Notes under the pieces: model-generated | What the model was told of the DNA's origin: nothing | The model's input: the letters and a program-made list of their open reading frames with translations, nothing else | Database searches by the model: none | From: a virus | Length of the DNA stretch: 64,000 nucleotides | Virus record (IMG/VR): IMGVR_UViG_3300033153_006492 | Coordinates: 1-64,000 of that record | Reading direction: 5' to 3' (one strand) | Made by a program: the position numbers and the translations under genes | Part shown: positions 1-64,000 of the stretch, piece by piece | Layout of the letters: each line of letters opens with the position of its first letter | Numbering within the stretch: position 1 is the first letter of the stretch

Positions 1-4
1 AAAT

Positions 5-76
5 GCTCCCGAAGCTTTAATGGTGAAGCAACGGACTTTTAATCCGTAGAATCTGGATCGTTACCAGACGGGAGTA
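5..76 (+). tRNA. tRNA-Lys (UUU)
   Basis: Full cloverleaf. The acceptor GCTCCCG (5-11) pairs with CGGGAGT with one terminal wobble. The anticodon stem ACGGA/TCCGT encloses loop CTTTTAA, giving anticodon TTT. The T loop is unusual, ATCGTTA instead of TTCRANY. CCA is not encoded. Confidence 0.85.
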
Positions 77-82
77 CAAAAT

Positions 83-155
83 GCTTCCCTATCCCAATGG
101 CAGAGGAGTCCGGCTTAGACCCGGTTCAGTCTCGGTTCAAATCCGAGGGGAAGTA
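83..155 (+). tRNA. tRNA, anticodon UAG (Leu?)
   Basis: Acceptor GCTTCCC/GGGAAGT and T arm CTCGG-TTCAAAT-CCGAG are clear. The anticodon loop CTTAGAC gives anticodon TAG, which reads the Leu codon CUA, but the variable loop is short (about 5 nt), unlike normal class II tRNA-Leu. The isotype is therefore uncertain. Confidence 0.65.
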
Positions 156-166
156 CAAAAATTTAT

Positions 167-240
167 AGGTGATTAGTGTAGTTGGCCTACCACGTCGGTC
201 TCCAAAATCGAAAACACGGGTTCGAATCCTGTATCACCTG
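167..240 (+). tRNA. tRNA-Trp (CCA)
   Basis: Acceptor AGGTGAT/ATCACCT is perfect. The anticodon arm TCGGT-CTCCAAA-ATCGA gives anticodon CCA, and the T loop is TTCGAAT. Discriminator G is typical of Trp. Confidence 0.88.
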
Positions 241-242
241 CT

Positions 243-306
243 AACGAGCCGAATGAATAGGATTATCCCTGAATAGATAAAACTCCTATTTGATTATTTG
301 TTCGTT
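243..306 (+). ncRNA. Inter-tRNA structured element, copy 1
   Basis: Not a tRNA. The outer helix AACGAGC (243-249) pairs with GTTCGTT (300-306) over 7 bp, and an inner helix AATAGGA/TCCTATT follows. It shares GAGCCG at the 5' side, TTATC internally and TTTGTTC at the 3' side with the elements at 391-478 and 558-650. Function unknown; it could be a small RNA or a tRNA-precursor processing element. Confidence 0.55.
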
Positions 307-315
307 TTTATAAAT

Positions 316-389
316 ACTCTCGTAGCTCAACTGGATAGAGTTCCTGATTACGAATCAGGCGGTTGAAGGTTCGAATCCTTTCGAGAGTA
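316..389 (+). tRNA. tRNA-Arg (ACG)
   Basis: Acceptor ACTCTCG/CGAGAGT is perfect. The anticodon arm CCTGA-TTACGAA-TCAGG gives anticodon ACG, and the T arm GAAGG-TTCGAAT-CCTTT is nearly perfect. An A34 anticodon would normally need deamination by the host. Confidence 0.9.
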
Positions 390-390
390 C

Positions 391-478
391 AAATGAGCCG
401 AATGGTAATGGTTATCCCCTTACATAGAGATGGCTTACGGGTTGTGCCGGAGTTCCCATTATCAAAATTTGTTCATTT
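391..478 (+). ncRNA. Inter-tRNA structured element, copy 2
   Basis: The outer helix AAATGAGC (391-398) pairs with GTTCATTT (471-478) over 8 bp, and the inner helix GGTAATGG pairs with CCATTATC. A C:G pair of copy 1 is replaced by T:A here, a compensatory change that supports conserved RNA folding. Function unknown. Confidence 0.55.
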
Positions 479-483
479 ATTTT

Positions 484-556
484 GCGTCATTGGTGTTAGT
501 GGCTAGCATTTCAGACTTCCAATCTGACGGGGTCGGTTCGAATCCGACATGATGCT
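484..556 (+). tRNA. tRNA-Gly (UCC)
   Basis: Acceptor GCGTCAT/ATGATGC has one wobble. The anticodon arm TCAGA-CTTCCAA-TCTGA gives anticodon TCC. The T arm GTCGG-TTCGAAT-CCGAC is perfect, and discriminator T fits Gly. Confidence 0.92.
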
Positions 557-557
557 C

Positions 558-650
558 AAATACGAGCCGCTGAGTAAGATTATCGGTTAAAATTGGTTCG
601 AGTCCAATAGTCTCTACGGAGATTATGTTCTTACTCACTATTTGTTCGTT
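558..650 (+). ncRNA. Inter-tRNA structured element, copy 3
   Basis: Outer helix ACGAGC (562-567) with GTTCGT (644-649), and a perfect 9-bp inner helix TGAGTAAGA (571-579) with TCTTACTCA (629-637). Inside is a complete T-arm-like hairpin, ATTGG-TTCGAGT-CCAAT, so the family may be tRNA-derived. No acceptor stem directly follows that hairpin, so it is not an ordinary tRNA. Confidence 0.55.
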
Positions 651-677
651 TTATTTAATTAAAATAAAGGAGAGGTT

Positions 678-842
678 ATGGAAACAAATCTTGTAGATTT
701 AGAACTTGAACTCAATATGGAAACAATGGCTTCATTAATACAAGCGTCAATTGATTCTGGAAAAGATGTTAATACATTAATTGTTGAAGCATTAGAATAC
801 TTTGTAGAGAACGAAAAAATTGAAAAAGATTCATCGAAGTAA
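678..842 (+). CDS. Small hypothetical protein (54 aa)
   Basis: The ATG follows AAAGGAGAGG with good spacing. The product is acidic and looks like a short beta-strand followed by two helices, an outline like ribbon-helix-helix regulators and like the protein at 2578-2805. That similarity is inferred from composition only. It lies between tRNA genes. Confidence 0.6.
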   Translation: METNLVDLELELNMETMASLIQASIDSGKDVNTLIVEALEYFVENEKIEKDSSK

Positions 843-845
843 ATA

Positions 846-919
846 TCCGCGTATAATTCAATGGTAGAAGCCCTGTCTTATATGCAGGTCGCTGAAGGTT
901 CGAATCCTTCTACGCGGAC
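846..919 (+). tRNA. tRNA-Ile (UAU)
   Basis: Acceptor TCCGCGT/ACGCGGA is perfect. The anticodon arm CCTGT-CTTATAT-GCAGG gives anticodon TAT, reading AUA. T arm GAAGG-TTCGAAT-CCTTC is perfect. AUA is a common codon in this AT-rich genome. Confidence 0.88.
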
Positions 920-920
920 T

Positions 921-1114
921 TCTTCTGTCGTTTAATTTGTAAGACACGATGTTTTTAGATCGCCTTTGCTGTTTAATCAGCCGAATCTAAAGAAGAAATA
1001 AGTTAGGCTGTCGTGAAAACTTGAAAGTAATTCGGCCGGTTAAATGTTAATGAAATCAAGTGAATATCGCTGGCAAACCTTATGCGGAAGTTGGTTCAAA
1101 TCCAACTGGAAGGA
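921..1114 (+). tRNA. tRNA-like gene with large insertion
   Basis: The acceptor TCTTCTG (921-927) pairs with TGGAAGG (1107-1113) with wobbles. U8 is present, the D stem is GTTT/AGAC, and the T arm is GTTGG-TTCAAAT-CCAAC (1090-1106). About 139 nt separate the D arm from the T arm instead of about 22. An anticodon-like hairpin CGAT-GTTTTTAG-ATCG (947-962) follows the D arm; alternatively CGATG pairs with TATCG at 1065-1069, leaving an intron-like insertion in the loop. The isotype cannot be assigned. Confidence 0.5.
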
Positions 1115-1165
1115 CAAATTTCATCGACACGTTATTTTGATATGTAGATAACAGCGACACGTTAC

Positions 1166-1238
1166 GGGGCTATGGTAGTAATGGGAACTACGAGAGACTT
1201 GCAATCTTTAGTTCAGGGTTCGAATCCCTGTAGCTCCA
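1166..1238 (+). tRNA. tRNA-Ala (UGC), copy 1
   Basis: Acceptor GGGGCTA/TAGCTCC carries a G:U third pair, the alanine identity element. The anticodon arm AGAGA-CTTGCAA-TCTTT gives anticodon TGC, and the T arm is CAGGG-TTCGAAT-CCCTG. Confidence 0.9.
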
Positions 1239-1252
1239 CAATAAAATTAATT

Positions 1253-1329
1253 GGGGCACGGGACTGCAGTGGGGTGGTCACCTGACTTGCAATCAGGAAA
1301 GCAGCCGGGATCGTTCTTCGGGTGCTCCA
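1253..1329 (+). tRNA. tRNA-Ala (UGC), copy 2
   Basis: Acceptor GGGGCAC/GTGCTCC again has the G3:U70 pair. The anticodon arm CCTGA-CTTGCAA-TCAGG gives TGC. The T loop is ATCGTTC rather than TTCRANY and the D arm is divergent, so it may be a diverging second copy. Confidence 0.78.
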
Positions 1330-1345
1330 CAATTAAGGAGGGTAC

Positions 1346-1558
1346 ATGGAATATAAATGGCGAGGCATGACATATCCAAAAATATTCACTAATAAATTAG
1401 TTCATTTTTTATGGAAACGATATTTGTGTCCACAAGAAAAACATCTGTTTGATGAAGTTGAAAGTGGAATAGGTGGTGGTGATATTGAACATTATCTTCA
1501 TTGTGATGCATGTGGTTTAATGGTTTACATTGATAAGGTGGAGGAAGACGACGAATGA
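1346..1558 (+). CDS. Small Cys/His protein (70 aa)
   Basis: ATG after AAGGAGGG. The C-terminal half has an HxxCDAC group, and an earlier CPQEKH contributes Cys and His, so metal binding is plausible but unproven. The last 4 bases overlap the next gene (ATGA), suggesting translational coupling. Family not recognised. Confidence 0.65.
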   Translation: MEYKWRGMTYPKIFTNKLVHFLWKRYLCPQEKHLFDEVESGIGGGDIEHYLHCDACGLMVYIDKVEEDDE

Positions 1559-1788
1559 GTATAAAAGTAAAAATTAGTATTACTGATATTAGTGTTACTG
1601 ATAATGAAGGTGATATAATAATTGAAGACTTAGAAATAGTAAATACTGGTCATGTGAAAAATGGAGAATTATTATATAGAATAAAGGGTGATAAATACAA
1701 TCACTTAGAAATATATCATAATAGAAAAGAATCTTGGAGTATTTTAATAGAAAAAGTATTAAACAAAATAAATGGCGATATAGCTTAA
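1555..1788 (+). CDS. Hypothetical protein (77 aa)
   Basis: Overlaps the preceding stop by 4 nt. Beta-rich, charged small protein without a recognised motif. Its last five codons, including the stop, overlap the 5' end of the tRNA-Met gene at 1774, so either this protein or that tRNA constrains the shared bases. Confidence 0.6.
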   Translation: MSIKVKISITDISVTDNEGDIIIEDLEIVNTGHVKNGELLYRIKGDKYNHLEIYHNRKESWSILIEKVLNKINGDIA

Positions 1789-1845
1789 CGGCAGAGTGAA
1801 CGGTTCATATCCGTTTAGGTATTGGTTCGAATCCAATTATCGCTA
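1774..1845 (+). tRNA. tRNA-Met (CAU), elongator type
   Basis: Acceptor GGCGATA/TATCGCT, anticodon arm AACGG-TTCATAT-CCGTT with anticodon CAT, and T arm ATTGG-TTCGAAT-CCAAT. The initiator hallmarks seen in the tRNA at 16529 are absent. It could instead be an Ile tRNA whose C34 is lysidylated. Overlaps the 3' end of an ORF. Confidence 0.85.
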
Positions 1846-1862
1846 CAAGAAAGGAAACCAGT

Positions 1863-2054
1863 ATGTTTTATTATGAGTTAGAATACTCAAATGGTGATAT
1901 TGAAAAAGTAAGTTATGAAACTGAAGAGGAAGCCAATTGGGCTTTTCATAATGCTGGTGATCATTTACTTGTAATTACACCAATTGATAAAGATGGAAAC
2001 GAAATTGATAAATATGGGAGTGTAGCTCAGAATAACGGTAGAGCTCAGGGGTGA
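1863..2054 (+). CDS. Small hypothetical protein (63 aa)
   Basis: ATG with an upstream AAAGGAAACC. The first ~48 residues look like a compact alpha/beta protein of the kind common in phage accessory regions. The final 13 codons lie inside the tRNA-Phe gene at 2016, so the C-terminal tail is shaped by tRNA sequence. Confidence 0.5.
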   Translation: MFYYELEYSNGDIEKVSYETEEEANWAFHNAGDHLLVITPIDKDGNEIDKYGSVAQNNGRAQG

Positions 2055-2093
2055 AGTCCCTGGTAGTCGTCGGTTCGATCCCGACTACTCCCA
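2016..2093 (+). tRNA. tRNA-Phe (GAA), copy 1
   Basis: Acceptor GGGAGTG/TACTCCC. The anticodon arm CAGGG-GTGAAGT-CCCTG gives anticodon GAA, and the T arm is GTCGG-TTCGATC-CCGAC. It overlaps the end of the upstream 63-aa ORF. A second Phe tRNA is at 5981. Confidence 0.9.
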
Positions 2094-2105
2094 CAAAACA
2101 AACAA

Positions 2106-2277
2106 GCGATGTAGTGATACGGAAAGTATTCTCATTAATCTGTTGCAACGGATTATGAAAAGGATAATGTTTTGAGATAGCGTTGGGTCGACACGACAAA
2201 ATCATGTTTAATTATTCTGAATGCGATCACGCTCCCGTGCAAGGGAGAAATAGCAGGTTCGACTCCTGGCCGTCGCA
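2106..2277 (+). tRNA. tRNA-like gene with insertion (Cys-like)
   Basis: The 5' strand GCGATG pairs with CGTCGC near the 3' end. An anticodon-like hairpin AATCT-GTTGCAAC-GGATT contains GCA, and the T loop TTCGACT is the form usual in tRNA-Cys. About 97 nt separate these arms. The insert has an 8-bp helix (ATG-TTTTG with CAAAA-T-CAT) and a second hairpin CTCCC-GTGCAA-GGGAG just before the T arm. Cys is a tentative isotype. Confidence 0.45.
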
Positions 2278-2284
2278 ACTAAAT

Positions 2285-2392
2285 GGTGATATAGCTGTAA
2301 AGTCAGAGCTTTAAGCGGATGACGAAATAAGGATAACATCTTATTTTAGGAATAACAGCATGTTTATGTAGGTTCGAGTCCTTCTATCACCG
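2285..2392 (+). tRNA. tRNA-like, isotype unclear
   Basis: Acceptor GGTGATA (2285-2291) pairs perfectly with TATCACC (2385-2391); U8 and a partial D arm follow, and the T loop is TTCGAGT. At 108 nt it is too long for class I, and no standard 5-7-5 anticodon arm forms. A strong hairpin AAATAAG/CTTATTT (2325-2347) occupies the middle. Discriminator G and the length could fit a deviant Ser tRNA. Confidence 0.5.
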
Positions 2393-2397
2393 CCAAT

Positions 2398-2470
2398 GGG
2401 ATTGTCGTCTAATAGAGAAGACGCCACCGATTGCAGGTGGAAACGAAGGATCATATCCCTTCCAATCTCA
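2398..2470 (+). tRNA. tRNA, loop GATTGCA (Gln or Cys?)
   Basis: Acceptor GGGATTG/CAATCTC. The anticodon stem CCACC/GGTGG encloses GATTGCA. Position 33 would be A rather than T; literal positions 34-36 read TTG (Gln), while a shifted loop would give GCA (Cys). The T loop is eight bases. Likely a real but atypical tRNA. Confidence 0.6.
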
Positions 2471-2476
2471 CAAAAT

Positions 2477-2553
2477 GGAGCTGTGGTGTAACTGGTTAGC
2501 ACATCGCCCTGTCACGGCGAAGGCATTTGCGGGTTCGATCCCCGTCAGCTCCG
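2477..2553 (+). tRNA. tRNA-Asp (GUC), copy 1
   Basis: Acceptor GGAGCTG/CAGCTCC is perfect. The anticodon arm TCGCC-CTGTCAC-GGCGA gives anticodon GTC, the T arm is GCGGG-TTCGATC-CCCGT, and discriminator G is the Asp identity base. Confidence 0.93.
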
Positions 2554-2577
2554 CAAAATTTTTCTGGAGGAAACGTC

Positions 2578-2805
2578 ATGTCTGCGACAAAATTAATTGA
2601 AGTGAAAGTTTTAATGGAACAAGAAATGCTTGATAAATTAAATGGATTGGCGTCAATGATAGGAAAGAATCGTGATAAGGCTGTAACAGAAGCTATTAGT
2701 ATAGCACATGATTTAGTAGAAACGACGAAAAAGGAAAAGGGTAAAATTTTATTAGAATATCCTAACCATCGGATTGTAGAATTAACTTTAACTTTTTTGG
2801 AATAA
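2578..2805 (+). CDS. Small ribbon-helix-helix-like protein (75 aa)
   Basis: Start chosen at 2578, directly after TCTGGAGGAAACGTC; an upstream in-frame start would lie inside the tRNA-Asp. A short basic beta segment is followed by two helices (residues ~15-48) resembling CopG/Arc-type regulators. That is a fold guess from sequence pattern, not a recognised family match. Confidence 0.65.
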   Translation: MSATKLIEVKVLMEQEMLDKLNGLASMIGKNRDKAVTEAISIAHDLVETTKKEKGKILLEYPNHRIVELTLTFLE

Positions 2806-2808
2806 AAC

Positions 2809-2837
2809 TTGACAAGTAACATATTATTTCGTATCTT
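2809..2837 (+). promoter_or_regulatory. Early-type promoter TTGACA-N17-TATCTT
   Basis: The -35 TTGACA (2809-2814) and -10 TATCTT (2832-2837) are 17 bp apart and the -10 is followed by TCTG, the same layout as seven other sites in this window. It would drive the small genes starting at 2876. Confidence 0.7.
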
Positions 2838-2875
2838 TCTGTGTTGGTGAAATTAAATAATAGAAGGAAAATGTT

Positions 2876-3031
2876 ATGGCTAATTATCGTAGTAAAAGTG
2901 GTTTTAATGGTAATCGTAGAAATAAAGGTACTAAAAAACTACAGTGGGTTATGAAGAATAAAAAGGACAAAGAACAACAAACGTATTATATAAAAAGACA
3001 AACAATTTCTGGTAATCGTGAGGAAATTTAA
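2876..3031 (+). CDS. Basic hypothetical protein (51 aa)
   Basis: ATG preceded by AGAAGGAAAATGTT and by the promoter at 2809. The 51-aa product is rich in Lys, Arg, Asn and Gln, so it may bind nucleic acid. Its stop abuts the next start. Family not recognised. Confidence 0.6.
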   Translation: MANYRSKSGFNGNRRNKGTKKLQWVMKNKKDKEQQTYYIKRQTISGNREEI

Positions 3032-3331
3032 ATGATAAACTTAACAGAAAAAGAAAATAAGGTTTTGAAATATTTAGTTGCTGAAGGTCTTGAATGTATG
3101 GGCGGAAAGCAACCTACAGATTTAATTGAAGAAAATATGAGTTGGTTTGGAATTAAGGATATTATGTCTTTAGGTTTCAATCGACATCAAGCAGCTGGAC
3201 TAATGAGTAGCTTAAATGAAAAAGAAATGGTAATGGATACTGAAGGTGGAGTACCTGATTTAGATGGTAGAGTAACTTGGATTGTAACAGAAGATGGTAT
3301 TAATATCATTCAAAATTTGAAGGAAATGTAA
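3032..3331 (+). CDS. Winged-helix-like small protein (99 aa)
   Basis: Begins immediately after the preceding stop. The pattern (helix, 'LTEKENKVLKYL', helix near residues 45-60, then a beta-hairpin 'VTWIVTEDG') resembles MarR/winged-helix DNA-binding proteins. A transcription regulator is inferred, without a confident family match. Confidence 0.6.
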   Translation: MINLTEKENKVLKYLVAEGLECMGGKQPTDLIEENMSWFGIKDIMSLGFNRHQAAGLMSSLNEKEMVMDTEGGVPDLDGRVTWIVTEDGINIIQNLKEM

Positions 3332-3487
3332 ATGAGGTTATCTCAATATTTAGACGCAATGATAGTAAAAGAATTTCCTTCTTCGGCTGATTGGAAGACA
3401 AGGTATTCACATATTTCGAATACAGAAGAACTTAAATCCAATCGTCGTAAGTTAAAAATGTATAAAGATACGACTAAGAAAAAATAA
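3332..3487 (+). CDS. Basic hypothetical protein (51 aa)
   Basis: Its ATG follows the previous stop by zero bases, so it is probably translated by re-initiation. Lys/Arg-rich C-terminus; no recognised domain. Ends just before the tRNA-Tyr at 3490. Confidence 0.55.
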   Translation: MRLSQYLDAMIVKEFPSSADWKTRYSHISNTEELKSNRRKLKMYKDTTKKK

Positions 3488-3489
3488 TT

Positions 3490-3574
3490 GGTACGGTGGG
3501 AGAGTGGTTAAATCCAGGGGTCTGTAAAACCTCCGCCTTTTCAGGCTACGTTGGTTCAAATCCAACCTGTACCA
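3490..3574 (+). tRNA. tRNA-Tyr (GUA), copy 1
   Basis: Class II. Acceptor GGTACGG/CTGTACC, anticodon arm GGGGT-CTGTAAA-ACCTC with anticodon GTA, long variable arm, and T arm GTTGG-TTCAAAT-CCAAC. Discriminator A fits Tyr. Confidence 0.9.
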
Positions 3575-3587
3575 CAAAGGTTCAAAT

Positions 3588-3659
3588 AAGGAAGTAGTAT
3601 AAGTAGTACGGTAGAAGCCGAGTCGATGACAGGTATAGGTTCAAATCCTATCTTCCTTA
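3588..3659 (+). tRNA. tRNA-like, no recognisable anticodon arm
   Basis: Acceptor AAGGAAG/CTTCCTT and T arm ATAGG-TTCAAAT-CCTAT are perfect and U8 is present. A short D stem GTAT/GTAC can form, but no 5-7-5 anticodon arm appears in the 25 nt between D and T arms. Either a degenerate tRNA or a tRNA-derived small RNA. Confidence 0.5.
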
Positions 3660-3696
3660 CTATAACAAAATGTTCTTTGACAATATAAATTTTTAT

Positions 3697-3782
3697 GGGG
3701 TGATGACTGAATTGGCTAAGGTACGCGGCTGTAACCCGTTAGTCTCGCTGGACGAGTCAAGGTTCGAATCCTTGTCGCCCCA
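3697..3782 (+). tRNA. tRNA-Tyr (GUA), copy 2
   Basis: Class II, acceptor GGGGTGA/TCGCCCC. The anticodon loop CTGTAAC with stem CGCGG/CCGTT (one mismatch) gives GTA. A long variable arm TCTCG...CGAG and T arm CAAGG-TTCGAAT-CCTTG follow. Confidence 0.82.
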
Positions 3783-3862
3783 CTTTTTGTTTTCACTTGG
3801 GTTTGTTTAGAAAAATCAAACCTCTGCACATCGGTACTTATTAGAAATAATAAGGCCGATAT

Positions 3863-3934
3863 GGGGCTGTAGCTTAATGGTAGAGCGTCTCCCTGTCGAG
3901 GAGGAAGGTGTCGGTTCAAGTCCGATGGGTCTCG
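3863..3934 (+). tRNA. tRNA-Asp (GUC), copy 2
   Basis: The anticodon arm TCTCC-CTGTCGA-GGAGG gives GTC, and the T arm is GTCGG-TTCAAGT-CCGAT. The acceptor GGGGCT/GGTCTC relies on three G:U pairs, weaker than copy 1. Discriminator G is retained. Confidence 0.75.
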
Positions 3935-3961
3935 CAATATGTTGTAACTAAACAATTTTAT

Positions 3962-4040
3962 GGGTCTGTAGCAAATTACTGGCTTTGCAACTGGCTTTTA
4001 ACCAGTATAAATGTAGGTTCAATTCCTATCAGGCCCACCA
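3962..4040 (+). tRNA. tRNA-Lys (UUU), copy 2
   Basis: Acceptor GGGTCTG/CAGGCCC, anticodon arm ACTGG-CTTTTAA-CCAGT with anticodon TTT, T arm GTAGG-TTCAATT-CCTAT. The bases after discriminator A read CCA (4038-4040), which most tRNAs in this window lack. Confidence 0.88.
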
Positions 4041-4059
4041 TAAAAAAAAAGAAGTATAT

Positions 4060-4130
4060 TGGCCTGTGGTGTAATGGAAGCACACCGCCCTTTGAAGGCG
4101 TTAGACATGGTTCGAGTCCATGCAGGCTAG
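4060..4130 (+). tRNA. tRNA-Gln (UUG)
   Basis: The acceptor TGGCCTG/CAGGCTA has U1:A72 and discriminator G, the Gln identity pattern. Anticodon loop CTTTGAA gives TTG. T arm CATGG-TTCGAGT-CCATG is perfect. Confidence 0.88.
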
Positions 4131-4142
4131 CAAATGAAAAAT

Positions 4143-4217
4143 TAGCCGATGGTGAAGTGGTTTAACACGCCGGGCTCTGAACCCGGTATTTCGTTGGTTC
4201 GAATCCAACTCGGCTGG
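4143..4217 (+). tRNA. tRNA-Gln (CUG)
   Basis: Acceptor TAGCCGA/TCGGCTG with U8, anticodon arm CCGGG-CTCTGAA-CCCGG with anticodon CTG, T arm GTTGG-TTCGAAT-CCAAC, discriminator G. Forms a Gln pair with the tRNA at 4060. Confidence 0.9.
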
Positions 4218-4465
4218 CTTTATGGTGGTGTAATATCATATGTAAGTAATTTGATGAATTCTTGAGGGAACGCTTGATGAAAAATGATGAAAACATATGA
4301 CAACAACACATTGCCCGTGAAGGGGTAACGCTACAAGTGTAAATCTTGTCCATAATCCATATAAGCGATATGTGCAGGTAGTTACCGTATGAATAACGTT
4401 TAACATATGGATAAATTTACTATACAAATAAACTGGCATCCCTTGATCAGGGTCGTCGCTTTTTA
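4218..4465 (+). ncRNA. Structured tRNA-like noncoding region
   Basis: No credible ORF. It contains a D-arm-like hairpin CGT/ACG with GGGGTA in its loop (4316-4330), a perfect anticodon-like arm ACAAG-TGTAAAT-CTTGT (4333-4349) and a variable-arm-like hairpin CATAT/ATATG (4358-4372), but no T arm or acceptor stem. A 5' helix CATATGT/ACATATG encloses about 50 nt. Possibly a rearranged tRNA or part of a larger RNA. Confidence 0.4.
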
Positions 4466-4486
4466 CTTAAAATGAAAGGTTATGTT

Positions 4487-4654
4487 ATGATGGGTCACAA
4501 AGGTCACATAAAGACTATTGATGAAGATGATGCCTTAACTCGTGTATGTCGTTTGGATTTGTATAAACCAGGACAACGTAAGGCTTATAAACAGGCTTAT
4601 AATCGTCGTATTCGTCGACAAATGAAACAAAAAGATTATGACTCAATGTCGTAA
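4487..4654 (+). CDS. Basic hypothetical protein (55 aa)
   Basis: Start chosen at 4487 because the spacing 'AAAGGTTATGTT-ATG' matches the gene at 8150; an in-frame ATG at 4472 precedes the ribosome binding site. The C-terminal half is Arg/Lys/Gln-rich and helical, suggesting RNA or DNA binding. Family unknown. Confidence 0.6.
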   Translation: MMGHKGHIKTIDEDDALTRVCRLDLYKPGQRKAYKQAYNRRIRRQMKQKDYDSMS

Positions 4655-4660
4655 TTAAAT

Positions 4661-4733
4661 TCCAGCATAGCTCAGTTGGTAGAGCAGGTGACTGTTAATC
4701 ACTTTGTCGTAGGTTCAAGTCCTACTGCTGGAG
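4661..4733 (+). tRNA. tRNA-Asn (GUU), copy 1
   Basis: Acceptor TCCAGCA/TGCTGGA is perfect, D arm GCTCAGTTGGTAGAGC is canonical, the anticodon arm GGTGA-CTGTTAA-TCACT gives GTT, T arm GTAGG-TTCAAGT-CCTAC, discriminator G. Confidence 0.93.
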
Positions 4734-4745
4734 CAAACAACAAAT

Positions 4746-4936
4746 ACCGATATAGCTCAGTTGGTAGAGCGCCACCGCGAAAGGTGGATTCACGAAGTAT
4801 TATGATGTTCCTGCAGGGATTGATTGATGATTAGTGATAGAGGATTTAATCCTGAACACATAATAATTGTACAATAAAAATGTTAGTATGGAGATAAAAA
4901 TCTGAAGAGTCGTAGGTTCAAGTCCTGCTGTCGGTA
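4746..4936 (+). tRNA. tRNA-like gene with 124-nt insertion
   Basis: Acceptor ACCGATA (4746-4752) pairs with TGTCGGT (4929-4935). U8, a canonical D arm and the anticodon stem CCACC/GGTGG follow, with a six-base loop GCGAAA lacking U33. The T arm GTAGG-TTCAAGT-CCTGC is at 4912-4928. Between them (4788-4911) lies an insert closed by an 11-bp bulged helix (4799-4810 with 4854-4864). Isotype uncertain (GAA or CGA). Confidence 0.55.
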
Positions 4937-5044
4937 CTATACAATGAAAGCATAATTATATATGACCCGATGCCTTATCCGGGTGGAAGATTAATCATTC
5001 TGAGTAAGATGCATACGAAAGGAAATGGTAGATAAGGTAGATAT

Positions 5045-5118
5045 TCATGGGTAGTATTAATGGTTAAAACGTCGGTCTGTTAAACCGAGAGATCTCAGTT
5101 CGAATCTGAGCCCATGAG
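5045..5118 (+). tRNA. tRNA-Asn (GUU), copy 2
   Basis: Acceptor TCATGGG/CCCATGA is perfect, U8 present, the anticodon arm TCGGT-CTGTTAA-ACCGA gives GTT, T stem CTCAG/CTGAG, discriminator G. The region 4938-5044 just upstream has a hairpin ACCCG/CGGGT but no clear gene. Confidence 0.9.
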
Positions 5119-5130
5119 CAAAAAATAAAT

Positions 5131-5202
5131 GGTCGCGTAACTCAATGGTAGATTATCCGTCTGATACGCGGAAGGTTGTTGGTTCGACTCCAACCGCGAC
5201 TA
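5131..5202 (+). tRNA. tRNA-Ile (GAU)
   Basis: Acceptor GGTCGCG/CGCGACT, anticodon arm TCCGT-CTGATAC-GCGGA with anticodon GAT, T arm GTTGG-TTCGACT-CCAAC, discriminator A. Confidence 0.9.
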
Positions 5203-5225
5203 CAAAAAGAAATATGTCAATATAT

Positions 5226-5300
5226 GGCGAGAAAAACGAATGGTGAGTGAGCGGTGTTACATACCGCGTGTCCTCGGTTCGAATCCGAGTCTCGCTACCA
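5226..5300 (+). tRNA. tRNA-Val (UAC)
   Basis: Acceptor GGCGAGA/TCTCGCT, anticodon arm GCGGT-GTTACAT-ACCGC with anticodon TAC, T arm CTCGG-TTCGAAT-CCGAG. A CCA triplet (5298-5300) follows discriminator A. Confidence 0.9.
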
Positions 5301-5319
5301 ATTTTTAAGGAGCATCTAT

Positions 5320-5523
5320 ATGGGTGAATTATATAATCGCATATTTGTAGATAAAGATAATGGAATAAGTTCTATGTCACAAAGAGATAGAGATGTAACA
5401 AAAGCCTTTTCTTTAGTTTCACATGGAATTTTACGATTAAAGGGTTACATAATAACTAAAGATGAATTCCAAGATTTTGAATTTTGGTTTAATACATTAA
5501 AAAACCAAGTTAGTAAGGAGTAA
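5320..5523 (+). CDS. Hypothetical protein (67 aa)
   Basis: Start at 5320 follows TTTAAGGAGCATCTAT; longer in-frame starts would lie inside the tRNA-Val. Small alpha-helical protein with no recognised motif. Its stop overlaps an AAGGAG that can serve the leader ORF at 5530. Confidence 0.6.
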   Translation: MGELYNRIFVDKDNGISSMSQRDRDVTKAFSLVSHGILRLKGYIITKDEFQDFEFWFNTLKNQVSKE

Positions 5524-5529
5524 CTATTT

Positions 5530-5556
5530 ATGGGTATGGTAGAATATTTCCCTTAG
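5530..5556 (+). CDS. Leader peptide ORF, MGMVEYFP
   Basis: An 8-codon ORF with AAGGAG eight bases upstream. Its TAG stop (5554-5556) lies in the 5' arm of a hairpin (5551-5573) whose 3' arm contains the AAGG of the next gene's ribosome binding site. In the same frame follow a second TAG (5560) and a TAA (5569). Likely a translational leader rather than a functional peptide. Confidence 0.45.
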   Translation: MGMVEYFP

Positions 5557-5573
5557 TGTTAGTTTAACTAAGG
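5551..5573 (+). promoter_or_regulatory. RBS-sequestering hairpin
   Basis: CCTTAGT (5551-5557) pairs perfectly with ACTAAGG (5567-5573), covering part of AAGGAG for the gene at 5583. A ribosome ending the leader ORF would sit on the 5' arm and could free the site. Confidence 0.5.
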
Positions 5574-5582
5574 AGAATCAAA

Positions 5583-5807
5583 ATGAAAGAAACATTAAAA
5601 ACTACCACTAATAATAGTGTATTCAAAAAACTTCGTACTCGACAAGGCAAATATATTTGTCTTATTTGTTTTAAGAGAAGTAATCGTGGTGATATATATG
5701 CAGGTTGTGCATATATGTTTAGACCTGACAGAACACGGAAAAGTTGGAAACATTATCGCAAAAATCAATATAAAACTGTGGAGAATACATATGGCGAAGA
5801 AACTTAA
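5583..5807 (+). CDS. Basic Cys-containing protein (74 aa)
   Basis: ATG after CTAAGGAGAATCAAA. A CxxC pair (ICLIC, residues ~24-28), one more Cys and many Arg/Lys suggest a small nucleic-acid-binding protein. Translation may be controlled by the upstream leader and hairpin. The 3' end overlaps the next gene by 17 nt. Confidence 0.6.
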   Translation: MKETLKTTTNNSVFKKLRTRQGKYICLICFKRSNRGDIYAGCAYMFRPDRTRKSWKHYRKNQYKTVENTYGEET

Positions 5808-5937
5808 TGGATTTGTATGTGATGTATGTAGAAAATTTTTTAGAAGTGATGAACCAATTACTGGACAAGGAAGAAAACGCAATCTTCATTTTTGTACATT
5901 AAAATGTAAGGCGAAGTGGGTAAAGAAAACTGTTTGA
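5791..5937 (+). CDS. Zinc-finger-like protein (48 aa)
   Basis: ATG at 5791 after GTGGAGAATACAT. Two Cys pairs, CDVC (~10-13) and CTLKC near residue 38, make a likely four-Cys zinc site, similar in layout to small treble-clef fingers. Starts inside the previous gene, so the two are probably coupled. Confidence 0.65.
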   Translation: MAKKLNGFVCDVCRKFFRSDEPITGQGRKRNLHFCTLKCKAKWVKKTV

Positions 5938-5980
5938 AATATAAGGAACATATTTCAGTAATTAGCGTTATATATAATAT

Positions 5981-6053
5981 GGTGCGGTAACTCAATTGGT
6001 AGAGTGTCGGTGTGAAGTACCGATGGTAGTCAGTTCGATTCTGACCCGTACCA
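5981..6053 (+). tRNA. tRNA-Phe (GAA), copy 2
   Basis: Acceptor GGTGCGG/CCGTACC, anticodon arm TCGGT-GTGAAGT-ACCGA with anticodon GAA, T arm GTCAG-TTCGATT-CTGAC, discriminator A. Confidence 0.92.
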
Positions 6054-6055
6054 CA

Positions 6056-6178
6056 AAAATCGTTGACCGGATAGTAGAGCGAATCGTATGTCGGCTATCT
6101 ACCGTCCATAGTTCAAGAGAAAAGCGTATCTTTTCAATTCCTTCAAGAGTAAGACTACGTGAGAAGGAACGATTTTTA
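6056..6178 (+). ncRNA. Structured RNA closed by 9-bp stem
   Basis: AAAATCGTT (6056-6064) pairs perfectly with AACGATTTT (6168-6176). Inside are a stem pairing GATAGTAGA with its partner CTATCTAC, a 6-bp hairpin GAAAAG-CGTAT-CTTTTC, and a third stem CCTTC/GAAGG: a three-hairpin cloverleaf with no tRNA sequence signatures. A 64-aa ORF overlapping it has no ribosome binding site. Function unknown. Confidence 0.5.
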
Positions 6179-6199
6179 TTTTTAATATAAGGAGTTATA

Positions 6200-6463
6200 A
6201 TGAATCCTGATAGATCATATTTTGGAAAAATGTTTAAGCCTGAAGTATTTAATCTTACACCTGATAATTGTGATAACGATGAAGAATTTGTTGAACTTGT
6301 TACAGAGGAAACTTGGAATTTAGATGAGTGGACTCCTGAAGGTATAATGATGTTAAAACATTTTGTTTTTAAAACAGTAACAAAAGATGTACCGGAAAAA
6401 CATGATATAGATATTGATTATTTACTGATTTTAATTAAAGAACATTGGGATAAAATTAAATGA
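6200..6463 (+). CDS. Acidic hypothetical protein (87 aa)
   Basis: ATG after AAGGAGTTATA. Acidic (many Asp/Glu), mostly helical, no recognised domain. First of a three-gene run with 6474 and 6703 at 1-10 nt spacing. Confidence 0.65.
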   Translation: MNPDRSYFGKMFKPEVFNLTPDNCDNDEEFVELVTEETWNLDEWTPEGIMMLKHFVFKTVTKDVPEKHDIDIDYLLILIKEHWDKIK

Positions 6464-6473
6464 TGGAGGTTAC

Positions 6474-6701
6474 ATGACTGGATTAACTGATTTTTTAAAA
6501 GATTTGAAAGGAAGTAAAATAGTTGGGCTTTTATTTGGTAGTGGTATTTTAGTATTTTTGTTTTTTGCGTTAGCTATCATATTATCATTATTTAAAGGTG
6601 GATTTTTTATTACACTCGCAGTTTTTATGATTATATCTGGTTGTGTATCACTTATATTCTTTTTTATTGCAATTGGAATGATATACGACGAAATGAATTG
6701 A
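6474..6701 (+). CDS. Small membrane protein, two TM helices (75 aa)
   Basis: ATG after TGGAGGTTAC. Two hydrophobic segments (about 18-40 and 45-70) separated by a short turn; N-terminus charged. No family recognised. Together with the next gene it may act at the host envelope, which is inference only. Confidence 0.65.
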   Translation: MTGLTDFLKDLKGSKIVGLLFGSGILVFLFFALAIILSLFKGGFFITLAVFMIISGCVSLIFFFIAIGMIYDEMN

Positions 6702-6702
6702 T

Positions 6703-7032
6703 ATGAACACAATTACAGTAAATGGTCGTCGTTATTCTGGAGATACAATAGTGGTTGGTTCCGGTGAAATTCGTATTGATGGAAACACCATTAAAACTCC
6801 AGACGAAAAAGAAATTAACATTCATGTTGATGGTAATATGAAAAAATTAGATATTATGTCGTGTAACAATCTCACTATAAAGGGTGATGTTGATAATGTG
6901 GAATCTCAAAGTGGTGATATAAATGTTATAGGAAATGTAACTGGTGATGTTGAAACTATGTCTGGTGATGTTCATGTCTCCGGAGGTATAGGTGGTGGTG
7001 TTGAAACTATGACTGGTAACATTACACGTTAA
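6703..7032 (+). CDS. Beta-helix repeat (bactofilin-like) protein (109 aa)
   Basis: Starts one base after the preceding stop. From residue ~48 the sequence runs in short repeats with the pattern 'I-x-G-D/N-V' (GDVDNVES, GDINVIGN, GDVETMSG, GDVHVSGG), as expected for a right-handed beta-solenoid such as bactofilins or polymer-forming cytoskeletal proteins. An adjacent small membrane protein could anchor it. Exact family uncertain. Confidence 0.6.
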   Translation: MNTITVNGRRYSGDTIVVGSGEIRIDGNTIKTPDEKEINIHVDGNMKKLDIMSCNNLTIKGDVDNVESQSGDINVIGNVTGDVETMSGDVHVSGGIGGGVETMTGNITR

Positions 7033-7039
7033 AAAAATT

Positions 7040-7115
7040 GGGAGTATAGCAAATTATTGGTCTTGCAGTAGGCTCTTAACCTTCATAAATGTCGGTTCGA
7101 TTCCGACTGCTCCCA
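7040..7115 (+). tRNA. tRNA-Lys (CUU)
   Basis: Acceptor GGGAGTA/TGCTCCC with U8, D arm nearly identical to tRNA-Lys at 3962, anticodon loop CTCTTAA giving CTT (one T:T mismatch in the stem), T arm GTCGG-TTCGATT-CCGAC. Confidence 0.85.
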
Positions 7116-7225
7116 CAATCCTGTGGTGGATCGTTACCACCGTCCAGTTGTCAATCCTCGAGGTAGACTTTGGTGTGAAGCTGACAAAGAATATGGTATT
7201 CGCAGGTACTTTTTGTAAAATAAAT
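7116..7225 (+). ncRNA. Noncoding stretch with T-arm-like hairpin
   Basis: No ORF. GGTGG-ATCGTTA-CCACC has the same seven-base loop as the T loop of tRNA-Lys at 5-76. A second helix TTGTCA/TGACAA encloses about 30 nt, and a T-run (7211-7215) closes the region. Possibly a tRNA-derived fragment or leader; function unknown. Confidence 0.35.
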
Positions 7226-7254
7226 TTGACTTTCTATTTTAATTGGTTTATATT
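7226..7254 (+). promoter_or_regulatory. Early-type promoter TTGACT-N17-TATATT
   Basis: -35 TTGACT (7226-7231), 17-bp spacer, -10 TATATT (7249-7254) followed by CTGG. Placed about 30 nt before the radical SAM start. Confidence 0.8.
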
Positions 7255-7282
7255 CTGGTAAAGAAATAATGAAAGGTTACAA

Positions 7283-8137
7283 ATGGAAGTTCAAAGTTTA
7301 TCAATTTTAATTCCCGCAGGATGCCCAAACAGGTGTCCTTTCTGTGTTTCTCACATGAATAAAGAAAACAAAAAATTTAGAACAAATGTAAATATTGATT
7401 TGGATTCTGTCAAACGAAGAATGGAATTTGCTCGCGACAATGGAACAAATACTTTAATGATTACATCAACTGGTGAAGCATTAGAAAATATGGATTATGT
7501 GATTCATATTCTCGATATAAATAAAAGATTGCCGTCTCCTTTTAAATGGATTGAATTACAGACAAGTGGTGTTGGTTTAATGGATTGTATAAATGAATAT
7601 GGTTATAGTATGAATAAGATTAATACGATTAGCATCAGTGTTGTCGACATATTCAGTTCTGAATATAATTCTAAATGGATGAAAATGCCTGCTGGTCGTG
7701 AAGTTGATTTGGATGAATTGGTTAAGTTTTTGAAAGAACGAAATTTTAATGTTCGTATATCAATTAATTTAACTAACATATATAATAATATTGCTGTTGA
7801 AGATCTGTATCAACGACTGGGAGAATTGGATGTTGACCAAGTAACATTTCGGAAATTATATTTGAATGGTAATGGAAGCAAACAAGATAACTGGATTGAA
7901 AAAAATAAACTTGATTATGAAACTTTCAATGATATAATTGAATATGTAGAAGATAATGGAAACGCTCTTGAATTATTACCATTTGGCGCAATGAAATATT
8001 CGTTGAATGGAATATCAACAGTAATTGATGACGACTGTATGAGTAAAGAAGTTAGAAATGTGTTGAAGTATTTAATTATCCGTGAGAATGGAAAATTATA
8101 TTCTCGTTGGGATGATAAAGGTTCTTTAATTTTTTAG
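7283..8137 (+). CDS. Radical SAM enzyme (284 aa)
   Basis: The N-terminus has the CxxxCxxC cluster-binding motif (C14, C18, C21) after a hydrophobic beta strand, and the later pattern fits the radical SAM partial TIM barrel ('TSTGEAL' near 56-62 as a GGE-like segment). At 284 aa it has little room for an accessory domain, and the substrate cannot be told. A promoter lies directly upstream. It ends in TAG, and the next gene (8150) starts in the same frame four codons later, so amber suppression would fuse the two. Confidence 0.8.
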   Translation: MEVQSLSILIPAGCPNRCPFCVSHMNKENKKFRTNVNIDLDSVKRRMEFARDNGTNTLMITSTGEALENMDYVIHILDINKRLPSPFKWIELQTSGVGLMDCINEYGYSMNKINTISISVVDIFSSEYNSKWMKMPAGREVDLDELVKFLKERNFNVRISINLTNIYNNIAVEDLYQRLGELDVDQVTFRKLYLNGNGSKQDNWIEKNKLDYETFNDIIEYVEDNGNALELLPFGAMKYSLNGISTVIDDDCMSKEVRNVLKYLIIRENGKLYSRWDDKGSLIF

Positions 8138-8149
8138 AAAGGTTATGTT

Positions 8150-8353
8150 ATGAACGAATATAAAATAATTACTGCAAGTTCTGCAGGTGAATTAACAAAA
8201 AAAGTAAATAAAATCATGATGGAAGAACATTTTACGCCGAATGGTTCACATCATGTAATTGAAATACATCGTCAAAATCGTTATAGGGGAACTGAACTTA
8301 TTGATACGGTTATTACACGAGAGTATTCACAAACAATGAAATTGAAAATTTAA
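8150..8353 (+). CDS. Hypothetical protein (67 aa)
   Basis: ATG after GAAAGGTTATGTT. Small alpha/beta protein ('YKIITASSAGELTKKVNK...') of the size of many phage Ig- or ferredoxin-like accessory proteins. It is in frame with the upstream radical SAM gene across a single TAG. Family not recognised. Confidence 0.6.
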   Translation: MNEYKIITASSAGELTKKVNKIMMEEHFTPNGSHHVIEIHRQNRYRGTELIDTVITREYSQTMKLKI

Positions 8354-8357
8354 AAGG

Positions 8358-8600
8358 AATGTGATGTGAAAACGGATAGTTTCTTGGTGGACGGGACACG
8401 GCCAGAACCCAATAACAAATGCTTCACCTGATAACTATTTGAGAAACTGGCGCATCGATCTGTCTTAGAATAATTTCATGTGAGGTTCACATAATATTAT
8501 TTGTAGAGTAGCTCTCAATAAAAGACAATTTAGTGGACAACCTTAATAACCACATTAAGATCGCTCTGGAAAGAAATTACTCTCACATCACATTTTTTAT
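8358..8600 (+). ncRNA. Large structured RNA, 12-bp closing stem
   Basis: AATGTGATGTGA (8358-8369) pairs perfectly with TCACATCACATT (8583-8594), followed by a T-run. Internal helices: AGTTTCTT/GAGAAACT (8378-8385, 8441-8448), ATGTGA-GGT-TCACAT (8478-8492) and CTTAAT/ATTAAG (8542-8559). There is no ORF with a ribosome binding site. It does not read as tmRNA, RNase P RNA or 6S RNA. Likely a phage noncoding RNA of unknown class; the 3' T-run may also terminate the radical SAM operon. Confidence 0.6.
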
Positions 8601-8624
8601 TGATAACTAATTTAAAGGAATGAT

Positions 8625-9011
8625 ATGGATAATATTTTAACTGATTTGTACAAAGCACTTTTGTATAAAGATTATACATTAAAGGATGTTTTTATTGGTT
8701 TCAAAAATAGAACGACAAATACACATTATAGGTTTCCAAAACGAACTGATTATAAATATTTTAAACGTATAACATATGTGTATGATTGGTTTTTTGTGTG
8801 GGCTGCTGTATCCAAAGTATCATATGGAATTGTAATATCATTGAGTTTAATGGATATAGTTATGATATGTTTTGGGAACTGGTATTTTATGATATTTTTA
8901 GGAATGAAAGCTTTTTATTTATATGATCTTTATCGCTATGTTTGGTTAAATAAATTAGATGAAAATATTGCTCCTAATTTGTTACAAGATTGGGATGGAC
9001 AATTAATATAA
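8625..9011 (+). CDS. Membrane protein, two TM helices (128 aa)
   Basis: ATG after TTTAAAGGAATGAT. A basic N-terminal ~55 residues precede two hydrophobic segments (about 58-82 and 85-108), with a polar tail. Family not recognised. It sits directly upstream of pncB. Confidence 0.65.
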   Translation: MDNILTDLYKALLYKDYTLKDVFIGFKNRTTNTHYRFPKRTDYKYFKRITYVYDWFFVWAAVSKVSYGIVISLSLMDIVMICFGNWYFMIFLGMKAFYLYDLYRYVWLNKLDENIAPNLLQDWDGQLI

Positions 9012-9028
9012 ATTGAAGGGAAAAGGTT

Positions 9029-10189
9029 ATGATACATTCGATGTTAGATAATGATTTGTATAAGTTTTCAATGCAACAGGCAGTAATGAAATTATATCCC
9101 AGTGCAAAAGTGAAATATAAATTCATTGATCGAGGTGCTACGTATTTTCCTGAAAAAATGGTCGCTGAATTGAAACAGGCTGTTAAGGATATGGAAGGTT
9201 TGTATCTTACTTTTAATGAACGTAAGTTTTTAGAAGAAAAGGTATATTTCTTTAATCCTGTTTATGTTGATTTCTTAAATGGTTATCGTTATAAATCTGA
9301 TGAAGTTGATATTAACTGGGATTCTGGCGAACTACAAATTACCATTGAAGGATATTGGTTTCGTACAATCTTATGGGAAGTACCTTTAATGGCTTTGGTT
9401 TCTGAATTATATTTTAAACATACCGGTGCTTCAGTTATCTGGAGCGATTTAGATATTCGCAACGAACATAAGGCTGAAGATTTTAAGGAATTGGATGTTA
9501 AGATTGCTGATTTTGGAACTCGTCGTCGGTATTCATATAAAAGCCAACAAAGATTAGTTGAAGAATTTAATAAATGGAATTTCTTTGTTGGAACAAGTAA
9601 TATGCATTTCGCAGAAAAATACAACTTAACTCCAATTGGAACACAGGCTCACGAATGGTTTATGTTTCATGCTGCTAAGTATGGATTTCATCAAGCTAAT
9701 TCTATTTCGTTGGGTCGTTGGGTTGATGTATATAATGGTGATTTGGGGATTGCATTGTCTGATACTTTTACAACTGAATCATTTTTCAAATCGTTTGATA
9801 CATTGTATGCTAAATTATTTGATGGTGTTCGTCACGATTCAGGTGACGCTATCAAATTTGGAAATGAAGTTGAAAAACATTATGAAAAGTTAGGGATTCC
9901 ACCTACCAGCAAAACAATTGTATTTTCTGATGGATTGGACTTTGATGAAGTACAACGTATAGAATCATATGGCTGGAAAATAAAACGGTCATATGGTATT
10001 GGAACTTGGTTATCAAATGATATTCCTGACGTTCATCCGCTAAATATGGTAATTAAAATGGTAGCTGCTAAACCAAGTGGTGAAGACGAATGGATTAACA
10101 CAATAAAGTTAAGCGACGATGAAGGAAAACATACTGGAAATCGGAAAACAATTGAATTAGCAAAAAATGTACTTAATATAAAGGAGTAA
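9029..10189 (+). CDS. pncB: Nicotinate phosphoribosyltransferase
   Basis: Makes nicotinate mononucleotide from nicotinate and PRPP (Preiss-Handler NAD salvage). Length 386 aa fits bacterial PncB. Family landmarks are clear: 'LDNDLYKFSMQQAV' at the N-terminus, 'DFGTRRR' and 'GTQAHEWF' mid-protein, 'RHDSGD' around residue 272, 'FSDGLD' and 'SYGIGTWL' towards the end. The intact active-site signatures suggest a working enzyme. Its expected partner, nicotinamidase, is at 40108-40867 but frame-disrupted. Confidence 0.93.
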   Translation: MIHSMLDNDLYKFSMQQAVMKLYPSAKVKYKFIDRGATYFPEKMVAELKQAVKDMEGLYLTFNERKFLEEKVYFFNPVYVDFLNGYRYKSDEVDINWDSGELQITIEGYWFRTILWEVPLMALVSELYFKHTGASVIWSDLDIRNEHKAEDFKELDVKIADFGTRRRYSYKSQQRLVEEFNKWNFFVGTSNMHFAEKYNLTPIGTQAHEWFMFHAAKYGFHQANSISLGRWVDVYNGDLGIALSDTFTTESFFKSFDTLYAKLFDGVRHDSGDAIKFGNEVEKHYEKLGIPPTSKTIVFSDGLDFDEVQRIESYGWKIKRSYGIGTWLSNDIPDVHPLNMVIKMVAAKPSGEDEWINTIKLSDDEGKHTGNRKTIELAKNVLNIKE

Positions 10190-10193
10190 TTTA

Positions 10194-10397
10194 ATGAAAC
10201 TTGAAATGAGATCAATACTGGTTATTATTGTAATTGTATTAGTTTTTGTAATGTCGTGGGCGTCATTCAATCACATTGACAATTCATATATAATGAAAGA
10301 CGACATTGAACTTGAACGATTACAGTCAGAAAATGATAGTTTGAAAACTGTCATTAAAGATTTACAGCCTAAAGACAAAGGAGATACTGATGAGTAA
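10194..10397 (+). CDS. Single-pass membrane protein (67 aa)
   Basis: Starts 4 nt after pncB with AAGGAG overlapping the pncB end. One TM helix (residues 7-25), then a short coiled-coil-like segment ('LERLQSENDSLKTVI'). The size and layout recall spanin-like or small envelope proteins, but no lysis gene is nearby. Overlaps the next gene by 8 nt. Confidence 0.6.
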   Translation: MKLEMRSILVIIVIVLVFVMSWASFNHIDNSYIMKDDIELERLQSENDSLKTVIKDLQPKDKGDTDE

Positions 10398-11799
10398 TTT
10401 ACAGCAAATTGGTGAAAACATTGCCGACAAACTCGGTCATGAAGAAACCATTGTAATGAGAACTAACGATGCTCGCTATCGTTATTATCAGTGGTTACGA
10501 GATTGGTATGGTATGGGTCAACAAGAAGCAACGAATAAATGTCCATTCTATCAATTTATGTTTTGGGGTAGTTTAATAATGTTGGTTTCTATTATTCCAA
10601 TTATTTTATTGAAAATCACTGAATGGGTTGTTCTTAAACCGTTAACATGGGTTGTTCCTGATGTAATTGATGATATATACAAAAAAATAATTAATCCCAG
10701 TAAAATGATAGCGGCCTGGCTTTTAACGTTTGTTTTGTTTGTTGTTGCTGTGGTTATAACTCTATTTGTTTATGGCGAACTTCTTTACTGGATAGGATTT
10801 GGAATTCTTTTTGTTTATGCTATTCCGTATGCTATTATATGGGCGATTGGAACTGGGCTTGTGGTGGTTGTAACACTTGGATTACCTATGATGTTTACTG
10901 GTATTGGGATAGGATTCAGTTATTTGTTCAATGGTATCGGATTAGTTCCCTGGGGTCAAATGTTTATATATTTAGGGCTTGGGATAGCATTTTTATTTGT
11001 GTTTCTGGTTTTATTGGTATCAATATATCAACTTACTATTCTTTTATTTGAATCTAAATTTTCTAATTGGGTTATTAAAAAGTCATGTATTATTCGTGAA
11101 AATAGTATTGGAAAAAATAAAGAACGTAGAGAACGAATTATAGCTAATCAAGAATTAAAAGAACAAGCTCAATTAAAATGGAATTTGGAACATAAAGATG
11201 AACTTGAACTTGAAAGAATAGAAAGCGAAGCACGATGTAAGGAACGAGATGAATCTATTGAACAATGGGTAGAATCTATTATTGGATTGTTTGGGTTTGT
11301 TTGGTCTGGTTTGAAAATTTTTCCAGGTTACCCTTTTATTTGGGCTTGGTTACTCATTAAACAAATTGGACTTGGCATTTGGTGGGTTATGAAAAAAATT
11401 GGTGATTTTTGTGTTATCGTATGGTCACTTGCTACTGAGACTGTTAGCAATCATTGTCCTCCAATTGATTTTATATTTAATGTAAATGATGAAGGTTTAT
11501 TAATCGCACAACGTAAATACGATGGTTATGTATTTCTTTGTGAAAACGAAGAACGTACTATTGTTATTGAAGAATTACCAGACACATTTGATATTAAACC
11601 AGGATTGAAAGATGGTTTAAAGTGTCGTATCCAATGCACTATTTGTACTAAAGATGTTGAGACAGCGCAATATGATAAAGCTAATAACTGGAGTAGCGTA
11701 TATGAAAGTCTTATACATCCATCACCTGTGTATGAAATTCAATCGTTGGAATATGTTAAAGTACCAAAAAAACGAAAAAGTAAGAAGGTAACAAAATGA
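10390..11799 (+). CDS. Multi-pass membrane protein (469 aa)
   Basis: About five hydrophobic segments between residues 55 and 230, a charged coiled-coil-like stretch (~235-300), then two more hydrophobic segments (~300-350) and a soluble C-terminal domain ending in a Lys/Arg tail. No catalytic motif seen. The run 10194-12053 forms a membrane-protein operon with overlaps. Function unknown. Confidence 0.65.
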   Translation: MSNLQQIGENIADKLGHEETIVMRTNDARYRYYQWLRDWYGMGQQEATNKCPFYQFMFWGSLIMLVSIIPIILLKITEWVVLKPLTWVVPDVIDDIYKKIINPSKMIAAWLLTFVLFVVAVVITLFVYGELLYWIGFGILFVYAIPYAIIWAIGTGLVVVVTLGLPMMFTGIGIGFSYLFNGIGLVPWGQMFIYLGLGIAFLFVFLVLLVSIYQLTILLFESKFSNWVIKKSCIIRENSIGKNKERRERIIANQELKEQAQLKWNLEHKDELELERIESEARCKERDESIEQWVESIIGLFGFVWSGLKIFPGYPFIWAWLLIKQIGLGIWWVMKKIGDFCVIVWSLATETVSNHCPPIDFIFNVNDEGLLIAQRKYDGYVFLCENEERTIVIEELPDTFDIKPGLKDGLKCRIQCTICTKDVETAQYDKANNWSSVYESLIHPSPVYEIQSLEYVKVPKKRKSKKVTK

Positions 11800-12053
11800 T
11801 AAGATTTTTCAAAACATATATGGGTATCTTTAAGGTGCCCATATTTTGGGGTGTTGTTATATTCTTTTTCCTTACAGCGATATTGGGAAACGCTTCCGGC
11901 CCATTAATTTTACTTTTCATAAAATCTGTGGCGTTGGCAATGATAATGGCTTTTTTGGCTGTTGTGATGAAATTTCTTGAACAAAAATATGGAAAAGGTA
12001 ATAATTTTCTGGAACAAAAATATGGAAGAACAGGGAACAAAAATAAAAAATAA
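11796..12053 (+). CDS. Membrane protein with C-terminal repeat (85 aa)
   Basis: Overlaps the previous stop by 4 nt. Two hydrophobic helices (~10-30 and 38-60) precede a tail containing FLEQKYG twice, encoded by a near-identical tandem repeat, suggesting a recent duplication. Function unknown. Confidence 0.6.
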   Translation: MIRFFKTYMGIFKVPIFWGVVIFFFLTAILGNASGPLILLFIKSVALAMIMAFLAVVMKFLEQKYGKGNNFLEQKYGRTGNKNKK

Positions 12054-12057
12054 TCGT

Positions 12058-12070
12058 TTATATATTTATA
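12058..12070 (+). promoter_or_regulatory. Candidate late promoter TTATATATTTATA
   Basis: One of four exact copies of this 13-mer in intergenic positions (also 24486, 27206, 46044), with close variants at 15900 and 50951. It lies 31 nt upstream of the leader ORF at 12101. A gp55-like sigma is encoded at 50175. Confidence 0.6.
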
Positions 12071-12100
12071 AGTGTAATCTAAAAAAGAAAGGAAACCATT

Positions 12101-12133
12101 ATGTTTGAATATTGGTTAGGAAATTACGGTTAG
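12101..12133 (+). CDS. Leader peptide ORF, MFEYWLGNYG
   Basis: A 10-residue ORF with AAAGGAAACC eight bases upstream, between the late-type promoter and a long hairpin that covers the next ribosome binding site. Probably a regulatory leader. It is similar in arrangement to the leader at 5530. Confidence 0.45.
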   Translation: MFEYWLGNYG

Positions 12134-12166
12134 GGTTTTCCGTAGATAAATAAACCTCCATAATTT

Positions 12167-12213
12167 TTCTTTATTCTTAAATGTTATTAACTAATCGAAA
12201 TAAGAATAAAGGA
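12167..12213 (+). promoter_or_regulatory. 13-bp hairpin masking an RBS
   Basis: The 5' arm (12167-12179, TTCTTTATTCTTA) pairs along its whole length with 12201-12213, whose end AAAGGA is the ribosome binding site of the gene at 12222. The loop is 21 nt. It should strongly limit initiation unless melted. Confidence 0.6.
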
Positions 12214-12221
12214 GAATTAAA

Positions 12222-12608
12222 ATGATGAATCATAAAGAATTTTATCAATCGAAAAAGTATTATCTTAAAGGTTTAGCACAACAACTTCATGATCTTAGAC
12301 TTGAATTCAAAGAATCACAGCGTAATAATCGAGGTGAAGGTGATTATAGATTATGGATGAACATTCAAAAAATAAGGTATGAATATCGGCATCAACATAT
12401 AGCGAATACATTAGCACGTAAACTTAACGCTAACACTCATACTGAAAATGGAGTTTTAACTGCTGAAGCTATTGAATGGTATAACAGAATTGAAGCAAAG
12501 GTAAAGGATGGAAATGAAGCGAATTTTGACTACATTGGACGACTTTCTGAAGAGTATCCCTCTTTACAGGAGGTATATGATGAAACGTCTGTATGTGTTG
12601 ACGCGTAA
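12222..12608 (+). CDS. Hypothetical helical protein (128 aa)
   Basis: ATG seven bases after GGAG, which lies in the masking hairpin. Basic, helical protein with many Gln, Asn and Arg; no recognised domain. Its 3' end overlaps the start of the Pth2-like gene, whose AGGAGG is inside this ORF, implying coupled translation. Confidence 0.6.
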   Translation: MMNHKEFYQSKKYYLKGLAQQLHDLRLEFKESQRNNRGEGDYRLWMNIQKIRYEYRHQHIANTLARKLNANTHTENGVLTAEAIEWYNRIEAKVKDGNEANFDYIGRLSEEYPSLQEVYDETSVCVDA

Positions 12609-12939
12609 TGACTTAGGTGCGGTTTATCAATCAGTTCAAGGAGCACATGCAGTTGCACAATTTATGTTAGATTATCCTGATAATGAATGGAAGAATGGTT
12701 ATCTTATTTTTCTTGCCGTGGAAAATGAAAAAGAATTGTATGATTGGAAAGAACAAGTTGTATTTAAGAATTCAACAAAATCAATTCTGAAACAAACTCC
12801 CGTGTCAGGCTTTTTTGAACCTGATTTAGATAATCAATTAACTGCAGTTGCCGTGTATTCTACTGGTTCTAAATTCAGTAAGTTACCTATTGTTACTGCA
12901 CCAATTATGGATGATGCTGACAATGATGGTGCGGTGTGA
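12580..12939 (+). CDS. Pth2-like peptidyl-tRNA hydrolase (119 aa)
   Basis: Start at 12580 is six bases after AGGAGG; ATG 12577 is three bases from it. The sequence follows the Pth2 fold pattern: 'KRLYVLTRNDLG', then 'QSVQGAHAVAQF' (the conserved Q..HA helix), then 'FFEPDLDNQLTAVAV'. Pth2-type enzymes release peptidyl-tRNA; phage members are poorly studied, so activity is inferred. It fits the tmRNA and tRNA genes elsewhere in this window. A terminator follows. Confidence 0.65.
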   Translation: MKRLYVLTRNDLGAVYQSVQGAHAVAQFMLDYPDNEWKNGYLIFLAVENEKELYDWKEQVVFKNSTKSILKQTPVSGFFEPDLDNQLTAVAVYSTGSKFSKLPIVTAPIMDDADNDGAV

Positions 12940-12946
12940 TATTAAT

Positions 12947-12972
12947 ATGGCGGCGGTAATGTCGCCATTTTT
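12947..12972 (+). terminator. Rho-independent terminator
   Basis: ATGGCG (12947-12952) pairs with CGCCAT (12963-12968), followed by TTTTT. Separates the Pth2-like gene from the suppressor tRNA. Confidence 0.75.
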
Positions 12973-12974
12973 AT

Positions 12975-13049
12975 CTGCTTGTAGCTCAGCCCGGTAGAGC
13001 GGAGAACTCTAAATTCTCGCCAGCGTCGGTTCGAATCCGACCAAGCGGA
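12975..13049 (+). tRNA. Amber suppressor tRNA (CUA)
   Basis: Acceptor CTGCTTG/CAAGCGG, U8, D arm GCTC/GAGC, anticodon stem GAGAA/TTCTC with loop CTCTAAA: U33 is followed by anticodon CTA (13009-13011), which reads UAG. The T arm GTCGG-TTCGAAT-CCGAC is perfect; discriminator A. The charged amino acid cannot be told. TAG is used as an apparent true stop by about ten genes here, so suppression is probably partial or stage-specific. Confidence 0.85.
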
Positions 13050-13074
13050 CGACAAGGATAGGAGAATAAATACA

Positions 13075-13344
13075 ATGATTAGTGAAGAAAAAAGAGCATT
13101 GGATGAAGCAAAACAACTGATTAAGACATATGGACAAAAGTATTTAATCAAGCATTTAATGGACATTGAAACTATTATAATGAAAATTGATACACCAGCC
13201 TCATTAGAATGTAATGGAATTGTTGTTTTACCAAAGCCGAAAATTAAAAAAGAATCTACTGATAAATTCAATAAAAATAATTTCCTATTTGGTATATTGA
13301 TTGGAATTTTATTTGGTATTGTATTTACAGTAGTGCTTATATAA
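13075..13344 (+). CDS. Tail-anchored membrane protein (89 aa)
   Basis: ATG after ATAGGAGAATAAATACA. A soluble helical N-terminus is followed by a single hydrophobic C-terminal helix (residues 69-89), a tail-anchor layout. No family recognised. Confidence 0.6.
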   Translation: MISEEKRALDEAKQLIKTYGQKYLIKHLMDIETIIMKIDTPASLECNGIVVLPKPKIKKESTDKFNKNNFLFGILIGILFGIVFTVVLI

Positions 13345-13359
13345 CTAAGGAGAAATTAT

Positions 13360-13836
13360 GTGGACAACATAACATATTTTATATTATTTATTTTTATACT
13401 TGGAATTTTGAATAGATTGCGGGAATTTTCTGACAACACAGGTTTTGATTCGTGGTGGGAAAACAGTTGGTTCGCAAAAATTAAAAATCAATTTTGGTTC
13501 AAATGGTTTAGGTCTAATCCATCGGATAAACACAAGCGAATATATTTATTACGATGGATTGGATTTATTGAAAGATGGAATCTGAAATTTACTAAATCTG
13601 AAACGTGGAAACGAATAAAGAATTTTAGTATTCCAAATCATCCAGCATTTTATGATGGTTATCATAATTTTAAATCAATCACATTGTTAGTGATATCTGT
13701 TTATGCAGGTATTCAATTTGGTTGGTATTGGATATTTGTATCGTGGCTTGCTTGGTATGTTGGACAAAAATTAACATACGCTGCTTTATTACGAAGCACG
13801 TGGGATTGGATTAAAAAAGTTATGTGGTTCAAATAA
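13360..13836 (+). CDS. Membrane-associated protein (158 aa)
   Basis: GTG start at 13360 lies seven bases after AAGGAG; an overlapping ATG at 13358 in another frame gives only four codons. An N-terminal hydrophobic helix and two more near residues 110-145, with many Trp residues between. Function unknown. Confidence 0.6.
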   Translation: MDNITYFILFIFILGILNRLREFSDNTGFDSWWENSWFAKIKNQFWFKWFRSNPSDKHKRIYLLRWIGFIERWNLKFTKSETWKRIKNFSIPNHPAFYDGYHNFKSITLLVISVYAGIQFGWYWIFVSWLAWYVGQKLTYAALLRSTWDWIKKVMWFK

Positions 13837-13854
13837 AATAGTAAAGGAAATAAG

Positions 13855-14052
13855 ATGATTAATAAAATGACGCTTCATACTGGAGAAAGTGATAATATTA
13901 TTTACATTGATTGGGATGGAAAACAGAAAAAACAAAAAGATATGATGCGTGTTGAAATAAAAGTACATAAAAATCATACTGTTAGAGTACTTGAAATTAA
14001 CATAAATGATGAAAATATAGTAACATTATTAGATGAGGAAGAAGATGCCTAA
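13855..14052 (+). CDS. Hypothetical protein (65 aa)
   Basis: ATG after TAAAGGAAATAAG. Small beta-rich protein, no recognised motif; its end overlaps the exonuclease gene by 8 nt. Confidence 0.55.
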   Translation: MINKMTLHTGESDNIIYIDWDGKQKKQKDMMRVEIKVHKNHTVRVLEININDENIVTLLDEEEDA

Positions 14053-14680
14053 AAAAATACAAAGATTAAATATAATTGATTTGGAGTCGACATGCTGGCC
14101 TGATCAAATTGCTCCAAATGGAGCACCTCAAAGATTCGCGTCTGAAATAATTGAAATAGGAATAGCTCAAGTAGATGTAAAGTCGCTTGAAATTTTAGAA
14201 AAGAAAAGTTATTTGGTTAAGCCAGTAACATATCCTAAATTGAGTAAGTATTGTACTGATTTAACAAGTATAACCAATGAAATGTTAGATGAAGAAGGAA
14301 CGACGTTAGCCTATGCTATTGCTCGAATGTTATCTGAATTTAAGACGATGAAGTATGAATGGGCTTCGTGGGGAGATTATGACAGAAGCCAATTCCAACG
14401 AGAATGTGAGCATAAGAATATACAATATCCTTTTCACAAGACACATCTTAACTTGAAATATATATTATCTACGTTAATAGGAAGCAAAGTACAACGGAAC
14501 ATGGATGGTATAATGGAATTCTTAGATATGAAATTTGAAGGAAGCGCTCACAGAGGTGTTGATGATGCTTATAATACAGCGAAGATATATATTAAGATTA
14601 TGGCTGCTATTGGTGAAACAGTTAATTCGAGAGTACTCTGTCAACTTTGGGGAGACGACTTCCACAAGGAAAATAGTTAG
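14045..14680 (+). CDS. DEDDh 3'-5' exonuclease (211 aa)
   Basis: Start at 14045 follows GAGGAAGAAG; an in-frame ATG at 14033 is possible. The Exo I motif is IDLEST (D12, E14). 'EIIEIGIAQVD' follows, then 'WASWGDYDRSQF' (Exo II region) and 'HRGVDDAYNTA' (Exo III with the His and Asp of the DEDDh class). The layout matches KapD/ERI-1-type exonucleases that trim RNA or DNA 3' ends. Given the neighbouring RNA genes, RNA processing is plausible. Confidence 0.8.
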   Translation: MPKKIQRLNIIDLESTCWPDQIAPNGAPQRFASEIIEIGIAQVDVKSLEILEKKSYLVKPVTYPKLSKYCTDLTSITNEMLDEEGTTLAYAIARMLSEFKTMKYEWASWGDYDRSQFQRECEHKNIQYPFHKTHLNLKYILSTLIGSKVQRNMDGIMEFLDMKFEGSAHRGVDDAYNTAKIYIKIMAAIGETVNSRVLCQLWGDDFHKENS

Positions 14681-14811
14681 ATGATATAATGACATCTTTT
14701 TATGATAATGATGTGACATAATGACACAACAATTTTCTATTCGCTATCTGTGAATTATGAAGTTCTTAAAAAACAATAGGTTACGACTTTGGTACGATAT
14801 TTGTAGTGTAT

Positions 14812-14845
14812 TATAGTAATTAAATAATATTACTTACTATAAAGG
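14812..14845 (+). promoter_or_regulatory. Hairpin next to hsp20 RBS
   Basis: TATAGTA (14812-14818) pairs with TACTATA (14835-14841), directly abutting AAGGAG (14842-14847). It could be a regulator binding site or a weak RNA thermometer of the kind known upstream of small heat-shock genes. The other bases of 14681-14811 show no gene. Confidence 0.35.
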
Positions 14846-14853
14846 AGAACACT

Positions 14854-15270
14854 ATGAATCATTTACGCAAATATCGTAACAATCCATTTTTATCAACTAC
14901 ATTATTCGATGAAATGTTGGGTGAATTATTTCAACCGCGCGTTTCATACGACGCAGCTAAAATTGATGTTAAGGAATATGATGATAAAGTTGAAGTTATT
15001 GCAGAAATTCCTGGGTTTACAAAAGAAGACGTTACACTCGAATATGAAAAAGGACATCTGACAATTACTGGCGAATTAAAAAAGGATGCTGCTGAAGAAA
15101 CTGGTAAATTTTTACACAAAGAAATTGGTAGCCGGTCATTCGCTCGCAAATTTAATCTTGGAGATTTATTTGATGTATCTAAAATTGATGCTACGTTCAA
15201 TGATGGTATACTAAGTATTACATTACCAAAGAGTGAAGACGAAAAGTCTCGCAAAATTACCATCAAATAA
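14854..15270 (+). CDS. Small heat-shock protein, Hsp20 family (138 aa)
   Basis: ATG after AAAGGAGAACACT. The alpha-crystallin domain spans about residues 38-130 ('IDVKEYDDKVEVIAEIPGF', 'LTITGELKKD', 'FNDGILSITLPK'). The N-terminal 'FLSTTLFDEMLGELF' is typical of bacterial Hsp20s. ATP-independent holdase, common in T4-like cyanophages, where it may help capsid assembly or survival of infected cells. An RBS-adjacent hairpin may control it. Confidence 0.9.
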   Translation: MNHLRKYRNNPFLSTTLFDEMLGELFQPRVSYDAAKIDVKEYDDKVEVIAEIPGFTKEDVTLEYEKGHLTITGELKKDAAEETGKFLHKEIGSRSFARKFNLGDLFDVSKIDATFNDGILSITLPKSEDEKSRKITIK

Positions 15271-15290
15271 CAACTGTAGGAGAAGTACCA

Positions 15291-15506
15291 ATGGACATTA
15301 TTGATTTTCAAGATAAACGATGGCAAGTAAAACATAGAGTCCGAGACGAAGGAATAACGTCTGAGGGATTAGAATGGTTTAAGTGGTACAAAGGAGCCAC
15401 AATGGTTTTGAAAAAAGATGGTGTCCTTCTTTTCGTTGACGAAATAGTTGACGCTGAATTTGAAGATTTTCCATATAAAAAAGATGAAAAAACACTTGAC
15501 AATTAA
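15291..15506 (+). CDS. Hypothetical protein (71 aa)
   Basis: ATG after GTAGGAGAAGTACCA. Small beta-rich protein, no recognised motif. Its 3' end contains the -35 box of the next promoter. Confidence 0.55.
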   Translation: MDIIDFQDKRWQVKHRVRDEGITSEGLEWFKWYKGATMVLKKDGVLLFVDEIVDAEFEDFPYKKDEKTLDN

Positions 15507-15524
15507 GTTTTTTATACTTATATT
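15496..15524 (+). promoter_or_regulatory. Early-type promoter TTGACA-N17-TATATT
   Basis: TTGACA (15496-15501) and TATATT (15519-15524), 17-bp spacer, followed by CTGG. The -35 box overlaps the end of the preceding gene. Drives the gene at 15549. Confidence 0.8.
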
Positions 15525-15548
15525 CTGGGTACTAATAAGGAGAAACTT

Positions 15549-15842
15549 ATGAATGGTGTTATTGAAATTGTATTAGTTAATGTTAGAGCAATGATGGAAG
15601 TTACTAATCGTATTCGAAAGGCAGAAGAATTTTTTGAAAAGGAAATGGCATTTATTGATGATATTGATGTGGATACATTTCATTCATATTCAGAAGAACT
15701 ATTTCATATAAAAGAAGCTTTCAATGAGTGTGAAATAAAATATGAAAAAGGCGAAAATGTTTTTCTTGAAGTATTGTCGATATATCGTGCTTCTTTTGGG
15801 GTCGAACATTACATTCAGAGTATGAGTAAAGAAGATTATTAA
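15549..15842 (+). CDS. Hypothetical helical protein (97 aa)
   Basis: ATG after TAAGGAGAAACTT. Acidic, all-helical pattern, no recognised domain. Transcribed from its own promoter at 15496. Confidence 0.6.
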   Translation: MNGVIEIVLVNVRAMMEVTNRIRKAEEFFEKEMAFIDDIDVDTFHSYSEELFHIKEAFNECEIKYEKGENVFLEVLSIYRASFGVEHYIQSMSKEDY

Positions 15843-15899
15843 AATAAATGGAACTTTATTGAAATTAAATCGTGTAATTAGGTATGTTTGAAAAAAATA

Positions 15900-15911
15900 T
15901 ATATACTTATA
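15900..15911 (+). promoter_or_regulatory. Candidate late promoter variant
   Basis: TATATACTTATA differs by one base from the TATATATTTATA core of the late-type motif. It precedes a 3-codon ORF (15968) and the basic protein at 16001. Confidence 0.35.
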
Positions 15912-16000
15912 CTTGTATATATAAAATTTAAGAAGAATAATAAAAATTTAAAAGAAGGGAGATTGTCATGAATATGTGAAACTAAGAAGGAGAACATATC

Positions 16001-16162
16001 ATGGCAAAATCTCGAAGTGGATACAAACACCGTAAGCATGGTCGCGATAAAGTGAACTGTGAACGGTATCGTCGTGAAGGTCGTCGCGAAAAGAACAAAG
16101 CGCGTCGCCAAGCGAAACGTGAACGTCGTTTAGAAAAACGTCGTATACGCAGAGGTCTTTAA
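16001..16162 (+). CDS. Very basic protein (53 aa)
   Basis: ATG after AAGGAGAACATATC. About half the residues are Arg or Lys, so it surely binds nucleic acid; it could be a DNA-condensing or RNA-binding protein. Codon use is visibly richer in GC (CGT, CGC) than its neighbours, suggesting high expression or foreign origin. The noncoding RNA cluster starts right after it. Confidence 0.65.
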   Translation: MAKSRSGYKHRKHGRDKVNCERYRREGRREKNKARRQAKRERRLEKRRIRRGL

Positions 16163-16170
16163 CAACTTTT

Positions 16171-16330
16171 AGGGTCGGAGATGCAACGTTACCTCAGACG
16201 AAGCTGAAGAGAAGGTGAGTTTTCATACTTTACTCACTAACCATTCTATAAAACGAAGCCGAAAGGTTAGAATGGTCAGTATAAGTGTCTTGATAATAAC
16301 AAACAAGTAAAAAGTCATTGATATAACAAT
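16171..16330 (+). ncRNA. Structured RNA upstream of TROVE gene (RNA-1)
   Basis: No ORF. Starts with GGGTCGG and contains GTTACCTCA. Helices: TTACCT/AGGTGA (16189-16194, 16213-16218), TGAGT/ACTCA (16216-16236) and a perfect 9-bp ACCATTCTA/TAGAATGGT (16240-16276). It shares GGGTCG..GTTACCTCA..CGAA with RNA-2 at 16405. Candidate Y-type RNA partner of the TROVE protein; inferred from position and paired elements. Confidence 0.45.
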
Positions 16331-16404
16331 GTAAATAAAAACGTGGAATAAACTACGGAATAAACAATTCTTCGTTGGTCATAATTTATCCTAAAGCATT
16401 TTAA

Positions 16405-16500
16405 ATGGGTCGCTGGTACAGGGTTACCTCAATCGAAAACTGCGGCGTTCGCGCCGTAGGTGAAGCAGGACGTGATGCTCGTCAATCTCCTTGTCCACTT
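16405..16500 (+). ncRNA. Structured RNA upstream of TROVE gene (RNA-2)
   Basis: GGGTCGC... with an outer helix ACAGGG/CCTTGT (16418-16423, 16489-16494), an 8-bp hairpin CTGCGGCG-TTCG-CGCCGTAG with a stable UUCG tetraloop (16440-16459), and GACG/CGTC (16469-16483). It shares 5' sequence features with RNA-1. Y-RNA-like function is a hypothesis from its location. Confidence 0.5.
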
Positions 16501-16528
16501 TTATCCGTTTATATTTTTAACATTACAT

Positions 16529-16602
16529 TGCGGGGTAGAGCAGTCTGGTAGCTTGCTTGGCTCATAACCAAGTGGTCGCTGGTTCAAATCCAGCCCCCGC
16601 AA
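16529..16602 (+). tRNA. Initiator tRNA-fMet (CAU)
   Basis: TGCGGGG...CCCCGCA with anticodon arm CTTGG-CTCATAA-CCAAG and T arm GCTGG-TTCAAAT-CCAGC. Sequence and layout closely follow bacterial initiator tRNAs (AGCAGTCTGGTAGCT in the D arm). Position 1:72 is T:A rather than the bacterial mismatch C:A. Only two G:C-type pairs close the anticodon stem, not the usual three. Phage initiator tRNAs are uncommon. Confidence 0.85.
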
Positions 16603-16634
16603 CTTTATAGGTCTTTCACAATATAATAATACAA

Positions 16635-16965
16635 GTCCTCGTGGCCGAATAACACGTATAGGCGTGTAAGGCATTGTAGCCCCAGCTGAAAAGCTTGGGG
16701 AGCGAGTTACGAACTTGGTGCGGATAAGGTGGCGACGTTCTGGAAGTGAGATCAACTTTTGGGGTTGAAATAAACAGAAACGAGCGCACGATTGCAGAAA
16801 TCCCCTAATACTTGGCATATAGCTACTATCTGTGATTATGAAGGTACAATCAATCCTTCCACTATTTAAAGATAAATTTCGACGGAGATTTATTGGTGTG
16901 ACTGAAAAATCCAAGTCCAGGCGTACGTTTGTGGGTAGATGCGAATCCCACCGAGGCATTTTTTT
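16635..16965 (+). ncRNA. tRNA-like RNA, candidate YrlA-type Y RNA
   Basis: CCTCG (16637-16641) pairs with CGAGG (16952-16956). U8, a D stem GCC/GGC and a T arm GTGGG/CCCAC (16931-16951) run directly into the acceptor strand as in a tRNA. The D loop carries an inserted hairpin ACACG/CGTGT and the T loop is 11 nt. About 240 nt of structured RNA replaces the anticodon arm, including CCCCAGCT-GAAA-AGCTTGGGG. It ends in TTTTTTT. Bacterial YrlA RNAs have tRNA-like domains and sit next to TROVE genes, as here. Confidence 0.5.
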
Positions 16966-16979
16966 ATTAAAGTAACAAA

Positions 16980-17045
16980 ACATTATTATTGGGTCGTGAA
17001 TGATGGTCATCGAGCATTCGTAAAAAACATCATTCAACATTTATC
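16980..17045 (+). ncRNA. Short GGGTCG hairpin RNA
   Basis: TGAATGATG pairs perfectly with CATCATTCA (9 bp) and GGGTCG precedes it, as in RNA-1 and RNA-2. It may be the 5' leader of the TROVE transcript or a further Y-type RNA. Confidence 0.35.
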
Positions 17046-17064
17046 TGGTTAATATTTTTAAGTG

Positions 17065-17097
17065 AACCCGCCAGATATTTCTGTGCGGGTTTTTTTG
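17065..17097 (+). terminator. Rho-independent terminator
   Basis: ACCCGC...GCGGGT with inner CAGA-TATT-TCTG, then TTTTTTT. It closes the RNA cluster just before the TROVE gene. Confidence 0.85.
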
Positions 17098-17141
17098 TTT
17101 ATAAATTAGAGTCATTAATTCTAAATCAGGAGGTACATATC

Positions 17142-18830
17142 ATGCAAAAGTATAACAAACATGTAAACACACAAAAGACTTCACAACAAGAAGCAATTTT
17201 AGGTCGTGAAAAAGAAATGGCAAAGAACTATGCTGGTGGTGTAGTTTTTAAATTAGACGATTGGAAGGTACTTGATAGGTTCTTAATTCTTGGAAGCGAC
17301 AAACCTACTTACTATGCGTCTGCTCAAAAATTGACTAAAGAACATGCTAAGAATGTAATGGGATTAATTCAGGAAGATGCTAAGCGTGTCGTAGACCGTG
17401 TAGTTGAAATTTCATTAGCTGGTCGCGCACCAAACAACGATCCAGCATTATTCATTCTTGCGATGGTTGCAGGATTGGCTGACGACGAAGGAAAGAAATA
17501 TGCACTTAGTGTTCTTTCTAAAGTAGCCCGTATTGGAACACACTTATTTCACTTTGCAGAATATGTACAAGGGTTTCGAGGTTGGGGTCGTGGATTAAGA
17601 AATGGAATTGCCAAATGGTATCTTGAAAAGGATATTGATAAATTGGCTCTTCAAGTTGTAAAATATCAATCTCGCGATGGATGGTCTCACCGAGACATTC
17701 TTCGTAAGACTCACGTACAAGCCTTCAACGATGATATGAACAAAATTTTCGCTTGGGTTACACATGGAATTGGCGGCGAAATGAAAGTTAAGGGTGGAGA
17801 AACTGTAGAGACATTTCCACATACTGTTAATGATGTAAAGGACATTAAATTGATCTATGCATTTGAAATGGCTAAGAAAGCAACGTCGGAAGATGAAATC
17901 GTTGCTTTGATTAAGGAATACAGATTGCCAAGAGAAGCTATTCCTACGAATTTCATGGGTAAGAAAGTTTACCGAGCTCTTTTACCAGGGATGCCTATGA
18001 CTGCGTTAATTCGGAATTTAGGTAACCTGTCGAAGAATGGAATTCTTGTTGCTGGAAATTTTGACGACATTAATATGGTTGTTGAAAAAATTACTAACGA
18101 AGAAAACCTTAAAAAAGCAAGAGTTCATCCTATGCAATTGTTGATGGCAATGAAAACTTACGGAGCTGGACACGGAATGCGTGGGAAAGGTGAATGGAAA
18201 GTTGTACCACAGATCGTTGATGCTTTGGATGAAGCATTCTACAAAGCATTCTCATTTATTGTACCATCTGGAAAACGAATTCTTATTGCGCTTGATATTT
18301 CCGGTTCAATGGGTATGGATTACGGTGTGGCTGGTATTACTGGATTTACACCAAGAGAAGCATCTGCTGCTATGGCAATGGTAACGATGAAGGCAGAAAA
18401 GAATTGGGCAATTGTAGGATTTTCTGGTGGATATGGTAATGGGAGTTGGAATAATAACCGTGATGAATTAATCACATTGGATTTATCACCGAACATGAGA
18501 TTGAATGATGTTGTTAGAAAGGTAAGCAATTTACCATTTGGGTCTACTGATTGTGCATTACCTGCTGTTTGGGCGAAAAAAAATAAACTGGACTTTGATG
18601 CGATCTACATTTATACAGACAGCGAAACTTGGGTTGGAAACATTCAACCGGTTCAAGCGATGAGAGATTATCGTAAAGCTGTTGGACATGATGTTAAACT
18701 TGTTGTGGTAGCAATGACCTCGACTGGATTCACAATTGCTGATCCAAAAGACGCCTCTATGCTTGACGTTGTAGGATTTGATAGTAATGCACCTGCAATA
18801 ATGTCAAGCTTTGTAGACGATAAATTATAA
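17142..18830 (+). CDS. TROVE-domain Ro60 homologue (562 aa)
   Basis: Ro60/Rsr proteins are ring-shaped RNA-binding proteins that hold Y RNAs and misfolded RNAs and can feed exonucleases. The TROVE HEAT-repeat region covers about residues 30-370 (including 'RDILRKTHVQ'). A vWA-like domain follows, with an intact MIDAS motif DISGS at 385-389 ('ALDISGSM'), and ends near 562. Length is usual for bacterial Rsr. ATG after CAGGAGGTACATATC. The upstream kilobase encodes tRNA-like and hairpin RNAs, as expected for a Ro/Y RNA locus. RtcB is not in this window. Confidence 0.92.
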   Translation: MQKYNKHVNTQKTSQQEAILGREKEMAKNYAGGVVFKLDDWKVLDRFLILGSDKPTYYASAQKLTKEHAKNVMGLIQEDAKRVVDRVVEISLAGRAPNNDPALFILAMVAGLADDEGKKYALSVLSKVARIGTHLFHFAEYVQGFRGWGRGLRNGIAKWYLEKDIDKLALQVVKYQSRDGWSHRDILRKTHVQAFNDDMNKIFAWVTHGIGGEMKVKGGETVETFPHTVNDVKDIKLIYAFEMAKKATSEDEIVALIKEYRLPREAIPTNFMGKKVYRALLPGMPMTALIRNLGNLSKNGILVAGNFDDINMVVEKITNEENLKKARVHPMQLLMAMKTYGAGHGMRGKGEWKVVPQIVDALDEAFYKAFSFIVPSGKRILIALDISGSMGMDYGVAGITGFTPREASAAMAMVTMKAEKNWAIVGFSGGYGNGSWNNNRDELITLDLSPNMRLNDVVRKVSNLPFGSTDCALPAVWAKKNKLDFDAIYIYTDSETWVGNIQPVQAMRDYRKAVGHDVKLVVVAMTSTGFTIADPKDASMLDVVGFDSNAPAIMSSFVDDKL

Positions 18831-18886
18831 TACAGAACGCCGGGTGACTAAGGAGAGCCAGGAGAGTTGTGTACACAACCACATAC

Positions 18887-18915
18887 GCCGCCCCATTTTA
18901 GTGGGCGGCTTTTTA
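18887..18915 (+). terminator. Rho-independent terminator
   Basis: GCCGCCC/GGGCGGC stem with loop near 18895-18901, then TTTTT. Ends the TROVE transcript. A palindrome GTTGTGTACACAAC (18866-18879) lies just upstream. Confidence 0.88.
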
Positions 18916-18939
18916 TTCTAAAAAAATCTAAAAATAAAC

Positions 18940-18968
18940 TTGACTGTCGCTGCTAAATTTCGTATCTT
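18940..18968 (+). promoter_or_regulatory. Early-type promoter TTGACT-N17-TATCTT
   Basis: TTGACT (18940-18945), 17-bp spacer, TATCTT (18963-18968) followed by CTG. Drives 19002. Confidence 0.8.
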
Positions 18969-19001
18969 CTGTGATAGCCAAAAATTAATGGAGGATAAAT
19001 T

Positions 19002-19289
19002 GTGTTGAAAGATGTACATAGTCATTCGATTGATAATGCTAAAGAAATATTAGAAAGTGAATATTATGGCTGTTTTTCTTGTGTTGAAGTTCATACTGTT
19101 GATGAAGGTATGAAAGCACAAGCCGAATATAGTTTATTGCATCCTGTGACGAATCCGAGTGGGTTAATAGAATCAACGGTATTTTGCCCGAAATGTATGA
19201 TTGATTCAATCATAGGAGACGCTACGGGGTATAAGATTACTCATGAACTTATGAGTGAGTTAGAAAAACATTGGTTTGGTGAAAAATAA
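19002..19289 (+). CDS. Four-Cys (zinc-binding) protein (95 aa)
   Basis: GTG start seven bases after GGAGG. Two pairs, CFSC (~26-29) and CPKC (~65-68), should bind zinc. No family recognised. Lies between two promoters, ahead of the restriction-like module. Confidence 0.65.
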   Translation: MLKDVHSHSIDNAKEILESEYYGCFSCVEVHTVDEGMKAQAEYSLLHPVTNPSGLIESTVFCPKCMIDSIIGDATGYKITHELMSELEKHWFGEK

Positions 19290-19291
19290 AG

Positions 19292-19320
19292 TTGATTAGT
19301 AAGGTCAAATTTCGTATATT
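19292..19320 (+). promoter_or_regulatory. Early-type promoter TTGATT-N17-TATATT
   Basis: TTGATT (19292-19297), 17-bp spacer, TATATT (19315-19320), then CTG. The spacer end 'AAATTTCG' matches the promoter at 18940. Drives the helicase/methyltransferase/nuclease genes. Confidence 0.78.
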
Positions 19321-19350
19321 CTGTTATAATTAAAAAATAAAGGTTATGGA

Positions 19351-22044
19351 ATGGCTAAAAGTAAGAAACGTATTGAAGAAACTCGACGAGCTAAAGTTAT
19401 GAAATGGAAGTCGAAATTTAAAGCAAAACGAGTAGATAAATCTATCCATGAAAATCAAATATTATATGATATGGCTGGAACTGATCATTGGGAAGATCAT
19501 TTACAAGCCGGTCATACTCCCTGGTCTAAAGCTGGAGAATCTGTATTGAATGATAATAGATTGGTTGATAATCGAGCAAAAGAACATGATAGATCGGCTG
19601 CATCTATGCGACCTATGTTACAAGATGGAGCACCAAGATGGTCATATTCATTAACGGACAAAACAGGATATGCAATGTATCAAATGGATAATCAGCACTG
19701 GATACCTTATATGGAAAAACAAGGTTGGGTTGAGGTTACACGTAATGATAAAAATGTTGTTGAAACGGTTCAATTTAATGCAGCAATGTATAACGATGAA
19801 ATAGTATTTTTTGAAAAAGATCCGGATTATATTCCACCTGCTGATGATTCACCACACAAAAGAAGTTTGAAGTTGGCTGTATTTCCCGATGGTCATATGG
19901 AAGATCTTTCGGACAGAGAAAATTATGAAAAGATTTTATTTACTCCATTATTGACCTTTGCGATTGAAAGTCTTTTAAATGACAGTGAAGTACGACAAGA
20001 ATATTTACAAGATAGAGGTTCAAATAGAGCCGCGAAAAGAAAATATTTTAGAGTAATGTTAAAATATTTTGGTCGTAATGGAATAAAATTAAATAAACAA
20101 AGAGTAAATGAGTTGTGTTTTCTTTTGGGTATGACGACAGGTACCGGAAAAACTGAACAATTTATTAATTATGCTATATGGGCTACCCGTCATTTTGGAA
20201 TGCCGAATATCCATCTTATAGTGTCTCCATGGCCGGATACTTTGAAGGAATTTCAAGGTCGGGTAAATAAATGGCAAGATTTTATAGATGAATCTGTTGA
20301 ATACATTGATTCTAAAAAGTTTTCCAATAAAAGTAAAATTGAAATACTGAATTATGATAAGAACAAAATATATTTGATTGGTGTTTCGATGCAAGATATT
20401 AAAATGAAGATGGTTGATAAAAAGGGTGGAAAACAAATAGTTGAGATTAACGATGTAAATGAATTTGTAACTGAGGTTTTTGAGAAAAGATTTTCAAACT
20501 TAGCAGATTATAAATTTGGGTTGTTGGGGATTGATGAAGCCCACTTTGGGACTCGGACAACTCGCTGGCAAGAGGTTCAAACAAGAATTAATTATCAAGC
20601 GTCAGTTTTCATAACTGCTACACCACATGATTATCTCGCTGATTCATATTTTCCAGATGAATTTCGGTTTTTATATTCTTATGAAGATATAATGGCAGCT
20701 AAAATAAATGGCGAAAAATGGGCAGAAGTATTTCCTACAAGAGATCTTTATATGTTGAACATTGCTTCAGCAGTTTTAATGTATAGAGAACGTGGCTACT
20801 CATTACCAGAAGATTTTAACTTTGAAAAGTTGTTCGATTATGATAAAAATAATGTTGACAATGGACATTATGGGTTTAAATACGGATCTGTGTTGGTTGA
20901 ATTGTTTAAAGAAATGTTTAAAACTGGTGATGGTCAACTTACTATAACTGGATTAAATGGTTTGTGTGATTTTTCTAAAAATCATGGTATAATGTCTGTT
21001 CCAACAGGTGATAGTGACGCTGTGGTTCGCGCATTAAAGAATCTTTTAATAAGAGATATACATACAATATTTGGGAAAAATGCCGACGAATCGAAAAGAA
21101 CTAAAATCTTCACGAAGGCTGATAATAAAATCAGTGAAATACAAGATTTTACTGATAAAAATGCCATTGGTGGAACATGGAAGAGTTTGACATTAACTTG
21201 TAATCGTTGGTTAACTGGTGTAGATGTTCCGGCGTGGGGATATTTGGTACTTCTTAGGTCTATTAAGGACATCAAATTACAAGAACAATCATTTGGTCGC
21301 GTGAATCGTCCAGTTTGTGAAAAGGGTATAATTATGAAGCCCAATTGTGCGATTTTTATTGCTGATCCTGAATATACCATTTCATTATCAACAAAAGCGT
21401 GGAGTGATTCAATGAAACACGGGATTAGTATAGAAGCAATGGCGAGGGAAATGTATAGAACATATCCGGTATTTTATGGAGATGGTAATGGTTGGATAAA
21501 AGCCGATGAAGAATATGTATTGAAACTTATCGTTGATAGTGATCCATGTGGAATACGAACATTGAGAAATTTACATAAGTTTGATTTGACAAATAGAGAA
21601 ATACCTTCTGAAGAAGAAGAATTGATAAAATCTTTAACTTTAAAAGATAGCCAAAAATCAGTTTTCACAAAAAAGAAAAATAAAAATGGAACTGATAAAG
21701 CTAAGACTTTTGTTAATTTGGAAAGATTCCAAAAAGCTAATAAAAAGGAAAAAGATCCGAATAAAATGTACAAATTGTTGTTGAGGGAATTTATTATACG
21801 GATACCCGAATTACTTGAGCTAACTAATTGGAAAGTAAAATCAATTGGAGAGTTATTCAATTTAACTACGATTGAACAACATGGTATTGAAATGTCAATG
21901 GATGAAGCACTGGATTTTGATAGAATGATAATGGTAAGAGCTATTGAGCACCGAATTGTGGATGTTTTTGAGTATGATAGATGGATTGAAATATATATCC
22001 AAACAATGAAAAAAGATGAATTTTTTCGGAAATTACTTGAGTAA
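19351..22044 (+). CDS. SF2 helicase, restriction-translocase type (897 aa)
   Basis: Walker A TTGTGKT at 262-268, DEAH at 395-398, 'TATP' motif III soon after, and a motif VI-like 'SFGRVNRP' around 650, so both RecA-like domains are present. The N-terminal ~250 residues are not recognised; no nuclease motif was found in them. The helicase layout resembles translocases of type I, III and ISP restriction enzymes. Its neighbours are methyltransferase halves and a PD-(D/E)XK nuclease, which supports a restriction or DNA-modification role. Confidence 0.8.
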   Translation: MAKSKKRIEETRRAKVMKWKSKFKAKRVDKSIHENQILYDMAGTDHWEDHLQAGHTPWSKAGESVLNDNRLVDNRAKEHDRSAASMRPMLQDGAPRWSYSLTDKTGYAMYQMDNQHWIPYMEKQGWVEVTRNDKNVVETVQFNAAMYNDEIVFFEKDPDYIPPADDSPHKRSLKLAVFPDGHMEDLSDRENYEKILFTPLLTFAIESLLNDSEVRQEYLQDRGSNRAAKRKYFRVMLKYFGRNGIKLNKQRVNELCFLLGMTTGTGKTEQFINYAIWATRHFGMPNIHLIVSPWPDTLKEFQGRVNKWQDFIDESVEYIDSKKFSNKSKIEILNYDKNKIYLIGVSMQDIKMKMVDKKGGKQIVEINDVNEFVTEVFEKRFSNLADYKFGLLGIDEAHFGTRTTRWQEVQTRINYQASVFITATPHDYLADSYFPDEFRFLYSYEDIMAAKINGEKWAEVFPTRDLYMLNIASAVLMYRERGYSLPEDFNFEKLFDYDKNNVDNGHYGFKYGSVLVELFKEMFKTGDGQLTITGLNGLCDFSKNHGIMSVPTGDSDAVVRALKNLLIRDIHTIFGKNADESKRTKIFTKADNKISEIQDFTDKNAIGGTWKSLTLTCNRWLTGVDVPAWGYLVLLRSIKDIKLQEQSFGRVNRPVCEKGIIMKPNCAIFIADPEYTISLSTKAWSDSMKHGISIEAMAREMYRTYPVFYGDGNGWIKADEEYVLKLIVDSDPCGIRTLRNLHKFDLTNREIPSEEEELIKSLTLKDSQKSVFTKKKNKNGTDKAKTFVNLERFQKANKKEKDPNKMYKLLLREFIIRIPELLELTNWKVKSIGELFNLTTIEQHGIEMSMDEALDFDRMIMVRAIEHRIVDVFEYDRWIEIYIQTMKKDEFFRKLLE

Positions 22045-22085
22045 TACGAAAATTTTGTATATTATAGTATAAAAAAGGAATATTT

Positions 22086-23312
22086 ATGCAAGCATTATTA
22101 GATTTACGAGAAAGCCGGTATGCTGAAACATACACCAACAAAAAAGATGGATTGATTATGGATTCAGAAATTTTAATAGATGAATTTCGTGACGCAAAAG
22201 CTGCTGATGTATTATTTGATAAACTCGTATTAATGAACAATTTGCGTATAATTATTACTGAAAAAATGGGGAACTTTTCTCATTTTGTAATGTTAAACCT
22301 ATTGAAGAGAGGCTTGACAGAAAAACAAATTATTGAAGATATTCTTTATATTGAATGTCTTGAGAAAAGAGGAATTATATTAACTAAAAATCTTATAAAT
22401 CCACAAAATAAGTTTAGTGATAATATTGTATTATATGAAGGAAAATCAATGGAAAAAAAGGGGAGTATAGTGTTACAAAATCCACCCTATAACAAATCAA
22501 AGGGTGAACATTCAGGTATGGGTAATGCTCTTGCATGGACGAGTCATGTAGAGCAACGTAAAGCTGAAGTTATATCAGGTGGTTATTGTTTAAATGTACA
22601 TCCTGCTGGATTAAGAAAACCTGACAATAAGTTAGGTAGAGAAATGTTTGAAAATCAAATAGATTATATGGAAGTACATAATCTTGCTGATGGTCATAGA
22701 ACATTTCGTGCTGGGACTCGATATGATTGGTATATATGGCAAAATAGTATATGGAAAACTAAAACAGAATATCGTGATGAAGATGGTATAACTCATTTTA
22801 TTGATTTGAGAGAATGGCCATTTGTTCCAAATTGTTCGTTTGATTTAGTAAAACGAATTATTGATTTTGATGCTGTTGTAGATTTTAACGGTAGTTATAA
22901 CGGTAGAGTAATATTTAGTGAACATTATAAGCCAGGGAAAAATAATGTGTATTTGTCGGATGTGGAAACTGATGTGCATAAACATAAAGTGATTCATACT
23001 ATTTATGTCGGTGAAAAGAAAGAGCCTAAAGTTTATTTTAGTTCTACAAATGAATTGGGTGATTTTTGTACTAAAAAGGTTATTGTTGGGGAAAATGGTA
23101 ATGTGATGGCGGATTTTACCGGAAATTTGTTGTTGTCACAAAATGCGTTTGCCATTCCTACAAAAACTAATAAAGATACTGAAGATTTGGTCAAATTTTT
23201 TCATTCAAATGAGTGGAATGAAATAAGAAGAGCAACTTCTTGGAGTAATTTTAGAGTTGTATGGAGAATGTTTAAATATTGTAAACCTAATTTTTGGAGA
23301 GAGTTTATATAA
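22086..23312 (+). CDS. Adenine methyltransferase half with NPPY motif (408 aa)
   Basis: NPPY motif IV (residues 132-135) marks an N6-adenine DNA methyltransferase. The following ~270 residues look like the rest of the catalytic domain plus a target-recognition region. No SAM-binding motif I (F-x-G-x-G type) is visible; that motif is in the next gene. In type ISP and Eco57I-like enzymes both lie in one chain with motif I first. Here they are separate and in reverse order. The stop overlaps the next start. Confidence 0.75.
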   Translation: MQALLDLRESRYAETYTNKKDGLIMDSEILIDEFRDAKAADVLFDKLVLMNNLRIIITEKMGNFSHFVMLNLLKRGLTEKQIIEDILYIECLEKRGIILTKNLINPQNKFSDNIVLYEGKSMEKKGSIVLQNPPYNKSKGEHSGMGNALAWTSHVEQRKAEVISGGYCLNVHPAGLRKPDNKLGREMFENQIDYMEVHNLADGHRTFRAGTRYDWYIWQNSIWKTKTEYRDEDGITHFIDLREWPFVPNCSFDLVKRIIDFDAVVDFNGSYNGRVIFSEHYKPGKNNVYLSDVETDVHKHKVIHTIYVGEKKEPKVYFSSTNELGDFCTKKVIVGENGNVMADFTGNLLLSQNAFAIPTKTNKDTEDLVKFFHSNEWNEIRRATSWSNFRVVWRMFKYCKPNFWREFI

Positions 23313-23863
23313 TGGGTATTACAATAGAAGAAAAAATACAAAAACACTTGGACGATAAATATAATACGATAGAAAAAGTAAAAACTTATGGTGAAGTTTT
23401 TACCCCGTTTTGGTTGATACGTGAAATGTTAGACAAAGTACCAAAAGATGTGTGGAAAAACCCACATGAAACATGGCTTGATCCATGTGCTGGACTTGGT
23501 AATTTCCATTGCATAGTATTGGAAAGATTATTAATTAGTTTGTCTGATTGGGAATCTGATATAGAAAAACGTTATAAACATATCATTGAGAAACAATTGT
23601 ATTTCATTGAATTAAATCCTAAATCTGTAAAATTTATAGAAGAAATATTTAATCCTGAAAAGAAGTATAAAATGAACCTTGTATGTGCTGATTCATTAGA
23701 TCCTGATCATCCTGGTTGGGATGAAGTTGGTTATATGTGGGATGAAGACGATAAAGAAATAATAAAAAGTCGTAGAGAATATAAAAAGGTATTTGAACGT
23801 AAACAGGTTAAAAAAATTGAAATAGAAGTAGACGAAGATACGGAATTATATAGGAAAGAATGA
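23312..23863 (+). CDS. Methyltransferase half with SAM motif I (183 aa)
   Basis: Start at 23312 (ATG overlapping the previous TAA); an upstream TTG is less likely. 'YGEVFTPFWLIREMLD' and 'DPCAGLGNF' from D57 are the classical start and motif I of N6-adenine methyltransferases of the type I/ISP class. Motif IV is absent here and present in the gene before, so the two proteins probably assemble into one enzyme. Confidence 0.8.
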   Translation: MGITIEEKIQKHLDDKYNTIEKVKTYGEVFTPFWLIREMLDKVPKDVWKNPHETWLDPCAGLGNFHCIVLERLLISLSDWESDIEKRYKHIIEKQLYFIELNPKSVKFIEEIFNPEKKYKMNLVCADSLDPDHPGWDEVGYMWDEDDKEIIKSRREYKKVFERKQVKKIEIEVDEDTELYRKE

Positions 23864-23906
23864 ATTTTGATATTGAAAACCGTAAACTTATTAGAGAGGA
23901 CTACTC

Positions 23907-24470
23907 GTGAATTTATTTGAATATAGATTGGATTTTGTAGCGTTATTTTTAGTTCACTTCAACGAAAAACTGCGACAACTTATGGATGTGTTTGAAATAG
24001 ATAATTGGGAGGATTTTCTGGTTGAAGAGGACGAGAAACAACGGACATCGAAGAGGGCTTCATTTTTATCACCGATGGTAGATTTGTGTATACAGAAGGC
24101 TGCTAAGGAATTAAAATTAGATTGGAAATTTATTGCTGGTGATGGATTTGATAGTATTTTAGAAGGTGAACAAATAGAACATAAATTCTCATTATCGACT
24201 GGGAATTCTTGGACTGGTCATCCATATTCAAATAAAGTTCCAAAACACTTATTAATAAAAACAGAAATATCTAATAATATATTAGACAAATTATTTATCG
24301 GAGTGGTTGAATTGGGTGATATGAATTACAGATCATCGGCTAATGGTACAAGTAGTTTTTCAAGCATAAAGATACACAACGATGATTTGGAACGCTGTAA
24401 TTTGCTATATGGTGGTCTACAACCTAAGATAAAATGGTGTAATGTTATTCCTCATTGTGTTGGAACTTAA
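23907..24470 (+). CDS. PD-(D/E)XK nuclease (187 aa)
   Basis: D82 followed by E91-H-K93 fits the D-x(n)-ExK catalytic signature on a beta-hairpin. 'FLSPMVDLCIQKAAKEL' and 'GDGFDSIL' surround it, as in restriction endonucleases with this fold. Directly after the split methyltransferase, consistent with a restriction-modification module. ATG after GAGGACTACTC. The following intergenic region has the next late-type promoter. Confidence 0.7.
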   Translation: MNLFEYRLDFVALFLVHFNEKLRQLMDVFEIDNWEDFLVEEDEKQRTSKRASFLSPMVDLCIQKAAKELKLDWKFIAGDGFDSILEGEQIEHKFSLSTGNSWTGHPYSNKVPKHLLIKTEISNNILDKLFIGVVELGDMNYRSSANGTSSFSSIKIHNDDLERCNLLYGGLQPKIKWCNVIPHCVGT

Positions 24471-24485
24471 TCGAGTTTCCAGCGT

Positions 24486-24498
24486 TTATATATTTATA
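24486..24498 (+). promoter_or_regulatory. Candidate late promoter TTATATATTTATA
   Basis: Exact match to the shared 13-mer, 46 nt before the ATG at 24545. Confidence 0.6.
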
Positions 24499-24544
24499 CT
24501 AAAGGGTTATTACCCAATCTATATTATCATAAGGAGATATATAA

Positions 24545-24727
24545 ATGCGATTAAAGAAGAATGTGTTAGAAATTACAGATAAAATGGAAACATTATTAGA
24601 GGCATCATCGGGTGCTATGAAAAAACATACCATTACACCTGATCAATTATATAAAAATCTTGTTCAATTACAGAAAGATTTAGAACGTGCGGTTGTTTTA
24701 ATTAAGCGTGAACCTTCTGAGCAATAA
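24545..24727 (+). CDS. Small coiled-coil protein (60 aa)
   Basis: ATG after AAGGAGATATATAA. All-helical and charged, with heptad-like spacing near residues 35-55. Probably works with the membrane coiled-coil protein encoded 2 nt downstream. Confidence 0.6.
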   Translation: MRLKKNVLEITDKMETLLEASSGAMKKHTITPDQLYKNLVQLQKDLERAVVLIKREPSEQ

Positions 24728-24729
24728 TT

Positions 24730-26172
24730 ATGCCATTAATTAAAACAGAGAGTAGATTTTTTATATTTCTTGTCGCTATAGCCGCCACATCAGTTGCAAC
24801 GTGGGCTGCTATATTTTCGGTTACAGGATTATCAATGTTATATTCTGGAGCATTGGTATATGTAGCAATAGCGATGGGAGTATTAGAATTTGCCAAGATA
24901 ATAGTAGCATCATATTTATATCGTCATTGGGAAGATACAGCGAAGTGGTTAAGAGCATATTTAACGACTGCTTTAATTTTATTAATGTTGATTACGTCTG
25001 GTGGTATTTATGGGTATCTTACTAACAGCTATCAGGGTGCAACACTTGGTTTAGATAAGATAAATTCCCAAACACAAGTATTTGAACGAATGAAGGTAAA
25101 TTTAGTTGCTGAACGTGAACGATTAACTGGTGATATAGCAACATTAAGAAGCGAACGACAATCGACAATAGAAAATCGAAACGCTGAAATTGCTGCTAAC
25201 AATATGGCTACAGATTCTTCATCAGTAAAATATAGGGCTTGGAGAAATGGACAAGTTCACAAAAGGTATAATGTTGAATTAACGAATATAGATAGTAACG
25301 TTTCTAAGTATGTAACGAATTTGGATTCAACGAATGTGCGAATATCAAGAGCGGAACAGACGATATCTGATAAAAAATTAGAATTGATTGATACAGGAAT
25401 TGATGTTGGGCCTCTTGTGTATTTATCGAGAATGTTCAATACCAGTATGGATTCAGTTATGAAATGGTTTACTCTTGTGATTGTATTTGTATTCGATCCA
25501 TTGGCTATTGCTCTTGTGTTGGCTTTAAATGCTATCATTGTTCGTAAACAAGAAACACAATATACAATAGGAGTTGATCCAGCAATACCGGGAAGTGATA
25601 CTACTGCTATTGTAGTTGGTACTGTTGAAGAAGACGAAATCAAAGTAGCACTTGATTCAATCACATTGGAAGATGAAACTGATGATATATTTGAAGATGC
25701 AAAACCTGTCGAACAAGCATTTGAAGATATAAAGGAACGAATTGATGAACGACCAAGATTCAGTGAGCCGAATAAAAAAGTAGTATCAATACCAGACAAT
25801 GAATTGATTGGTATTTCGATGGTCAAAGAAGGTGGAGAACCTATAACAGAAGTTGAAACAATTGAACCATATGAATATTCTCAACGACCAGACATAGAAT
25901 CTCAAAGTATATTACAAGAATTTGTTGATGTACAACCTATGAAGGCTCCAACTGATGTTGAATTTAATACTGATTTTGGTGATCCTGAAGAACAATATAA
26001 CAAGGACATAGAACCAGAAGAAACAATAACAGAACAAGAAATAACAGATACATTTGAAGATTCTGCACGTGAAATGAGAAAGAAACAATTTGGACAAGTA
26101 TCAAATGTAGTTTATGAATCAGGTGGAACAGTAACAGTAGATCATTCTATTCAAGAAGATGGAGAGGTGTAA
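24730..26172 (+). CDS. Membrane protein with coiled coil (480 aa)
   Basis: Four hydrophobic helices: ~10-32, 36-60, 75-98 and, after a long coiled-coil section (~110-225), one at ~245-270. The C-terminal ~200 residues are acidic and low-complexity. Similar large membrane proteins occur in T4-like marine phages, without known function. Late-type promoter upstream. The last 120 residues read as disordered. Confidence 0.65.
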   Translation: MPLIKTESRFFIFLVAIAATSVATWAAIFSVTGLSMLYSGALVYVAIAMGVLEFAKIIVASYLYRHWEDTAKWLRAYLTTALILLMLITSGGIYGYLTNSYQGATLGLDKINSQTQVFERMKVNLVAERERLTGDIATLRSERQSTIENRNAEIAANNMATDSSSVKYRAWRNGQVHKRYNVELTNIDSNVSKYVTNLDSTNVRISRAEQTISDKKLELIDTGIDVGPLVYLSRMFNTSMDSVMKWFTLVIVFVFDPLAIALVLALNAIIVRKQETQYTIGVDPAIPGSDTTAIVVGTVEEDEIKVALDSITLEDETDDIFEDAKPVEQAFEDIKERIDERPRFSEPNKKVVSIPDNELIGISMVKEGGEPITEVETIEPYEYSQRPDIESQSILQEFVDVQPMKAPTDVEFNTDFGDPEEQYNKDIEPEETITEQEITDTFEDSAREMRKKQFGQVSNVVYESGGTVTVDHSIQEDGEV

Positions 26173-26173
26173 A

Positions 26174-26968
26174 ATGGCTATACCTAAAGATTTAACAGAA
26201 GGTATTGTATTAAAAAAAGATGGATTATATCGTTATAATTGGGATGATGGTCAGCATATACATACAGCTGATTCATTAGTTCGATGGTTGCGAGAACCAC
26301 TTTATATTGATGATGGTGTTACATTTGAAACATTTTTCGATCTGGTTATGCTTGAATCGGAAAAGATTTCTGATATTTTTCAATCACATTTGGGAGGGTA
26401 TGATTTGTCTGATTGGGCTGATGAATGGAATCAACCAGATAAAACTCTTGATGATGCTGAAGAAGAACAAATTGATCATGTTGAATTGCGGTGGTCTGTT
26501 GAATATCATTCTGATAATCCTGAATACGGTTTAGATGATTGGGTTGATTTTGGTGGTCGTGGGCGTATGAAGAGTAAGGAAGCATTTGGAGATGATGAAT
26601 GGCATGATACTAATTTTGGATTTTCTTTTACTCCAATCAATGAAATAAAACATTATCCATTTAAGATACGGGATGAATGGAGAATTTTTGATTGGAATTT
26701 TGATGCTAATTTAGAGTTACCATCTGAAGAACGGTATGAAGCTGGTTTTATTTTTAATAGCACAAAAGTAATGACAGTGTATGATGTAATTGGCGCTATT
26801 TTATTTGATATTTCATTTTATGGTCCTCCAACAGAACGACAAGATAAGAGTGATGAATTAACAGAACAAGTGGAACATATCAAAGAACATCCTGAAGAAT
26901 GTATAACAATGGATGTTGATGAATTCATAAAGAAAGTGGAGGAGGAGGATTTAGATGAGGAAGTATAA
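26174..26968 (+). CDS. Acidic hypothetical protein (264 aa)
   Basis: Start at 26174 is the ATG after GGAGAGGTGTAAA; the upstream in-frame ATG (26159) lies before that site. Rich in Asp, Glu and Trp, with an acidic tail (EEEDLDEE). Function unknown; may be structural. Confidence 0.6.
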   Translation: MAIPKDLTEGIVLKKDGLYRYNWDDGQHIHTADSLVRWLREPLYIDDGVTFETFFDLVMLESEKISDIFQSHLGGYDLSDWADEWNQPDKTLDDAEEEQIDHVELRWSVEYHSDNPEYGLDDWVDFGGRGRMKSKEAFGDDEWHDTNFGFSFTPINEIKHYPFKIRDEWRIFDWNFDANLELPSEERYEAGFIFNSTKVMTVYDVIGAILFDISFYGPPTERQDKSDELTEQVEHIKEHPEECITMDVDEFIKKVEEEDLDEEV

Positions 26969-27134
26969 CAGATATAGTGCTGATGAATTGAGAAACTGGA
27001 CTTGTGATGCTGAGATAGGTGGTAAATGGGTAGCAGCAAGACCGGTTGTTTTATGGGGATTTTTTCGTAGATTATCTATGGCATGGGAAGTATTCACAGG
27101 AAAATCTGATGTATTAACTTGGTACAAACAATAA
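26955..27134 (+). CDS. Hypothetical protein (59 aa)
   Basis: ATG nine bases after GGAGGAGG, overlapping the end of the previous gene by 14 nt. Basic, with one moderately hydrophobic stretch; no recognised motif. Confidence 0.6.
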   Translation: MRKYNRYSADELRNWTCDAEIGGKWVAARPVVLWGFFRRLSMAWEVFTGKSDVLTWYKQ

Positions 27135-27205
27135 AGCTTGTTCGCGAATTTCGCTTGTTCGTGTTTTCCATACAAGAGTGAAAAGCGAACACTAAAAAAT
27201 AATTT

Positions 27206-27218
27206 TTATATATTTATA
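27206..27218 (+). promoter_or_regulatory. Candidate late promoter TTATATATTTATA
   Basis: Exact match to the shared 13-mer, followed by a structured leader and the gene at 27391. Confidence 0.6.
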
Positions 27219-27239
27219 TACAAATAGATAGATAATTCA

Positions 27240-27340
27240 CATTCATTGGTCAAGAGCCTGTTGAAGGCTTTAGAATGTTTTGGACGAAACTTAATATCTG
27301 ACATCCTATACTCTGACTGTATAGGAGTTTCGTTTAAGAC
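27240..27340 (+). promoter_or_regulatory. Structured 5' leader
   Basis: Hairpin AGCCT-GTTGA-AGGCT (27255-27269), then a nested stem ACGAAACT/AGTTTCGT (27284-27333) enclosing CCTATAC/GTATAGG (27305-27325). Lies between the promoter and the ribosome binding site of 27391. Just upstream (27135-27200) is a GCTTGTTCG direct repeat with an imperfect stem. Confidence 0.45.
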
Positions 27341-27390
27341 ATAAATTGATTGGTGGATATTTTATTAACATAAAATAGAGGAGAATTGCT

Positions 27391-28194
27391 ATGAGAAAAA
27401 GAGCAAGAACCCGCCGTCTCAATACTGAGACATCACATCCTGACGTATTTTTAACAATTAACAAAAACCGTCTAAAAATTTACAATGGAAATTCCATTTT
27501 TCTTAAACATGGAGACGAGTTTGAATTAGAATTTGATAATAGAACTCGTACTAAGTGGTTAGCGAAGATTAAACTTAATGGAGAATGGGTATCTAATTCA
27601 GGGCTTGTACTTCGTCCTGGGGAACATATTTTTTTAGATACACCTAATTTAGATTCTCACGACAAACATCGGTTTAGTTTCGAAACATATGAAATAGAAA
27701 GTGGTCGAAGTCATCTTGTTCAAGAGAATGGTCGAGTTGAAGTATTTTTCCATAAACAACAACAGTTAATAGATTGGTGTGGGAGTTATACTTATACATC
27801 TCATATAGACAATACAACACTTCCTCCATTTAATTGGAGAAGTTCTGGTACTCATCATTATGATTCGAATAATGGAGATGGAGTTTCTATTAGTAATACA
27901 AGTGGACTTACATCTAATTCTGACTCTATATTGTATTGTTCTACTCCTGTTGCTGCTGCTGGTCCTCCAATGGAAGAAACAGGTAGAATTGAACAAGGTT
28001 CAGAATCTAACCAAGATTTTGTTAATTCACAAGACTCATTTGAGAGTTTTCATTCTCATTCAGTGGAATATATAATTCTTCCTGTGTCGAAGAAGTCTAC
28101 AACGATTCAGGACATCAAGCAGTATTGTTCTGGATGTGGAAAACGTCGCAAAAAGAATGATAATTTCTGCCCGAGTTGTGGAACTAAGTTTTAA
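27391..28194 (+). CDS. Protein with C-terminal zinc ribbon (267 aa)
   Basis: ATG after GAGGAGAATTGCT. The N-terminal ~110 residues look beta-rich; a Ser/Thr/Pro-rich linker (150-235) leads to a CxxC...CxxC zinc ribbon ('CSGCGKRR', 'CPSCG') at the C-terminus. Function unknown; may be a structural or nucleic-acid-binding late protein. Confidence 0.65.
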   Translation: MRKRARTRRLNTETSHPDVFLTINKNRLKIYNGNSIFLKHGDEFELEFDNRTRTKWLAKIKLNGEWVSNSGLVLRPGEHIFLDTPNLDSHDKHRFSFETYEIESGRSHLVQENGRVEVFFHKQQQLIDWCGSYTYTSHIDNTTLPPFNWRSSGTHHYDSNNGDGVSISNTSGLTSNSDSILYCSTPVAAAGPPMEETGRIEQGSESNQDFVNSQDSFESFHSHSVEYIILPVSKKSTTIQDIKQYCSGCGKRRKKNDNFCPSCGTKF

Positions 28195-28264
28195 TAGTGT
28201 TGTATAATTATATATAGAAACTATTAAAAGGTTATGTTCATAATGCCTCCGAGGTTACATTTAG

Positions 28265-28297
28265 GGCGATTTGTGATGAACAAGTCGCCTTTTTTAT
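28265..28297 (+). terminator. Rho-independent terminator
   Basis: GGCGATTTG pairs with CAAGTCGCC (one G:U), followed by TTTTTT. Confidence 0.85.
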
Positions 28298-28326
28298 TTG
28301 ACATTGAGTTGTGGATTTAGTATATT
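28298..28326 (+). promoter_or_regulatory. Early-type promoter TTGACA-N17-TATATT
   Basis: TTGACA (28298-28303), 17-bp spacer, TATATT (28321-28326), then CTG. Drives the Thg1-like gene. Confidence 0.85.
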
Positions 28327-28354
28327 CTGTAAAACTAACATAAGGGAAAATGTA

Positions 28355-29116
28355 ATGACTGATAGTTTAGGTGATCGGATGAAGAAATATGAAAAACAAG
28401 CATCTAATCAAATTGATGCTAATCTTCCTGTATTTGTACGATTGGATGGTAAAGCCTTCCATACATGGGTAAAAATTATGGGATGTGAGAAACCATTTGA
28501 TGAATCACTTTCATATCTTTTTCAAACAGCAACAGTTAATACTTGTCAAGATATTGGACAAGTGATTATGGCTTATAGTCAATCGGACGAAGTGACATTT
28601 TTATTAAGTGGTTGGCAGCATCTTGATTCCCAGATTTATTTTGGTGGGAAGAGTCAAAAGATTACGTCTGTTATTGCATCTATATTTACTGGTCATTTTA
28701 TCAGGACTTTGTTAGGTATGAATGAATATGCTGTATTGGCTGATGGTGAAATCAAATTACCTTCATTTGATGCTCGTGTATTTAATGTGCCTGTACATGA
28801 AATTGAAAATGTTTTTATTTGGCGACAGATGGATGCTAAGAGAAATTCTATTCAATCAATAGCCCGTTCATTGTATAGTCATAAAGAATTAAATGGAAAA
28901 TCATCTAAGATTATGTTAGATATGATTAAAGCTAAAGATTTAGATTGGAACGATTTACCTATTATTCAAAAGCTTGGATTTGTTGTTAAAAAGGATGAAT
29001 ACATTGTTCCGTCTGATACTGGTAATGTTGTTCGTACTCGTTGGATAATTGATAATGATATTCCATTTTTTGTAGATGAATCTGAATATATTACTGATTT
29101 AATTTCAGCAGAATAA
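28355..29116 (+). CDS. Thg1-like 3'-5' RNA polymerase (253 aa)
   Basis: Start at 28355 follows AGGGAAAATGTA. 'VFVRLDGKAFHTW' (D31) and 'AYSQSDEVTFLL' (D78, E79) are the metal-binding catalytic motifs of the tRNA-His guanylyltransferase family. Bacterial and phage Thg1-like proteins add nucleotides 3' to 5' and can repair tRNA 5' ends. Length is usual. It has its own early-type promoter. In a genome with a large tRNA array and odd tRNAs, 5'-end repair or maturation is a natural role; no tRNA-His was found in the window. Confidence 0.9.
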   Translation: MTDSLGDRMKKYEKQASNQIDANLPVFVRLDGKAFHTWVKIMGCEKPFDESLSYLFQTATVNTCQDIGQVIMAYSQSDEVTFLLSGWQHLDSQIYFGGKSQKITSVIASIFTGHFIRTLLGMNEYAVLADGEIKLPSFDARVFNVPVHEIENVFIWRQMDAKRNSIQSIARSLYSHKELNGKSSKIMLDMIKAKDLDWNDLPIIQKLGFVVKKDEYIVPSDTGNVVRTRWIIDNDIPFFVDESEYITDLISAE

Positions 29117-29126
29117 AGGAAAGGAA

Positions 29127-29716
29127 ATGAAAATAATAAATAAAACTATTGGAATTTTATTGTTATTAGTTTGTTTAGGATTTGCTCAAACTGATAGATG
29201 GCGTTTAGCTATTTATCAAGATTCAGAACCTGGTATAGAGTTGTATCGAGTTTATAATACAGAAGCGCCAATATCAACACCTGAAATAATGGATAGTATT
29301 TATCATTTTATTGAAGATGATTCCTTATTGGAGTATATACATTTACTCGATAGTTGCGATGTATTGAATTATTATAGAATTACTGAGGTTAATAGAACAT
29401 CAGCTGTAGTGAATATGGGAAGTGATTTAATAAAAATGAAGGTATAACGATATTAGCTTATGGTGATATATTCGAAGATAATTCATTGGATACTTTAATT
29501 GGTTATATTGTAGAAACTGTTGATGTGCAAGTTGAAATAAATAGTTTGGGGTATGTATTTGTTTCTGGTACTAACCCAGGATTTTTAGAAAATGGAACCT
29601 TTAAATTAGTTGTAACTGATACTGGTGGTTTTTATGATAGTATTTTTATGACGGTTGCGCTTAATGACCCATTATTATTTTTTCCACTTTCACCAGCAAG
29701 ATTACGAATAAAATAA
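29127..29716 (+). pseudogene. Secreted protein, frame-disrupted at 29430
   Basis: The first part (29127-29447, 106 aa) has a signal peptide (MKIINKTIGILLLLVCLG, cleavage near FAQ). A second frame is open from 29426 to 29716 and continues without a start or ribosome binding site, with an Ig-like beta pattern. The frames overlap at ATAAAAATG (29430-29438), so a -1 shift on the A run would give one ~195-aa protein. Either a programmed frameshift, a mutation or a sequencing error. Confidence 0.6.
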
Positions 29717-29737
29717 GTAGAATAAAGGGAGTATTAT

Positions 29738-30094
29738 ATGGGAAACACAAAAGTAACATTTCACACTCCGAAAACAACTGGGAAATCAATGTGGCAAATT
29801 TTTGTTCCAGTGACTGGTATTGATGGTTACGACATACAATTAAGTCATCATCAGAAGTGGGATCGACAGGTGAGAAAACTTGCAGGTGGTTTAACTATTA
29901 ACAAAAAGGCTCGTGGGATATGGCAAAATCCAATGACAGGGAAATTATTTGAAGAAAAGATGATACCTGTTTTAATCGGGTGTTCGTTTGAAGAAATGGA
30001 AACTATATTAGAATTTACATTAGAGCATTACATTCAAGAGGCTGTAATGTGTTACAAAGTGAGTGACACAATAGTAATAATGGAAAGGACATGA
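29738..30094 (+). CDS. Hypothetical protein (118 aa)
   Basis: ATG after AAAGGGAGTATTAT. Alpha/beta pattern without recognised motifs. The next small membrane gene begins 2 nt later. Confidence 0.6.
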   Translation: MGNTKVTFHTPKTTGKSMWQIFVPVTGIDGYDIQLSHHQKWDRQVRKLAGGLTINKKARGIWQNPMTGKLFEEKMIPVLIGCSFEEMETILEFTLEHYIQEAVMCYKVSDTIVIMERT

Positions 30095-30095
30095 T

Positions 30096-30254
30096 ATGAG
30101 TTTTTTATGGCGAAGAACATATGATGATAATGGTATAATTGGTCCTGGTTATAGTCGTTGGTGTACATCAAAAGAATTAAATACAGGTAACATTGCATTG
30201 GTTATATCAATTATAGTATTAATTTTGGTAGTGGTTTTTATTGTGTGGAGGTGA
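30096..30254 (+). CDS. Single-pass membrane protein (52 aa)
   Basis: ATG after GGAAAGGACATGAT. A polar N-terminus (with 'GPGYSRWCTS') is followed by a strongly hydrophobic C-terminal helix (~32-50). Its end carries the GGAGG for the Nudix gene. Function unknown. Confidence 0.6.
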   Translation: MSFLWRRTYDDNGIIGPGYSRWCTSKELNTGNIALVISIIVLILVVVFIVWR

Positions 30255-30255
30255 G

Positions 30256-30669
30256 ATGGGAATTGGTAAATCGGCTGGATTGGCAATAGTATGTGGTGAT
30301 GAAATTTTATTAGTTCATCCTACGAATGCGCCTTGGACTGGAACATATTCAATACCAAAAGGGTTGATAGAAGATTTTGAAACAGCGTTTGAAGCTGCTA
30401 TTCGTGAGACGAAAGAAGAAATAGGATTAGATATTACTGTAGATATGATTGAATCACCCGGTGATATTATATATTATAGAAAGGCTAATAATAAAATATA
30501 TAAAAAGGTTTTTTATTTTATAGTTCGATTGGATAAAAAACCTGAAATTAAAAAAGAGAATCTCCAATTGGATGAAGTTGACTGGGCAGGTTTTGTTCAT
30601 AAAGATGAAGTTGAAGAAAAAATTTTCTGGAGATTTTTACCAATTTTGGAAAAGGTGTTTGAACGATAA
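30256..30669 (+). CDS. Nudix hydrolase (137 aa)
   Basis: Start at 30256 follows TGGAGGTGAG. A complete Nudix box (G36-x5-E42-x7-R50-E-x2-E-E-x-G-L58) is present on a typical alpha/beta fold, so it should hydrolyse a nucleoside diphosphate-linked substrate. The sequence does not tell the substrate; NAD- or ADP-ribose-related compounds fit the other NAD genes. The stop shares one base with the next start (TAATG). Confidence 0.88.
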   Translation: MGIGKSAGLAIVCGDEILLVHPTNAPWTGTYSIPKGLIEDFETAFEAAIRETKEEIGLDITVDMIESPGDIIYYRKANNKIYKKVFYFIVRLDKKPEIKKENLQLDEVDWAGFVHKDEVEEKIFWRFLPILEKVFER

Positions 30670-32654
30670 TGGCTAATTTTGATAAACATTATGTAGTTAA
30701 TTTTGCTCGCTTAGTATTAGAGTATGAAACTAAAGGTAAGATACTGGGTATAGCGTCGTCTGATAAAATGCTTCTTAGTCATGTGATGCGGGGTAAAATA
30801 AAAGAGTACGACGTTGTAAAGTTGATTGATAAAGCTTTATGTAAGTATGTAACTTTATTTTCATCTTATGGGATAAACTATAAGTCCTTAGCAATATCGA
30901 ATGATGATATAACTGCTGGAAAACGGGTATTTGATAAGTTAAGTATTTATGTTGATTTACAAAGCAACATGTTAGAAATACGATTACCGTGGTTGACGCG
31001 AAATAAATTTGATCCTTTGATACAATTCTTCAGAGAAGATTTGAACATGGAATTTGAAAAGCGTCAAGATAAGGATCCTGTTTGGTTTACTCTTGTACGA
31101 GATGAAGGAGTATTTGATGAAATAAAAAACAATCCATTAGTACAAGAAATTGGTTATGAAATGGATGACAGACAGATATTAGATTCGATTGCAAAGGCTA
31201 GAGTTGACAAGGAAAAACAAAAGAAGTTATTTGGGCTTTCAATGACAGCCAATCTTGGAATAGAATCCGGCGAATTCAAAGGATTATTTGCTAAGTTATA
31301 TCCATTCCAACAAGTTGCTATTGAGTATTCTAAATTTAGAAATGGTATATTAATTGCTGACGAAATGGGATTAGGGAAGACGCTTCAAGCTCTTGCTATC
31401 ACAGAATATCATCAGTTATATCCTGCTGTGATTGTAGTTCCTGCGATGTTACGACAGAATTGGAAACGCGAAATTGAATTATGGTTACCTCATAAGAAGG
31501 TGTCTGTGATTACTTCAAAAAAGGTTATACCTCCTGGAGAAATATATGTAGTTAGTTATGGAATGGTATCAGATTTGGGTAGTCGATTTTATATTAAGAA
31601 ACCAAAAGTTATTATATGTGATGAATCTCATTATTTGAAAAATCCTGACGCTGCTCGTACAGAATTTGTATTGAAGTATTTTAAGGATGTACCATTTAAG
31701 ATATTAACTACTGGAACACCGATATTAAATAAAACTCTTGAATTAGTACCTCAATTGGATTTGATTGGAGTTTTGGATTCACACTTTGGTGGTCGTAGAA
31801 AATTTATTAAACGATATGCTCCACCTCAATTTAATGGATATGGAACAACATACGGAAGCGCTAACGAAGAAGAATTACAAGTAGAATTACGAAAATCGTG
31901 TATGCTTCGTCGATTGAAAAAAGATGTATTAACTGAATTACCAGATAAGATTCGTCAAATTGTTTTATTGCCATTATCTGATAGAGCGGCTTATGAAAAG
32001 GTAGAACAGGATTCAATTAATTGGTATGAAACAAAACTTAAACGACAAGATTTATCTAAAGAAGAAGTTGATAAACAAGTTCAACAAAAATTGGCAACTC
32101 GTAGTTCTTTTGCTGAAAGAATGATTCGTGTAGAATATTTACGACAAGCCGCTGTTGATTACAAAATGAAGGCTGTATTTGAATGGATTGATGATACATT
32201 AGAACAAGTTGATAAATTAGTAGTATTTGCTTATCATAGAAACACTGTTGAACAATTATATAAACGATATGAAAAAATGTCTGTTATGTTATATGGTGGT
32301 ATGAGTGGTCAAGTTGATAGTATTGTAAATAAGTTTGTGACTGATAAACAAACTCGGTTATTTATAGGTTCAATGAAATCGGCTGGAATTGGTATTGATG
32401 GACTTCAGGAAGTGTGTGATAGAGCCGTATTTGTTGAATTAGATTGGACACCAGCAATAATGGCTCAGGCTGAAGATAGATTACATAGGATAAAGCAAAA
32501 GAATACTGTACACATATATTATTTGATTGGTGAAGGAACGATTGAAGAATATGTACATAGCATAGTTGTTGAGAAGGAAGAAATTTTCGAAAAGGCGACG
32601 AACATAAGCAAGTTATTTACTTGGATGAAGAAACGCAAGGCAGCGAAAGAATGA
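30669..32654 (+). CDS. SNF2-family DNA helicase (661 aa)
   Basis: The N-terminal ~195 residues are not recognised; the Snf2 core starts near 205 ('LYPFQQVAIEY'). Motif I DEMGLGKT (~230-237), motif II DESH (~318), motif III 'TGTP', motif V 'SAGIGIDGL' and motif VI 'QAEDRLHRIKQ' follow. This resembles SMARCAL1/HepA-like annealing helicases, which phages use in DNA replication and repair. It overlaps the HAD gene by 4 nt. Confidence 0.9.
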   Translation: MANFDKHYVVNFARLVLEYETKGKILGIASSDKMLLSHVMRGKIKEYDVVKLIDKALCKYVTLFSSYGINYKSLAISNDDITAGKRVFDKLSIYVDLQSNMLEIRLPWLTRNKFDPLIQFFREDLNMEFEKRQDKDPVWFTLVRDEGVFDEIKNNPLVQEIGYEMDDRQILDSIAKARVDKEKQKKLFGLSMTANLGIESGEFKGLFAKLYPFQQVAIEYSKFRNGILIADEMGLGKTLQALAITEYHQLYPAVIVVPAMLRQNWKREIELWLPHKKVSVITSKKVIPPGEIYVVSYGMVSDLGSRFYIKKPKVIICDESHYLKNPDAARTEFVLKYFKDVPFKILTTGTPILNKTLELVPQLDLIGVLDSHFGGRRKFIKRYAPPQFNGYGTTYGSANEEELQVELRKSCMLRRLKKDVLTELPDKIRQIVLLPLSDRAAYEKVEQDSINWYETKLKRQDLSKEEVDKQVQQKLATRSSFAERMIRVEYLRQAAVDYKMKAVFEWIDDTLEQVDKLVVFAYHRNTVEQLYKRYEKMSVMLYGGMSGQVDSIVNKFVTDKQTRLFIGSMKSAGIGIDGLQEVCDRAVFVELDWTPAIMAQAEDRLHRIKQKNTVHIYYLIGEGTIEEYVHSIVVEKEEIFEKATNISKLFTWMKKRKAAKE

Positions 32655-33187
32655 AAATCATATTTTTAGATTTTGATGGAGTGGTTTGTATATGGAATTC
32701 AATACATAGCGCTCGTAAATTATTTAAGGATAGTATAAATATCTCAGACAGGGATGCTTGTCATATACAAATGATTGATCCTACTTTAGTTGAAAATCTT
32801 AATAAAGTTATAGAACAAACTGATGCTAAGGTGGTAATATCTTCGTCGTGGAGATATGGAAATACGACTGATGAATTATTATTATATTTACAAAAACAAG
32901 GATTTACAGGAGAAGTTATAGACAGAACTCCTGTGTGGAAGGAATATAAAGATGAATTGGGTTCACTTACAGCGAATGAATTCATCCGATTTTGGGAATA
33001 TACTCGTGGAAATGAAATACATATGTGGTTAGAAAAACATGATGTTGAGTCTTTTGTTATACTTGATGATGAGGTTTCTGACATATTTCCTGTATTTCCC
33101 GATAATTATATACGGACGGATATGGAACGCGGATTTCACAGCGAACTTATTCAAGAGGCTATAGATAAATTAAACAAGGAGGCATAA
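32651..33187 (+). CDS. HAD-superfamily phosphatase (178 aa)
   Basis: Start at 32651 (ATGA overlap with the helicase stop). Motif I 'DFDGV' with hydrophobic lead, motif II 'ISSSWR' and a motif IV-like 'ILDDE' match HAD domains of the type found in phage and RNA-repair proteins. Motif I has DxDG as needed for catalysis. Substrate unknown; polynucleotide 3'-phosphate is one possibility. Confidence 0.78.
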   Translation: MKIIFLDFDGVVCIWNSIHSARKLFKDSINISDRDACHIQMIDPTLVENLNKVIEQTDAKVVISSSWRYGNTTDELLLYLQKQGFTGEVIDRTPVWKEYKDELGSLTANEFIRFWEYTRGNEIHMWLEKHDVESFVILDDEVSDIFPVFPDNYIRTDMERGFHSELIQEAIDKLNKEA

Positions 33188-33189
33188 CA

Positions 33190-33630
33190 ATGGGTACTGG
33201 AGTTAAAAAAATAAAAAAATCAAAAAGCGAACAAAAGGAAGCTATACTTCCTGTTGAACCAACTATAATTGCTGACGAACCAAAGCGTAAATCACAAAAG
33301 GTAAATGTATTGGTTTCTATATTTCGTTATGGTGATAAAATTGTTTCACATTTAGGTATTCCTCATCCTACACATGAAATAGAACATAGAATACCAAAGA
33401 AGAATCTGAAACCAGAAGAAATTTTTAATATCATTAGTGCTTTGACTAATGAACCATATTATAAGAATTCAAATGATGGTCGTTGGGAAACGACTGTTAA
33501 ATGTGCTCTTGATCAAAATTTTCCTGAAATTCCGATTCCTAAACAAAAAGCATCTATTCTCAGTTCACGACCAATAGGTAAATTGGTTCATGAAATTTTG
33601 AATGTGGAAATTGAATTATTCTTAAAATAA
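33190..33630 (+). CDS. Hypothetical protein (146 aa)
   Basis: ATG after AAGGAGGCATAACA. A Lys/Ser-rich N-terminus, then an alpha/beta region; no recognised domain. Part of a tight run of small genes from 32651 to 36277. Confidence 0.6.
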   Translation: MGTGVKKIKKSKSEQKEAILPVEPTIIADEPKRKSQKVNVLVSIFRYGDKIVSHLGIPHPTHEIEHRIPKKNLKPEEIFNIISALTNEPYYKNSNDGRWETTVKCALDQNFPEIPIPKQKASILSSRPIGKLVHEILNVEIELFLK

Positions 33631-33644
33631 CGAAAGAGTGAATA

Positions 33645-33827
33645 ATGGCTAAAAAATCAAAATTTGATACAGACCCTGATGTAATTAAAAAGGGATTCAA
33701 TTATTATTGTTTTGCGTGTAAAGAATCGTACAGGTGGGGTAAATTGGTTGCGAAAGAAATGGGCGTGTTTGAAATGATGACATGTCCGGAATGTGGTGAA
33801 ATGGTGACTGATCTTAAAAGAAAGTAG
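33645..33827 (+). CDS. Zinc-ribbon protein (60 aa)
   Basis: CFAC (~23-26) and CPECGE (~47-52) form a two-knuckle zinc ribbon. Short, basic N-terminus; probably nucleic-acid or protein binding. Ends in TAG. Confidence 0.65.
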   Translation: MAKKSKFDTDPDVIKKGFNYYCFACKESYRWGKLVAKEMGVFEMMTCPECGEMVTDLKRK

Positions 33828-33835
33828 GCTTATTA

Positions 33836-34021
33836 ATGGATGGAGTACTAATTCCAGAAGTTTTTTTCAAAGGTGTTGAAGGTAAAACAATAATAAAATA
33901 TCGTTTAGCATTTGAGTGGAAAGGCACTGGTATATTAGTATGTATTCCAGCAAATGGCGATAAACCATATGCAAAGACAATTAAGATGGATGAATTATCA
34001 AGTGTGCGGTATTATCGGTAG
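33836..34021 (+). CDS. Hypothetical protein (61 aa)
   Basis: Beta-rich small protein. The start is only weakly supported by an AGGCTTATTA context. No recognised motif. Ends in TAG. Confidence 0.5.
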   Translation: MDGVLIPEVFFKGVEGKTIIKYRLAFEWKGTGILVCIPANGDKPYAKTIKMDELSSVRYYR

Positions 34022-34036
34022 GAGAAATAACACAGG

Positions 34037-34267
34037 ATGTATAAAGCAGGAGAGTTTGATTTTGAATTCAAGTTACCATTTAAATCTAATAATTTCAATG
34101 TTGTAATTTATAAATGGAAAATAATAGACACAAAAAGATATGGTCGTAAAGTAGTTGTACAAGGCTATGGAAATGATGGCGAATTGTATGATGGACAAGC
34201 GAGCATAACTGCTAAGGGTGTCATAAAGAATGTTCATGTAGATATTAACAGTGGGAGGTGGGAATAG
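34037..34267 (+). CDS. Hypothetical protein (76 aa)
   Basis: ATG after TAGGAGAAATAACACAGG. Beta-rich. Its stop is TAG, and the next gene's ATG is the very next codon in the same frame, so amber readthrough would give a 186-residue fusion. Confidence 0.55.
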   Translation: MYKAGEFDFEFKLPFKSNNFNVVIYKWKIIDTKRYGRKVVVQGYGNDGELYDGQASITAKGVIKNVHVDINSGRWE

Positions 34268-34597
34268 ATGCTTGTTCAAGAATGTTACAGAATAGTTGAA
34301 GTAAAGAATGGTGATTATTATAGTTTATTTCATGGAACGAAAAGGTCACGAAAATTAGAACGTGGTAAATGGTTATCAGCCGACAAGAAAATTGTAAATG
34401 ATGGTTCGTGTGCTACGAAGTATGAATCTGGTTGGCATGTCTTAAAATCTAAAGAAGAAACAGAACAATTTTTAGAAAAAATGTTTCGTGTAAAAAAGGA
34501 TCGAAGAGTTATACCTGTTTTAGTCATGGGGCTTCGCCCAAAATCACACAGTCGACATGAAGTATATTTAGCAGACGAAATGTTTATATTTGAATGA
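34268..34597 (+). CDS. Hypothetical protein (109 aa)
   Basis: Begins directly after the upstream TAG with GGGAGGTGGG as ribosome binding site. Basic alpha/beta protein, no recognised motif. Its stop overlaps an in-frame lead-in for the next ORF. Confidence 0.55.
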   Translation: MLVQECYRIVEVKNGDYYSLFHGTKRSRKLERGKWLSADKKIVNDGSCATKYESGWHVLKSKEETEQFLEKMFRVKKDRRVIPVLVMGLRPKSHSRHEVYLADEMFIFE

Positions 34598-34611
34598 AAG
34601 TAGGAGGTTGC

Positions 34612-34860
34612 ATGAAAACAATTCATATTACTGTAAGTTCCGCTGCTGGTAGCGGAAAATCAAGAGTGCTTTATTTAATTAAAGAAACGTTGCGTAATCG
34701 AGGATTTGATGTTAAATTTAATGGAGGTATGGATTTTTCAACTGAAAAATCTTTTGATGAACAGATGCATGAAAACATTTATGAAGTGATTGATTCAATT
34801 GCTGATATGTCAGAAATTGTTATAGAAGAAAAACAACTTAATAGAAATGTGAAGGAATAA
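34612..34860 (+). CDS. Small P-loop protein (82 aa)
   Basis: Start at 34612 after TAGGAGGTTGC. The first strand leads into AAGSGKS, a Walker A motif, but the protein ends after one further strand, so it lacks a usual Walker B and lid. It may be a truncated kinase or a nucleotide-binding adaptor. Confidence 0.6.
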   Translation: MKTIHITVSSAAGSGKSRVLYLIKETLRNRGFDVKFNGGMDFSTEKSFDEQMHENIYEVIDSIADMSEIVIEEKQLNRNVKE

Positions 34861-34877
34861 AATAGAAGGGAAAATTA

Positions 34878-35084
34878 ATGGACGTTAGGAAGAATCAATT
34901 AGTTAAATTCACACCGCCAGTTGGATATGAGGATGAATATCCATTTGAAAAAGATGAAGTGGTTTTGTTTCTGGGTGAAATTGAATTAATGAGTGGACAT
35001 TGTATTGTAGTTAAAAAAACTGGGCAAGTATTGTGGGGATACCACACTGATAATTTTATACCGATCACAGAGGAGGAAATATGA
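34878..35084 (+). CDS. Hypothetical SH3-like protein (68 aa)
   Basis: ATG after GAAGGGAAAATTA. Pattern of short beta strands ('NQLVKFTPPVG', 'DEVVLFLGEIE') suggests a small barrel. No family recognised. Overlaps the NADAR gene by 4 nt. Confidence 0.55.
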   Translation: MDVRKNQLVKFTPPVGYEDEYPFEKDEVVLFLGEIELMSGHCIVVKKTGQVLWGYHTDNFIPITEEEI

Positions 35085-35560
35085 TAAATTGGGAACGAGA
35101 AACAGATACACACATATATTTTTGGAATGGTATTTTTTCCAACTTTCATTCAGTGGAATTTGAATATAAGGATCACATATTTCAAAATACTGAACAGGCT
35201 TTTATGTGGGAAAAGGCTATGTATTTTAATGATATGGTAATGGCAAACAAAATACTTAATACTCCAATACCTGGGAAAGCAAAGGCATTAGGGCGGAAGG
35301 TGAAGAATTTTGATGATAAAAAATGGACTCTTATTTCATATCAAATTATGTGTAATGTCAATCGGGCGAAATATGGTCAACATTCTGATTTACAAAAAGT
35401 GTTATTATCTACAGGCTCCAAAATTATTGTTGAAGCATCTCCTTATGATAAAATTTGGGGAGTTGGATTACATTGGTCTGACGACAAACTTCTTAATGAA
35501 TCAAATTGGGATGGATTAAATTTATTAGGAAAATGTTTAATGGAAGTAAGAAATGGATAA
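35081..35560 (+). CDS. NADAR (YbiA-like) protein (159 aa)
   Basis: 'YFWNGIFSNFHSVEFEY', 'NTEQAFMWEKAMYF', 'KALGRKVKNFD' and 'WGVGLHW' are signatures of the NADAR fold, and length is usual. Members hydrolyse N-glycosidic bonds, and some reverse ADP-ribosylation of guanine in DNA, which counters DarT-type toxins. In a phage it is therefore a candidate anti-defence protein. Overlaps the upstream gene by 4 nt and the downstream HNH-like gene by 8 nt. Confidence 0.85.
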   Translation: MINWERETDTHIYFWNGIFSNFHSVEFEYKDHIFQNTEQAFMWEKAMYFNDMVMANKILNTPIPGKAKALGRKVKNFDDKKWTLISYQIMCNVNRAKYGQHSDLQKVLLSTGSKIIVEASPYDKIWGVGLHWSDDKLLNESNWDGLNLLGKCLMEVRNG

Positions 35561-35831
35561 ATGTGAATTATGTGGACGAGAAGTAGAAGTTATTACGAGA
35601 CATCATTTAAAGCCTAAGAGTCGCGGTGGAAGTAAAGGCGACGTTGCTATGTTTTGTTTATCGTGTAAGGATATGGTTCATCGTTTGATACCAAACAAGG
35701 ACTTGGATAGAAAGTATGATACTGTAAAAAAACTACTTGACAATCATGGTATTATTCATTATATTGCCTGGGTAAAGAAACAAAAGAAAGAACATATAAC
35801 AATCGCAACCAAAAAGAAGAGAAACAGATGA
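35553..35831 (+). CDS. HNH-like zinc protein (92 aa)
   Basis: CELC (~4-7), 'RHHLKPKSRGG', then CLSCKDMVH: an HNH/treble-clef layout with two Cys pairs and the His-His of the active-site strand. It could be a small HNH endonuclease or a degraded homing enzyme. Basic tail. Overlaps SufU by 4 nt. Confidence 0.65.
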   Translation: MDKCELCGREVEVITRHHLKPKSRGGSKGDVAMFCLSCKDMVHRLIPNKDLDRKYDTVKKLLDNHGIIHYIAWVKKQKKEHITIATKKKRNR

Positions 35832-36277
35832 ACCAAGAATTTAAAGAACTATATCAGGAAATTATTTTAGAACACAATCGTTCTCCCAGAAATTTTGGTA
35901 AACTTGAAAATGCTACTCACACGATGGAAGGTATAAATCCACTCTGTGGAGATCAGTATACGATTTATCTTAACATCGAAGATAACATTATTAAAGAAGT
36001 GGGATTTGAGGGATCGGGTTGTGCTATCTCAAAGGCGTCTGCTTCAGTGATGACGACTACAATAAAAGGGAAAACCCTGGAACAAGCAGAAGAGTATTTT
36101 GCTGTATTCCGTAAAATTGTTACAGGTGAAGCGGGTACAGAGGAAACTTTCGATAACGTGGGTAAAATTGCTGCCTTTACCGGAGTCGCAGAATTTCCGG
36201 TGCGTGTGAAATGTGCTTCTTTGGCTTGGCACACAATGCTTAACGCTTTCAACGACAAAAATAAAACAACTATCTAA
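35828..36277 (+). CDS. sufU: SufU/IscU-type Fe-S scaffold (149 aa)
   Basis: The three cluster/zinc-binding Cys and the Asp are conserved: NPLCGD (C40, D42), 'GSGCAIS' (C65) and 'KCASLAW' (C129). The spacing fits SufU of Gram-positive and related bacteria, which transfers sulphur from SufS. Overlaps the HNH-like gene by 4 nt. Its GC content and codon use look higher than its neighbours, suggesting recent acquisition from a host. Confidence 0.9.
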   Translation: MNQEFKELYQEIILEHNRSPRNFGKLENATHTMEGINPLCGDQYTIYLNIEDNIIKEVGFEGSGCAISKASASVMTTTIKGKTLEQAEEYFAVFRKIVTGEAGTEETFDNVGKIAAFTGVAEFPVRVKCASLAWHTMLNAFNDKNKTTI

Positions 36278-36286
36278 AAAATAAAG

Positions 36287-36315
36287 TTGACTTCATATAA
36301 AAAATGTTGTATATT
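36287..36315 (+). promoter_or_regulatory. Early-type promoter TTGACT-N17-TATATT
   Basis: TTGACT (36287-36292), 17-bp spacer, TATATT (36310-36315). Drives the gene at 36358. Confidence 0.8.
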
Positions 36316-36357
36316 GCCTGTGAGTTAAGGATAAAACTAAACTTTTTGGAGCATATA

Positions 36358-37005
36358 ATGACAAAGGTTATGGAACTTAGAAATAAAATCAATGAAAACG
36401 GTGTATCAGAAGACGGGATATGGCAATCTATTCTCGACATAGGTTACGATGAATGGGTAAATCATCAAAAGTGGTCATATGATGATATGCTTAAATGGAT
36501 GAATAAAAATTATGGTGATTTCGCTACTATGGCTATTTTGATTGGTAAATACAATCAACAAGTTTGTAACGGTGGACATCTTCAATATTTTGATAATGGG
36601 TATGCTACAAGTGGTGGTGGAATGTTTAACCTCCATTCAGAAGATATTCATTTACATAATGAGATGATGGAATTGATGGAAAAATTTGAATTGAATACAA
36701 TGGACGAATTAACCGTTGCTGTTTTTAATATTATGATTGATTTTAATGTCCAATTGGATGAAGAACAATATTGTTACGACCATTGTTCAGAATGTGGTGG
36801 TAGAGGAACTATAAATAGTATTGATGAAGAGGAAGAAGAATGTCCTGATTGTGATGGTGGTGAAATAGAATATGAAAATCCTGACTTTAATCATCCTACG
36901 AATCAAGATGATTGGAATAAGCTTGACACTCGTTATTATGAAGTGTCTGACAAATGGGAAGATTGGTTTGAATTGTTTGTAGAAAAAACGGTGTTTGGAA
37001 AATGA
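36358..37005 (+). CDS. DMP19-like protein with zinc ribbon (215 aa)
   Basis: Start at 36358 follows TTTTGGAGCATATA. 'YNQQVCNGGHLQYFDNGYA' matches the 'NGG-x2-QYF-x-N' signature of DMP19/DUF4375 proteins. 'CSECGGRGTI...CPDCDGG' (~145-168) adds a DnaJ-like zinc ribbon. Acidic overall. Some DMP19 members mimic DNA; this one is unstudied. Confidence 0.7.
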   Translation: MTKVMELRNKINENGVSEDGIWQSILDIGYDEWVNHQKWSYDDMLKWMNKNYGDFATMAILIGKYNQQVCNGGHLQYFDNGYATSGGGMFNLHSEDIHLHNEMMELMEKFELNTMDELTVAVFNIMIDFNVQLDEEQYCYDHCSECGGRGTINSIDEEEEECPDCDGGEIEYENPDFNHPTNQDDWNKLDTRYYEVSDKWEDWFELFVEKTVFGK

Positions 37006-37028
37006 TATTAAAAATATGAGGGTCATTT

Positions 37029-37577
37029 ATGGAAACAAAACACGGACTTAGCGAACAAGAAATTAAAGATGCATTTGATAAGATGTCTGAGCAGATTAAA
37101 ACTGCTGCAGCACGTCCTACAGGTGCATCTACTCCAGAATATACTCCTCCTATCATATCAAGATTTATGGATGATCAACCAATAGATGAACCAGATCCAC
37201 TCAGTTCAATCAATTCACAACCAACAGCGTCATTGAACGATAATCCTGTTCACCAAATTAATATAGAATATGGTTCACAGGCATTTGGTTCAACTATGCA
37301 TACTGGAACTAATTATTCAGGTCGTCCAGACATAGAAGATTATCGTTTGCGTACAATACGGAACGAAATTCAAGCACGACAATCTAAACAATCCAATATG
37401 GAACAAAATGAACTTAGAAACGTTAAAACTGTTAATCGTAGTGTACAAATTCTAAAGGTGGTAACAAACTTAAATAAGTTATTCTTATTCTGTATTACTA
37501 AAATCAAACATTTTTCTATCATTACATATAAAGGTTTTTATGGTTGGATAACATATGAAGAAATAACGAACAAATAA
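37029..37577 (+). CDS. Hypothetical protein, disordered middle (182 aa)
   Basis: Starts with a short helix, then ~100 residues rich in Ser, Pro, Gln and Asn, and a hydrophobic/basic C-terminal region (~140-180). No recognised motif. Upstream of the SPFH gene. Confidence 0.55.
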   Translation: METKHGLSEQEIKDAFDKMSEQIKTAAARPTGASTPEYTPPIISRFMDDQPIDEPDPLSSINSQPTASLNDNPVHQINIEYGSQAFGSTMHTGTNYSGRPDIEDYRLRTIRNEIQARQSKQSNMEQNELRNVKTVNRSVQILKVVTNLNKLFLFCITKIKHFSIITYKGFYGWITYEEITNK

Positions 37578-37593
37578 ATAGGAGGACAAGGCT

Positions 37594-37806
37594 ATGTATT
37601 CATTTTCAGGCTTTATGGTATTGTTGGTTTGTCTGGGTTTAGCGTATTATTATATCATGAAATGGTATGATATTAGGCAGGCAGAAATCGAAGAAAAGAT
37701 AAACGATGCTAAAGAAATTGGTGAATTAGATGACAAAGTTAAAAAGGTTAATGTTGATAAACTTAAAAAACAGAAAGGGAATATAAAGAAATTTGAAAAT
37801 AGTTAA
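37594..37806 (+). CDS. Single-pass membrane protein (70 aa)
   Basis: ATG after AGGAGGACAAGGCT. One N-terminal TM helix (~4-22), then a Lys/Glu-rich helical tail; a probable partner of the adjacent SPFH protein. Confidence 0.6.
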   Translation: MYSFSGFMVLLVCLGLAYYYIMKWYDIRQAEIEEKINDAKEIGELDDKVKKVNVDKLKKQKGNIKKFENS

Positions 37807-37841
37807 TTAATTATTCATTAAACAAAAAGGGAGGTCTTTTT

Positions 37842-39047
37842 ATGAAGATCAGTAAATCCAAAATTGGATTAGTTTTTATTGGAATAGCAATTGTTATAGT
37901 TGCTGTTTTATTCGGCCGGTTGGCTGAAACAAATGATGCAGGGTTTTTCCGGATTAAACAAGCGGCTTTTACAGGTGACATGACTGTAAGAATTTTACCT
38001 GGAATGTATGGACAATGGTTCGGGGATATTTTTATTTACAAAGAAGTGGCTACTATTGGTATTGGAGATCAAGAAGGTGAAGGTTCAGCAGATTTACCTG
38101 CTGTGAGGGTTATTTTTAATGATGGTTCTATGGCTGATATTAGTGCTTTAGTTCGTGTTCAATTACCTCGAACAGTGGAACAAATTAAAAACTTAAAGAA
38201 AGAATTTTCTGGCGGTTATGACCATTTCATCAGGTCAGGAGTTGTTCCTATTGTAGAAAATGCTATTAAATTATCTGCTAACTTACGTTCTGCACAAGAT
38301 GCTTATACTACATTAGCTTTATTCCAGCAAGCTATTGAAGATCAATTGCGTAATGGAATTTATGTTACGAAAAGTGATAAAGTTATAGTTACTCGTAGCA
38401 CAGGTGATACTGAGGAACAAAAAATTACTGCTGTGGTATATCATCCAATGGACAGCGATAAACTTGATGTTAATGGTCTTCCTTTAGCTGGAAAACCAAT
38501 GCGGATGCAAAATCGTTTTGCTGAACTTGGTTGTGAAGTTAAGGAATGTGTAATCAGCAAACCTCAATTTGATCCTAAAGTTGATGAAATGATTGCAGCT
38601 CGTAAAGACGAAGCGATGAAGACTGAATTAGCTAAACAAGAAGCTATTCGTGCGAAACAGGATGCTATTACAGCCGAAGAAAAAGGTAAGGCGAATGTAG
38701 CTACTGCTAAATACGAAAAGGAAGTTGAACTTGTTAAGGCTACGACTAAAGCTCGCGAAAAATTTGAAGTTGCGCAGTTTGGTGCAAAGGAAGCTCTTGA
38801 AGCAAAGAAAAAGAAGATTTCCATTGCTCAAGGTGTGAAACAAGAATTGCTTATTGCTGATGGATTGTCTGCTCGTGCAAAGTTTCAAATTGAAAAAGAT
38901 GTAGAACGCGACATTGGTGTGGCTCAACATATGTCTAAGTGGGTTGGACCTCAAATTGTTATGACTGGTGGTTCTGATGGTAAAGGTGGGTCTGGAATTG
39001 AAAATGCGTTAATGATTCAAATGATGAAAGAAATCATTAAAAAGTAG
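37842..39047 (+). CDS. SPFH/band-7 membrane protein (401 aa)
   Basis: An N-terminal TM helix (~8-26), an SPFH domain (~35-245), then an Ala/Lys/Glu-rich coiled coil (~255-345). This stomatin/prohibitin-like layout suggests ring assembly at the inner membrane. In phages such proteins may change membrane organisation or protect against proteases. Neighbouring small membrane genes may be partners. Ends in TAG, then a terminator. Confidence 0.75.
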   Translation: MKISKSKIGLVFIGIAIVIVAVLFGRLAETNDAGFFRIKQAAFTGDMTVRILPGMYGQWFGDIFIYKEVATIGIGDQEGEGSADLPAVRVIFNDGSMADISALVRVQLPRTVEQIKNLKKEFSGGYDHFIRSGVVPIVENAIKLSANLRSAQDAYTTLALFQQAIEDQLRNGIYVTKSDKVIVTRSTGDTEEQKITAVVYHPMDSDKLDVNGLPLAGKPMRMQNRFAELGCEVKECVISKPQFDPKVDEMIAARKDEAMKTELAKQEAIRAKQDAITAEEKGKANVATAKYEKEVELVKATTKAREKFEVAQFGAKEALEAKKKKISIAQGVKQELLIADGLSARAKFQIEKDVERDIGVAQHMSKWVGPQIVMTGGSDGKGGSGIENALMIQMMKEIIKK

Positions 39048-39062
39048 AAGATATTAATTCGT

Positions 39063-39090
39063 GGGGAGGGTGAAATTCCCTTCCCTTTAT
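39063..39090 (+). terminator. Probable terminator
   Basis: GGGGAGGG pairs with CCCTTCCC (one G:U), followed by TTTATTATT. The T-run is broken, so termination may be partial. Confidence 0.6.
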
Positions 39091-39106
39091 TATTATGAGG
39101 AAAGTT

Positions 39107-39274
39107 ATGAAAGAAGTTACAATATCTCTATATGTTAAATCTTTATTTTTTAAAATAGTAATGGCTATATTGATATTTGCTGTTGCTATGTTATTATATA
39201 GAATTTATTATCCTGTCGAAAAAGAAGAAACAATAATACAACGAACATATTTTGTGGATAGAGGAGAACATTAA
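39107..39274 (+). CDS. Single-pass membrane protein (55 aa)
   Basis: ATG after GAGGAAAGTT. One TM helix (~13-34) with a short polar tail. No family recognised. Stop abuts the next ATG. Confidence 0.6.
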   Translation: MKEVTISLYVKSLFFKIVMAILIFAVAMLLYRIYYPVEKEETIIQRTYFVDRGEH

Positions 39275-39622
39275 ATGCCAACTTTTGAAATTTTACGAGA
39301 CGATGATGTAGTTGTATTTCAAGAAGCATTAACTCGACAAGAATTAGAATCTGATTACTTATTAGAACTTCGTTCAGAAAATAAAGAAAATTCTTATACT
39401 GTATTTAAGCTGGACGATGATTTGGTTCGAATAGGAACATCGAAAAACTATATTCCATATTCAGAAGATAAGGATATTCCTATAAAATCTGTTTTTCATA
39501 ATAATCTTTTTTCAGATTTATTAAACACATTTAATATGAGGGGATTACATGGATTATCTGGATTATCTGATGGTGAATTACCTGAATTGATTGATGAATT
39601 TGGAGGAGATGAAGATGAGTAA
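39275..39622 (+). CDS. Hypothetical acidic protein (115 aa)
   Basis: Starts right after the previous stop with GAGGAG inside that gene. Acidic with an alpha/beta pattern; C-terminal 'LSGLSDGELPELIDEFGG'. No recognised domain. Confidence 0.55.
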   Translation: MPTFEILRDDDVVVFQEALTRQELESDYLLELRSENKENSYTVFKLDDDLVRIGTSKNYIPYSEDKDIPIKSVFHNNLFSDLLNTFNMRGLHGLSGLSDGELPELIDEFGGDEDE

Positions 39623-40097
39623 TGGTATTATAGAAGTTAAGAAAAAGAAATCATTCCGTCAATCTACAGATAAATATGTTTTTTGTAGGAAATGCGGAAT
39701 TAAAGAAGTTAAAATATCAGAAGAAGCCATTAGTGGAATTTGTTGGTTGTGTGTATTAAAAGGAGTTGACCCTCCAATTCAACTTATGTTAGAGCGAAAG
39801 AGACTTGAACGAGAAAAACATCCACCTAAACAACGTGGTTGGCAGTTTATGAAGGAATATGTTGATGAAGAAGGGAATGTGTATCATAAGGGAGTAGAAC
39901 AGCCTGATTTGAAGGACACATTACCGTCGACACCAAAAAAAGAATCAAAGAAGAAGTCCTTTGAAGAAAAACAAATTCACGAAGAAAAGAAACATTCCAA
40001 GTTAATCAAACGTTTTGAGAAGGCGAAAAAAGAAAAAAAGAAAAAGCAAAAAAATAAATTTACGAATAAACCGTTACGAACAAGAAACAAAAAATAG
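39615..40097 (+). CDS. Zinc-finger protein with Lys-rich tail (160 aa)
   Basis: Start at 39615 after GGAGGAGATGAAG. CRKC (~18-21) and CWLC (~36-39) make a four-Cys zinc site; the last ~50 residues are extremely Lys-rich, suggesting nucleic-acid binding. Ends in TAG immediately before the nicotinamidase. Confidence 0.65.
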   Translation: MSNGIIEVKKKKSFRQSTDKYVFCRKCGIKEVKISEEAISGICWLCVLKGVDPPIQLMLERKRLEREKHPPKQRGWQFMKEYVDEEGNVYHKGVEQPDLKDTLPSTPKKESKKKSFEEKQIHEEKKHSKLIKRFEKAKKEKKKKQKNKFTNKPLRTRNKK

Positions 40098-40107
40098 GAG
40101 GTGTATT

Positions 40108-40867
40108 ATGAATGTACATTTATTAATTATCGATCCACAGAATGATTTTAGTAATCCACAAGGTTCATTATTTGTTCCTGGTGCTGATGATGATATGAAA
40201 CGTTTAGCGACAATGCGTTACGCTTGATTCACATCGTACCGTTGATATTGCTCACCCTGTTTTCTGGAAAGATTCAGCTGGGAAACATCCAAATCCTTTC
40301 ACAATCATAACGTTACAAGATGTAGAAAATGGAACATGGCAAGCTACGAATCCTGGATTCTCTGCTCGTGCATTAGATTATGTGAAACAATTGGAAACCA
40401 ATGGTCGTTATCCATTGTGTATTTGGCCTGAACATTGTATAATTGGTACCTGGGGTCATTCAATTTATCCTGAACTTTCTGATTCTTTACTTGATTGGGA
40501 ACGTGACAGATTTGCGATTGTTGATTATGTAACAAAGGGTAGCAACGTATTTACTGAACATTATTCTGCTGTTCAAGCTGATGTACCTGATCAGGCTGAT
40601 CCTTCAACGATGTTAAACAGTCGTTTGATTGATATTTTACAGGATGCTGATTTGGTTGCTATTACAGGTGAAGCATTGAGTCATTGTGTGGCTAACACAG
40701 TTGGCGACATCATTGATAATTTTGGTGCTGAAAATGTTAAGAAACTTGTTTTGTTGGAAGATACGACAAGCAACGTCACTGGATTTGAAAATCTTGGTGA
40801 AAATTTTGTAAAGGATGCTGTTGCTAAGGGAATGCAGGTTTCTACATCTACGGATTTTTTGAAATAA
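40108..40867 (+). pseudogene. pncA: Nicotinamidase, frame-disrupted
   Basis: Frame 1 (40108-40227) gives the start of PncA, with the catalytic Asp in 'LLIIDPQNDF'. It ends at TGA within about 39 codons. The rest continues in another frame from 'TLDSHRTVDIAHPVFW' (metal-binding region) through 'LCIWPEHCIIGTWGH' to 'SHCVANTV' (catalytic Cys) and stops at 40867. About a dozen residues expected between 'LATM' and 'TLDSH' are missing. So a deletion of ~37 bp (not a multiple of three) rather than a single-base slip seems likely, unless the assembly is wrong. Confidence 0.8.
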
Positions 40868-40881
40868 ATGGAGAATAAACA

Positions 40882-41112
40882 ATGTCAGATTATCTTAACT
40901 ATGTACCGGGACTTCCGATAAAATGTAATAGTCCATCACGCGATCCGCAACAATCACAGATACCGCATATTGTAGGTGTTATTAATATTATTACGGGTGA
41001 TGATGGAAAACAACGGTATGTTGGTGATACATATGAAGTAAATGAAGAATATTATTCAGAATATTCATATTTGATAAAATTATTTATGAAAGAACATGGA
41101 TTAATTAAATGA
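40882..41112 (+). CDS. Hypothetical protein (76 aa)
   Basis: ATG after AATGGAGAATAAACA. Small protein with beta segments, no recognised motif; leads into the vWA/PP2C/kinase group. Confidence 0.6.
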   Translation: MSDYLNYVPGLPIKCNSPSRDPQQSQIPHIVGVINIITGDDGKQRYVGDTYEVNEEYYSEYSYLIKLFMKEHGLIK

Positions 41113-41124
41113 GGAGGATAAGTT

Positions 41125-41862
41125 ATGCCTTTATTAATGGATGAAACTCAGGAACAAATAAAATCCGGCTCGAATTATAAGTTCAGTGCGGTGAAATTAG
41201 ATTCACTTGGAGCCAGTGAATATACATTGGTTACAATTGTCGTAGACCGTTCGTCTTCTCTATATGGTTATGACAGGGATCTTGAAAAGATGATTAAAGA
41301 ATCAGTAGATTCATGTAAAAAAAGTGGTCGTGTGGAAAATCTTCTTATTAGATTAGTATCATTTAATCAGCAGGAATCTGAAGAACATGGATTTAAGTTA
41401 TTGAATACGATTGATTTAGTTGATTATGATAACTTAATTAAAACATCTGGTTCAACTCGTTTGTTTGATTCGGCATATCATGCTATTGAAGCGACAGCCG
41501 AATATGCAAAGATTATGGCTAAACAGGATTATTTCTCTAATGCCATTATATTTGTTATAACTGATGGTGATGATAATTCGTCAACATATGGGCCTGGACA
41601 AATAAAGACGCTTCTTGAAAAGGTTCGTCAATCAGAGGATTTGGAATCTATTGCTGTTGTACTTGTTGGTATGAATGGAGAAGCATATGTTCAACAATAT
41701 CTTGACGACTTCAAAAAGGATGCTGAACTTGATGAATATATTGATATGGGTGATGTATCGGCTTCTAAACTTGCCAAACTTGCCGGTTATATTAGTAGAA
41801 GTATAAGTTCAACTTCTCAGGCACTTGGTGGTGGTGGAAAATCAACATCATTGTCATTTTAA
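41125..41862 (+). CDS. vWA-domain protein, TerY-like (245 aa)
   Basis: A single von Willebrand A domain with intact MIDAS DRSSS (41-45) and 'TDGDDNSS' as the second metal loop. It ends in a Gly/Ser-rich tail. Together with PP2C and kinase genes it forms a vWA-PP2C-kinase group like the TerY-phosphorylation triad of chemical-stress and defence loci. ATG after GAGGAGGATAAGTT. Confidence 0.85.
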   Translation: MPLLMDETQEQIKSGSNYKFSAVKLDSLGASEYTLVTIVVDRSSSLYGYDRDLEKMIKESVDSCKKSGRVENLLIRLVSFNQQESEEHGFKLLNTIDLVDYDNLIKTSGSTRLFDSAYHAIEATAEYAKIMAKQDYFSNAIIFVITDGDDNSSTYGPGQIKTLLEKVRQSEDLESIAVVLVGMNGEAYVQQYLDDFKKDAELDEYIDMGDVSASKLAKLAGYISRSISSTSQALGGGGKSTSLSF

Positions 41863-41874
41863 GGAGGTTAAAAA

Positions 41875-42231
41875 ATGGGATGTTTTAGTTATGTGTGCCA
41901 AATATGTGGAGACCCAGTAAATTCTGATAGTTTTTCTGGTGAACATGTTAAGTTATTTCTGTTAAAAGAGGGAAAGGTCATTGAAAAACTAAGTGGACAA
42001 TATGATAGTTACGGTAGAGTATTTGATGAAAATATGAAATCTATTGAATGGAAAATGGATTGGACTGATGTATGTGATTTAGAATTTAGCAAAGATAAAT
42101 CAAATGGTATCGCTGCTATTCATACAGATTGTTTTGATGGTACTATTCCAATAGAAAGATCAGAATCCGATCCTGATCAGGGATGGGGCGAATATAAACA
42201 TTCTACGGATGGTACAAATAACGAAGGGTGA
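41875..42231 (+). CDS. Cys-containing protein in vWA/PP2C group (118 aa)
   Basis: ATG after AAGGAGGTTAAAAA. Starts with CxxC ('CQICGD') and one more Cys and His pair near the end, so metal binding is possible. Its place between vWA and PP2C genes suggests a partner in the same system. Confidence 0.6.
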   Translation: MGCFSYVCQICGDPVNSDSFSGEHVKLFLLKEGKVIEKLSGQYDSYGRVFDENMKSIEWKMDWTDVCDLEFSKDKSNGIAAIHTDCFDGTIPIERSESDPDQGWGEYKHSTDGTNNEG

Positions 42232-42235
42232 ATAT

Positions 42236-43039
42236 ATGAATTCAGATAGTCATTTCTTAATAGGGCATAGTCATAATGTATGTGAAGATTATGCCCTTTC
42301 AGGTAAACATGATGATTTACATTATGCTATTGTATCAGATGGTTGTTCGGCGTCAAAGGATGTAGATATTGGTGCTCGAATTTTAGCGAAGACGGCTGAA
42401 TCTGTTATTAAAGCTGTGTATACACATCCGTATCAACCTCATTACTATTGGAATATCATAGGTAGCATGATTATATCAAATGCTCAGAGGACTATTCGTA
42501 GTCTCGGGATAGCAGATACAGCACTTGATGCTACGTTATTATTTGCAGTTGGATATGAAGATAGAGAATCTTTTTCTCTCTTTGCTTATGGTGATGGTTC
42601 ATTTTCGTATTATGACATTGATAATAAATTACATATCATTGATATTGAATATGAAAGTGGTGCTCCATATTATCTGTCTTATCGGCTCGACAAACAAAGA
42701 CAAGAGGGTTACCGTGAGAATTTTCCTGGGAAAGTTAATATAAATCATTATTATGAAAATGATGATGGAAAATTAGATATTAAGGTTGGAAGTGTTGAAC
42801 ATTATGATTTTGAATTTTGTTTAGATGTTCCAGTTGGGTCATATATATCTGTTTTTTCAGATGGAACACACACATTTTCTGGATTAAAATTTACTGAAAC
42901 AGCGAAAGAATTTATGAACTTCAAAAATCACACAGGTGATTTTGTAAAACGGCGAATGAATGTTATTAAACGACGATGTGATAAAGAAGGGATTAAATAT
43001 TCTGACGATGTTTCAATGGCAAGTATTTATGTAGGATAG
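42236..43039 (+). CDS. PP2C-like protein phosphatase (267 aa)
   Basis: Start at 42236 after GAAGGGTGAATAT. 'EDYAL' (E17-D18), 'VSDGCSAS' (D35-G36) and a C-terminal 'YSDDVSMAS' are the PP2C metal-binding motifs. The size is typical. It presumably opposes the kinase encoded two genes later. Confidence 0.85.
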   Translation: MNSDSHFLIGHSHNVCEDYALSGKHDDLHYAIVSDGCSASKDVDIGARILAKTAESVIKAVYTHPYQPHYYWNIIGSMIISNAQRTIRSLGIADTALDATLLFAVGYEDRESFSLFAYGDGSFSYYDIDNKLHIIDIEYESGAPYYLSYRLDKQRQEGYRENFPGKVNINHYYENDDGKLDIKVGSVEHYDFEFCLDVPVGSYISVFSDGTHTFSGLKFTETAKEFMNFKNHTGDFVKRRMNVIKRRCDKEGIKYSDDVSMASIYVG

Positions 43040-43043
43040 TATT

Positions 43044-43253
43044 ATGAATAAAAATAAAAAAATAGTTTTATATCCAATCGAAGTACCAAAAGGAATGTAT
43101 TGTATGGAACATAAAGCACCATTTGCTATATGTGAACATTTGGATAATGAAGGTGGTGTTTCAATATGTAATCTCAATTTTCCATTTCTTAATGATACTG
43201 AATATGGAATTACAAAATCTCCCATTTGTGTGAATTTAAAGGATAAAAAATGA
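43044..43253 (+). CDS. Small Cys/His protein (69 aa)
   Basis: No strong ribosome binding site; the start lies 2 nt after the PP2C stop, so translation is probably coupled. Has several Cys and His residues ('YCMEHKAPFAICEHL') that could bind metal. Overlaps the kinase start by 4 nt. Confidence 0.6.
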   Translation: MNKNKKIVLYPIEVPKGMYCMEHKAPFAICEHLDNEGGVSICNLNFPFLNDTEYGITKSPICVNLKDKK

Positions 43254-44947
43254 AAAAACAAGTTCATATCGAAAATGTTGGGAATGTAGCTCTTACTGAT
43301 AAAAATTATATTGGTGCTGGTGGTGAAGCGTCTGTTTATCAGTCCGGTAAATTGGCTGTAAAGATTTATCATGATTCAGTCAAAGCAATACCTAAAGATA
43401 AAATGTTAGAACTTGGGAAGATACAGGCTGTTAATGTTCTAAAACCATTGCATGTAGTTTACGACTTAAAGAATAAAGATGTAATTGGATATGCTATGCA
43501 GTATATAAAAAACACTGAAGCATTATGTAAATTATTTACAAAGTCATTTAAGCAACAACATAATTTAACTCCACAAATTATTATGGGGTTGATTCAAAAG
43601 ATGCAAGAAACTGTTGCTCAAGTTCATTATGATGATTGTCTTATTGTAGATTTGAATGAAATGAATTTATTGACTTCAAATGATTTTAAGATACCATATT
43701 TTATAGATACAGACAGTTATCAAACTCCAAACTATAAAGCTACGGCTATAATGGATTCGATTAGAGATAGAACGACTTCACATGGTTCATTTAGTAATTT
43801 AACTGATTGGTATGCTTTTGCTATCATTGCTTTTCAGTTATATATTGGTATTCATCCTTACAAGGGTAAACATCCAAACTATAAGCCGAATCAATGGCAA
43901 CAGCGAATGGACGATGGAATATCTGTTTTTGATAAAGCAGTATCTCTTCCACCAGTGTGTAATGATTTCAGTGTTATTCCGCATCGCCATCGTACATGGA
44001 TGGAAGATTTATTTTTACATAACAATAGAAGTGAACCACCTCAAATTAGTGTCAGTGCTCCAATAGCATTTGTTCCTAAGATAGTTATCATTAATTCATC
44101 TGATACAGTAAATGTTGATTTAGTTGTAGATTTGGATTCAAAGAAATATGGTATTCAAAGTGTGTATAGTTTTATGGGTACAAAGTATTATCTTACTAAC
44201 GACTCTATTTACAAAAATAATAAATTGGTGGTTACAAGAGGATTTCGTTCATACGATAAAATTTTATTATGCGAAACGAATGCTATGACTCCTGTCATAT
44301 GTAAATTAATACATAAGACATTAACATTTGAAAGTGGTAGAGATGAAATAGGGAAACTTCAAACCGATGGTATGATGTATAAGCATGGAAAAATTTATAC
44401 AATGTCTGGTGGTAATTTATATAGAAATTCATTTCGTGAGATTAATAATAAGACATTGCATCAAATAGATTTTATTTCTCAAGTAAGCGAACATTCATCA
44501 AGAATGTTTGAAGGATTTGTATATCAAGATTTATTAGGTAAGCCATATTTTACCATTCCACTTGACGACAAATGTAAAAATTATTACATAAAGGAATTAG
44601 AAGGACATAGAATACTGGATGCTAAGGTGGAACGTAATGTATGTGTGGTAATGGCAGAACGTAAAGGGAAGTATCACAGATTTGTAATTATATTTGATTA
44701 CGACAAAGATACATATAATGTAAGAAAAACAGAAGATGTGTCGTATGATACGGTTAATTTTACTGTCATACAAAAAGGAGTTTGTATTTTGGCTATTGAA
44801 AACAAACAGGCTGAACTATTTATAGATAATGTAAAAATTAAAGTCATTGATAATACTCCATTTGACACATCAACGAAATTGATAAGTTTTGATAATGGTG
44901 TTTATTTTATTCATGACGATAAATTATTTGCAATTACAATGAAATAA
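43250..44947 (+). CDS. Protein kinase-like with beta-propeller tail (565 aa)
   Basis: A Gly-rich loop (22-30, 'GAGGEASVY') and VAIK-type Lys ('AVKIY', K38) start the kinase domain. A catalytic-loop-like 'IVDLNEMNLL' and a DFG-like 'FIDTDSYQ' follow, then 'DWYAFAIIAFQLYIG' as in Hanks-type kinases. The C-terminal ~270 residues show repeated beta segments, propeller-like. It completes the vWA/PP2C/kinase group. The substrate is unknown. Confidence 0.85.
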   Translation: MKKQVHIENVGNVALTDKNYIGAGGEASVYQSGKLAVKIYHDSVKAIPKDKMLELGKIQAVNVLKPLHVVYDLKNKDVIGYAMQYIKNTEALCKLFTKSFKQQHNLTPQIIMGLIQKMQETVAQVHYDDCLIVDLNEMNLLTSNDFKIPYFIDTDSYQTPNYKATAIMDSIRDRTTSHGSFSNLTDWYAFAIIAFQLYIGIHPYKGKHPNYKPNQWQQRMDDGISVFDKAVSLPPVCNDFSVIPHRHRTWMEDLFLHNNRSEPPQISVSAPIAFVPKIVIINSSDTVNVDLVVDLDSKKYGIQSVYSFMGTKYYLTNDSIYKNNKLVVTRGFRSYDKILLCETNAMTPVICKLIHKTLTFESGRDEIGKLQTDGMMYKHGKIYTMSGGNLYRNSFREINNKTLHQIDFISQVSEHSSRMFEGFVYQDLLGKPYFTIPLDDKCKNYYIKELEGHRILDAKVERNVCVVMAERKGKYHRFVIIFDYDKDTYNVRKTEDVSYDTVNFTVIQKGVCILAIENKQAELFIDNVKIKVIDNTPFDTSTKLISFDNGVYFIHDDKLFAITMK

Positions 44948-44990
44948 ATACTCACCTGCCATTCGTAAGATGTAAGAGCCGAAGCGAGAT

Positions 44991-45018
44991 GGCTCCGCCT
45001 TTGAGCGGAGCTTTTTTA
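44991..45018 (+). terminator. Rho-independent terminator
   Basis: GCTCCGC/GCGGAGC stem followed by TTTTTT. A second stem GAGCC/GGCTC overlaps its 5' side (44976-44995), so an alternative fold is possible. Confidence 0.88.
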
Positions 45019-45019
45019 T

Positions 45020-45048
45020 TTGACAAGCATATTTAATTTGTGTATATT
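45020..45048 (+). promoter_or_regulatory. Early-type promoter TTGACA-N17-TATATT
   Basis: TTGACA (45020-45025), 17-bp spacer, TATATT (45043-45048), then CTGG. Drives the deformylase gene. Confidence 0.85.
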
Positions 45049-45074
45049 CTGGTATTAAAAAATAAAAGGAAATA

Positions 45075-45704
45075 ATGATAATACAAGATGAAAAATTTTT
45101 ACGACAAATAAGCGTACCCGCGACATTAGATGAAGCGAAAGAAATAGCTGAAAAATTATTTGTAGAATTATTACAATGTAAGGATACTGACGTTGGTTTA
45201 GCTGCTCCTCAGATTGGGATATTGAAACAAGTTTGTGTTATTAGAGCGATGAAACCGATAGTATTAGTTAATCCTCGTATTGTTAGTGCCGAAGGTGAAA
45301 CATGGTATCAGGAAGGGTGTTTATCCTTCCCAGGAGCGTCCGTGAGGACACGTAGGCACACCGATATAGTTGTGAAGGTAGATTATTTAGGCGTTGGTAC
45401 AGAGGTCATACAGGAATGGAAAGAAGATGTAGAATTAGCATTTTCTGGTGATGGATTTCATCAAATTGAAGAAGATATGGCTTTACTTGAATGTGTAGCC
45501 GTGCAGCATGAAGTGGATCATTTATCAGGAGTTTTATTTTTTGATAGAGAATGGAAGAATGAACCTGTGAAGGCGAAAAAGAAATATAGTCCAAATGAAA
45601 GAATTGATATTATTCATCTTGGAACAAAAGATAGACTTGAGCGTATAAAATATAAAAAGTACGTTAAAGATTACGAACCAGGAGGGTGGAAAATAGATGG
45701 ATAG
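45075..45704 (+). CDS. def: Peptide deformylase (209 aa)
   Basis: All three active-site motifs are present: GLAAPQIG (41-48), EGCLS (80-84, metal ligand C82) and HEVDH (145-149, two His ligands and Glu). It removes the N-formyl group from nascent proteins. A ~30-residue insertion lies between motifs 2 and 3 and a ~40-residue basic tail follows motif 3. It fits the phage's initiator tRNA and its other translation genes. Ends in TAG. Confidence 0.95.
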   Translation: MIIQDEKFLRQISVPATLDEAKEIAEKLFVELLQCKDTDVGLAAPQIGILKQVCVIRAMKPIVLVNPRIVSAEGETWYQEGCLSFPGASVRTRRHTDIVVKVDYLGVGTEVIQEWKEDVELAFSGDGFHQIEEDMALLECVAVQHEVDHLSGVLFFDREWKNEPVKAKKKYSPNERIDIIHLGTKDRLERIKYKKYVKDYEPGGWKIDG

Positions 45705-46026
45705 GATAATTTACGAATATGATTTCGATGATGAATTTGGTCACTTGGATGAATTGGATGAAGAAAGAGAACCAACCAGAATTATATATGAATATGAAAA
45801 TGATTTTAACATATTTGAATTTAAGTTATTATGTATTAAATTGGCTGGGAGTATTGGATACAGTCCAGATTCAATCAATGAAGCGTTTGGGAAGGATTCA
45901 CTTCCGTTAGAAAAGGAAGCATTACGACAAGCTCAAATAAAAGATTTAATATGGAACACAACTTGGCCGGAGGAGAAGTCTGGTATACCATTACATAGAT
46001 CAGCGAGCGAAGATGAGCGAAGATGA
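45697..46026 (+). CDS. Acidic hypothetical protein (109 aa)
   Basis: Overlaps the deformylase stop by 8 nt with GGAGGG inside that gene. Very acidic N-terminus and a helical middle; no recognised domain. Confidence 0.6.
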   Translation: MDRIIYEYDFDDEFGHLDELDEEREPTRIIYEYENDFNIFEFKLLCIKLAGSIGYSPDSINEAFGKDSLPLEKEALRQAQIKDLIWNTTWPEEKSGIPLHRSASEDERR

Positions 46027-46043
46027 AGGTGTTTAATTTAATT

Positions 46044-46056
46044 TTATATATTTATA
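46044..46056 (+). promoter_or_regulatory. Candidate late promoter TTATATATTTATA
   Basis: Exact match to the shared 13-mer, 113 nt upstream of the tmRNA 5' end; the leader would be removed during maturation. Confidence 0.55.
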
Positions 46057-46168
46057 TGTGTTCTTTGAAATAATTTGTGTTGAATATAAAGCCTTAAAAC
46101 ATAACAGAAAGGTTTTGAGTTATGCTAATGCCGATGTGCAGGTATCCTTATTTAACACACAACTTTAT

Positions 46169-46504
46169 GGGAGCGTTCATGGATTCGATCAGAGGATAAA
46201 AGTAAATGACAGCAATACGTTGGGAAACGTAAAATCTAATAAAGAATAATTAACAACTCATATCAACTTGCTGCGTAATTAATTGCGTAGTCGTCAATCC
46301 ATCTTTTGTCGAGAGGTGGAAATTGACGCCGTATTCGACAAGAACTTTTGGTGGTAGGTCAAAACAAAAATATCTACTCGTGGGTAATAAATTTTCTTGT
46401 TTATTTTTAGTTTATTTTACACGTTAAAATTTAAGAATAAACTATTATTGTAGAAGTCATTTAAGTTTGCTTTTGAGACGCGGGCTCGATTCCCGCCGCT
46501 TCCA
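46169..46504 (+). ncRNA. ssrA: Transfer-messenger RNA (tmRNA)
   Basis: The acceptor GGGAGCG (46169-46175) pairs with CGCTTCC (46497-46503), with discriminator A; CCA is not encoded. The 5' 'GGATTCGA' and 3' 'GACGCGGG-CTCGATT-CCCGC' match conserved tmRNA ends. Helix 2 forms between AAATGAC (46204-46210) and GTCATTT (46456-46462). The tag ORF ends NNSYQLAA-stop (46252-46278) and helix 5 CTGCG/CGTAG follows. A pseudoknot (CGTCAAT/ATTGACG stem, loop TTGTCGA with TCGACAA) comes next. It rescues stalled ribosomes and tags products. Confidence 0.93.
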
Positions 46505-46532
46505 CTTTTAATTTAATACAAAGGAGAATTGA

Positions 46533-46745
46533 ATGGGATTTTTTTCAAACATTTTTAGTTCAAATGATACTTCAAACGCAGCACGTAATGAGCGTACAAG
46601 TAATGATCATAAGACTGCTTGGATGACGAATAAACAAACTTATGGAAAATGGTTATCTGCCGCTGATTATGAAGCCAAGACTGGTCGGAGAGGTATACTC
46701 GATTCAAACAGTTTAGCCGAAAAACTAGCCAGCTTGGATGATTAA
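46533..46745 (+). CDS. Hypothetical protein (70 aa)
   Basis: ATG after CAAAGGAGAATTGA. Ser/Asn-rich N-terminus, otherwise charged; no recognised motif. Confidence 0.6.
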   Translation: MGFFSNIFSSNDTSNAARNERTSNDHKTAWMTNKQTYGKWLSAADYEAKTGRRGILDSNSLAEKLASLDD

Positions 46746-47053
46746 TGAGATTAAAACCAAAGGAAAAAGCTAAGTTAGATACACGACGAAAAATGTGGAA
46801 GTTGTTTGATTGGCATTGGGCTCATCAGAGAACTGATGGTGGATATTACAAAACAGATTATACGTCCAATGAAGATGAATGTAAAGGTTATGGATATTTT
46901 AAACATAATCATTCTTTATCTTGTACTGATCATGCGACTTGTAGAATGCAATTATCAGAAAAACGGCGGGAAAGAAAAAGAGACCGCCGATTAAATAAAA
47001 AAGAAGATCGTAATTTAATGAAGGTTATTAACTGTCACGGTGAAATCGAATAA
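46745..47053 (+). CDS. Basic Cys/His protein (102 aa)
   Basis: Starts on the last base of the preceding stop (TAATG). Several Cys and His residues and a Lys/Arg-rich C-terminus; may bind nucleic acid with a metal site. Family unknown. Confidence 0.55.
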   Translation: MRLKPKEKAKLDTRRKMWKLFDWHWAHQRTDGGYYKTDYTSNEDECKGYGYFKHNHSLSCTDHATCRMQLSEKRRERKRDRRLNKKEDRNLMKVINCHGEIE

Positions 47054-47071
47054 TTAAATAAAATTTATAGA

Positions 47072-47145
47072 AGTGCCATAGGTGTTACTGGAAGCACGCC
47101 ACGTTGCCAACGTGGAGGAACGAGTTCAAGCCTCGTATGGCGCTC
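47072..47145 (+). tRNA. tRNA-Gly (GCC)
   Basis: The acceptor can pair over 8 bp (AGTGCCAT/ATGGCGCT). The anticodon arm CCACG-TTGCCAA-CGTGG gives GCC, and the T arm is ACGAG-TTCAAGC-CTCGT. A T-run (47146-47152) right after the gene may act as a terminator. Confidence 0.85.
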
Positions 47146-47181
47146 TTTTTTTATTATACTCAAAAACGAAGGAGAATTAAG

Positions 47182-47922
47182 ATGAACTTATTTACTAAAA
47201 CGAAGTATGCTATTTTAAGCAGACTGGTTTTTGTTAGAGTGTGGTATGAAAATTTAACAAAGGTAAACATAATGGCATTTGCAATTAGTGTTCTTATGCT
47301 GTTACTTGTTAATGTAGCATTTCATACACAAACTATAAAGTGGGAAGTTTATAAACAAGAAAAACACATCAGTAGATTAACTGATGATATTTATAGATTA
47401 AATAATGATGTTCAACATAAAGATTCGGTAATAGTTGCTGTAAATACTGAACATCAACAAATGAAAGATTTTATTAAGGATGTATTTACCACTGATTATT
47501 ATACAACCAGTTTAACAGGTTACCATCCAGTAGTTGAACAATGTGATTCAACTCCTGATATTACTGCTGATGGAACAAAGATTGACATAAATAGAGCTGG
47601 AGAATATAAATATGTTGCTCTTAGTCGTGATTTGTTAACTCACTTTAATAGTCGTGGTGCGAAAATACGATTTGGTGATTATATCATGGTTAAAGGAACT
47701 ACAAACAATGATGGTATTTATCAAGTTAGAGATACGATGAATGCTCGACATACTGAATGGATTGATATTTTATTGACACCTGGAGAAAAATCGTTTTATT
47801 ATAGAAATATCTTAATGACGAAAATAACGAATCCAATATATATTAGTATGTTACAAGATGTGTATAATTTTCCAACACATGCTCCATTAGCTATGGGTGA
47901 ACCTGAAGTAAAAATAAATTAA
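47182..47922 (+). CDS. Membrane-anchored 3D-domain protein (246 aa)
   Basis: Start at 47182 follows GAAGGAGAATTAAG. A TM helix (~32-52) leads to a short coiled coil. The C-terminal half 'YKYVALSRDLLTHF', 'GDYIMVKGTT', 'DGIYQVRDTMN', 'WIDILL' resembles the 3D (double-psi beta-barrel) domain of MltA-like and Rpf-like cell-wall proteins. A peptidoglycan role in lysis or entry is possible. Confidence 0.65.
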   Translation: MNLFTKTKYAILSRLVFVRVWYENLTKVNIMAFAISVLMLLLVNVAFHTQTIKWEVYKQEKHISRLTDDIYRLNNDVQHKDSVIVAVNTEHQQMKDFIKDVFTTDYYTTSLTGYHPVVEQCDSTPDITADGTKIDINRAGEYKYVALSRDLLTHFNSRGAKIRFGDYIMVKGTTNNDGIYQVRDTMNARHTEWIDILLTPGEKSFYYRNILMTKITNPIYISMLQDVYNFPTHAPLAMGEPEVKIN

Positions 47923-47924
47923 AT

Positions 47925-47953
47925 TTGACTTTTAACGCTCCATTCATTATATT
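47925..47953 (+). promoter_or_regulatory. Early-type promoter TTGACT-N17-TATATT
   Basis: TTGACT (47925-47930), 17-bp spacer, TATATT (47948-47953), then ATCTG. Drives the gene at 47983. Confidence 0.78.
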
Positions 47954-47982
47954 ATCTGTATACAAAATGAATGGAGCTTTAA

Positions 47983-48774
47983 ATGAAAAAGAATTATCTG
48001 CACGAACATCAATCAAAGGGGAAGTCAATTGTTTCTCGTCGTTGGAAACTTGATGTACGAGATGTAGTTAATAATTATGATTTTGGTTTTATTGATGCAC
48101 ATGCTAAAGGTGGAAAATGTGAATTGTGTGGTAATAGTTTAACTTATGTTGCTGTTATTGGTGGTAATCATTTACATGAATCTAATAATTACAAAAAATA
48201 TTCTGTAGGATTTGATTGTTTACAATTAGTATTTGGTCGTGATTGGAATGATTATCGTAAAGCCAAATATGCCATTGACCAATTGAAAAAAGAAGCGGCT
48301 CGTCAACGGCGAATTGTTGATTATGCTGTGCGTTATGATGATATAATTGATTGGTTAAATGAATGGTCTGAGTATGTCGAAAGCAATTGGTTTCTTAGAA
48401 GTATGAAAGATGTTTTGCTTTCTGGTTCGAAAGTTTTTACTGTGAACATGGAAGGTTCTGTTCGTACTCAAATGGAAAAAAGTGTTTATTCAGCTGATGA
48501 ATATACAAAAAAATTAAAACATCACAAAGAACATGTTTTACCTCGTTTGAAGTTACTGTATGATTTGGTTTGCCGTGTTGATAAAATTACTCCTGGAACA
48601 TTGACTGAATTTAACGACAAAAGTAATTATGCTTTTGTTAATAGTGTTTATTACAAAGCAAAGAAATATAATAAAATATCACCTTCTCAGTTAGAATGGA
48701 TGAATAAACTATATGACCGATATACAGAACGTGAACAAAATGTAGTTGTCGATACATCAGACATTCCATTCTAA
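47983..48774 (+). CDS. Hypothetical protein with CxxC (263 aa)
   Basis: ATG after ATGGAGCTTTAA. CELC near residue 44 and further Cys/His ('VGFDCLQLVFG') suggest a zinc-binding N-terminus. The rest is helical and charged. Own promoter and terminator make it a single-gene unit. Family not recognised. Confidence 0.65.
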   Translation: MKKNYLHEHQSKGKSIVSRRWKLDVRDVVNNYDFGFIDAHAKGGKCELCGNSLTYVAVIGGNHLHESNNYKKYSVGFDCLQLVFGRDWNDYRKAKYAIDQLKKEAARQRRIVDYAVRYDDIIDWLNEWSEYVESNWFLRSMKDVLLSGSKVFTVNMEGSVRTQMEKSVYSADEYTKKLKHHKEHVLPRLKLLYDLVCRVDKITPGTLTEFNDKSNYAFVNSVYYKAKKYNKISPSQLEWMNKLYDRYTEREQNVVVDTSDIPF

Positions 48775-48796
48775 AATAACAAATCTGTTTACAAAT

Positions 48797-48838
48797 TAAC
48801 CCGACCAGTAAGGTTCACCTGAAAGTTGGGTTTTTTTA
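48797..48838 (+). terminator. Rho-independent terminator
   Basis: ACCCGAC...GTTGGGT with an inner CAG/CTG helix, followed by TTTTTTT. Confidence 0.8.
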
Positions 48839-48918
48839 TTTAAAATGGAACTTAAATACAATAGAATAAGTATAATAAAGGTAATGAATAAAAACTTTAC
48901 TATATTTAAGGAGAAAGT

Positions 48919-49737
48919 ATGATTGATGAAAAACAAATAGAAACTAATTGGAACAATTTAATTACCTTTATTGAGAATTCGTTTGAAGGAGAACGTGAAG
49001 AACGGTTACTTAAATTATATACGGAATACGCTGATAGAATTGCTACATCACCAGCTTCTGGTAAAATCAATTATCATTCTTGTTATACTGGTGGGTATGT
49101 ACAACATGTATTAAATGTAATTGAATATGTAAACAAGGTATCAAAACTTTGGCAGGGTATTGGTGGGAAAGCGACATATACAGAAGAAGAATTAAATTTT
49201 GCTGCCCTTAATCATGATTTAGGAAAAATTGGTGACCTCAATTATGAGTATTATGTTCAAACAGATGAACAATGGAAAATTAAACGCGGACAATTATATG
49301 ACTTTCATCCACTGTTACCTTATATGGGTGTTCCTGACAGGTCGATTTTTTGGTTACAACATTATGGGATAACAATTACTCACACAGAATATCTTGGTAT
49401 TAAACTTCATGATGGGCTTTACGAAGAAGGCAATAAAAGTTATTATATGACATATGATCCTCGATTTGGATTGAGAACTATGTTACCATTTGTTATGCAT
49501 TGGGGTGATATGATGGCGTCCAAACTTGAGTATGAACAATGGTTAGCTACATCAGATGGTATTCGTTTTATGGAAAGTGGAGGAAGCAATGCAGGAGGTA
49601 TTGTTGCTCCGAAAAGGAAGGCTAAGAAAACACCGTTTACACTTGAACCTGGAGTGGCTACAGAGGGAGTTGATATAAAGTCATTTGAAGAGTTATTTGA
49701 AGCCATTGATATGAAAAGCGAGAAGAAAAATGATTGA
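48919..49737 (+). CDS. HD-domain phosphohydrolase-like protein (272 aa)
   Basis: ATG after TTAAGGAGAAAGT. 'GGYVQHVLNV' (His) and 'LNHDLGKIGD' (HD pair) followed by a later His and Asp match the metal-binding HD fold. T4-like cyanophages and other large phages carry related genes of unclear role; nucleotide or cyclic-nucleotide hydrolysis is likely. Confidence 0.75.
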   Translation: MIDEKQIETNWNNLITFIENSFEGEREERLLKLYTEYADRIATSPASGKINYHSCYTGGYVQHVLNVIEYVNKVSKLWQGIGGKATYTEEELNFAALNHDLGKIGDLNYEYYVQTDEQWKIKRGQLYDFHPLLPYMGVPDRSIFWLQHYGITITHTEYLGIKLHDGLYEEGNKSYYMTYDPRFGLRTMLPFVMHWGDMMASKLEYEQWLATSDGIRFMESGGSNAGGIVAPKRKAKKTPFTLEPGVATEGVDIKSFEELFEAIDMKSEKKND

Positions 49738-50143
49738 AATAATAATTATAGCTGTTTTAGTGAGTATGGTCATTGCCGAAGGAATTATTATTCGGCGTAA
49801 AATGGCACAAAACAATAGATACCAAAATGTTCTTACTTCATATGAAACTTGGATAGAAAATTTTACATTAACTATAGCATCAATTGATTCTGAATTAGAT
49901 CGATTGGATGATGCTGGAACATTTCGTTCTGATGATGAAATAGGTTTCTTTTTTCAAGCGATATATTCAGTGTTAAAAAAATTATCAGAGTATGGTTTAA
50001 TTGACGATCCAGACGAAAAGCCACAAGAACCAGTAGAATATCCAAATGAAATTACTGAAAAGGATAAAACATATAATAGAGTAAAAGAAAGAAATAGATT
50101 AGGCATAGATATGTCTGATGTACAGAATTTGTTGAAAAAATAA
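49730..50143 (+). CDS. Membrane-anchored protein (137 aa)
   Basis: Overlaps the HD gene by 8 nt. An N-terminal TM helix (~2-19) is followed by a helical, acidic soluble part. No family recognised. Confidence 0.55.
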   Translation: MIEIIIIAVLVSMVIAEGIIIRRKMAQNNRYQNVLTSYETWIENFTLTIASIDSELDRLDDAGTFRSDDEIGFFFQAIYSVLKKLSEYGLIDDPDEKPQEPVEYPNEITEKDKTYNRVKERNRLGIDMSDVQNLLKK

Positions 50144-50174
50144 TGTTAATATTGGATAGCAATGGAGAAGATTA

Positions 50175-50885
50175 ATGGCGAGGAATAAAATTTATTTTAC
50201 GAAGGATGCTGAGAATGCAATTGTTCAATTTAATGGAATGGATGATCAAGTAGCGAAGTCAAAGTTATATCGGGAAAAAATAGAAAAGCCTATAAATAAA
50301 TTGGTTGAAAATATAATAAATCGTTTTAAGTTTCCATACTTTCAAGGTGTATCAGAAAATTTACAAGCTGAAGTTGTTTCATTTTTAGTTTTGAATATGC
50401 ATAAGTATCAACAAGATAAGGGTAAAGCGTTTTCTTATTTTTCTATTTTGGCAAAGAATCATTTAATCTTAAATAACACTGACGAATATAAATACAAGAA
50501 GACAAAACAACGAATTGATGTAGGTGAAAGCGAATATGTATTTGACATTGTTGATGAGGATCAAGAAAGAAAATTTAATGATGATGTTCCTGAATTTATA
50601 GTATTAATGATTGAGTATTGGGAAAAAAATCTATCATGTATATTTACGAAACGGCAAGAAATTATGATAGCTGATGCCATTATTACTTTATTTAGACGAT
50701 CACAATCAATAGAAAATCATAATAAAAAATCTCTTTATTTGATGATTCGTGAAATGACTGGATTACGAACTCAGTACATTACTGCTGTTGTTAATAAAAT
50801 GAGGGAACACATAGTTGCCTTACAAAAATCGTATGCTAATACAGGTTATTTCAATACGAATGAATATTTTGATGAATTTATTTGA
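50175..50885 (+). CDS. Late-transcription sigma factor, gp55-like (236 aa)
   Basis: ATG after AATGGAGAAGATTA. The region 'ENLQAEVVSFLVLNMHKYQQDKGKAFSYFSILAKNHLI' follows the sigma region 2 pattern of T4 gp55 and its phage relatives, and a C-terminal helical part follows. T4 gp55 directs RNA polymerase to TATAAATA-type late promoters. It sits just upstream of baseplate genes and is the likely reader of the AT-rich motif found here. A terminator follows. Confidence 0.75.
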   Translation: MARNKIYFTKDAENAIVQFNGMDDQVAKSKLYREKIEKPINKLVENIINRFKFPYFQGVSENLQAEVVSFLVLNMHKYQQDKGKAFSYFSILAKNHLILNNTDEYKYKKTKQRIDVGESEYVFDIVDEDQERKFNDDVPEFIVLMIEYWEKNLSCIFTKRQEIMIADAIITLFRRSQSIENHNKKSLYLMIREMTGLRTQYITAVVNKMREHIVALQKSYANTGYFNTNEYFDEFI

Positions 50886-50909
50886 GTTAATTAATTAAAA
50901 ATAAACAAC

Positions 50910-50944
50910 GAGGTCTCGCCTATTTAGGTTGAGACCTTTTTTTG
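50910..50944 (+). terminator. Rho-independent terminator
   Basis: AGGTCTC(G)CCT-ATTT-AGG(TT)GAGACCT followed by TTTTTT; separates sigma factor and structural genes. Confidence 0.88.
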
Positions 50945-50950
50945 TTTACT

Positions 50951-50962
50951 TTTATATTTATA
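50951..50962 (+). promoter_or_regulatory. Candidate late promoter variant
   Basis: TTTATATTTATA, a close variant of the shared motif, 32 nt before the ATG at 50995 and upstream of the baseplate operon. Confidence 0.55.
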
Positions 50963-50994
50963 TATGATGAAATATGATTACAATGGAGATTATT

Positions 50995-51429
50995 ATGGAC
51001 GACAAAAAAGGATACGAAATATTTGAAGGAAAAACGCTTTCTAATTTATTTGAAGATATTTATAATAATTCTAGCACTACACGGAGCCGAGTTGATACTC
51101 TTATAGAACAATTAAAGAAATTTGTTACTAATATTGATAGTGCAATAGTTGTTGTTCCTCTTATTAAGGAATATCTTGATATAAAAGTAAAGAGCGACGA
51201 ACATTTGGTTAAATTATCTGATACTATACAACGAATGTTGCGCAATGAAAAATCATCTGATGAAGATGGAACTCTTATATCAGAAGATGAAAAAAGACAA
51301 ATACTTGAAAAGGTGCCAACATATGAAGAGGTTAGAATAAAAGAACAAAAACGATTATCTGAATTAGGTAATCAATTTGATGAGATTAAAACTAAATTAG
51401 ATGTTGATGTTACTGTGGAGAAAAATTAA
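50995..51429 (+). CDS. Coiled-coil structural protein (144 aa)
   Basis: Start at 50995 after AATGGAGATTATT; the in-frame ATG at 50974 lies before that site. Helical, charged, heptad-like in the second half. Overlaps the next structural gene by one base. Probably a tail or baseplate accessory protein. Confidence 0.6.
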   Translation: MDDKKGYEIFEGKTLSNLFEDIYNNSSTTRSRVDTLIEQLKKFVTNIDSAIVVVPLIKEYLDIKVKSDEHLVKLSDTIQRMLRNEKSSDEDGTLISEDEKRQILEKVPTYEEVRIKEQKRLSELGNQFDEIKTKLDVDVTVEKN

Positions 51430-52637
51430 TGGCATTTAGTATAGATAAAAGTTCGGGAGGTAGTCGTTATGGTAATAAACAGGGGATAGCCACACAAGGA
51501 ACAGATCCTTCTCGAGGAATTGGAGCTCCTAATTATGAATTTTATGAACTTGAATCAGCTGAAGTTATTGATGTTATTTTAAATGAAGAACATCCTGATT
51601 TTGAAACATATGAAGATATTGGAAAAGCCAAAATTCGTTTTATTACAAGTGAAGTTGGGAAGGAAGAATCATTATTATCTTGGGCTAAACCGATTGATCC
51701 TAATATAAAAGTTTATCCACTTTTACATGAAATTGTAATTGGGGCTGTATTATTTTCAGATTTATATTATACTCAACGACTTAATATATTTAACAATCCC
51801 AATGAAAATTCTTATCCCGGTGCGAGTTTGCCTGATTTGTCCAGAGAATATAAATCTAAAAGAAAAGCAAATGACTATGAAGATGTGTCTAATTCTGGTT
51901 CTCCAAACAAGAAACCCAAAGCTGGAGATGTTAAGTTAGGAAAAACATTTAAAGTTGGTGATGTTAAGCCAATGCTTCCAATGGAAGGCGATTTAATAAT
52001 TGAAGGTAGATTTGGACAGTCAATTCGGTTTGGTTCTAATCCTGAAACACAATTGCCAAATTTTAAATTAAAGGTTGGGCAACCAGACGAAATTTCTGAT
52101 GAACCACTTCAACTTATAGAGGAAAATATAAATGATGATCCGAATTCCATATGGATTAGTTCAACAGATGAAGTAATTGAGCTTTTACCAGCGACGGCTG
52201 AATCAAAGGTACACTTACAATTTTACGACGACAAACCAAATGAATTTATTGGAAATCAGATATTTATCAATAGTGATAGACTTGTTTTTAATTCAAAGGC
52301 ATTTGAAACCATGATGTTTGCGAAGAAGGCAATAAATTTAGTCACTGAAGGAGTATTTACTGTTGATGCTGATCGTGATATGACTTTGAATACACCAGCA
52401 CAAATGATATTGAATAGTCCTAAGATTTATTTGGGTAGTGAAGATGCTACTGAACCTGTAGTATTGGGTGAAGCATTGAAGACATTATTAGAGGAAGTAA
52501 TTGATATGTTATTAAAACATATACATTTAACTGGAACAGGACCATCCAGCATGATGATACCGCCGGAACAAGCTCAAATAAATCAATGGAAAAGCAAACT
52601 TAGTTCTGCTCTTTCAAAACAAAATTTTAGCTTGTAA
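51429..52637 (+). CDS. Baseplate hub/spike protein, gp5-like (402 aa)
   Basis: The N-terminal ~130 residues fit the gp5 OB-fold ('YPLLHEIVIGAVL'). No lysozyme domain follows, only a low-complexity linker (~140-190). After ~200, 'IEGRFGQSIRFGS', 'DRDMTLNTPAQMILNSPKIYLGS' read as the stacked-strand needle of the cell-puncturing spike. Similar lysozyme-less gp5s are known in marine T4-like phages. Confidence 0.75.
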   Translation: MAFSIDKSSGGSRYGNKQGIATQGTDPSRGIGAPNYEFYELESAEVIDVILNEEHPDFETYEDIGKAKIRFITSEVGKEESLLSWAKPIDPNIKVYPLLHEIVIGAVLFSDLYYTQRLNIFNNPNENSYPGASLPDLSREYKSKRKANDYEDVSNSGSPNKKPKAGDVKLGKTFKVGDVKPMLPMEGDLIIEGRFGQSIRFGSNPETQLPNFKLKVGQPDEISDEPLQLIEENINDDPNSIWISSTDEVIELLPATAESKVHLQFYDDKPNEFIGNQIFINSDRLVFNSKAFETMMFAKKAINLVTEGVFTVDADRDMTLNTPAQMILNSPKIYLGSEDATEPVVLGEALKTLLEEVIDMLLKHIHLTGTGPSSMMIPPEQAQINQWKSKLSSALSKQNFSL

Positions 52638-52646
52638 GGAAACAAT

Positions 52647-53201
52647 ATGCCAATAAATTGGACGATTTTTAAACAAAATATAACAAGATACTTTGATGAT
52701 AATATGCGAGGTGAGGATAAGGAAAATCCAACAGCGAAGGATGTTTCAACGAAAATCGCCAATGAATATGAAACTGCTGTGAAGTTAGGTGGAGATTTAA
52801 TGTATAAGAATCCAGTGACTACATATAATAAACCTGGATTACAGATAAGTATACAAAATGCATTTGACATTGGACAAACTACTCCGTCGACCAGCGTCAT
52901 CCCGACATTATTTGGTGGTTGGTTTTCGACTGGGTTGATTCAATTTTGGACTGGAGCGCAGTTGGGGATGTTAATTCCGCCTCCTGGTTCGGTTAGTATA
53001 ATTTCAAATGTAGTATTGAGCCCTGGTGTTCCAGTACCTGTTATGAATATAAAAAATACAGAAAATAAGAATGAATTTGTAGATAGTATGATAGATTTAT
53101 TCAAATTACATTTACAATCAGTGAGTGGATTAACAACAGCATTTTTACCAACTGTTCCGGCACCAACACCCACTCCTTTCCCGTGGACGGGATATGGTTA
53201 A
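52647..53201 (+). CDS. Structural (tail) protein (184 aa)
   Basis: ATG after GTAAGGAAACAAT. 'GLQISIQNAFDIGQ' and a Gly/Pro-rich C-terminus; related proteins accompany baseplate genes of large T4-like phages. Exact identity unknown. Confidence 0.55.
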   Translation: MPINWTIFKQNITRYFDDNMRGEDKENPTAKDVSTKIANEYETAVKLGGDLMYKNPVTTYNKPGLQISIQNAFDIGQTTPSTSVIPTLFGGWFSTGLIQFWTGAQLGMLIPPPGSVSIISNVVLSPGVPVPVMNIKNTENKNEFVDSMIDLFKLHLQSVSGLTTAFLPTVPAPTPTPFPWTGYG

Positions 53202-53218
53202 TATAGGAGATATTTGAT

Positions 53219-53875
53219 ATGGCTTTAACAAAAAAAGATTTACGACTTATGATAAGCGAGGCTGTTAGGGATACAATTATTAAGGAAATAAAGCCTTTAA
53301 TAAAAAAGACAATCAAGCAAGAATTTTATAAGATATTAGAAGAAGCGGAAACTGTGCGTCCAACTAAACCAACAGCTAAACCAGTGATTGCTGAATCAGA
53401 TGATTTGAGTTTAACTCAATTATTAGATTCTCCACTTGAAGAAGATGAAACTCGACAAGCTGTTCAAGAAAAAATCTTTAGTGGTGGTCGTGGTGGTAAA
53501 TTTGCTGACATACTTAATCAAACAGCGACGGAAGTATCAACAGGTCAAACATTAACTTCTCCAGGTACAGGTGGACAACGAGAAATTGTATTAAATGAAT
53601 CTCAACCAGAGAAGGCATTTGACTCGGCTAAACTTACTGAACAGTTAGGATATGGAGATGGATTTACTAAAGTTGGGGCTGGTTCAAGGATACCCGGAAC
53701 TGAAGCAAGGTCGAAGGGTTCACTTGACAAGGTATCATTACCGACGACAAATCCAAATGGTTCTCCAATAGATTTTAGTAAAGTACCTGTAGACATAGTA
53801 AAAAATATGATGAGAGATTATAGTGGATTATTGAAAAAAACAGATCAAAAAGTAAGTAGAACGAGAGGTAATTAA
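53219..53875 (+). CDS. Virion-associated helical protein (218 aa)
   Basis: ATG after ATAGGAGATATTTGAT. The N-terminal ~40 residues are a highly charged amphipathic helix, followed by an extended Gly/Thr-rich region. No recognised domain. Abuts the gp25-like gene. Confidence 0.55.
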   Translation: MALTKKDLRLMISEAVRDTIIKEIKPLIKKTIKQEFYKILEEAETVRPTKPTAKPVIAESDDLSLTQLLDSPLEEDETRQAVQEKIFSGGRGGKFADILNQTATEVSTGQTLTSPGTGGQREIVLNESQPEKAFDSAKLTEQLGYGDGFTKVGAGSRIPGTEARSKGSLDKVSLPTTNPNGSPIDFSKVPVDIVKNMMRDYSGLLKKTDQKVSRTRGN

Positions 53876-54262
53876 ATGGCTGAACCAATTGGAGTTGTAG
53901 TGCCTATACAACTTGGCAATACAGGATATTTTAATCAGACTTTCACTTCTATTGATGAAGCAAAGGCGAACATGTATAATTTATTATTGACTCAGAAGGG
54001 TGAACGACCAATGCAGCCTAATTTTGGAACAAGCATATATGGTCGTCTTTTTGAACCGATAACAAGGGATTTAAAGGCTACAATAGAAAGCGAAATCCAA
54101 GAAGCAATAGAAATGTGGTTGCCGTATGTTGAGGTAGTTGATTTAGAGGTTGATATATCAGACGTAAACATTGATAATAACCGTATAGATATTAAATTAG
54201 GTTTTGGATTAAAGCGTAATATAAAAGAATATGCTGAAATAATAGTAACATTTGCACCATAA
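53876..54262 (+). CDS. Baseplate wedge protein, gp25-like (128 aa)
   Basis: Follows directly on the preceding stop. 'NLLLTQKGERPMQPNFGT' and 'LFEP' then a conserved helix and 'DNNRIDIKLGF' match gp25 of T4 and the phage/secretion-system lysozyme-like wedge family. Length matches. It is a conserved contact between sheath and baseplate. Confidence 0.9.
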   Translation: MAEPIGVVVPIQLGNTGYFNQTFTSIDEAKANMYNLLLTQKGERPMQPNFGTSIYGRLFEPITRDLKATIESEIQEAIEMWLPYVEVVDLEVDISDVNIDNNRIDIKLGFGLKRNIKEYAEIIVTFAP

Positions 54263-54275
54263 ACGGAGATAAATA

Positions 54276-56165
54276 ATGCCAAAAAAAGAGGTGAGATATT
54301 TAGGTCGTGATTTCTCAGGATTAAGAGATGATTTAATGAACTTTTCTAAAGTTTATTTTCCTCATACATATAAAAATTTCAATGAAAGTTCGGTTGGAAT
54401 GATGTTTATAGAAATGGCGTCCTATGTTGGGGATGTACTTTCTTATTATACTGACAATGCATTGAAAGAAAGTTTGTTATTATACGCTGAAGAAGAACAA
54501 AATATATATGCTTTAGCTCATACATTAGGATATAAACCATCTTTATCAGTTCCAGCATATACTGATATTGATGTATATCAAATTGTTCCTGCTGTTGGAA
54601 CTGGGGCTGATGCTGTACCTAATTATCAATATGCTTTAATTCTTAATTCTGGAATGCAAGTACAAAGTGAAGCTGAATCGAATGTAATTTTTAGAACATT
54701 AGAAGATGTGAATTTTTCTGTATCAAGTTCTGATAATCCTACAGCAACATCAATATTTGAAACTGATGATAATGGGAATGTTACATTTTTTGTATTAAAG
54801 AAACCTGTGAGGGTGTCGGCTGGTGAAATTAAGAGTGTATCCTTTGCTTTCGGTGAACCAACAAGATTTGAAAAGAAGATATTAACTGAACCAAATATAA
54901 TTGAAATACTCGATGCGACTGATTCTGATGGTAATACATGGCATCATGTTCCATTTCTTGCACAAGATACTGTATTTGTTCAACTACGAAACATCGCTGC
55001 TAATGATAAAGATTTAGCGCAATATAATGATACGGCTCCGTATTTATTGAAATTACAAAAAACGGCTCGACGATTTACTTCAAGAATTCGTGGTGATAAG
55101 TCAATGGAATTACAATTTGGTGCTGGTGTATCTGATGATGCTGATGAATTATTAATTCCAAATCCAGCCAATGTAGGTTCAAATGTATTTGGAAGTGTTA
55201 CCTTTACAGATAATCCAATTGATCCAGCGAACTTTTTACATACGAGAACATATGGACAAGCGCCTCATAACACATCACTTACTGTAAATTATGTTGTTGG
55301 TGGTGGGTTTCCTTCAAATGTAAATCAAAATGATTTAACTAAAATTACTTTGGTTGATCATACGATTGATGATGATGCATTAGATACTGATATTTTACAA
55401 CAAGTTAAAGATTCCGTTGCTTGTAATAATCCAACAGCTGCCAATGGTGGTCGTGATGGTGAAACAGTTGAAGAAGTTAGACAAAATGCCTTAGCACATT
55501 TTCCTACTCAACTTCGTGCTGTTACGAAAGAAGATTATATTGTTCGTGCTTATTCGATGTCTCCTCGATATGGAGCAATTGCTAAAGCATATATTTTACC
55601 GGATGATCAATTGTCTGAGTCACCTGATACAGCGCCATTAGAAGGAATTGACAGAACACGAGTTCCAAATCCATTAGCATTGAATATGTATTTATTGGGG
55701 TATGATAACAACAAACGACTTACAGTATTGAATAAAGCGATAAAGGAAAATCTTAAAGTTTATCTTGGGCAGTATAGAATGTTGACAGATGCAATTAATA
55801 TTAAGAATGGATTTATAGTTAATATAGGACTTCAATTTTCGGTTGTCGCATTCAAGAATTACAATAAACGAGAAGTGATATTGAATTGTGTTGATAAATT
55901 GAAAGATATGTTTTCTATTGACAAATGGCAATTTAATCAGCCAATTATTCTCGCTGATATTCAAACAGAATTATTTAGTGTTGAAGGAGTTCAATCTGTT
56001 GTTAATGTTGAAGTGACTAATAAATGGCAAACGAGTGATGGGTATTCAGGATATATTTATGATATTAAGGCTGCGACGAAAGAAGGAGTAATTTATCCAT
56101 CATTAGATCCTTGTATTTTTGAAATTAAATATCCAAATCAAGACATTGAAGGGAGAGCGATATAA
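54276..56165 (+). CDS. Baseplate wedge protein, gp6-like (629 aa)
   Basis: 'LGRDFSGLRDDLMNFSKVYFP' at the N-terminus, 'IEMASYVGDVLSYYTDN' and the later 'RDGETVEEVRQNALAHFPTQLRAVTKEDYIVRA' region are signatures of gp6/J-type wedge proteins. The length fits T4 gp6. Follows the gp25-like gene in the usual phage order. Overlaps the next gene by one base. Confidence 0.9.
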   Translation: MPKKEVRYLGRDFSGLRDDLMNFSKVYFPHTYKNFNESSVGMMFIEMASYVGDVLSYYTDNALKESLLLYAEEEQNIYALAHTLGYKPSLSVPAYTDIDVYQIVPAVGTGADAVPNYQYALILNSGMQVQSEAESNVIFRTLEDVNFSVSSSDNPTATSIFETDDNGNVTFFVLKKPVRVSAGEIKSVSFAFGEPTRFEKKILTEPNIIEILDATDSDGNTWHHVPFLAQDTVFVQLRNIAANDKDLAQYNDTAPYLLKLQKTARRFTSRIRGDKSMELQFGAGVSDDADELLIPNPANVGSNVFGSVTFTDNPIDPANFLHTRTYGQAPHNTSLTVNYVVGGGFPSNVNQNDLTKITLVDHTIDDDALDTDILQQVKDSVACNNPTAANGGRDGETVEEVRQNALAHFPTQLRAVTKEDYIVRAYSMSPRYGAIAKAYILPDDQLSESPDTAPLEGIDRTRVPNPLALNMYLLGYDNNKRLTVLNKAIKENLKVYLGQYRMLTDAINIKNGFIVNIGLQFSVVAFKNYNKREVILNCVDKLKDMFSIDKWQFNQPIILADIQTELFSVEGVQSVVNVEVTNKWQTSDGYSGYIYDIKAATKEGVIYPSLDPCIFEIKYPNQDIEGRAI

Positions 56166-56716
56166 TGATTAGATTAAAAGAATTATTAACAGAGAAAACA
56201 GTTAAAGTAAAAGGATATTTCAAAAACGAAAAGGCTATACAAGATTTTATGGCTAAACTTGGTGCTAATGATAAAGTAGGTGATGATGTTATTGATGGTG
56301 AAACTGGCGAAGTAATAATGAATAAAGGCGAAACCAAAACGAAATTAGCTAAACGTGACAGAAAAAGTTTAGAAAAGTATGGTAACTGGGATAAATGGGA
56401 TTCATTTACATTTATCAATGATAGAAATTCACATAAAGAGGACTTTGAAGAATATTTCAATGTAATTTATCGAGACAATGCTAAAGGTATGAGCGATGAC
56501 GAAAAAGAAATGTTTCGTCAAGGTGATTATGAGTATGATTTTCAACTTCCAAGTAAAATAAAAAGAAAAGATGGAAAACCTTTTACTGATAATGACAAAC
56601 AAAATATAGAAAATTTTGGTGAATGGTATGGTCAGTATGTTTTATCTGGTGGTAACATTCATATTAGTGTGGGTATTGGCAAAAAGGTCGCTGATGGCGA
56701 ACCGCAATATATATAA
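56165..56716 (+). CDS. Hypothetical virion-region protein (183 aa)
   Basis: Starts on the last base of the gp6-like stop. Lys/Asp-rich alpha/beta protein, no recognised domain. Confidence 0.55.
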   Translation: MIRLKELLTEKTVKVKGYFKNEKAIQDFMAKLGANDKVGDDVIDGETGEVIMNKGETKTKLAKRDRKSLEKYGNWDKWDSFTFINDRNSHKEDFEEYFNVIYRDNAKGMSDDEKEMFRQGDYEYDFQLPSKIKRKDGKPFTDNDKQNIENFGEWYGQYVLSGGNIHISVGIGKKVADGEPQYI

Positions 56717-56729
56717 TGGAGAATAAATA

Positions 56730-58340
56730 ATGCATTACTTTCTTTTCCCAGAAAAAGATAGCACAATATATGAAGATTCAGTAACACAGAATGCTGGGCT
56801 TGATCAGATATTAGAATTAGAAAAACGATTGGTTCATGAATTGGGTGATGTTCCGTGGAATTCGAGGATGTTAATTAAATTTGATTTAGATACCTTTTCT
56901 GCATCCCTTGATTCCGGTGAATTGGGTGGAACTGACATGAGATATTATCTTAATCTTTATACTTCTGAAGCTGTAGAAATCCCATTGTCGTATACTGTTT
57001 ATGCTTATCCTGTATCTCAATCGTGGGAAATGGGTACTGGTAAACGGGGAGACAGTCCCATATCAACAATAGGTGTTAGTTGGGAGTTGCGTGATGGTAT
57101 AACTCTTGCTGGTACGAGTGGTAGTACATGGGAAGCAACGGGAAGTGATTTCATAAGTGGTAGTGGATATGAAGCGAGCCAATCATTTGATTTTCAGACA
57201 ACTGATCTTCATTTGGATGTTACGACTATGGTTGAATCGTGGTTAGATGGTACACTTGATAATCACGGATTTTTAATTAAACGAAGTGATGCTGATGAAC
57301 GCAGTGTTCTTAATCATGGGAATCTTCAATTTTTCTCTAATGAAACTCACACGATTTATCGCCCAAGATTAGAAGCTATTTGGAAAGATTTTACATATTC
57401 TCCATATACAATAACGACAACGAGTCAAACCGGGACAAGCTCAATTGATGTTGATAGTAAAACGACAACTCCAATAATATCTTATACAACACTAACATCA
57501 TATACTGGAAGTGGAATAAGTGTAAACACTGGATATTTTACTCAGAGTGCTAATATCAACACTTGGTATAGCGAAAGTTATTCGTGGATAACTTCTTCAC
57601 TTTATTCGTATACATCGAGTTTGGGATTATATCACAGTTCCAGTGCGATTTATACATATACGACTGCTTCATCTAATATATATGTGAGTGCAAGTAATAC
57701 ATGGATCAGTAGTAGTTTTAATCGACCAGCTACTGTAAGTGATTTTTATACAGCGAGTCTTGGTCCTGAATATGAAAGCGGTAGTGTATATTTTAGTAGT
57801 GGTTCAATAACATCGAGTGATGCTGTATGGACATATAACTCTACAACTGGAGTATATAGCAGTCAAAGTTTAGTTGCTGTGAATGCAAATTATATATGGA
57901 CGAGTTCGAGTTTATCGAGTTCGATTATAGAATCAAGCACGACGACACAGATGATGTATCCGATAACATCAGAAGGTTTTGTATCATGGATACCAAATAT
58001 ATATGATGAATATCGTCAAAATACAAAAGCACGCTTTAGAGTGAATGGTAGAGAATTGTATCCAAGAAAAACATATGTGACTGAAAGTTGGGATTATTCA
58101 AGGAATACACAATTTTTGCCTACTCAATCGTATTATTCTATACGGGATGCTTGGACTGAAACTGAATGGATACCATTTTCATCTTATACACAACTTTCGG
58201 TTGATACGTCTGGTAGTTATTTTGATTTACGATTGCAAGGATTAGAACCTGAAAATGTTTATAGAATTATGTTTAAGATTATACAAGATGGAATAGAAAA
58301 AATAATTGACAATGACAATATGTTTAGGATAATTAGATAA
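56730..58340 (+). CDS. Large tail structural protein (536 aa)
   Basis: ATG after ATGGAGAATAAATA. The first ~230 residues are beta-rich ('LIKFDLDTFSASLDSGEL...') with a DNRLRE-like pattern, as in some tail proteins. Residues ~235-430 are a Ser/Thr/Tyr-rich low-complexity repeat region, then a beta-rich C-terminus. Abuts the next gene. Likely a baseplate or tail-fibre-network part. Confidence 0.65.
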   Translation: MHYFLFPEKDSTIYEDSVTQNAGLDQILELEKRLVHELGDVPWNSRMLIKFDLDTFSASLDSGELGGTDMRYYLNLYTSEAVEIPLSYTVYAYPVSQSWEMGTGKRGDSPISTIGVSWELRDGITLAGTSGSTWEATGSDFISGSGYEASQSFDFQTTDLHLDVTTMVESWLDGTLDNHGFLIKRSDADERSVLNHGNLQFFSNETHTIYRPRLEAIWKDFTYSPYTITTTSQTGTSSIDVDSKTTTPIISYTTLTSYTGSGISVNTGYFTQSANINTWYSESYSWITSSLYSYTSSLGLYHSSSAIYTYTTASSNIYVSASNTWISSSFNRPATVSDFYTASLGPEYESGSVYFSSGSITSSDAVWTYNSTTGVYSSQSLVAVNANYIWTSSSLSSSIIESSTTTQMMYPITSEGFVSWIPNIYDEYRQNTKARFRVNGRELYPRKTYVTESWDYSRNTQFLPTQSYYSIRDAWTETEWIPFSSYTQLSVDTSGSYFDLRLQGLEPENVYRIMFKIIQDGIEKIIDNDNMFRIIR

Positions 58341-59830
58341 TGGCTACTACATTAAAAAAAGCATTGGATGTTCAAGATCAACAAGTTTGGATAACTGACA
58401 AGAAACGTTCTCTTGATGGAGCACAGATACGTTCTCTTGATGAACGGTTGAAAGCTCAATTAGATACTCAAGCATCTGGAGGTATTGTTCCGACGAAACG
58501 GGATGAAATAGGAAACATTCTTTTGTATGAAGATCCAGTATTTGAAAATTCACAATTACAACGGACAGACCAATATATTTCTATTGGTTTAGTGAAACCT
58601 GATTATGATGACGAACAAGTAAAAGAAGTTTTGGACTTAGACATAAAAGAATTATTTACGACGGCTGATTTAAGTGAAATTGAACGTTTGAGAAAAGAAT
58701 TGGAAGACGCTCGGAAAGATTTGAGGGATGCTAATGCACGAATTATTATTAATGAAACAATTATCCCAACTGCACCAACAGAAGAACGGCCTGGAGAACC
58801 TACTGGTTCATTTTCTGGAGAGTTTCCAAAAATCGTTCATATATTACCTGATTTAGAATCTGGGTTGCCATCTGCAAGCGATTTGAAATTTGGTGTTAAT
58901 ACATCAATTTTTAATGACGAAACATATACATTAGAAAATATGGGTTCTCCAAATCCAGTTAGTATTAAATGGTGGGTCATTGATCATATGTCAGAAATCG
59001 TATTTGCTAAAGGAGTTTCAGATACGTTATATGATGTAGAACAAGATATTAATGGATTTTCGTTTTTGGAATATTCAATAGATTTAGATGTTGTTCTTAT
59101 GTTAGAAAACATTCCATCAAATTTTAATGGTTGGTATGTAAATGATCAATCTCAAGGAGTTCTTGAAGAATATACTAAATTTTCTGATGTACCTGAGGTA
59201 AGATTTAGATTTATGAGAAGGAAGGGTACTGGTATTCCTTTCATTGATGAACATAGAAATTTTTATTATATTTTAGCAACATTTCTACGTGAACCTCCAG
59301 TTATTCCATCGGGTGATATTACTAAAGTCAATGTTACGACAGCAAAAATGTTGGATGGTTTTGTGGGAGTGAAAAGTAGCTTTAATGTGGAAATGAGTGT
59401 AACAGAATTTGATGCTGTAGGAAATAGAGTTGGTGGAGAATCCATAACAGTTCCGTATATAATTGTTGGACAAACCGGTAATACAGTTATGATCACGACT
59501 GACCCTGTTGTTAGCGACGCGTATATTACTGGAAGAATTGGCGAAGAAAATAGATACCGATTTGATGGTTGGTATGGTTCTCCAAATCATGTAACTGGTG
59601 TTAGTGCTAAATTAGGAAATGATCTTTCTATAACTGTTGAATTGAAAGGTGTCTACACAAACATTGTTGCTGGATATGTGATTGATGATACAGTACCAAC
59701 ATATCCACCATTAGATGATCCACCTTCATATGAACCACCAATGCCTGATCCTCCTGACGAACCATTACCTCCTGACGAACCAGTTGATGACCCTCGACGA
59801 GGAGATTGGAATTTTGATCCATCACCATAA
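58340..59830 (+). CDS. Tail protein with coiled coil and Pro-rich end (496 aa)
   Basis: Starts on the last base of the previous stop. A coiled coil (~115-140, 'LSEIERLRKELEDARKDLRD'), several beta-sandwich-like segments, and a Pro/Asp-rich C-terminal ~35 residues. Probably a tail or fibre component; exact role unknown. Confidence 0.6.
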   Translation: MATTLKKALDVQDQQVWITDKKRSLDGAQIRSLDERLKAQLDTQASGGIVPTKRDEIGNILLYEDPVFENSQLQRTDQYISIGLVKPDYDDEQVKEVLDLDIKELFTTADLSEIERLRKELEDARKDLRDANARIIINETIIPTAPTEERPGEPTGSFSGEFPKIVHILPDLESGLPSASDLKFGVNTSIFNDETYTLENMGSPNPVSIKWWVIDHMSEIVFAKGVSDTLYDVEQDINGFSFLEYSIDLDVVLMLENIPSNFNGWYVNDQSQGVLEEYTKFSDVPEVRFRFMRRKGTGIPFIDEHRNFYYILATFLREPPVIPSGDITKVNVTTAKMLDGFVGVKSSFNVEMSVTEFDAVGNRVGGESITVPYIIVGQTGNTVMITTDPVVSDAYITGRIGEENRYRFDGWYGSPNHVTGVSAKLGNDLSITVELKGVYTNIVAGYVIDDTVPTYPPLDDPPSYEPPMPDPPDEPLPPDEPVDDPRRGDWNFDPSP

Positions 59831-59844
59831 AGGAAGGTGAATTA

Positions 59845-60345
59845 ATGTGGAAATATAATGAAGTAATTGAAACGGAAAAAAAACCAAATACTCCCACACT
59901 AAAAAAATATCATATGTGGAAGGACATATTTTTATCATTTAATAATATTGATAAATATAAAGTTTGGTTATGTGGAAAATTTTTAGATGGCAATGATACA
60001 AAAGACATTGATATTGTATTAACAGACAGCGATGATATAAATTATACTGAAATTGAAAAGATATTAATTGATGGTATACGATTAGGATTAGATAAATTTA
60101 ATATGTTTGTAGATGTTCAATATCAGCATGTTCCTCCATTTTATGATGGCGAAAAAACATTTGTAACAAAAAAATTAATAGCGACGAATAAAGTAATACA
60201 AGATAACAAAGTTTTAGTTGATTGGGAAGATGGAAAACAAGTTAGTGATAATTTGTGGGAATATGAACGGACGTTACCGTCTGAAAAACAATTAAAAAGA
60301 ATACGTGGCGGATATGTATATAAGACACCGATTTTATTAAATTAG
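59845..60345 (+). CDS. Nucleotidyltransferase-fold protein (166 aa)
   Basis: ATG after AAAGGAAGGTGAATTA. 'VWLCGKFLDGNDTKDIDIVLTD' resembles the G-[GS]...DxD motif of the polymerase-beta nucleotidyltransferase fold (D..D metal ligands). Such a protein inside a structural operon is unexpected. Activity is inferred only. Confidence 0.55.
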   Translation: MWKYNEVIETEKKPNTPTLKKYHMWKDIFLSFNNIDKYKVWLCGKFLDGNDTKDIDIVLTDSDDINYTEIEKILIDGIRLGLDKFNMFVDVQYQHVPPFYDGEKTFVTKKLIATNKVIQDNKVLVDWEDGKQVSDNLWEYERTLPSEKQLKRIRGGYVYKTPILLN

Positions 60346-60353
60346 AGAGACTG

Positions 60354-63300
60354 ATGGATATAAAAACATATAAAAATTTTGATGAAATAAAAGCTGCTAC
60401 TGATCAAATTAGAGGTGAAGTATTTAAGCAAGAAGATTTAGATTTAATTTGGTTAGGCGGAGCAGAATCATATATTTTGGAAACATATGGAACGATAAAC
60501 ACTGATACGGTAGAATTATCTGTATATGATATGGATGATAATTTACTTTCATGGAATGTATTGCGTGAACCTCCACAGATATATAATAAAAACATTGTAT
60601 TGTCTCCAGGTAAATCTCTTAGAGACTTAGAATTCAGAAGAGGACAGTATAGAATATCATATAATCTTTTTAGAAATATGCTTGGTTCATCTGAAGGAAG
60701 TAAATTATATATTGAAGAAATATCACCTTCGAGAAAAGAAGTTCGAGTTCGTCCAGTCAAAACAGCAAGTCCTGAAAGAAATATAATATTTAATGGGCAA
60801 GTAGAAAATTTTTCTGACAAGGGTATTGAAGCAGATCAATTTAAAATATTTTTTAATAGACAACTTAATTCTTTACAAGCCCATGAAGTAATTCAAGACA
60901 GATCATCGTATGAATACAAATTATTAGAAAATGATATATTAGTATTGAAGAAATCAACAATAAAATATTTATCTAATACTCTTTCTAAATATCATATGAA
61001 GATATTAAATATTGGACATCAACGACGATTGATCTCTAAAGCCGTAACACTCGCTATGACTGAAACATTTGGTGTTGGTTGGAATAAAACGGCAATTGCA
61101 CATGTATTAATTCCATTTAAAGCAGTATTAAGTACATTTGTAACTGTTACTGATTATAGTGGAAATATCAATTATTATTTAAATTTTGGTAATAATAATC
61201 AGGCTGTTGTAACGAATTGGGTTAGAGATGACATAAAATATCCAGATTCACCATATTCAATTGTATTCAAATTATATGAATCATTACCAAAGGACATAAA
61301 AGAAAAACAGCAATTATGGATTTCTTATTTAATTAATCGTCCAGTAATTGAAAAAGTTTTTATGCTTGGATTAGAAAATGAAATTGAAAATGGATTCATA
61401 ATAAGACCAGCAAATTTTGATGTTAATGTAGGTGGAATGACTGGTCGTGACACAGGTTATCAAACATGGACGGATTTAGTATCTACTCAGCCGACGACTA
61501 CAGAAGCTGTTCTTGATTATTACATGAGCGCTTCCGATTCTGGTGATATTGAACTTAACATTGATTATTCTGATTACGCTAATTTCATTCATTTTGGTTC
61601 AGCTGAAGAACGATTGAAAAATTTTAAATATAAGCTTGAATTAATTGAATCTTATAATGCTAACATTGCAACAATAGAATCATATACAGTCAGTTTATAT
61701 ACGTCTCAAAGTGTTGCTGGGTTTCAAACAAAAATACGACAAGTAAAGAATGGATTTGATTCGTATGATAGGCATTTATATTATACATCTGGCTCACAAT
61801 ATTCTGGTTCATTAGTATCAAATGAAACATATTTATTTAATGCTATAAATGAGTGGCCTAAGAATAATACAAAATATCCATATACTTTATATGGAACAAC
61901 AGCATCTGAAGCTACTGACTGGTATGCTAATCAATTGGCTATCACTCAACGATTTGATACTGACAATATCCATAATTTTAGAAATAATTTACCAGCGTAC
62001 ATAACGACCGACGAAAACAATGAAGATTACTTGAATTTCACATATATGATTGGTCAACATTTTGATACGACGTACACATATATAAAACAATTAACATTAA
62101 CATCAAATCGTGATGAATCCTTGTATGAAGGATTGGCTAAAGATTTAACGTATCATGTAGCATCGTCTCAAGGTTTTGATATGTTTAATGGCAATGATAA
62201 TGCTGATCTTTGGAGATGGGCATTTGGATATAATGAATATGGAACATATCATACAGGAAGTGTGAGTGGCTCAAATGAAGATTGGTTGCCATATAGTGAT
62301 GTATCAAAAGAGATATGGTTAAGGATTCTTAATAATTTACCATATATTTTAAAGACGAAGGGTACTGAACGTTCAATTAAGGCTCTGTTGGCTTGTTATG
62401 GAATACCAACATCAATGATGACTATTCGCGAATATGGAGGACCTGATCCAAGAGATTATCCAGATATTCAAGATAAGTCGGCTTATATATTTGAAGATTT
62501 TGTTTATGGAGCTGATTTTGAAGGAAGCCAAAGTGTTGATTTTACTTGGGGGAATATATCAGGTAGTCATATACCTTATTCAACAGAAATTAGATTTGCT
62601 GCTGCTCCGACGACAAAACCAACTCAATCAATTTTTGGAACGACGACATGGGGAGTAACGCTTCATAATAATCAAGATGGAACGGGATATTTACAAATAC
62701 AAGATGGTTCCTCTGCAGCAAGAACGGAAGATTATAGATATTTTGATAATGAATTTAATAGTATATTAGTTAGAATGAGTGGAAGCGACTTTGATGATGT
62801 TCAACTTCTTACGAAAAAAGCTGAATATGATAGAATCATTTGGCATTCATCGGCAAGTATTACTGGTGATATAACAACTGGTGGAACATTTTATATTGGT
62901 GGGAATGCGGCTTATACATTTGGTCAACAATTTACTGGTTCAATTCAAGAATTTCGTTGTTATTATAGTGCGCTATCAGAATCTACATGGAATAATCATG
63001 TGAGGTGGCCTAAGGCTTATAATGCTAATGACCCTAAAAGAACTTATTATGATTTGATATTACGATATTCATTTGATGATCCAAAAAATCATTCGTCTGA
63101 TACTTCTGTAAGTGACATAAAAGCGAATCAAGGATTTACTACTCCTGGAACAGCAGTTAATTTTGATGATTGGGTGAATTACACACCGAGAACTGAAGAA
63201 TTCGCTGCATTAACTCCTAACATCGGCGGTGGACGCTTTATAAAGAATAAAATACGACTTGAAAATAATGAATTGATTGGTGATTTAAGTCCTCGCCAAC

Positions 63301-64000
63301 GTTCGGAATTAAGTTCATATGATAGAGCCCCAAATGATTCTGCTAAGTTAGGAATTTATTTTAGCCCATTAGATGCTATAAATAAAGATATAATAGCGAC
63401 ATTTGCTGGAATTGATTTGGCTGGCGAAATGGGTGATCCAAGAGATAGATACGAAGAAACATATAGAGATCTCGTAGAATTACAAACAGAATATTGGAAG
63501 AAATATACTGATAGACCTCAGGTTAATGATTTTATTAGAGTAATACGACAATTTGACCAATCATTTTTCAATCAATTGAGATCATTGATTCCTGCTCGTG
63601 CTAAACCTGTTATTGGTGTATTAATTGAACCAACTATACTTGAACGTGATAAAATAAAATGGCAAGCTCCAAGCTATGAACGAAATGATTATGAAGGAGA
63701 TCCAATAAATGTTGAACATCAATTAACTCAGAGTTGGGATTACATTAAGTATGAAGGTAATTTATCATTTTCATATGCAAGTTCGTCTGAATATATATTA
63801 TATGAAGGATTGCGTGATCTTGGATTATGGGCAACATCAAGTTATTATGTGGGTGAACAACAATATATTCCAATGGTTAAACCTATTCAAGATACTCAAA
63901 CAGGTTCATTTACCATACGACAAGTTTATGCTTATATAACATCGTCAATTGATGCTGGTGGGGCTGTTACATATAGTCGTTTATCATCAAGGACTCTTTC
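60354..64000 (+). CDS. Very large structural protein, 3' end outside window
   Basis: ATG at 60354, and the frame stays open to the window edge (at least 1215 codons). A DUF-like 'LPYILKTKGTERSIKALLACYG' near residue 660-680 recalls large baseplate/tail proteins of T4-like marine phages. A laminin-G/concanavalin-like beta region follows ('TEIRFAAAPT', 'GYLQIQDG', ~740-870). It may be a fibre or baseplate-surrounding protein that touches the host. Confidence 0.7.
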   Translation, partial: MDIKTYKNFDEIKAATDQIRGEVFKQEDLDLIWLGGAESYILETYGTINTDTVELSVYDMDDNLLSWNVLREPPQIYNKNIVLSPGKSLRDLEFRRGQYRISYNLFRNMLGSSEGSKLYIEEISPSRKEVRVRPVKTASPERNIIFNGQVENFSDKGIEADQFKIFFNRQLNSLQAHEVIQDRSSYEYKLLENDILVLKKSTIKYLSNTLSKYHMKILNIGHQRRLISKAVTLAMTETFGVGWNKTAIAHVLIPFKAVLSTFVTVTDYSGNINYYLNFGNNNQAVVTNWVRDDIKYPDSPYSIVFKLYESLPKDIKEKQQLWISYLINRPVIEKVFMLGLENEIENGFIIRPANFDVNVGGMTGRDTGYQTWTDLVSTQPTTTEAVLDYYMSASDSGDIELNIDYSDYANFIHFGSAEERLKNFKYKLELIESYNANIATIESYTVSLYTSQSVAGFQTKIRQVKNGFDSYDRHLYYTSGSQYSGSLVSNETYLFNAINEWPKNNTKYPYTLYGTTASEATDWYANQLAITQRFDTDNIHNFRNNLPAYITTDENNEDYLNFTYMIGQHFDTTYTYIKQLTLTSNRDESLYEGLAKDLTYHVASSQGFDMFNGNDNADLWRWAFGYNEYGTYHTGSVSGSNEDWLPYSDVSKEIWLRILNNLPYILKTKGTERSIKALLACYGIPTSMMTIREYGGPDPRDYPDIQDKSAYIFEDFVYGADFEGSQSVDFTWGNISGSHIPYSTEIRFAAAPTTKPTQSIFGTTTWGVTLHNNQDGTGYLQIQDGSSAARTEDYRYFDNEFNSILVRMSGSDFDDVQLLTKKAEYDRIIWHSSASITGDITTGGTFYIGGNAAYTFGQQFTGSIQEFRCYYSALSESTWNNHVRWPKAYNANDPKRTYYDLILRYSFDDPKNHSSDTSVSDIKANQGFTTPGTAVNFDDWVNYTPRTEEFAALTPNIGGGRFIKNKIRLENNELIGDLSPRQRSELSSYDRAPNDSAKLGIYFSPLDAINKDIIATFAGIDLAGEMGDPRDRYEETYRDLVELQTEYWKKYTDRPQVNDFIRVIRQFDQSFFNQLRSLIPARAKPVIGVLIEPTILERDKIKWQAPSYERNDYEGDPINVEHQLTQSWDYIKYEGNLSFSYASSSEYILYEGLRDLGLWATSSYYVGEQQYIPMVKPIQDTQTGSFTIRQVYAYITSSIDAGGAVTYSRLSSRTL

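What the first reader, a model, noticed from the sequence alone, without database searches (positions are those of the whole stretch)
243..650. New small RNA family in three copies between tRNAs
Elements at 243-306, 391-478 and 558-650 share GAGCCG, internal TTATC and TTTGTTC. Their outer stems covary (C:G in copy 1, T:A in copy 2), each with a different but complete inner helix. Copy 3 holds a full T-arm-like hairpin. This is covariation evidence for a real RNA structure, and I do not recognise the family.
Basis: seen in the sequence. Interest (0 to 1): 0.7.

Follow-up and report, generated by a model that had tools for sequence, protein, structure and literature searches.

The report
Phage Y RNAs with viral Ro60
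The three look-alike stretches between this virus's tRNA genes are Y RNAs, small scaffold RNAs held by the Ro60 protein, and the same virus carries its own full-length Ro60 gene; Y RNAs are a known kind, but related phages carry unusual versions that contain whole rearranged tRNAs.

Summary
Three copies (243-306, 391-478, 562-649) share GAGCCG, TTATC and TTTGTTC inside two nested helices. The motif occurs three times in the window and in none of 100 shuffles. A covariance model built only from other phages finds all three at E=6.7e-11, 5e-8 and 1.3e-5, and both helices covary strongly.

It is not an unknown family. The lower stem with an invariant bulged C, the unpaired bases opposite it, and the UUAUC loop motif are the hallmarks of Y RNAs, the partners of Ro60/Rsr. 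A Ro60 (TROVE) gene was found in 46 of 50 genomes or records carrying the motif. None of 38 control phage records had one. The window encodes a 562-aa Ro60 at 17142-18830 (PDB Rsr, E=2.6e-118). In four cultured Ro60-encoding phages the same model finds hits near or around the Ro60 gene.

Related phages carry less usual forms. Many Y stems hold a complete, circularly permuted tRNA with an anticodon loop that Rfam's YrlA consensus lacks in the one unit aligned. A few loci have an intact-order tRNA with the Y stem inserted in its anticodon stem. Function in the phage is inferred only.

The parts
243..306 (+). Y RNA copy 1: P1 243-249/300-306, invariant bulged C 250, P2 255-262/284-291, UUAUC 263-267, 16-nt loop 268-283; minimal hairpin with no tRNA-like module
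   Evidence: R1 model, no window sequence in it: 241-308, 48.2 bits, E=6.7e-11
391..478 (+). Y RNA copy 2: P1 391-398/471-478, bulged C 399, P2 404-411/456-463, UUAUC 412-416, 39-nt loop 417-455
   Evidence: 390-479, 37.7 bits, E=5e-8
562..649 (+). Y RNA copy 3: P1 562-567/644-649, bulged C 568, P2 572-579/629-636, UUAUC 580-584; loop holds the T-arm/acceptor module
   Evidence: 559-652, 28.8 bits, E=1.3e-5
592..624 (+). tRNA-like module of copy 3: T-arm 592-608 (ATTGG-TTCGAGT-CCAAT) and acceptor-like helix 609-615/618-624, in permuted order (3' acceptor strand before 5' strand), without D or anticodon arm
   Evidence: sequence; direct repeat with tRNA T-arms, family D5
17142..18830 (+). phage-encoded Ro60/Rsr (TROVE + Ro60 vWA domain, 562 aa); residues aligned with human K170, R174 and H187 and the DxSxS metal site are conserved
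5..7116 (+). tRNA array in which the three Y RNAs lie, all on the same strand (tRNA-Trp 167-241, tRNA-Arg 316-390, tRNA-Gly 484-557 flank the copies)

Best explanation
The three elements are Y RNAs of a phage-encoded Ro60 (Rsr) ribonucleoprotein. Their base, stem P1 with a bulged C and unpaired pyrimidine-rich bases on the opposite strand, is the Ro60-binding site; the phage's own Ro60 (17142-18830) should bind it. The distal loop is an exchangeable effector module: a bare 16-nt loop in copy 1, a longer loop in copy 2, a T-arm/acceptor mimic in copy 3, and in related phages a complete permuted tRNA. Most likely the RNA acts as a tether and gate that links Ro60 to host RNA machinery (PNPase in Deinococcus) or blocks Ro60's ring, while the tRNA-like modules make it look like a tRNA to nucleases or modifying enzymes. 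Shown here by computation: sequence, structure, covariation, homology and co-occurrence with Ro60. Inferred: Ro60 binding, partner and role in infection.
For: 1) Covariance model R1, made only from 19 elements of other phages, finds the three window copies at 6.7e-11 to 1.3e-5. 2) Y RNA hallmarks as described in PMC4726728 and PMC4030889: a helix with a single bulged cytidine, a three-nucleotide bulge opposite, and a conserved UUAUC loop motif. In 150 aligned CM matches the bulged C and following G are 100% conserved, three unpaired pyrimidine-rich positions lie opposite, UUAUC/UUACC is near-invariant, and the helix below covaries. The GAGCCG strings vary (115 of 150 exact), so the C is not fixed merely by the search pattern, though the loci were found with it. 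3) TROVE/Ro60 in 46/50 carriers, 0/38 chance-hit phage records, and 2/2 carriers placed among those controls; Fisher p=1e-18 for phage records. 4) In several bacterial genomes the RNA lies next to the TROVE gene, e.g. RNA 7821-7866 with TROVE 6789-7661 in one contig. 5) Window Ro60: D. radiodurans Rsr 2.6e-118, vertebrate Ro60 about 1e-114. 6) R1 hits in cultured Ro60 phages Sixama, Jessibeth14, Limpid and Pumpernickel; in Sixama and Jessibeth14 just upstream of the Ro60 gene. 7) Rfam's own Y-related models surface in homologues: YrlA 46.5 bits E=2e-8 over its full length, nematode stem-bulge RNA RF01656 E=6e-4.
Against: Rfam does not call the window copies Y RNA or YrlA even at E<=10, and no homologue reaches the YrlA gathering score. 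Four of 40 carrier phage records show no TROVE gene, though all are possible fragments. The window copies lie about 16.5 kb from the Ro60 gene rather than beside it. No transcript or binding data. PMC4726728 says bacterial Y RNAs are highly divergent from vertebrate ones, so deep common descent is not claimed.
Confidence: 0.93

Rival explanations
1. Permuted intron-like or ribozyme elements: the flanks would catalyse circularisation or splicing of the tRNA held between them, with both joints at the end of P2.
For: Joining the halves of 51 permuted units at TTAY^C gives the best anticodon stems (mean 4.28 Watson-Crick pairs at -1, 4.06 at -2, about 2.6-3.0 four bases away). Linear, intron-like forms exist.
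Against: The same pairs form without splicing, as a three-way junction with the Y stem as an extra arm. Minimal forms such as copy 1 contain nothing to splice. The conserved bases are those of a Ro60 site and the RNA tracks Ro60 genes, not RNA ligases (RtcB 1/40, RNA_lig_T4_1 8/40, RNA_ligase 15/40).
Confidence: 0.03
2. HDV-like theta ribozymes that trim the 3' ends of the neighbouring tRNAs.
For: Each copy starts 5-7 nt after a tRNA discriminator base, the place where theta ribozymes sit (PMC10879173).
Against: The helices are nested, not the double pseudoknot of HDV-like ribozymes; no Rfam ribozyme match at E<=10.
Confidence: 0.01
3. Decayed tRNA pieces between functional tRNAs.
For: Copy 3 contains a T-arm and an acceptor-like helix.
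Against: Copies 1 and 2 have no recognisable tRNA part; the scaffold is under strong covarying constraint across phages.
Confidence: 0.01
4. Genuine Y RNAs whose main job here is to act as decoys for host anticodon nucleases, rather than as a PNPase tether (a sub-hypothesis of the best explanation).
For: Many related Y RNAs carry a full anticodon loop, absent from Rfam's YrlA consensus in the one unit aligned. 14 of 45 short forms hold a canonical 7-nt anticodon-type loop against a shuffled mean of 1.8 and maximum of 7 in 1000. PMC7790460 suggests YrlA might competitively inhibit an anticodon nuclease.
Against: The window copies do not meet the strict anticodon-loop test. The same paper reports that YrlA is not cut by that nuclease. 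No functional data.
Confidence: 0.2

Closest known systems
YrlA (bacterial Y RNA-like A, Rfam RF02553; Salmonella, Mycobacterium; Ro60 partner Rsr)
   Same: Closed Ro60-binding base stem, second stem, and a distal tRNA mimic in permuted order with capped acceptor, T arm and D arm; full-length model match to a related unit (46.5 bits); linked to an rsr gene.
   Different: Window copies are not matched by RF02553. Copy 1 has no tRNA module and copy 3 only T arm plus acceptor. The related phage unit aligned to YrlA has a 12-nt insertion exactly where the anticodon loop sits. Several copies per genome.
Vertebrate Y RNAs and nematode stem-bulge RNAs (RF01656)
   Same: Lower stem with one bulged C, bulge opposite, upper stem and UUAUC motif (PMC4726728); RF01656 matches minimal forms of a related phage at E=6e-4.
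   Different: Below the RF01656 gathering score; different loop; phage, not animal. Possibly convergent on the Ro60 site.
Deinococcus radiodurans Y RNA with Rsr and PNPase (RYPER)
   Same: The window Ro60 is closest among solved structures to D. radiodurans Rsr (2nvo, E=2.6e-118).
   Different: Whether the phage RNAs bind PNPase is unknown; the Deinococcus Y RNA itself was not compared here.
Theta ribozymes (HDV-like, next to phage tRNAs)
   Same: Small phage RNAs abutting tRNA genes (PMC10879173).
   Different: Different fold; no sign of self-cleavage.

Membership tests
Y RNA (Ro60/Rsr-binding RNA) | base stem of about 7 bp with a single bulged cytidine | tested here: met
   P1 of 6-8 bp in the window; bulged C 250/399/568; 100% C at this position in 150 CM matches, with the search caveat stated
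Y RNA (Ro60/Rsr-binding RNA) | about three unpaired nucleotides on the opposite strand | tested here: met
   three pyrimidine-rich positions before the GYYC strand in the CM alignment; TTT in all window copies
Y RNA (Ro60/Rsr-binding RNA) | upper stem and UUAUC loop motif (vertebrates, nematodes) | tested here: met
   P2 covaries in all 9 pairs; UUAUC or UUACC
Y RNA (Ro60/Rsr-binding RNA) | genome encodes a Ro60/Rsr protein | tested here: met
   window 17142-18830; 46/50 carriers against 0/38 controls
Y RNA (Ro60/Rsr-binding RNA) | physically bound and stabilised by Ro60 | not testable with these tools
   needs pull-down or gel shift
YrlA (RF02553) | match at the curated Rfam threshold | tested here: not met
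   no YrlA match to the window copies at E<=10; best related unit 46.5 of 69 bits
YrlA (RF02553) | tRNA-like domain with D, T and acceptor arms | tested here: not met
   window copies 1-2 lack it, copy 3 has only T arm and acceptor helix; met in many related phage units
theta / HDV-like ribozyme | nested double pseudoknot with catalytic C | tested here: not met
   helices are simply nested; no Rfam ribozyme match
tRNA intron (self-splicing or protein-spliced) | excision and exon joining | not testable with these tools
   needs RNA; indirect evidence favours an extra arm

The most novel reading that the evidence does not exclude
Phages have turned the Y RNA stem into a general mount for tRNA parts: bare anticodon-type loops, T-arm/acceptor minihelices, whole permuted tRNAs of many isotypes with intact anticodon loops, and intact-order tRNAs with a Ro60-binding arm in the anticodon stem. 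Ro60 would then hold a set of tRNA look-alikes that shields phage tRNAs from anticodon nucleases or steers tRNA decay.
Probability: 0.25. Interest if true: 0.75.

Novelty: new variant of a known kind. Interest (0 to 1): 0.5.

Why it matters
Phage Y RNAs and phage Ro60 have each been reported, but current annotation does not connect them: Rfam does not see these copies, and most are probably unannotated. The model made here finds them beside Ro60 genes in cultured phages of laboratory hosts such as Mycobacterium smegmatis, so the long-open question of what a virus does with a Ro60 particle becomes testable. The forms with whole permuted tRNAs and the tRNA/Y-stem hybrids suggest a route by which tRNA-mimicking YrlA RNAs arose from a tRNA carrying a Y stem.

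Tried and rejected
1) First working reading: a new class of about 50-nt introns, linear and permuted, in tRNA genes. Dropped when permissive Rfam scans of homologues gave YrlA and stem-bulge RNA and TROVE genes were found in 46/50 carriers; the anticodon-stem evidence does not separate splicing from an extra arm. 2) Theta ribozyme: wrong topology. 3) Rfam at gathering and at E<=10 on the window: nothing for the copies. 4) blastn of the tRNA region against phages gave only tRNA matches; of the cyanobacterial hybrid against plasmids and phages, nothing. 5) The 18-base pattern scan of viral contigs is mostly chance; real members were separated by stem pairing and a more specific pattern. 6) Comparison of joined halves with intact tRNAs of the same loci gave one junction-spanning match only, so no strong 'empty site' evidence. 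7) Literature searches for permuted tRNAs in phages found nothing relevant in the held library; the primary bacterial Y RNA papers (Chen 2014, Sim & Wolin 2018, Wang 2018) are not held, so what they already say about phage YrlA was seen only through citing papers.

Full report
What is in the sequence. The window lies in a 78.7-kb virus record. Its first 7 kb is a tRNA array on the + strand. Between tRNA-Trp, tRNA-Arg and tRNA-Gly, and after the last of these, lie three elements of one plan: outer stem P1, bulged C, short internal loop, inner stem P2, the sequence UUAUC, a variable loop, the other strand of P2, and a pyrimidine-rich bulge before the other strand of P1. Pattern matches are 246-303, 395-474 and 564-647, with none in 100 shuffles. 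Copy 1 has a 16-nt loop, copy 2 a 39-nt loop, and copy 3 a T arm plus a 7-bp acceptor-like helix in permuted order.

Homologues. A pattern scan of viral contigs is dominated by chance, but a few hits paired in both stems, and a more specific pattern gave clean hits. Reading these showed elements of two sizes: about 57 nt, like copy 1, and about 120-150 nt, in which a whole tRNA in permuted order (3' half, linker, 5' half) sits between UUAUC and P2. Of 110 well-paired units, 33 are short and 67 long.

Covariation. For 54 units found without using pairing, P1 extends at least 3 bp beyond its core in 87% of true partners against 8% of mismatched ones, with 0 of 2000 permutations as good; P2 reaches 6 bp or more in 63% against 12%. 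On the unselected alignment A2, 90% of P1 cells pair with 88 double-sided changes (shuffled 69% and 32). On A3, 14 of 18 pairs show changes on both sides; A3 members were chosen partly by pairing, so only A2 and one search are unbiased. A model built from A3, with no window sequence, finds the three copies at 6.7e-11, 5e-8 and 1.3e-5 and 155 matches in 96 loci.

What it is. Rfam scans at relaxed thresholds pulled two Y-related families from homologues: YrlA and the nematode stem-bulge RNA RF01656. [quoted passage not shown]). All are present; the bulged C and the next G are invariant in 150 matches. Decisively, a TROVE (Ro60) gene was found in 46 of 50 carriers, including the window's own record, against none of 38 phage records with chance pattern hits; the two true carriers placed among those controls both had one. 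The window's Ro60 (17142-18830, 562 aa) matches D. radiodurans Rsr at 2.6e-118 and vertebrate Ro60 at about 1e-114, has TROVE and Ro60 vWA domains, and keeps a DxSxS site and the residues aligned with human K170, R174 and H187; H187 is the Y RNA contact named in PMC4030889. In four cultured phages annotated with a Ro-like protein the model finds hits; in Gordonia phage Sixama and Mycobacterium phage Jessibeth14 they lie just upstream of that gene.

What was already known. Y RNAs have been found in diverse bacteria and mycobacteriophages, and a Listeria phage has a putative Rsr gene with possible Y RNAs near its tRNA genes (PMC12282133). Some jumbo phages encode TROVE proteins (PMC7824862). YrlA is a 90-150-nt RNA with a base stem and a tRNA-like domain resembling D, T and acceptor arms (PMC8394870).

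What looks different. (a) Minimal Y RNAs such as copy 1, with no tRNA-like part, in a tRNA array far from the Ro60 gene. (b) In many related phages the tRNA-like part is a complete permuted tRNA: joining the halves at TTAY^C gives full anticodon stems with U33 in 84-88% of 51 parsed units, for many isotypes. In the one unit aligned to YrlA, the anticodon loop is a 12-nt insertion absent from the consensus. (c) A third of short forms hold a canonical anticodon-type loop, 14 of 45 against a null mean of 1.8. (d) A few loci have a normal-order tRNA with the Y stem inserted in the anticodon stem, closed by a GNRA loop in the cyanobacterial cases and L168: two cyanobacterial genomes, with CCA encoded in at least one gene and the RNAs near a TROVE gene on the same contig in one of them, and phage loci L150, L168 and L055.

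How it most likely works. By analogy with Deinococcus, where Y RNA tethers Rsr to PNPase (PMC8394870, PMC7790460), P1 should bind the phage Ro60 and the distal module should recruit or mimic something. The anticodon-bearing forms fit a decoy role against anticodon nucleases, as suggested for YrlA in PMC7790460, though that paper saw no cleavage of YrlA. The window copies give no basis to choose. Identity as Y RNA is strongly supported; the role is not shown.

A corrected error. Midway I read these as a new class of tiny permuted introns. The anticodon-stem evidence fits that reading equally well, but minimal forms have nothing to splice, RNA ligases are not consistently present and Ro60 is. 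I keep splicing as a 3% rival.

Noticed in passing
window 922-1116, 2104-2277, 2285-2392, 4746-4936: Four tRNA genes of the array carry inserts of roughly 30-115 nt that are not the Y element; two of the inserts look like small pseudoknots (GATG..CATC followed by TTATTT; ATTAT..ATAAT followed by GTTTT). Rfam sees two of them only as stretched tRNAs.
   Followed up: no
L239 (Plectonema radiosum NIES-515), L249 (uncultured Aliterella); also L150, L168, L055:4000-4150: Normal-order tRNA genes with a Y stem of about 51-53 nt inserted in the anticodon stem, P1 capped by GAAA or GCAA in the cyanobacteria, CCA encoded in at least one; in both cyanobacterial genomes a TROVE gene is present, in one close by on the same contig.
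   Followed up: partly
window 12975-13050: tRNA with anticodon CTA (called tRNA-Pyl by ARAGORN), possibly an amber suppressor.
   Followed up: no
window 46169-46507: tmRNA gene (Rfam 110.8 bits) in the same phage.
   Followed up: no
L266:11574-11648 (Mycobacterium phage Jessibeth14): A predicted Y RNA overlaps the annotated 'hypothetical protein' gene 231 (11607-11768), which may be a misannotation.
   Followed up: no
L088, L166, L195 permuted units: A sub-group of permuted tRNAs whose rejoined anticodon loop lacks U33 (3' side CAAGGGA or CAAAGGA); meaning unknown.
   Followed up: no
window 303-312, 474-483, 647-660: Each copy is followed by a T-rich stretch, so P1 might also serve as a transcription terminator.
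   Followed up: no

Follow-up and report, generated by a model that had tools for sequence, protein, structure and literature searches.

The phage DNA analyzed here very probably encodes its own Ro60 ribonucleoprotein (Ro/Y) system, consisting of a full-length Ro60/Rsr protein together with no fewer than five and probably six Y RNAs, a reading to which we give a probability of about 0.85. The window, i.e., the whole stretch of DNA that was analyzed, comprises positions 1 to 64,000 of the 78,719-base IMG/VR virus record IMGVR_UViG_3300033153_006492. The source is a jumbo-like phage, and a baseplate wedge protein encoded in the record counts toward a viral origin. An earlier note on this DNA had proposed that Ro60 and Y RNAs occur together in one phage. 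The proposal was supported, and three more Y RNAs, missed in that note, were found at positions 239 to 654. Three of the predicted Y RNAs adjoin the Ro gene, and the other three are encoded at a distance of about 16 kb from it.

The 562-amino-acid (aa) product of positions 17142 to 18830 (plus strand) had been described as a full-length Ro60 homolog, and this was borne out. Pfam assigned it a TROVE domain (PF05731, 123.7 bits) and a vWA_Ro60 domain (PF25045, 198.6 bits), and it aligned with Deinococcus radiodurans Rsr from end to end (2.6e-118, residues 24 to 558) and with vertebrate Ro60 over nearly its whole length (about 1e-114). The MIDAS of the vWA domain reads DISGSM at residues 385 to 390. 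In the alignment, K174, R178, and H191 of the phage protein correspond to human K170, R174, and H187, so that all three positions linked to Y-RNA binding are kept; human K170 and R174 are the residues that we take to be tied to this binding. Ro60 carrying the H187S substitution loses Y RNA (PMC11277228).

The interval from 16163 to 17141, immediately upstream of the Ro gene, was found to contain, in order, RNA A, RNA B, an fMet-like tRNA, RNA C, RNA D, and a terminator-like hairpin. The earlier description of about 1 kb without protein genes held, as this interval has no plus-strand open reading frame of 60 aa or more; a minus-strand open reading frame at 16501 to 17040 (179 aa), overlapping the tRNA as well as RNAs C and D, was judged spurious. 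Four structured RNAs precede the Ro gene, where at least three had been claimed. The GGGTCG..GTTACCTCA sequence said to be common to two of them is real, being located at 16172 and 16407, and there is a third GGGTCG element at 16991. A, B, and D have GGGTCG in common on the 5' side, and their 3' sides finish in TTTATC or TTATCC.

A seed descriptor (GGGTCG, lower stem, upper stem, TTATCC) was searched in Ro loci, and many phages proved to have its elements next to their Ro genes, the expectation from mononucleotide shuffles of all loci searched being 0.8. Covariance model R1 was built from nine compact Y RNAs of phages outside the window lineage, and in its seed alignment 12 of the 16 pairs were compensated. 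When applied to 78 Ro loci, R1 produced 84 matches at E values up to 1, of which 83 were on the Ro strand; the best 62 matches lay a median of 271 bases from the Ro gene, none of them inside it. Model R2 was built from 57 matches beside the Ro genes of other phages, with the window lineage left out. All 16 of its pairs change on both sides, giving a covariation score of 0.875 versus 0.256 when shuffled, and 95.1% of the cells of the 16-pair structure are paired versus 61.7% in shuffles, with pairing falling to about 44% when the structure is slid by one column. The E values quoted for both models rest on a short calibration, and the models were independent of the window in sequence but not in conception, because the seed descriptor came from the window lineage.

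Searched against the whole record in this held-out form at E values up to 10, R2 gave four matches, namely, RNA B and the RNAs at 239 to 310, 388 to 481, and 557 to 654. It also recovered the RNAs of two relatives that share the RNA set, L003 (a 161-kb contig with a Ro protein 69% identical) and L013 (a 293-kb contig, 67% identical); the stretch in L003 is also carried by L002 and L014, from another sample. In 74 cellular Ro loci, all 166 R2 matches were on the Ro strand, and arrays of six to ten such matches, again all on the Ro strand, were observed beside Ro genes in Anaerolineae/Chloroflexi metagenome-assembled genomes (L189, L191, L194, L183, L177, L162, and L200). In mycobacteriophage LinStu, gp230 (L010 2773 to 2946, corresponding to 127693 to 127866), which is annotated as hypothetical and had no Pfam match, overlaps the Y-RNA match at 127768 to 127843 and may not be a real gene.

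The reading of the cluster RNAs as Y RNAs stood for B, D, and, weakly, A, which match the phage Y-RNA model, but not for RNA C. The Y-RNA architecture of paired ends in a lower stem, a CG-type internal loop, and an upper stem was found, in RNA A only weakly by score. RNA B (16400 to 16513, plus strand) carries the conserved distal module GACGTGAYGCKCGYCAATCTC and scored 19.9 bits with R1 and 24.7 bits (E = 1.5e-3) with R2. Its upper stem covaries among the three phages (ACAGGG/CCTTGT, TTAACG/CGTTAG, and ACAACG/CGTTGT). RNA D (16984 to 17053, plus strand) is a minimal Y RNA hairpin with the upper stem TGAATGATG/CATCATTCA. Its scores were modest (16.6 bits with R1; 12.2 bits and E = 0.019 with R2, filters off and 1 kb searched) and its lower stem depends on G-U pairs; the counterpart in L003 was matched by R2 at E = 1e-5, and other Y-type RNAs occupy this position in L013. 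RNA A (16165 to 16398, plus strand, about 230 nucleotides) has the lower stem TTTAGG/CCTAAA and the upper stem CAACG/CGTTG, the latter covarying with CAGAG/CTCTG in L003 and CAGGGT/ATCCTG in L013. Since its R2 score was weak (7.8 bits, E = 0.21, filters off and 1 kb searched), its identity rests mainly on these orthologs, and we consider it a probable Y RNA of a long-insert type.

The tRNA of the cluster, tRNA-Met(CAU) at 16529 to 16603 (plus strand), had been called an initiator tRNA. Similarity marks it as fMet-like, although its base 1 is paired with base 72 and its anticodon stem has only two of the three initiator G-C pairs in register. Between RNA D and the TROVE gene there is an intrinsic-terminator-like hairpin with a T run (17065 to 17097, plus strand), and a similar hairpin also follows RNA D in L003.

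The remaining Y RNAs, all on the plus strand, alternate almost without gaps with tRNA genes. Y RNA 1 (239 to 310; R2, 44.2 bits, E = 2.8e-8) lies between tRNA-Trp (167 to 241) and tRNA-Arg (316 to 390), Y RNA 2 (388 to 481; 37.0 bits, E = 1.5e-6) lies between tRNA-Arg and tRNA-Gly (484 to 557), and Y RNA 3 (557 to 654; 25.7 bits, E = 8.3e-4) is directly 3' of tRNA-Gly. Three Y RNAs are likewise slotted between tRNA-Ile and tRNA-Trp, tRNA-Glu and tRNA-Pro, and tRNA-Pro and tRNA-Gly in L003, and one Y RNA lies between tRNA-His and tRNA-Pro in L013. The tRNA/Y-RNA array and the gene order are conserved in the three phages. By eye, the loop of Y RNA 3 contains a T-arm-like hairpin (ATTGG-TTCGAGT-CCAAT), with no other part of a tRNA-like module noted, and no such module was seen in A, B, D, or Y RNA 1.

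A search with Rfam Y RNA and YrlA models, proposed in the earlier note as a check, gave no match in the cluster at 16 kb, whether at the gathering score or at E values up to 5. The YrlA model (RF02553) probably misses this cluster because its Y RNAs are without the tRNA-like module that underlies the model. Weak RF02553 matches elsewhere in the record, at 4615 to 4771 and 12947 to 13026, overlap tRNA genes. YrlA matches at E values below 0.05 were obtained in 36 of 50 phage records but were given no weight by themselves, because the search also scored in 10 of 14 control genomes. L013 has a YrlA-like RNA with a T-arm and a D-arm at 2377 to 2531 (RF02553, 22.3 bits, E = 0.043; R2, E = 0.0094). 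In a further phage locus, L046, two compact Y RNAs matched the Rfam nematode family ceN72-3_ceN74-2 (E = 8e-5, just under the gathering score, and 0.004), which is presumably one of the stem-bulge RNA families. Nematode stem-bulge RNAs are called Y homologs in PMC4726728.

RNA C (16634 to 16962, plus strand) is, by its homology to L013 1751 to 2088, a divergent member of the manA family (RF01745) and not a Y RNA. The manA model matched the L013 homolog with 34.3 bits (E = 5e-7) and part of the window RNA with 15.1 bits (E = 0.0055), neither reaching the gathering score of 55.2. Features shared with manA are the pseudoknot (16637 to 16641 with 16952 to 16956, CCTCG/CGAGG), the GAAUAA-hairpin-UAAGG block, and a terminal hairpin with a UA-AUGC-AAU loop (GTGGG..CCCAC, from 16931), which is followed by a T run. 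In the alignment of the three phages, the block and terminal hairpin are kept with compensatory changes observed by eye, and the pseudoknot is kept as GAGTG/CACTC in L013 and with three of five pairs in register in L003. RNA C differs from manA in having large insertions and in being followed by a Y RNA or a T run with no obvious regulated gene, manA RNAs elsewhere being set in 5' untranslated regions (5' UTRs) (PMC2864571). Control of the Ro gene by RNA C is not evident, because RNA D and the terminator-like hairpin follow it in both the window and L003. Assignments of RNA C by eye as RNase P, transfer-messenger RNA (tmRNA), or an intron-bearing tRNA were dropped once the L013 homolog had matched manA, and extra contigs from pattern scans with the RNA C hairpin or the RNA B core were discarded as GC-rich coding matches. 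Another Ro phage, L093, has a manA match at 1501 to 1711 (48.7 bits, E = 2.4e-12); its Ro gene lies about 44 kb off, and tRNAs follow the match about 0.7 kb later.

The window holds more than 20 tRNA genes and, by Rfam, a tmRNA at 46169. A tRNA with a CUA anticodon at 12975 to 13050 was called tRNA-Pyl by ARAGORN and is a possible amber suppressor, and unusually long Rfam tRNA matches at 4746 to 4936 (191 bases) and 2285 to 2392 (108 bases) suggest insertions or introns in phage tRNA genes. Also encoded are a Thg1-family protein (tRNA 5' end guanylyltransferase/repair; 28298 to 29113, 100 bits), a NADAR protein (35081 to 35557, 154.7 bits), and NAPRTase (9029 to 10189), the latter two indicating that NAD-related genes are present. 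At 41125 to 44947, an unassigned protein with a DRSSS motif adjoins a PP2C phosphatase and a match to a protein kinase that stayed below its cutoff, a neighborhood reminiscent of vWA/phosphatase/kinase triads.

We propose that the phage TROVE protein would bind a stem common to all of the Y RNAs, comprising the lower stem, a CG(AAG)-type internal loop, the upper stem, and GUUAYC, with the distal parts differing from one Y RNA to the next. Since Y RNAs 1 to 3 lie almost flush between tRNA genes, they would probably be freed from a tRNA-Y precursor by tRNA-processing enzymes. RNAs A, B, and D would form a separate unit with the fMet-like tRNA and the manA-family RNA, ended by the terminator-like hairpin and adjoining the Ro gene. 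Ro loaded with different Y RNAs would then gate or direct the decay of structured RNAs during infection, and the gene order makes phage and host tRNAs the likeliest clients. We infer the transcription, processing, and Ro binding of the Y RNAs, as well as their nuclease partner and clients, and assign decay or quality control as the role only tentatively, at slightly under even odds. The window proteins scanned did not include a PNPase; an RNase_T-family 3'-5' exonuclease at 14033 to 14680, which precedes the Ro gene by about 2.5 kb, is a possible partner. It is a rather doubtful extension that the distal modules send one Ro protein to different partners, with half of the adaptors cut from tRNA-Y precursors and the manA-family RNA acting in trans in the same tRNA-handling apparatus.

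The system might instead serve tRNA repair, with Ro and its Y RNAs holding tRNAs cut by host defense nucleases for repair with the Thg1-like enzyme. The Thg1 and NADAR proteins and the large complement of phage tRNAs are consistent with this, as is the proposal that the TROVE proteins of jumbo phages are RNA-repair platforms (PMC7824862). However, no RtcB or RNA ligase was found in the subset of window proteins that was scanned, and the Thg1 gene is more than 9 kb from the Ro gene, and we regard repair as possible but on balance unlikely. We consider it improbable that the distal modules mimic tRNAs and, as decoys, draw off host anticodon nucleases or modifying enzymes, an idea also raised for YrlA (PMC7790460); the T-arm-like hairpin of Y RNA 3 and the T- and D-arms of the YrlA-like RNA of L013 would fit such a role, but RNAs A, B, and D and Y RNA 1 appear by eye to be without a tRNA-like module. 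That Ro uses host Y RNAs or none, the window RNAs being other phage small RNAs or leaders or attenuators of the TROVE and tRNA transcripts, is very improbable, for although the terminator-like hairpin lies directly before the TROVE gene, a single phage can have as many as six copies of the same stem, some of them among tRNAs about 16 kb from the Ro gene, and the stem also recurs in cellular Ro loci and is preserved by compensatory changes.

A phage-borne Ro/Y system bears on the questions of what Ro60 requires more than one Y RNA for and how a virus profits from them. With about six Y RNAs, some of them between tRNA genes, it would tie Ro/Y to tRNA biogenesis and offer a removable test case. 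The phage-trained model recovered Y RNAs that Rfam YrlA misses, including up to ten in one Anaerolineae locus, and the manA-family RNA is placed outside an obvious 5' UTR. The earlier note held that a phage with a whole Ro/Y system would be notable; the system appears to be present, but such systems are not new, since Ro-like genes occur in 341 annotated phage records and phage Y RNAs have been cited (PMC12282133).

Among known systems, the Rsr/Y RNA/PNPase complex of D. radiodurans (RYPER) shares with the window a full-length, end-to-end alignable Ro fold with a MIDAS-bearing vWA domain, and Rsr works with Y RNAs, as predicted for the phage protein. In that complex, it is the Y RNA that links Rsr to PNPase. 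The window system differs in being phage borne, in having about six Y RNAs, several of them in a tRNA array, and in having at most a candidate nuclease partner. The rsr-yrlBA-rtcBA RNA-repair operon of Salmonella (YrlA, RF02553) likewise combines a Ro protein with adjacent Y RNAs, and relative L013 has a YrlA-like RNA. In contrast, the scan of window proteins yielded neither rtcB nor rtcA, most of the window Y RNAs are without the tRNA-like module, and the cluster at 16 kb has no RF02553 match. For Listeria phage CKA15, an Rsr-like protein with abundant noncoding RNAs near tRNAs was proposed (PMC12282133), a similar arrangement. In Listeria phage P100, however, Pfam assigned gp165, a protein that by predicted size corresponds to CKA15_055, to DUF2828/DUF7788 and not to TROVE, and R2 gave no match in P100 (131 kb, about 18 annotated tRNAs); P100 was therefore rejected as an expression-backed Ro/Y case. 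Y RNAs in mycobacteriophages are credited to Chen et al. 2014 in PMC12282133. The Bxz1 group of these phages resembles the window in that several Y RNAs of LinStu (127492 to 127843) are just upstream of its Ro gene (127897). The LinStu Ro protein is about 42% identical to that of the window, which adds the Y RNA-tRNA alternation and the manA-family RNA. So large a set of phage Y RNAs in such an arrangement appears undescribed, the counts of Chen et al. 2014 and Sim et al. 2020 standing outside this comparison. As far as the literature covered shows, the new features are the number of Y RNAs per phage, their conserved alternation with tRNAs, the long-insert RNA A, and the presence of a manA-family RNA in the cluster.

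Follow-up and report, generated by a model that had tools for sequence, protein, structure and literature searches.

Bacterial Y RNAs of the YrlA type are Ro-bound RNAs that carry a tRNA-like module. The manA RNAs (Rfam RF01745), on record as riboswitch candidates since 2010, have been proposed to act as cis-regulators, perhaps as riboswitches (Weinberg et al. 2010, PMC2864571). The window considered here, a 64,000-nt stretch of phage DNA from a 78.7-kb virus record, encodes upstream of a Ro gene an RNA with a tRNA-like look that, judged from sequence comparison, is probably a divergent and long manA-like RNA rather than a standard member of RF01745.

The virus record has 23 tRNAs (ARAGORN), one tmRNA and one Ro (TROVE) gene, the neighbor to which a first-pass annotation had drawn attention (Table 1). 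No plausible plus-strand gene was found between 16160 and 17140, and the stretch is a row of non-coding RNAs that runs up to Ro. Three of these RNAs, Y RNAs A to C, each have a 5' end of GGGTCG and a 3' end of TTATC(C), motifs that are also found upstream of Ro genes in other phages; none of the three received an Rfam label. A relative is represented by two IMG/VR contigs, L001 and L002, whose Ro is 66% identical to that of the window, and by inspection the closing stems of Y RNAs A to C are changed on both sides in L001 with pairing kept. The order of tRNA-Met and Y RNA B is not alike in the two phages. Both have a T run after the outer stem P1 of the RNA under study (16959-16965 in the window, directly 3' of P1) and a strong terminator 3' of Y RNA C and before the Ro start codon (z -4.8 in L001). 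Promoter-like sites are no more frequent across the region than in shuffles, and none was found in the interval from tRNA-Met to the manA-like RNA.

The tRNA genes of the window include a tRNA-Leu (TAG) with a 104-nt insertion at 4746-4937 (ARAGORN, introns allowed), in addition to an uninterrupted tRNA-Leu (TAG) at 83-156, and a tRNA-Pyl with anticodon CTA at 12975-13050 (ARAGORN), possibly an amber-reading tRNA of the phage. The phage tmRNA at 46169-46507 scores 110.8 bits with Rfam, was missed by ARAGORN, and lacks an encoded CCA end. In two other phages a tmRNA directly adjoins the Ro gene (L009, 4995-5416; L064, about 2566-2870), a further link between Ro and a tRNA-like RNA in phages. 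Related phages (L013, L020 and L023) have a conserved intergenic element, GGGGAATAGATAGTTAGACTATACCGCTGGACTCG ... GGATTCCCC and then a T run, that is located upstream of the Y RNAs and looks like another structured RNA.

Table 1. Features of the non-coding RNA row, of the manA-like RNA within it, and of the adjoining Ro gene (window positions).
Feature	Position	Strand	Remarks
Y RNA A	16172..16391	+	GGGTCG..GTTACC ... TTATCC; L001 homologue with covarying closing stem
Y RNA B	16407..16506	+	recurs in L001
tRNA-Met (CAT)	16529..16603	+	
manA-like RNA, P1 to P1, 320 nt	16637..16956	+	L001 homologue and manA core
P1 5' strand CCTCG (acceptor-like)	16637..16641	+	pairs with 16952-16956; P1 covaries across manA-like RNAs
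UG linker	16642-16643		
P2, D-like arm	16644..16672	+	GCC 16644-16646 / GGC 16670-16672, enclosing CGAATAA, hairpin 16652-16667, TAAG
P3, with hairpin 16680-16700, cap U-GAAA-A	16674..16705	+	RNAalifold with L001
P4 and expanded interior, at the place of the anticodon arm	16709..16928	+	16709-16730 pairs with 16901-16928
Hairpin with loop CGACGG, inside P4	16871..16894	+	similar to the manA GACG-loop hairpin before P1
P5 (T-like), a 5-bp hairpin whose 11-nt loop is TAGATGCGAAT	16931..16951	+	
P1 3' strand CGAGG	16952..16956	+	abuts P5, no gap
Y RNA C	16991..17045	+	recurs in L001
Intrinsic terminator, 3' of Y RNA C and 5' of Ro	17065..17096	+	fold z -6.1, conserved in L001
Ro gene (TROVE + vWA_Ro60), 562 aa	17142..18830	+	

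The layout described in the first-pass annotation, a 5-bp acceptor-like stem with D-like and T-like arms, was recovered as P1, P2 and P5, together with the extra hairpin in the D loop, the T loop of 11 bases, and the replacement of the anticodon arm by a folded domain that includes the GAAA-capped hairpin. The D-like and T-like arms are 258 nt apart, and the long P4 encloses additional hairpins. Folded singly, the window sequence has an unremarkable energy (z -1.15), so that one sequence alone is no proof of the fold. A possible pseudoknot between GGGG (16761-16764) and CCCC (16802-16805) is without covariation evidence because both of its sides are invariant, and a contact of the tRNA-elbow type joining the loop of the P2 hairpin to that of P5, which was sought by eye, was not supported.

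A homologous RNA is located at L001:3300-3640, in the same kind of locus. RNAalifold on the window and L001 together gives 79 pairs, 28 of them with both sides changed, as compared with an average of 9.3 and a maximum of 17 in 300 column shuffles that kept identical and differing columns in place; the alignment energy lies at z -10.6 relative to column shuffles. The D-like stem is GCC/GGC in the window and ACU/GGU in L001, and the T-like stem is GUGGG/CCCAC in the window and GCGGG/CCCGC in L001, with the 11-nt loop of P5 identical in the two phages and P1 kept in part in L001 (UUUUG/CAAUU, three of five pairs). On this comparative evidence, the predicted fold is real. Independent copies with the window-type interior number only two. 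No additional copy came up when about 80 phage Ro loci were searched with a profile of the RNA, the exact P5 pattern yielded chance matches alone among viral contigs besides the relative (L004 and L007), a pattern derived from the interior yielded a chance match alone (L092), and a stricter 5' pattern had no match.

In a permissive scan against all Rfam families, the L001 RNA was aligned over the entire manA model (20.1 bits, E 0.0037), and the window RNA matched via its 5' core (12.0-14.0 bits, E 0.87 at 12.0 bits), in an alignment that covers the P2 core and misplaces the 3' core because the interior is long. Neither RNA reaches the gathering cut-off of 55.2 bits. Both possess the core of manA, which consists of P1, UG, (A/G)C-YGAAUAA-hairpin-UAAGG, and a P5 loop of UA..AAU abutting P1, and neither matches the interior of RF01745, a P3 with three hairpins and a short P4 hairpin. 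Because the core is common but the score and the interior fall outside the model, the RNA is filed as manA-like and not as a standard member. The junction and linkers of the window RNA are those of ten bona fide cyanophage manA RNAs (124-193 bits). In these the outer stem has 5 bp and is followed by UG and by a 2-bp stem around UGAAUAA, a hairpin and UAAGG; after two more domains, a hairpin of 5 bp, whose loop has 11 nt, lies directly against the outer stem. The tRNA-like look is therefore a property of the manA class. In manA RNAs and many manA-like relatives, a GACG-loop hairpin precedes P1. This hairpin is absent just 5' of P1 in the window and L001, where the CGACGG-loop hairpin is found inside P4 instead and may represent the manA hairpin in a relocated position. 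A descriptor of the core matched the window and L001, with 3 matches in 12.8 Mb of shuffled sequence; it had been loosened to admit the letters of the window, and so counts as supporting evidence only.

Scans recovered more than 100 manA-like phage loci. One core pattern by itself matched 75 viral loci, many of which have the P1/P5 pairing but different stems and interiors. Among the core pair cells of 21 representatives, 99% hold a canonical pair, a figure that holds partly by construction since P1/P5 pairing was used to place many of the 3' ends, and 9 of the 12 pairs are changed on both sides, with covariation that no shuffle matched. P1 and P5 covary across the set, and the only compensatory change in P2 comes from the window. 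Long manA-like RNAs that share the core are also found in L234 (296 nt) and L260 (299 nt). In species genomes, the core pattern had 4 matches, no more than the chance expectation, one of which agrees with the descriptor (L297, a metagenome bin); the manA-like class therefore appears to be mainly viral, and it appears to be larger than the Rfam model captures. Six manA-like RNAs that are not of the cyanophage type (L224, L231, L229, L240, L282 and L285) have their 3' ends 20-27 nt upstream of an ATG that is served by a ribosome-binding site, and the proteins encoded downstream of them are small.

The first-pass annotation had likened the RNA to YrlA, and the adjacent Ro gene, the surrounding Y RNAs and the tRNA-like look are what would be expected if it were a YrlA-type bacterial Y RNA, bound by Ro and provided with a tRNA-like module. 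However, YrlA is circularly permuted, with the T arm before the D arm, a standard GTTCGA T loop and a Ro motif, whereas the window RNA runs from the D-like arm through the interior to the T-like arm and has an 11-nt, non-standard loop. No Ro-binding motif was found within the RNA of the window or of L001; the motif sits in the three neighboring Y RNAs, which are separate from it. Ro-linked YrlA-like RNAs do exist in phages, with the Ro motif, then the T arm, then the D arm in seven clear cases at six loci (L010, L011, L032 twice, L048, L060 and L072), and four further pairings in the opposite order proved, when the sequences were read, to be a normal tRNA downstream or arms from two different RNAs. 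A YrlA identity, rejected on arm order, T loop and Ro motif alike, is thus very improbable, and what stands of the earlier proposal is the tRNA-like layout and the TROVE neighbor. The acceptor-, D- and T-like elements could also be those of an intron-bearing or degenerate tRNA, or of a second tmRNA, and when run on the window at half its threshold, ARAGORN does report a tRNA-Asn carrying an intron of 256 nt. This call is gone at normal thresholds and does not recur in L001, a conserved anticodon arm is missing, the T-like loop has 11 nt, and Rfam gives no tRNA, group I intron or tmRNA match for the RNA in a phage that has its own tmRNA. The tRNA and tmRNA readings hardly merit credence, including the simply spliced tRNA that the first-pass annotation had set against its own proposal. 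The covariance-model and tag-reading-frame tests led to rejection of a tmRNA identity, and the Rfam scan to rejection of group I introns and other families in Rfam.

The likeness to manA might instead have arisen by convergence, in which case the RNA would belong to an unrelated new class with a similar five-way junction. Scores below the cut-off, the dissimilar interior, and the existence of just two independent copies with that interior are consistent with this explanation, but the unpaired letters GAAUAA, UAAGG and UA..AAU are common to both RNAs, the linkers and the helix order are the same, and other manA-like RNAs have long interiors too, which makes convergence improbable. A different possibility is that the RNA is a manA-type cis-regulator, a riboswitch-like leader over Y RNA C and Ro for which the T run would serve as a conditional terminator. 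The T run right after P1 in both phages accords with this explanation, as does the proposed role of manA RNAs as cis-regulators or riboswitch candidates (PMC2864571); furthermore, many manA-like RNAs are positioned directly before a start codon, just upstream of the ribosome-binding site, and cyanophage manA RNAs have their own promoter, beginning directly after a TTGACA/TATAAT sequence. In the window and L001, however, the strong terminator separates the RNA from Ro, and what follows the RNA first is a Y RNA rather than a gene. A free-standing RNA is favored over a leader because the tRNA/Y-RNA unit is closed by this terminator before Ro, and because no promoter-like site precedes the RNA after tRNA-Met. 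As a general rule the leader is disfavored as well, because relatives occur within tRNA arrays: a 148-nt manA-like RNA (L150, L168, L239, L261 and L275, and also L232 and L283) is located 10 nt before tRNA-Pro and, where covered, 30 nt after tRNA-Gly, and the S-SSM7 copy of manA abuts tRNA-Gly. For the window RNA, a leader function is rather unlikely.

The RNA is thus best regarded, with reasonable though incomplete confidence, as a divergent manA relative of ~320 nt that derives from a tRNA-Met/Y-RNA transcript and is free-standing rather than a leader of Ro. Its predicted fold, the core held in common with manA, and its locus are borne out by comparison between phages. The RNA would form a five-way junction of P1, the D-like P2, P3, the expanded P4, and the T-like P5 abutting P1, an arrangement that would give it the tRNA-like look. 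It would be made within the tRNA-Met/Y-RNA transcript, receive its 3' end by trimming or termination at the T run 3' of P1, and act as a free-standing RNA and not as a Ro leader. We infer transcription, trimming, and a partner or regulator role in phage tRNA/Ro RNA metabolism, and one may conjecture that the RNA works alongside Ro or tRNA enzymes. That one tRNA/Y-RNA/Ro unit contains a long relative, and that others lie in or beside tRNA genes, suggests that the leader reading may not fit all members of the class, as does the tRNA-like junction common to manA RNAs. It is conceivable, if doubtful, that manA-like RNAs are a broad class of tRNA-like stable RNAs in the tRNA and Ro/Y-RNA machinery of phages, and not riboswitches, with the window copy as a long form working alongside Ro. 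A direct test is now possible of whether the RNA is free-standing and whether it binds Ro or a tRNA enzyme, its putative partners.

Among other known RNAs, tmRNA has tRNA-like ends and a large structured interior, as does the window RNA, but tmRNA differs in its tag reading frame and standard T loop. Similarly, T4 rnaC resembles the window RNA in its non-permuted tRNA-like 3' part, its large interior, and its being encoded with phage tRNAs, but its T arm is a standard one (GTTCGAATC) and it lacks the manA core; when tested as a manA relative, it gave no match. The RNA of the window and manA RF01745, both of them phage-borne, share the 5-bp outer stem, UG, the P2 core, the five-way junction and P5. 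They differ in the length of the interior (about 260 nt in the window RNA versus about 110 in RF01745), in P3 (one hairpin versus three), and in setting, since the window RNA lies between tRNA-Met and Y RNAs whereas manA RF01745 lies before a metabolic gene.
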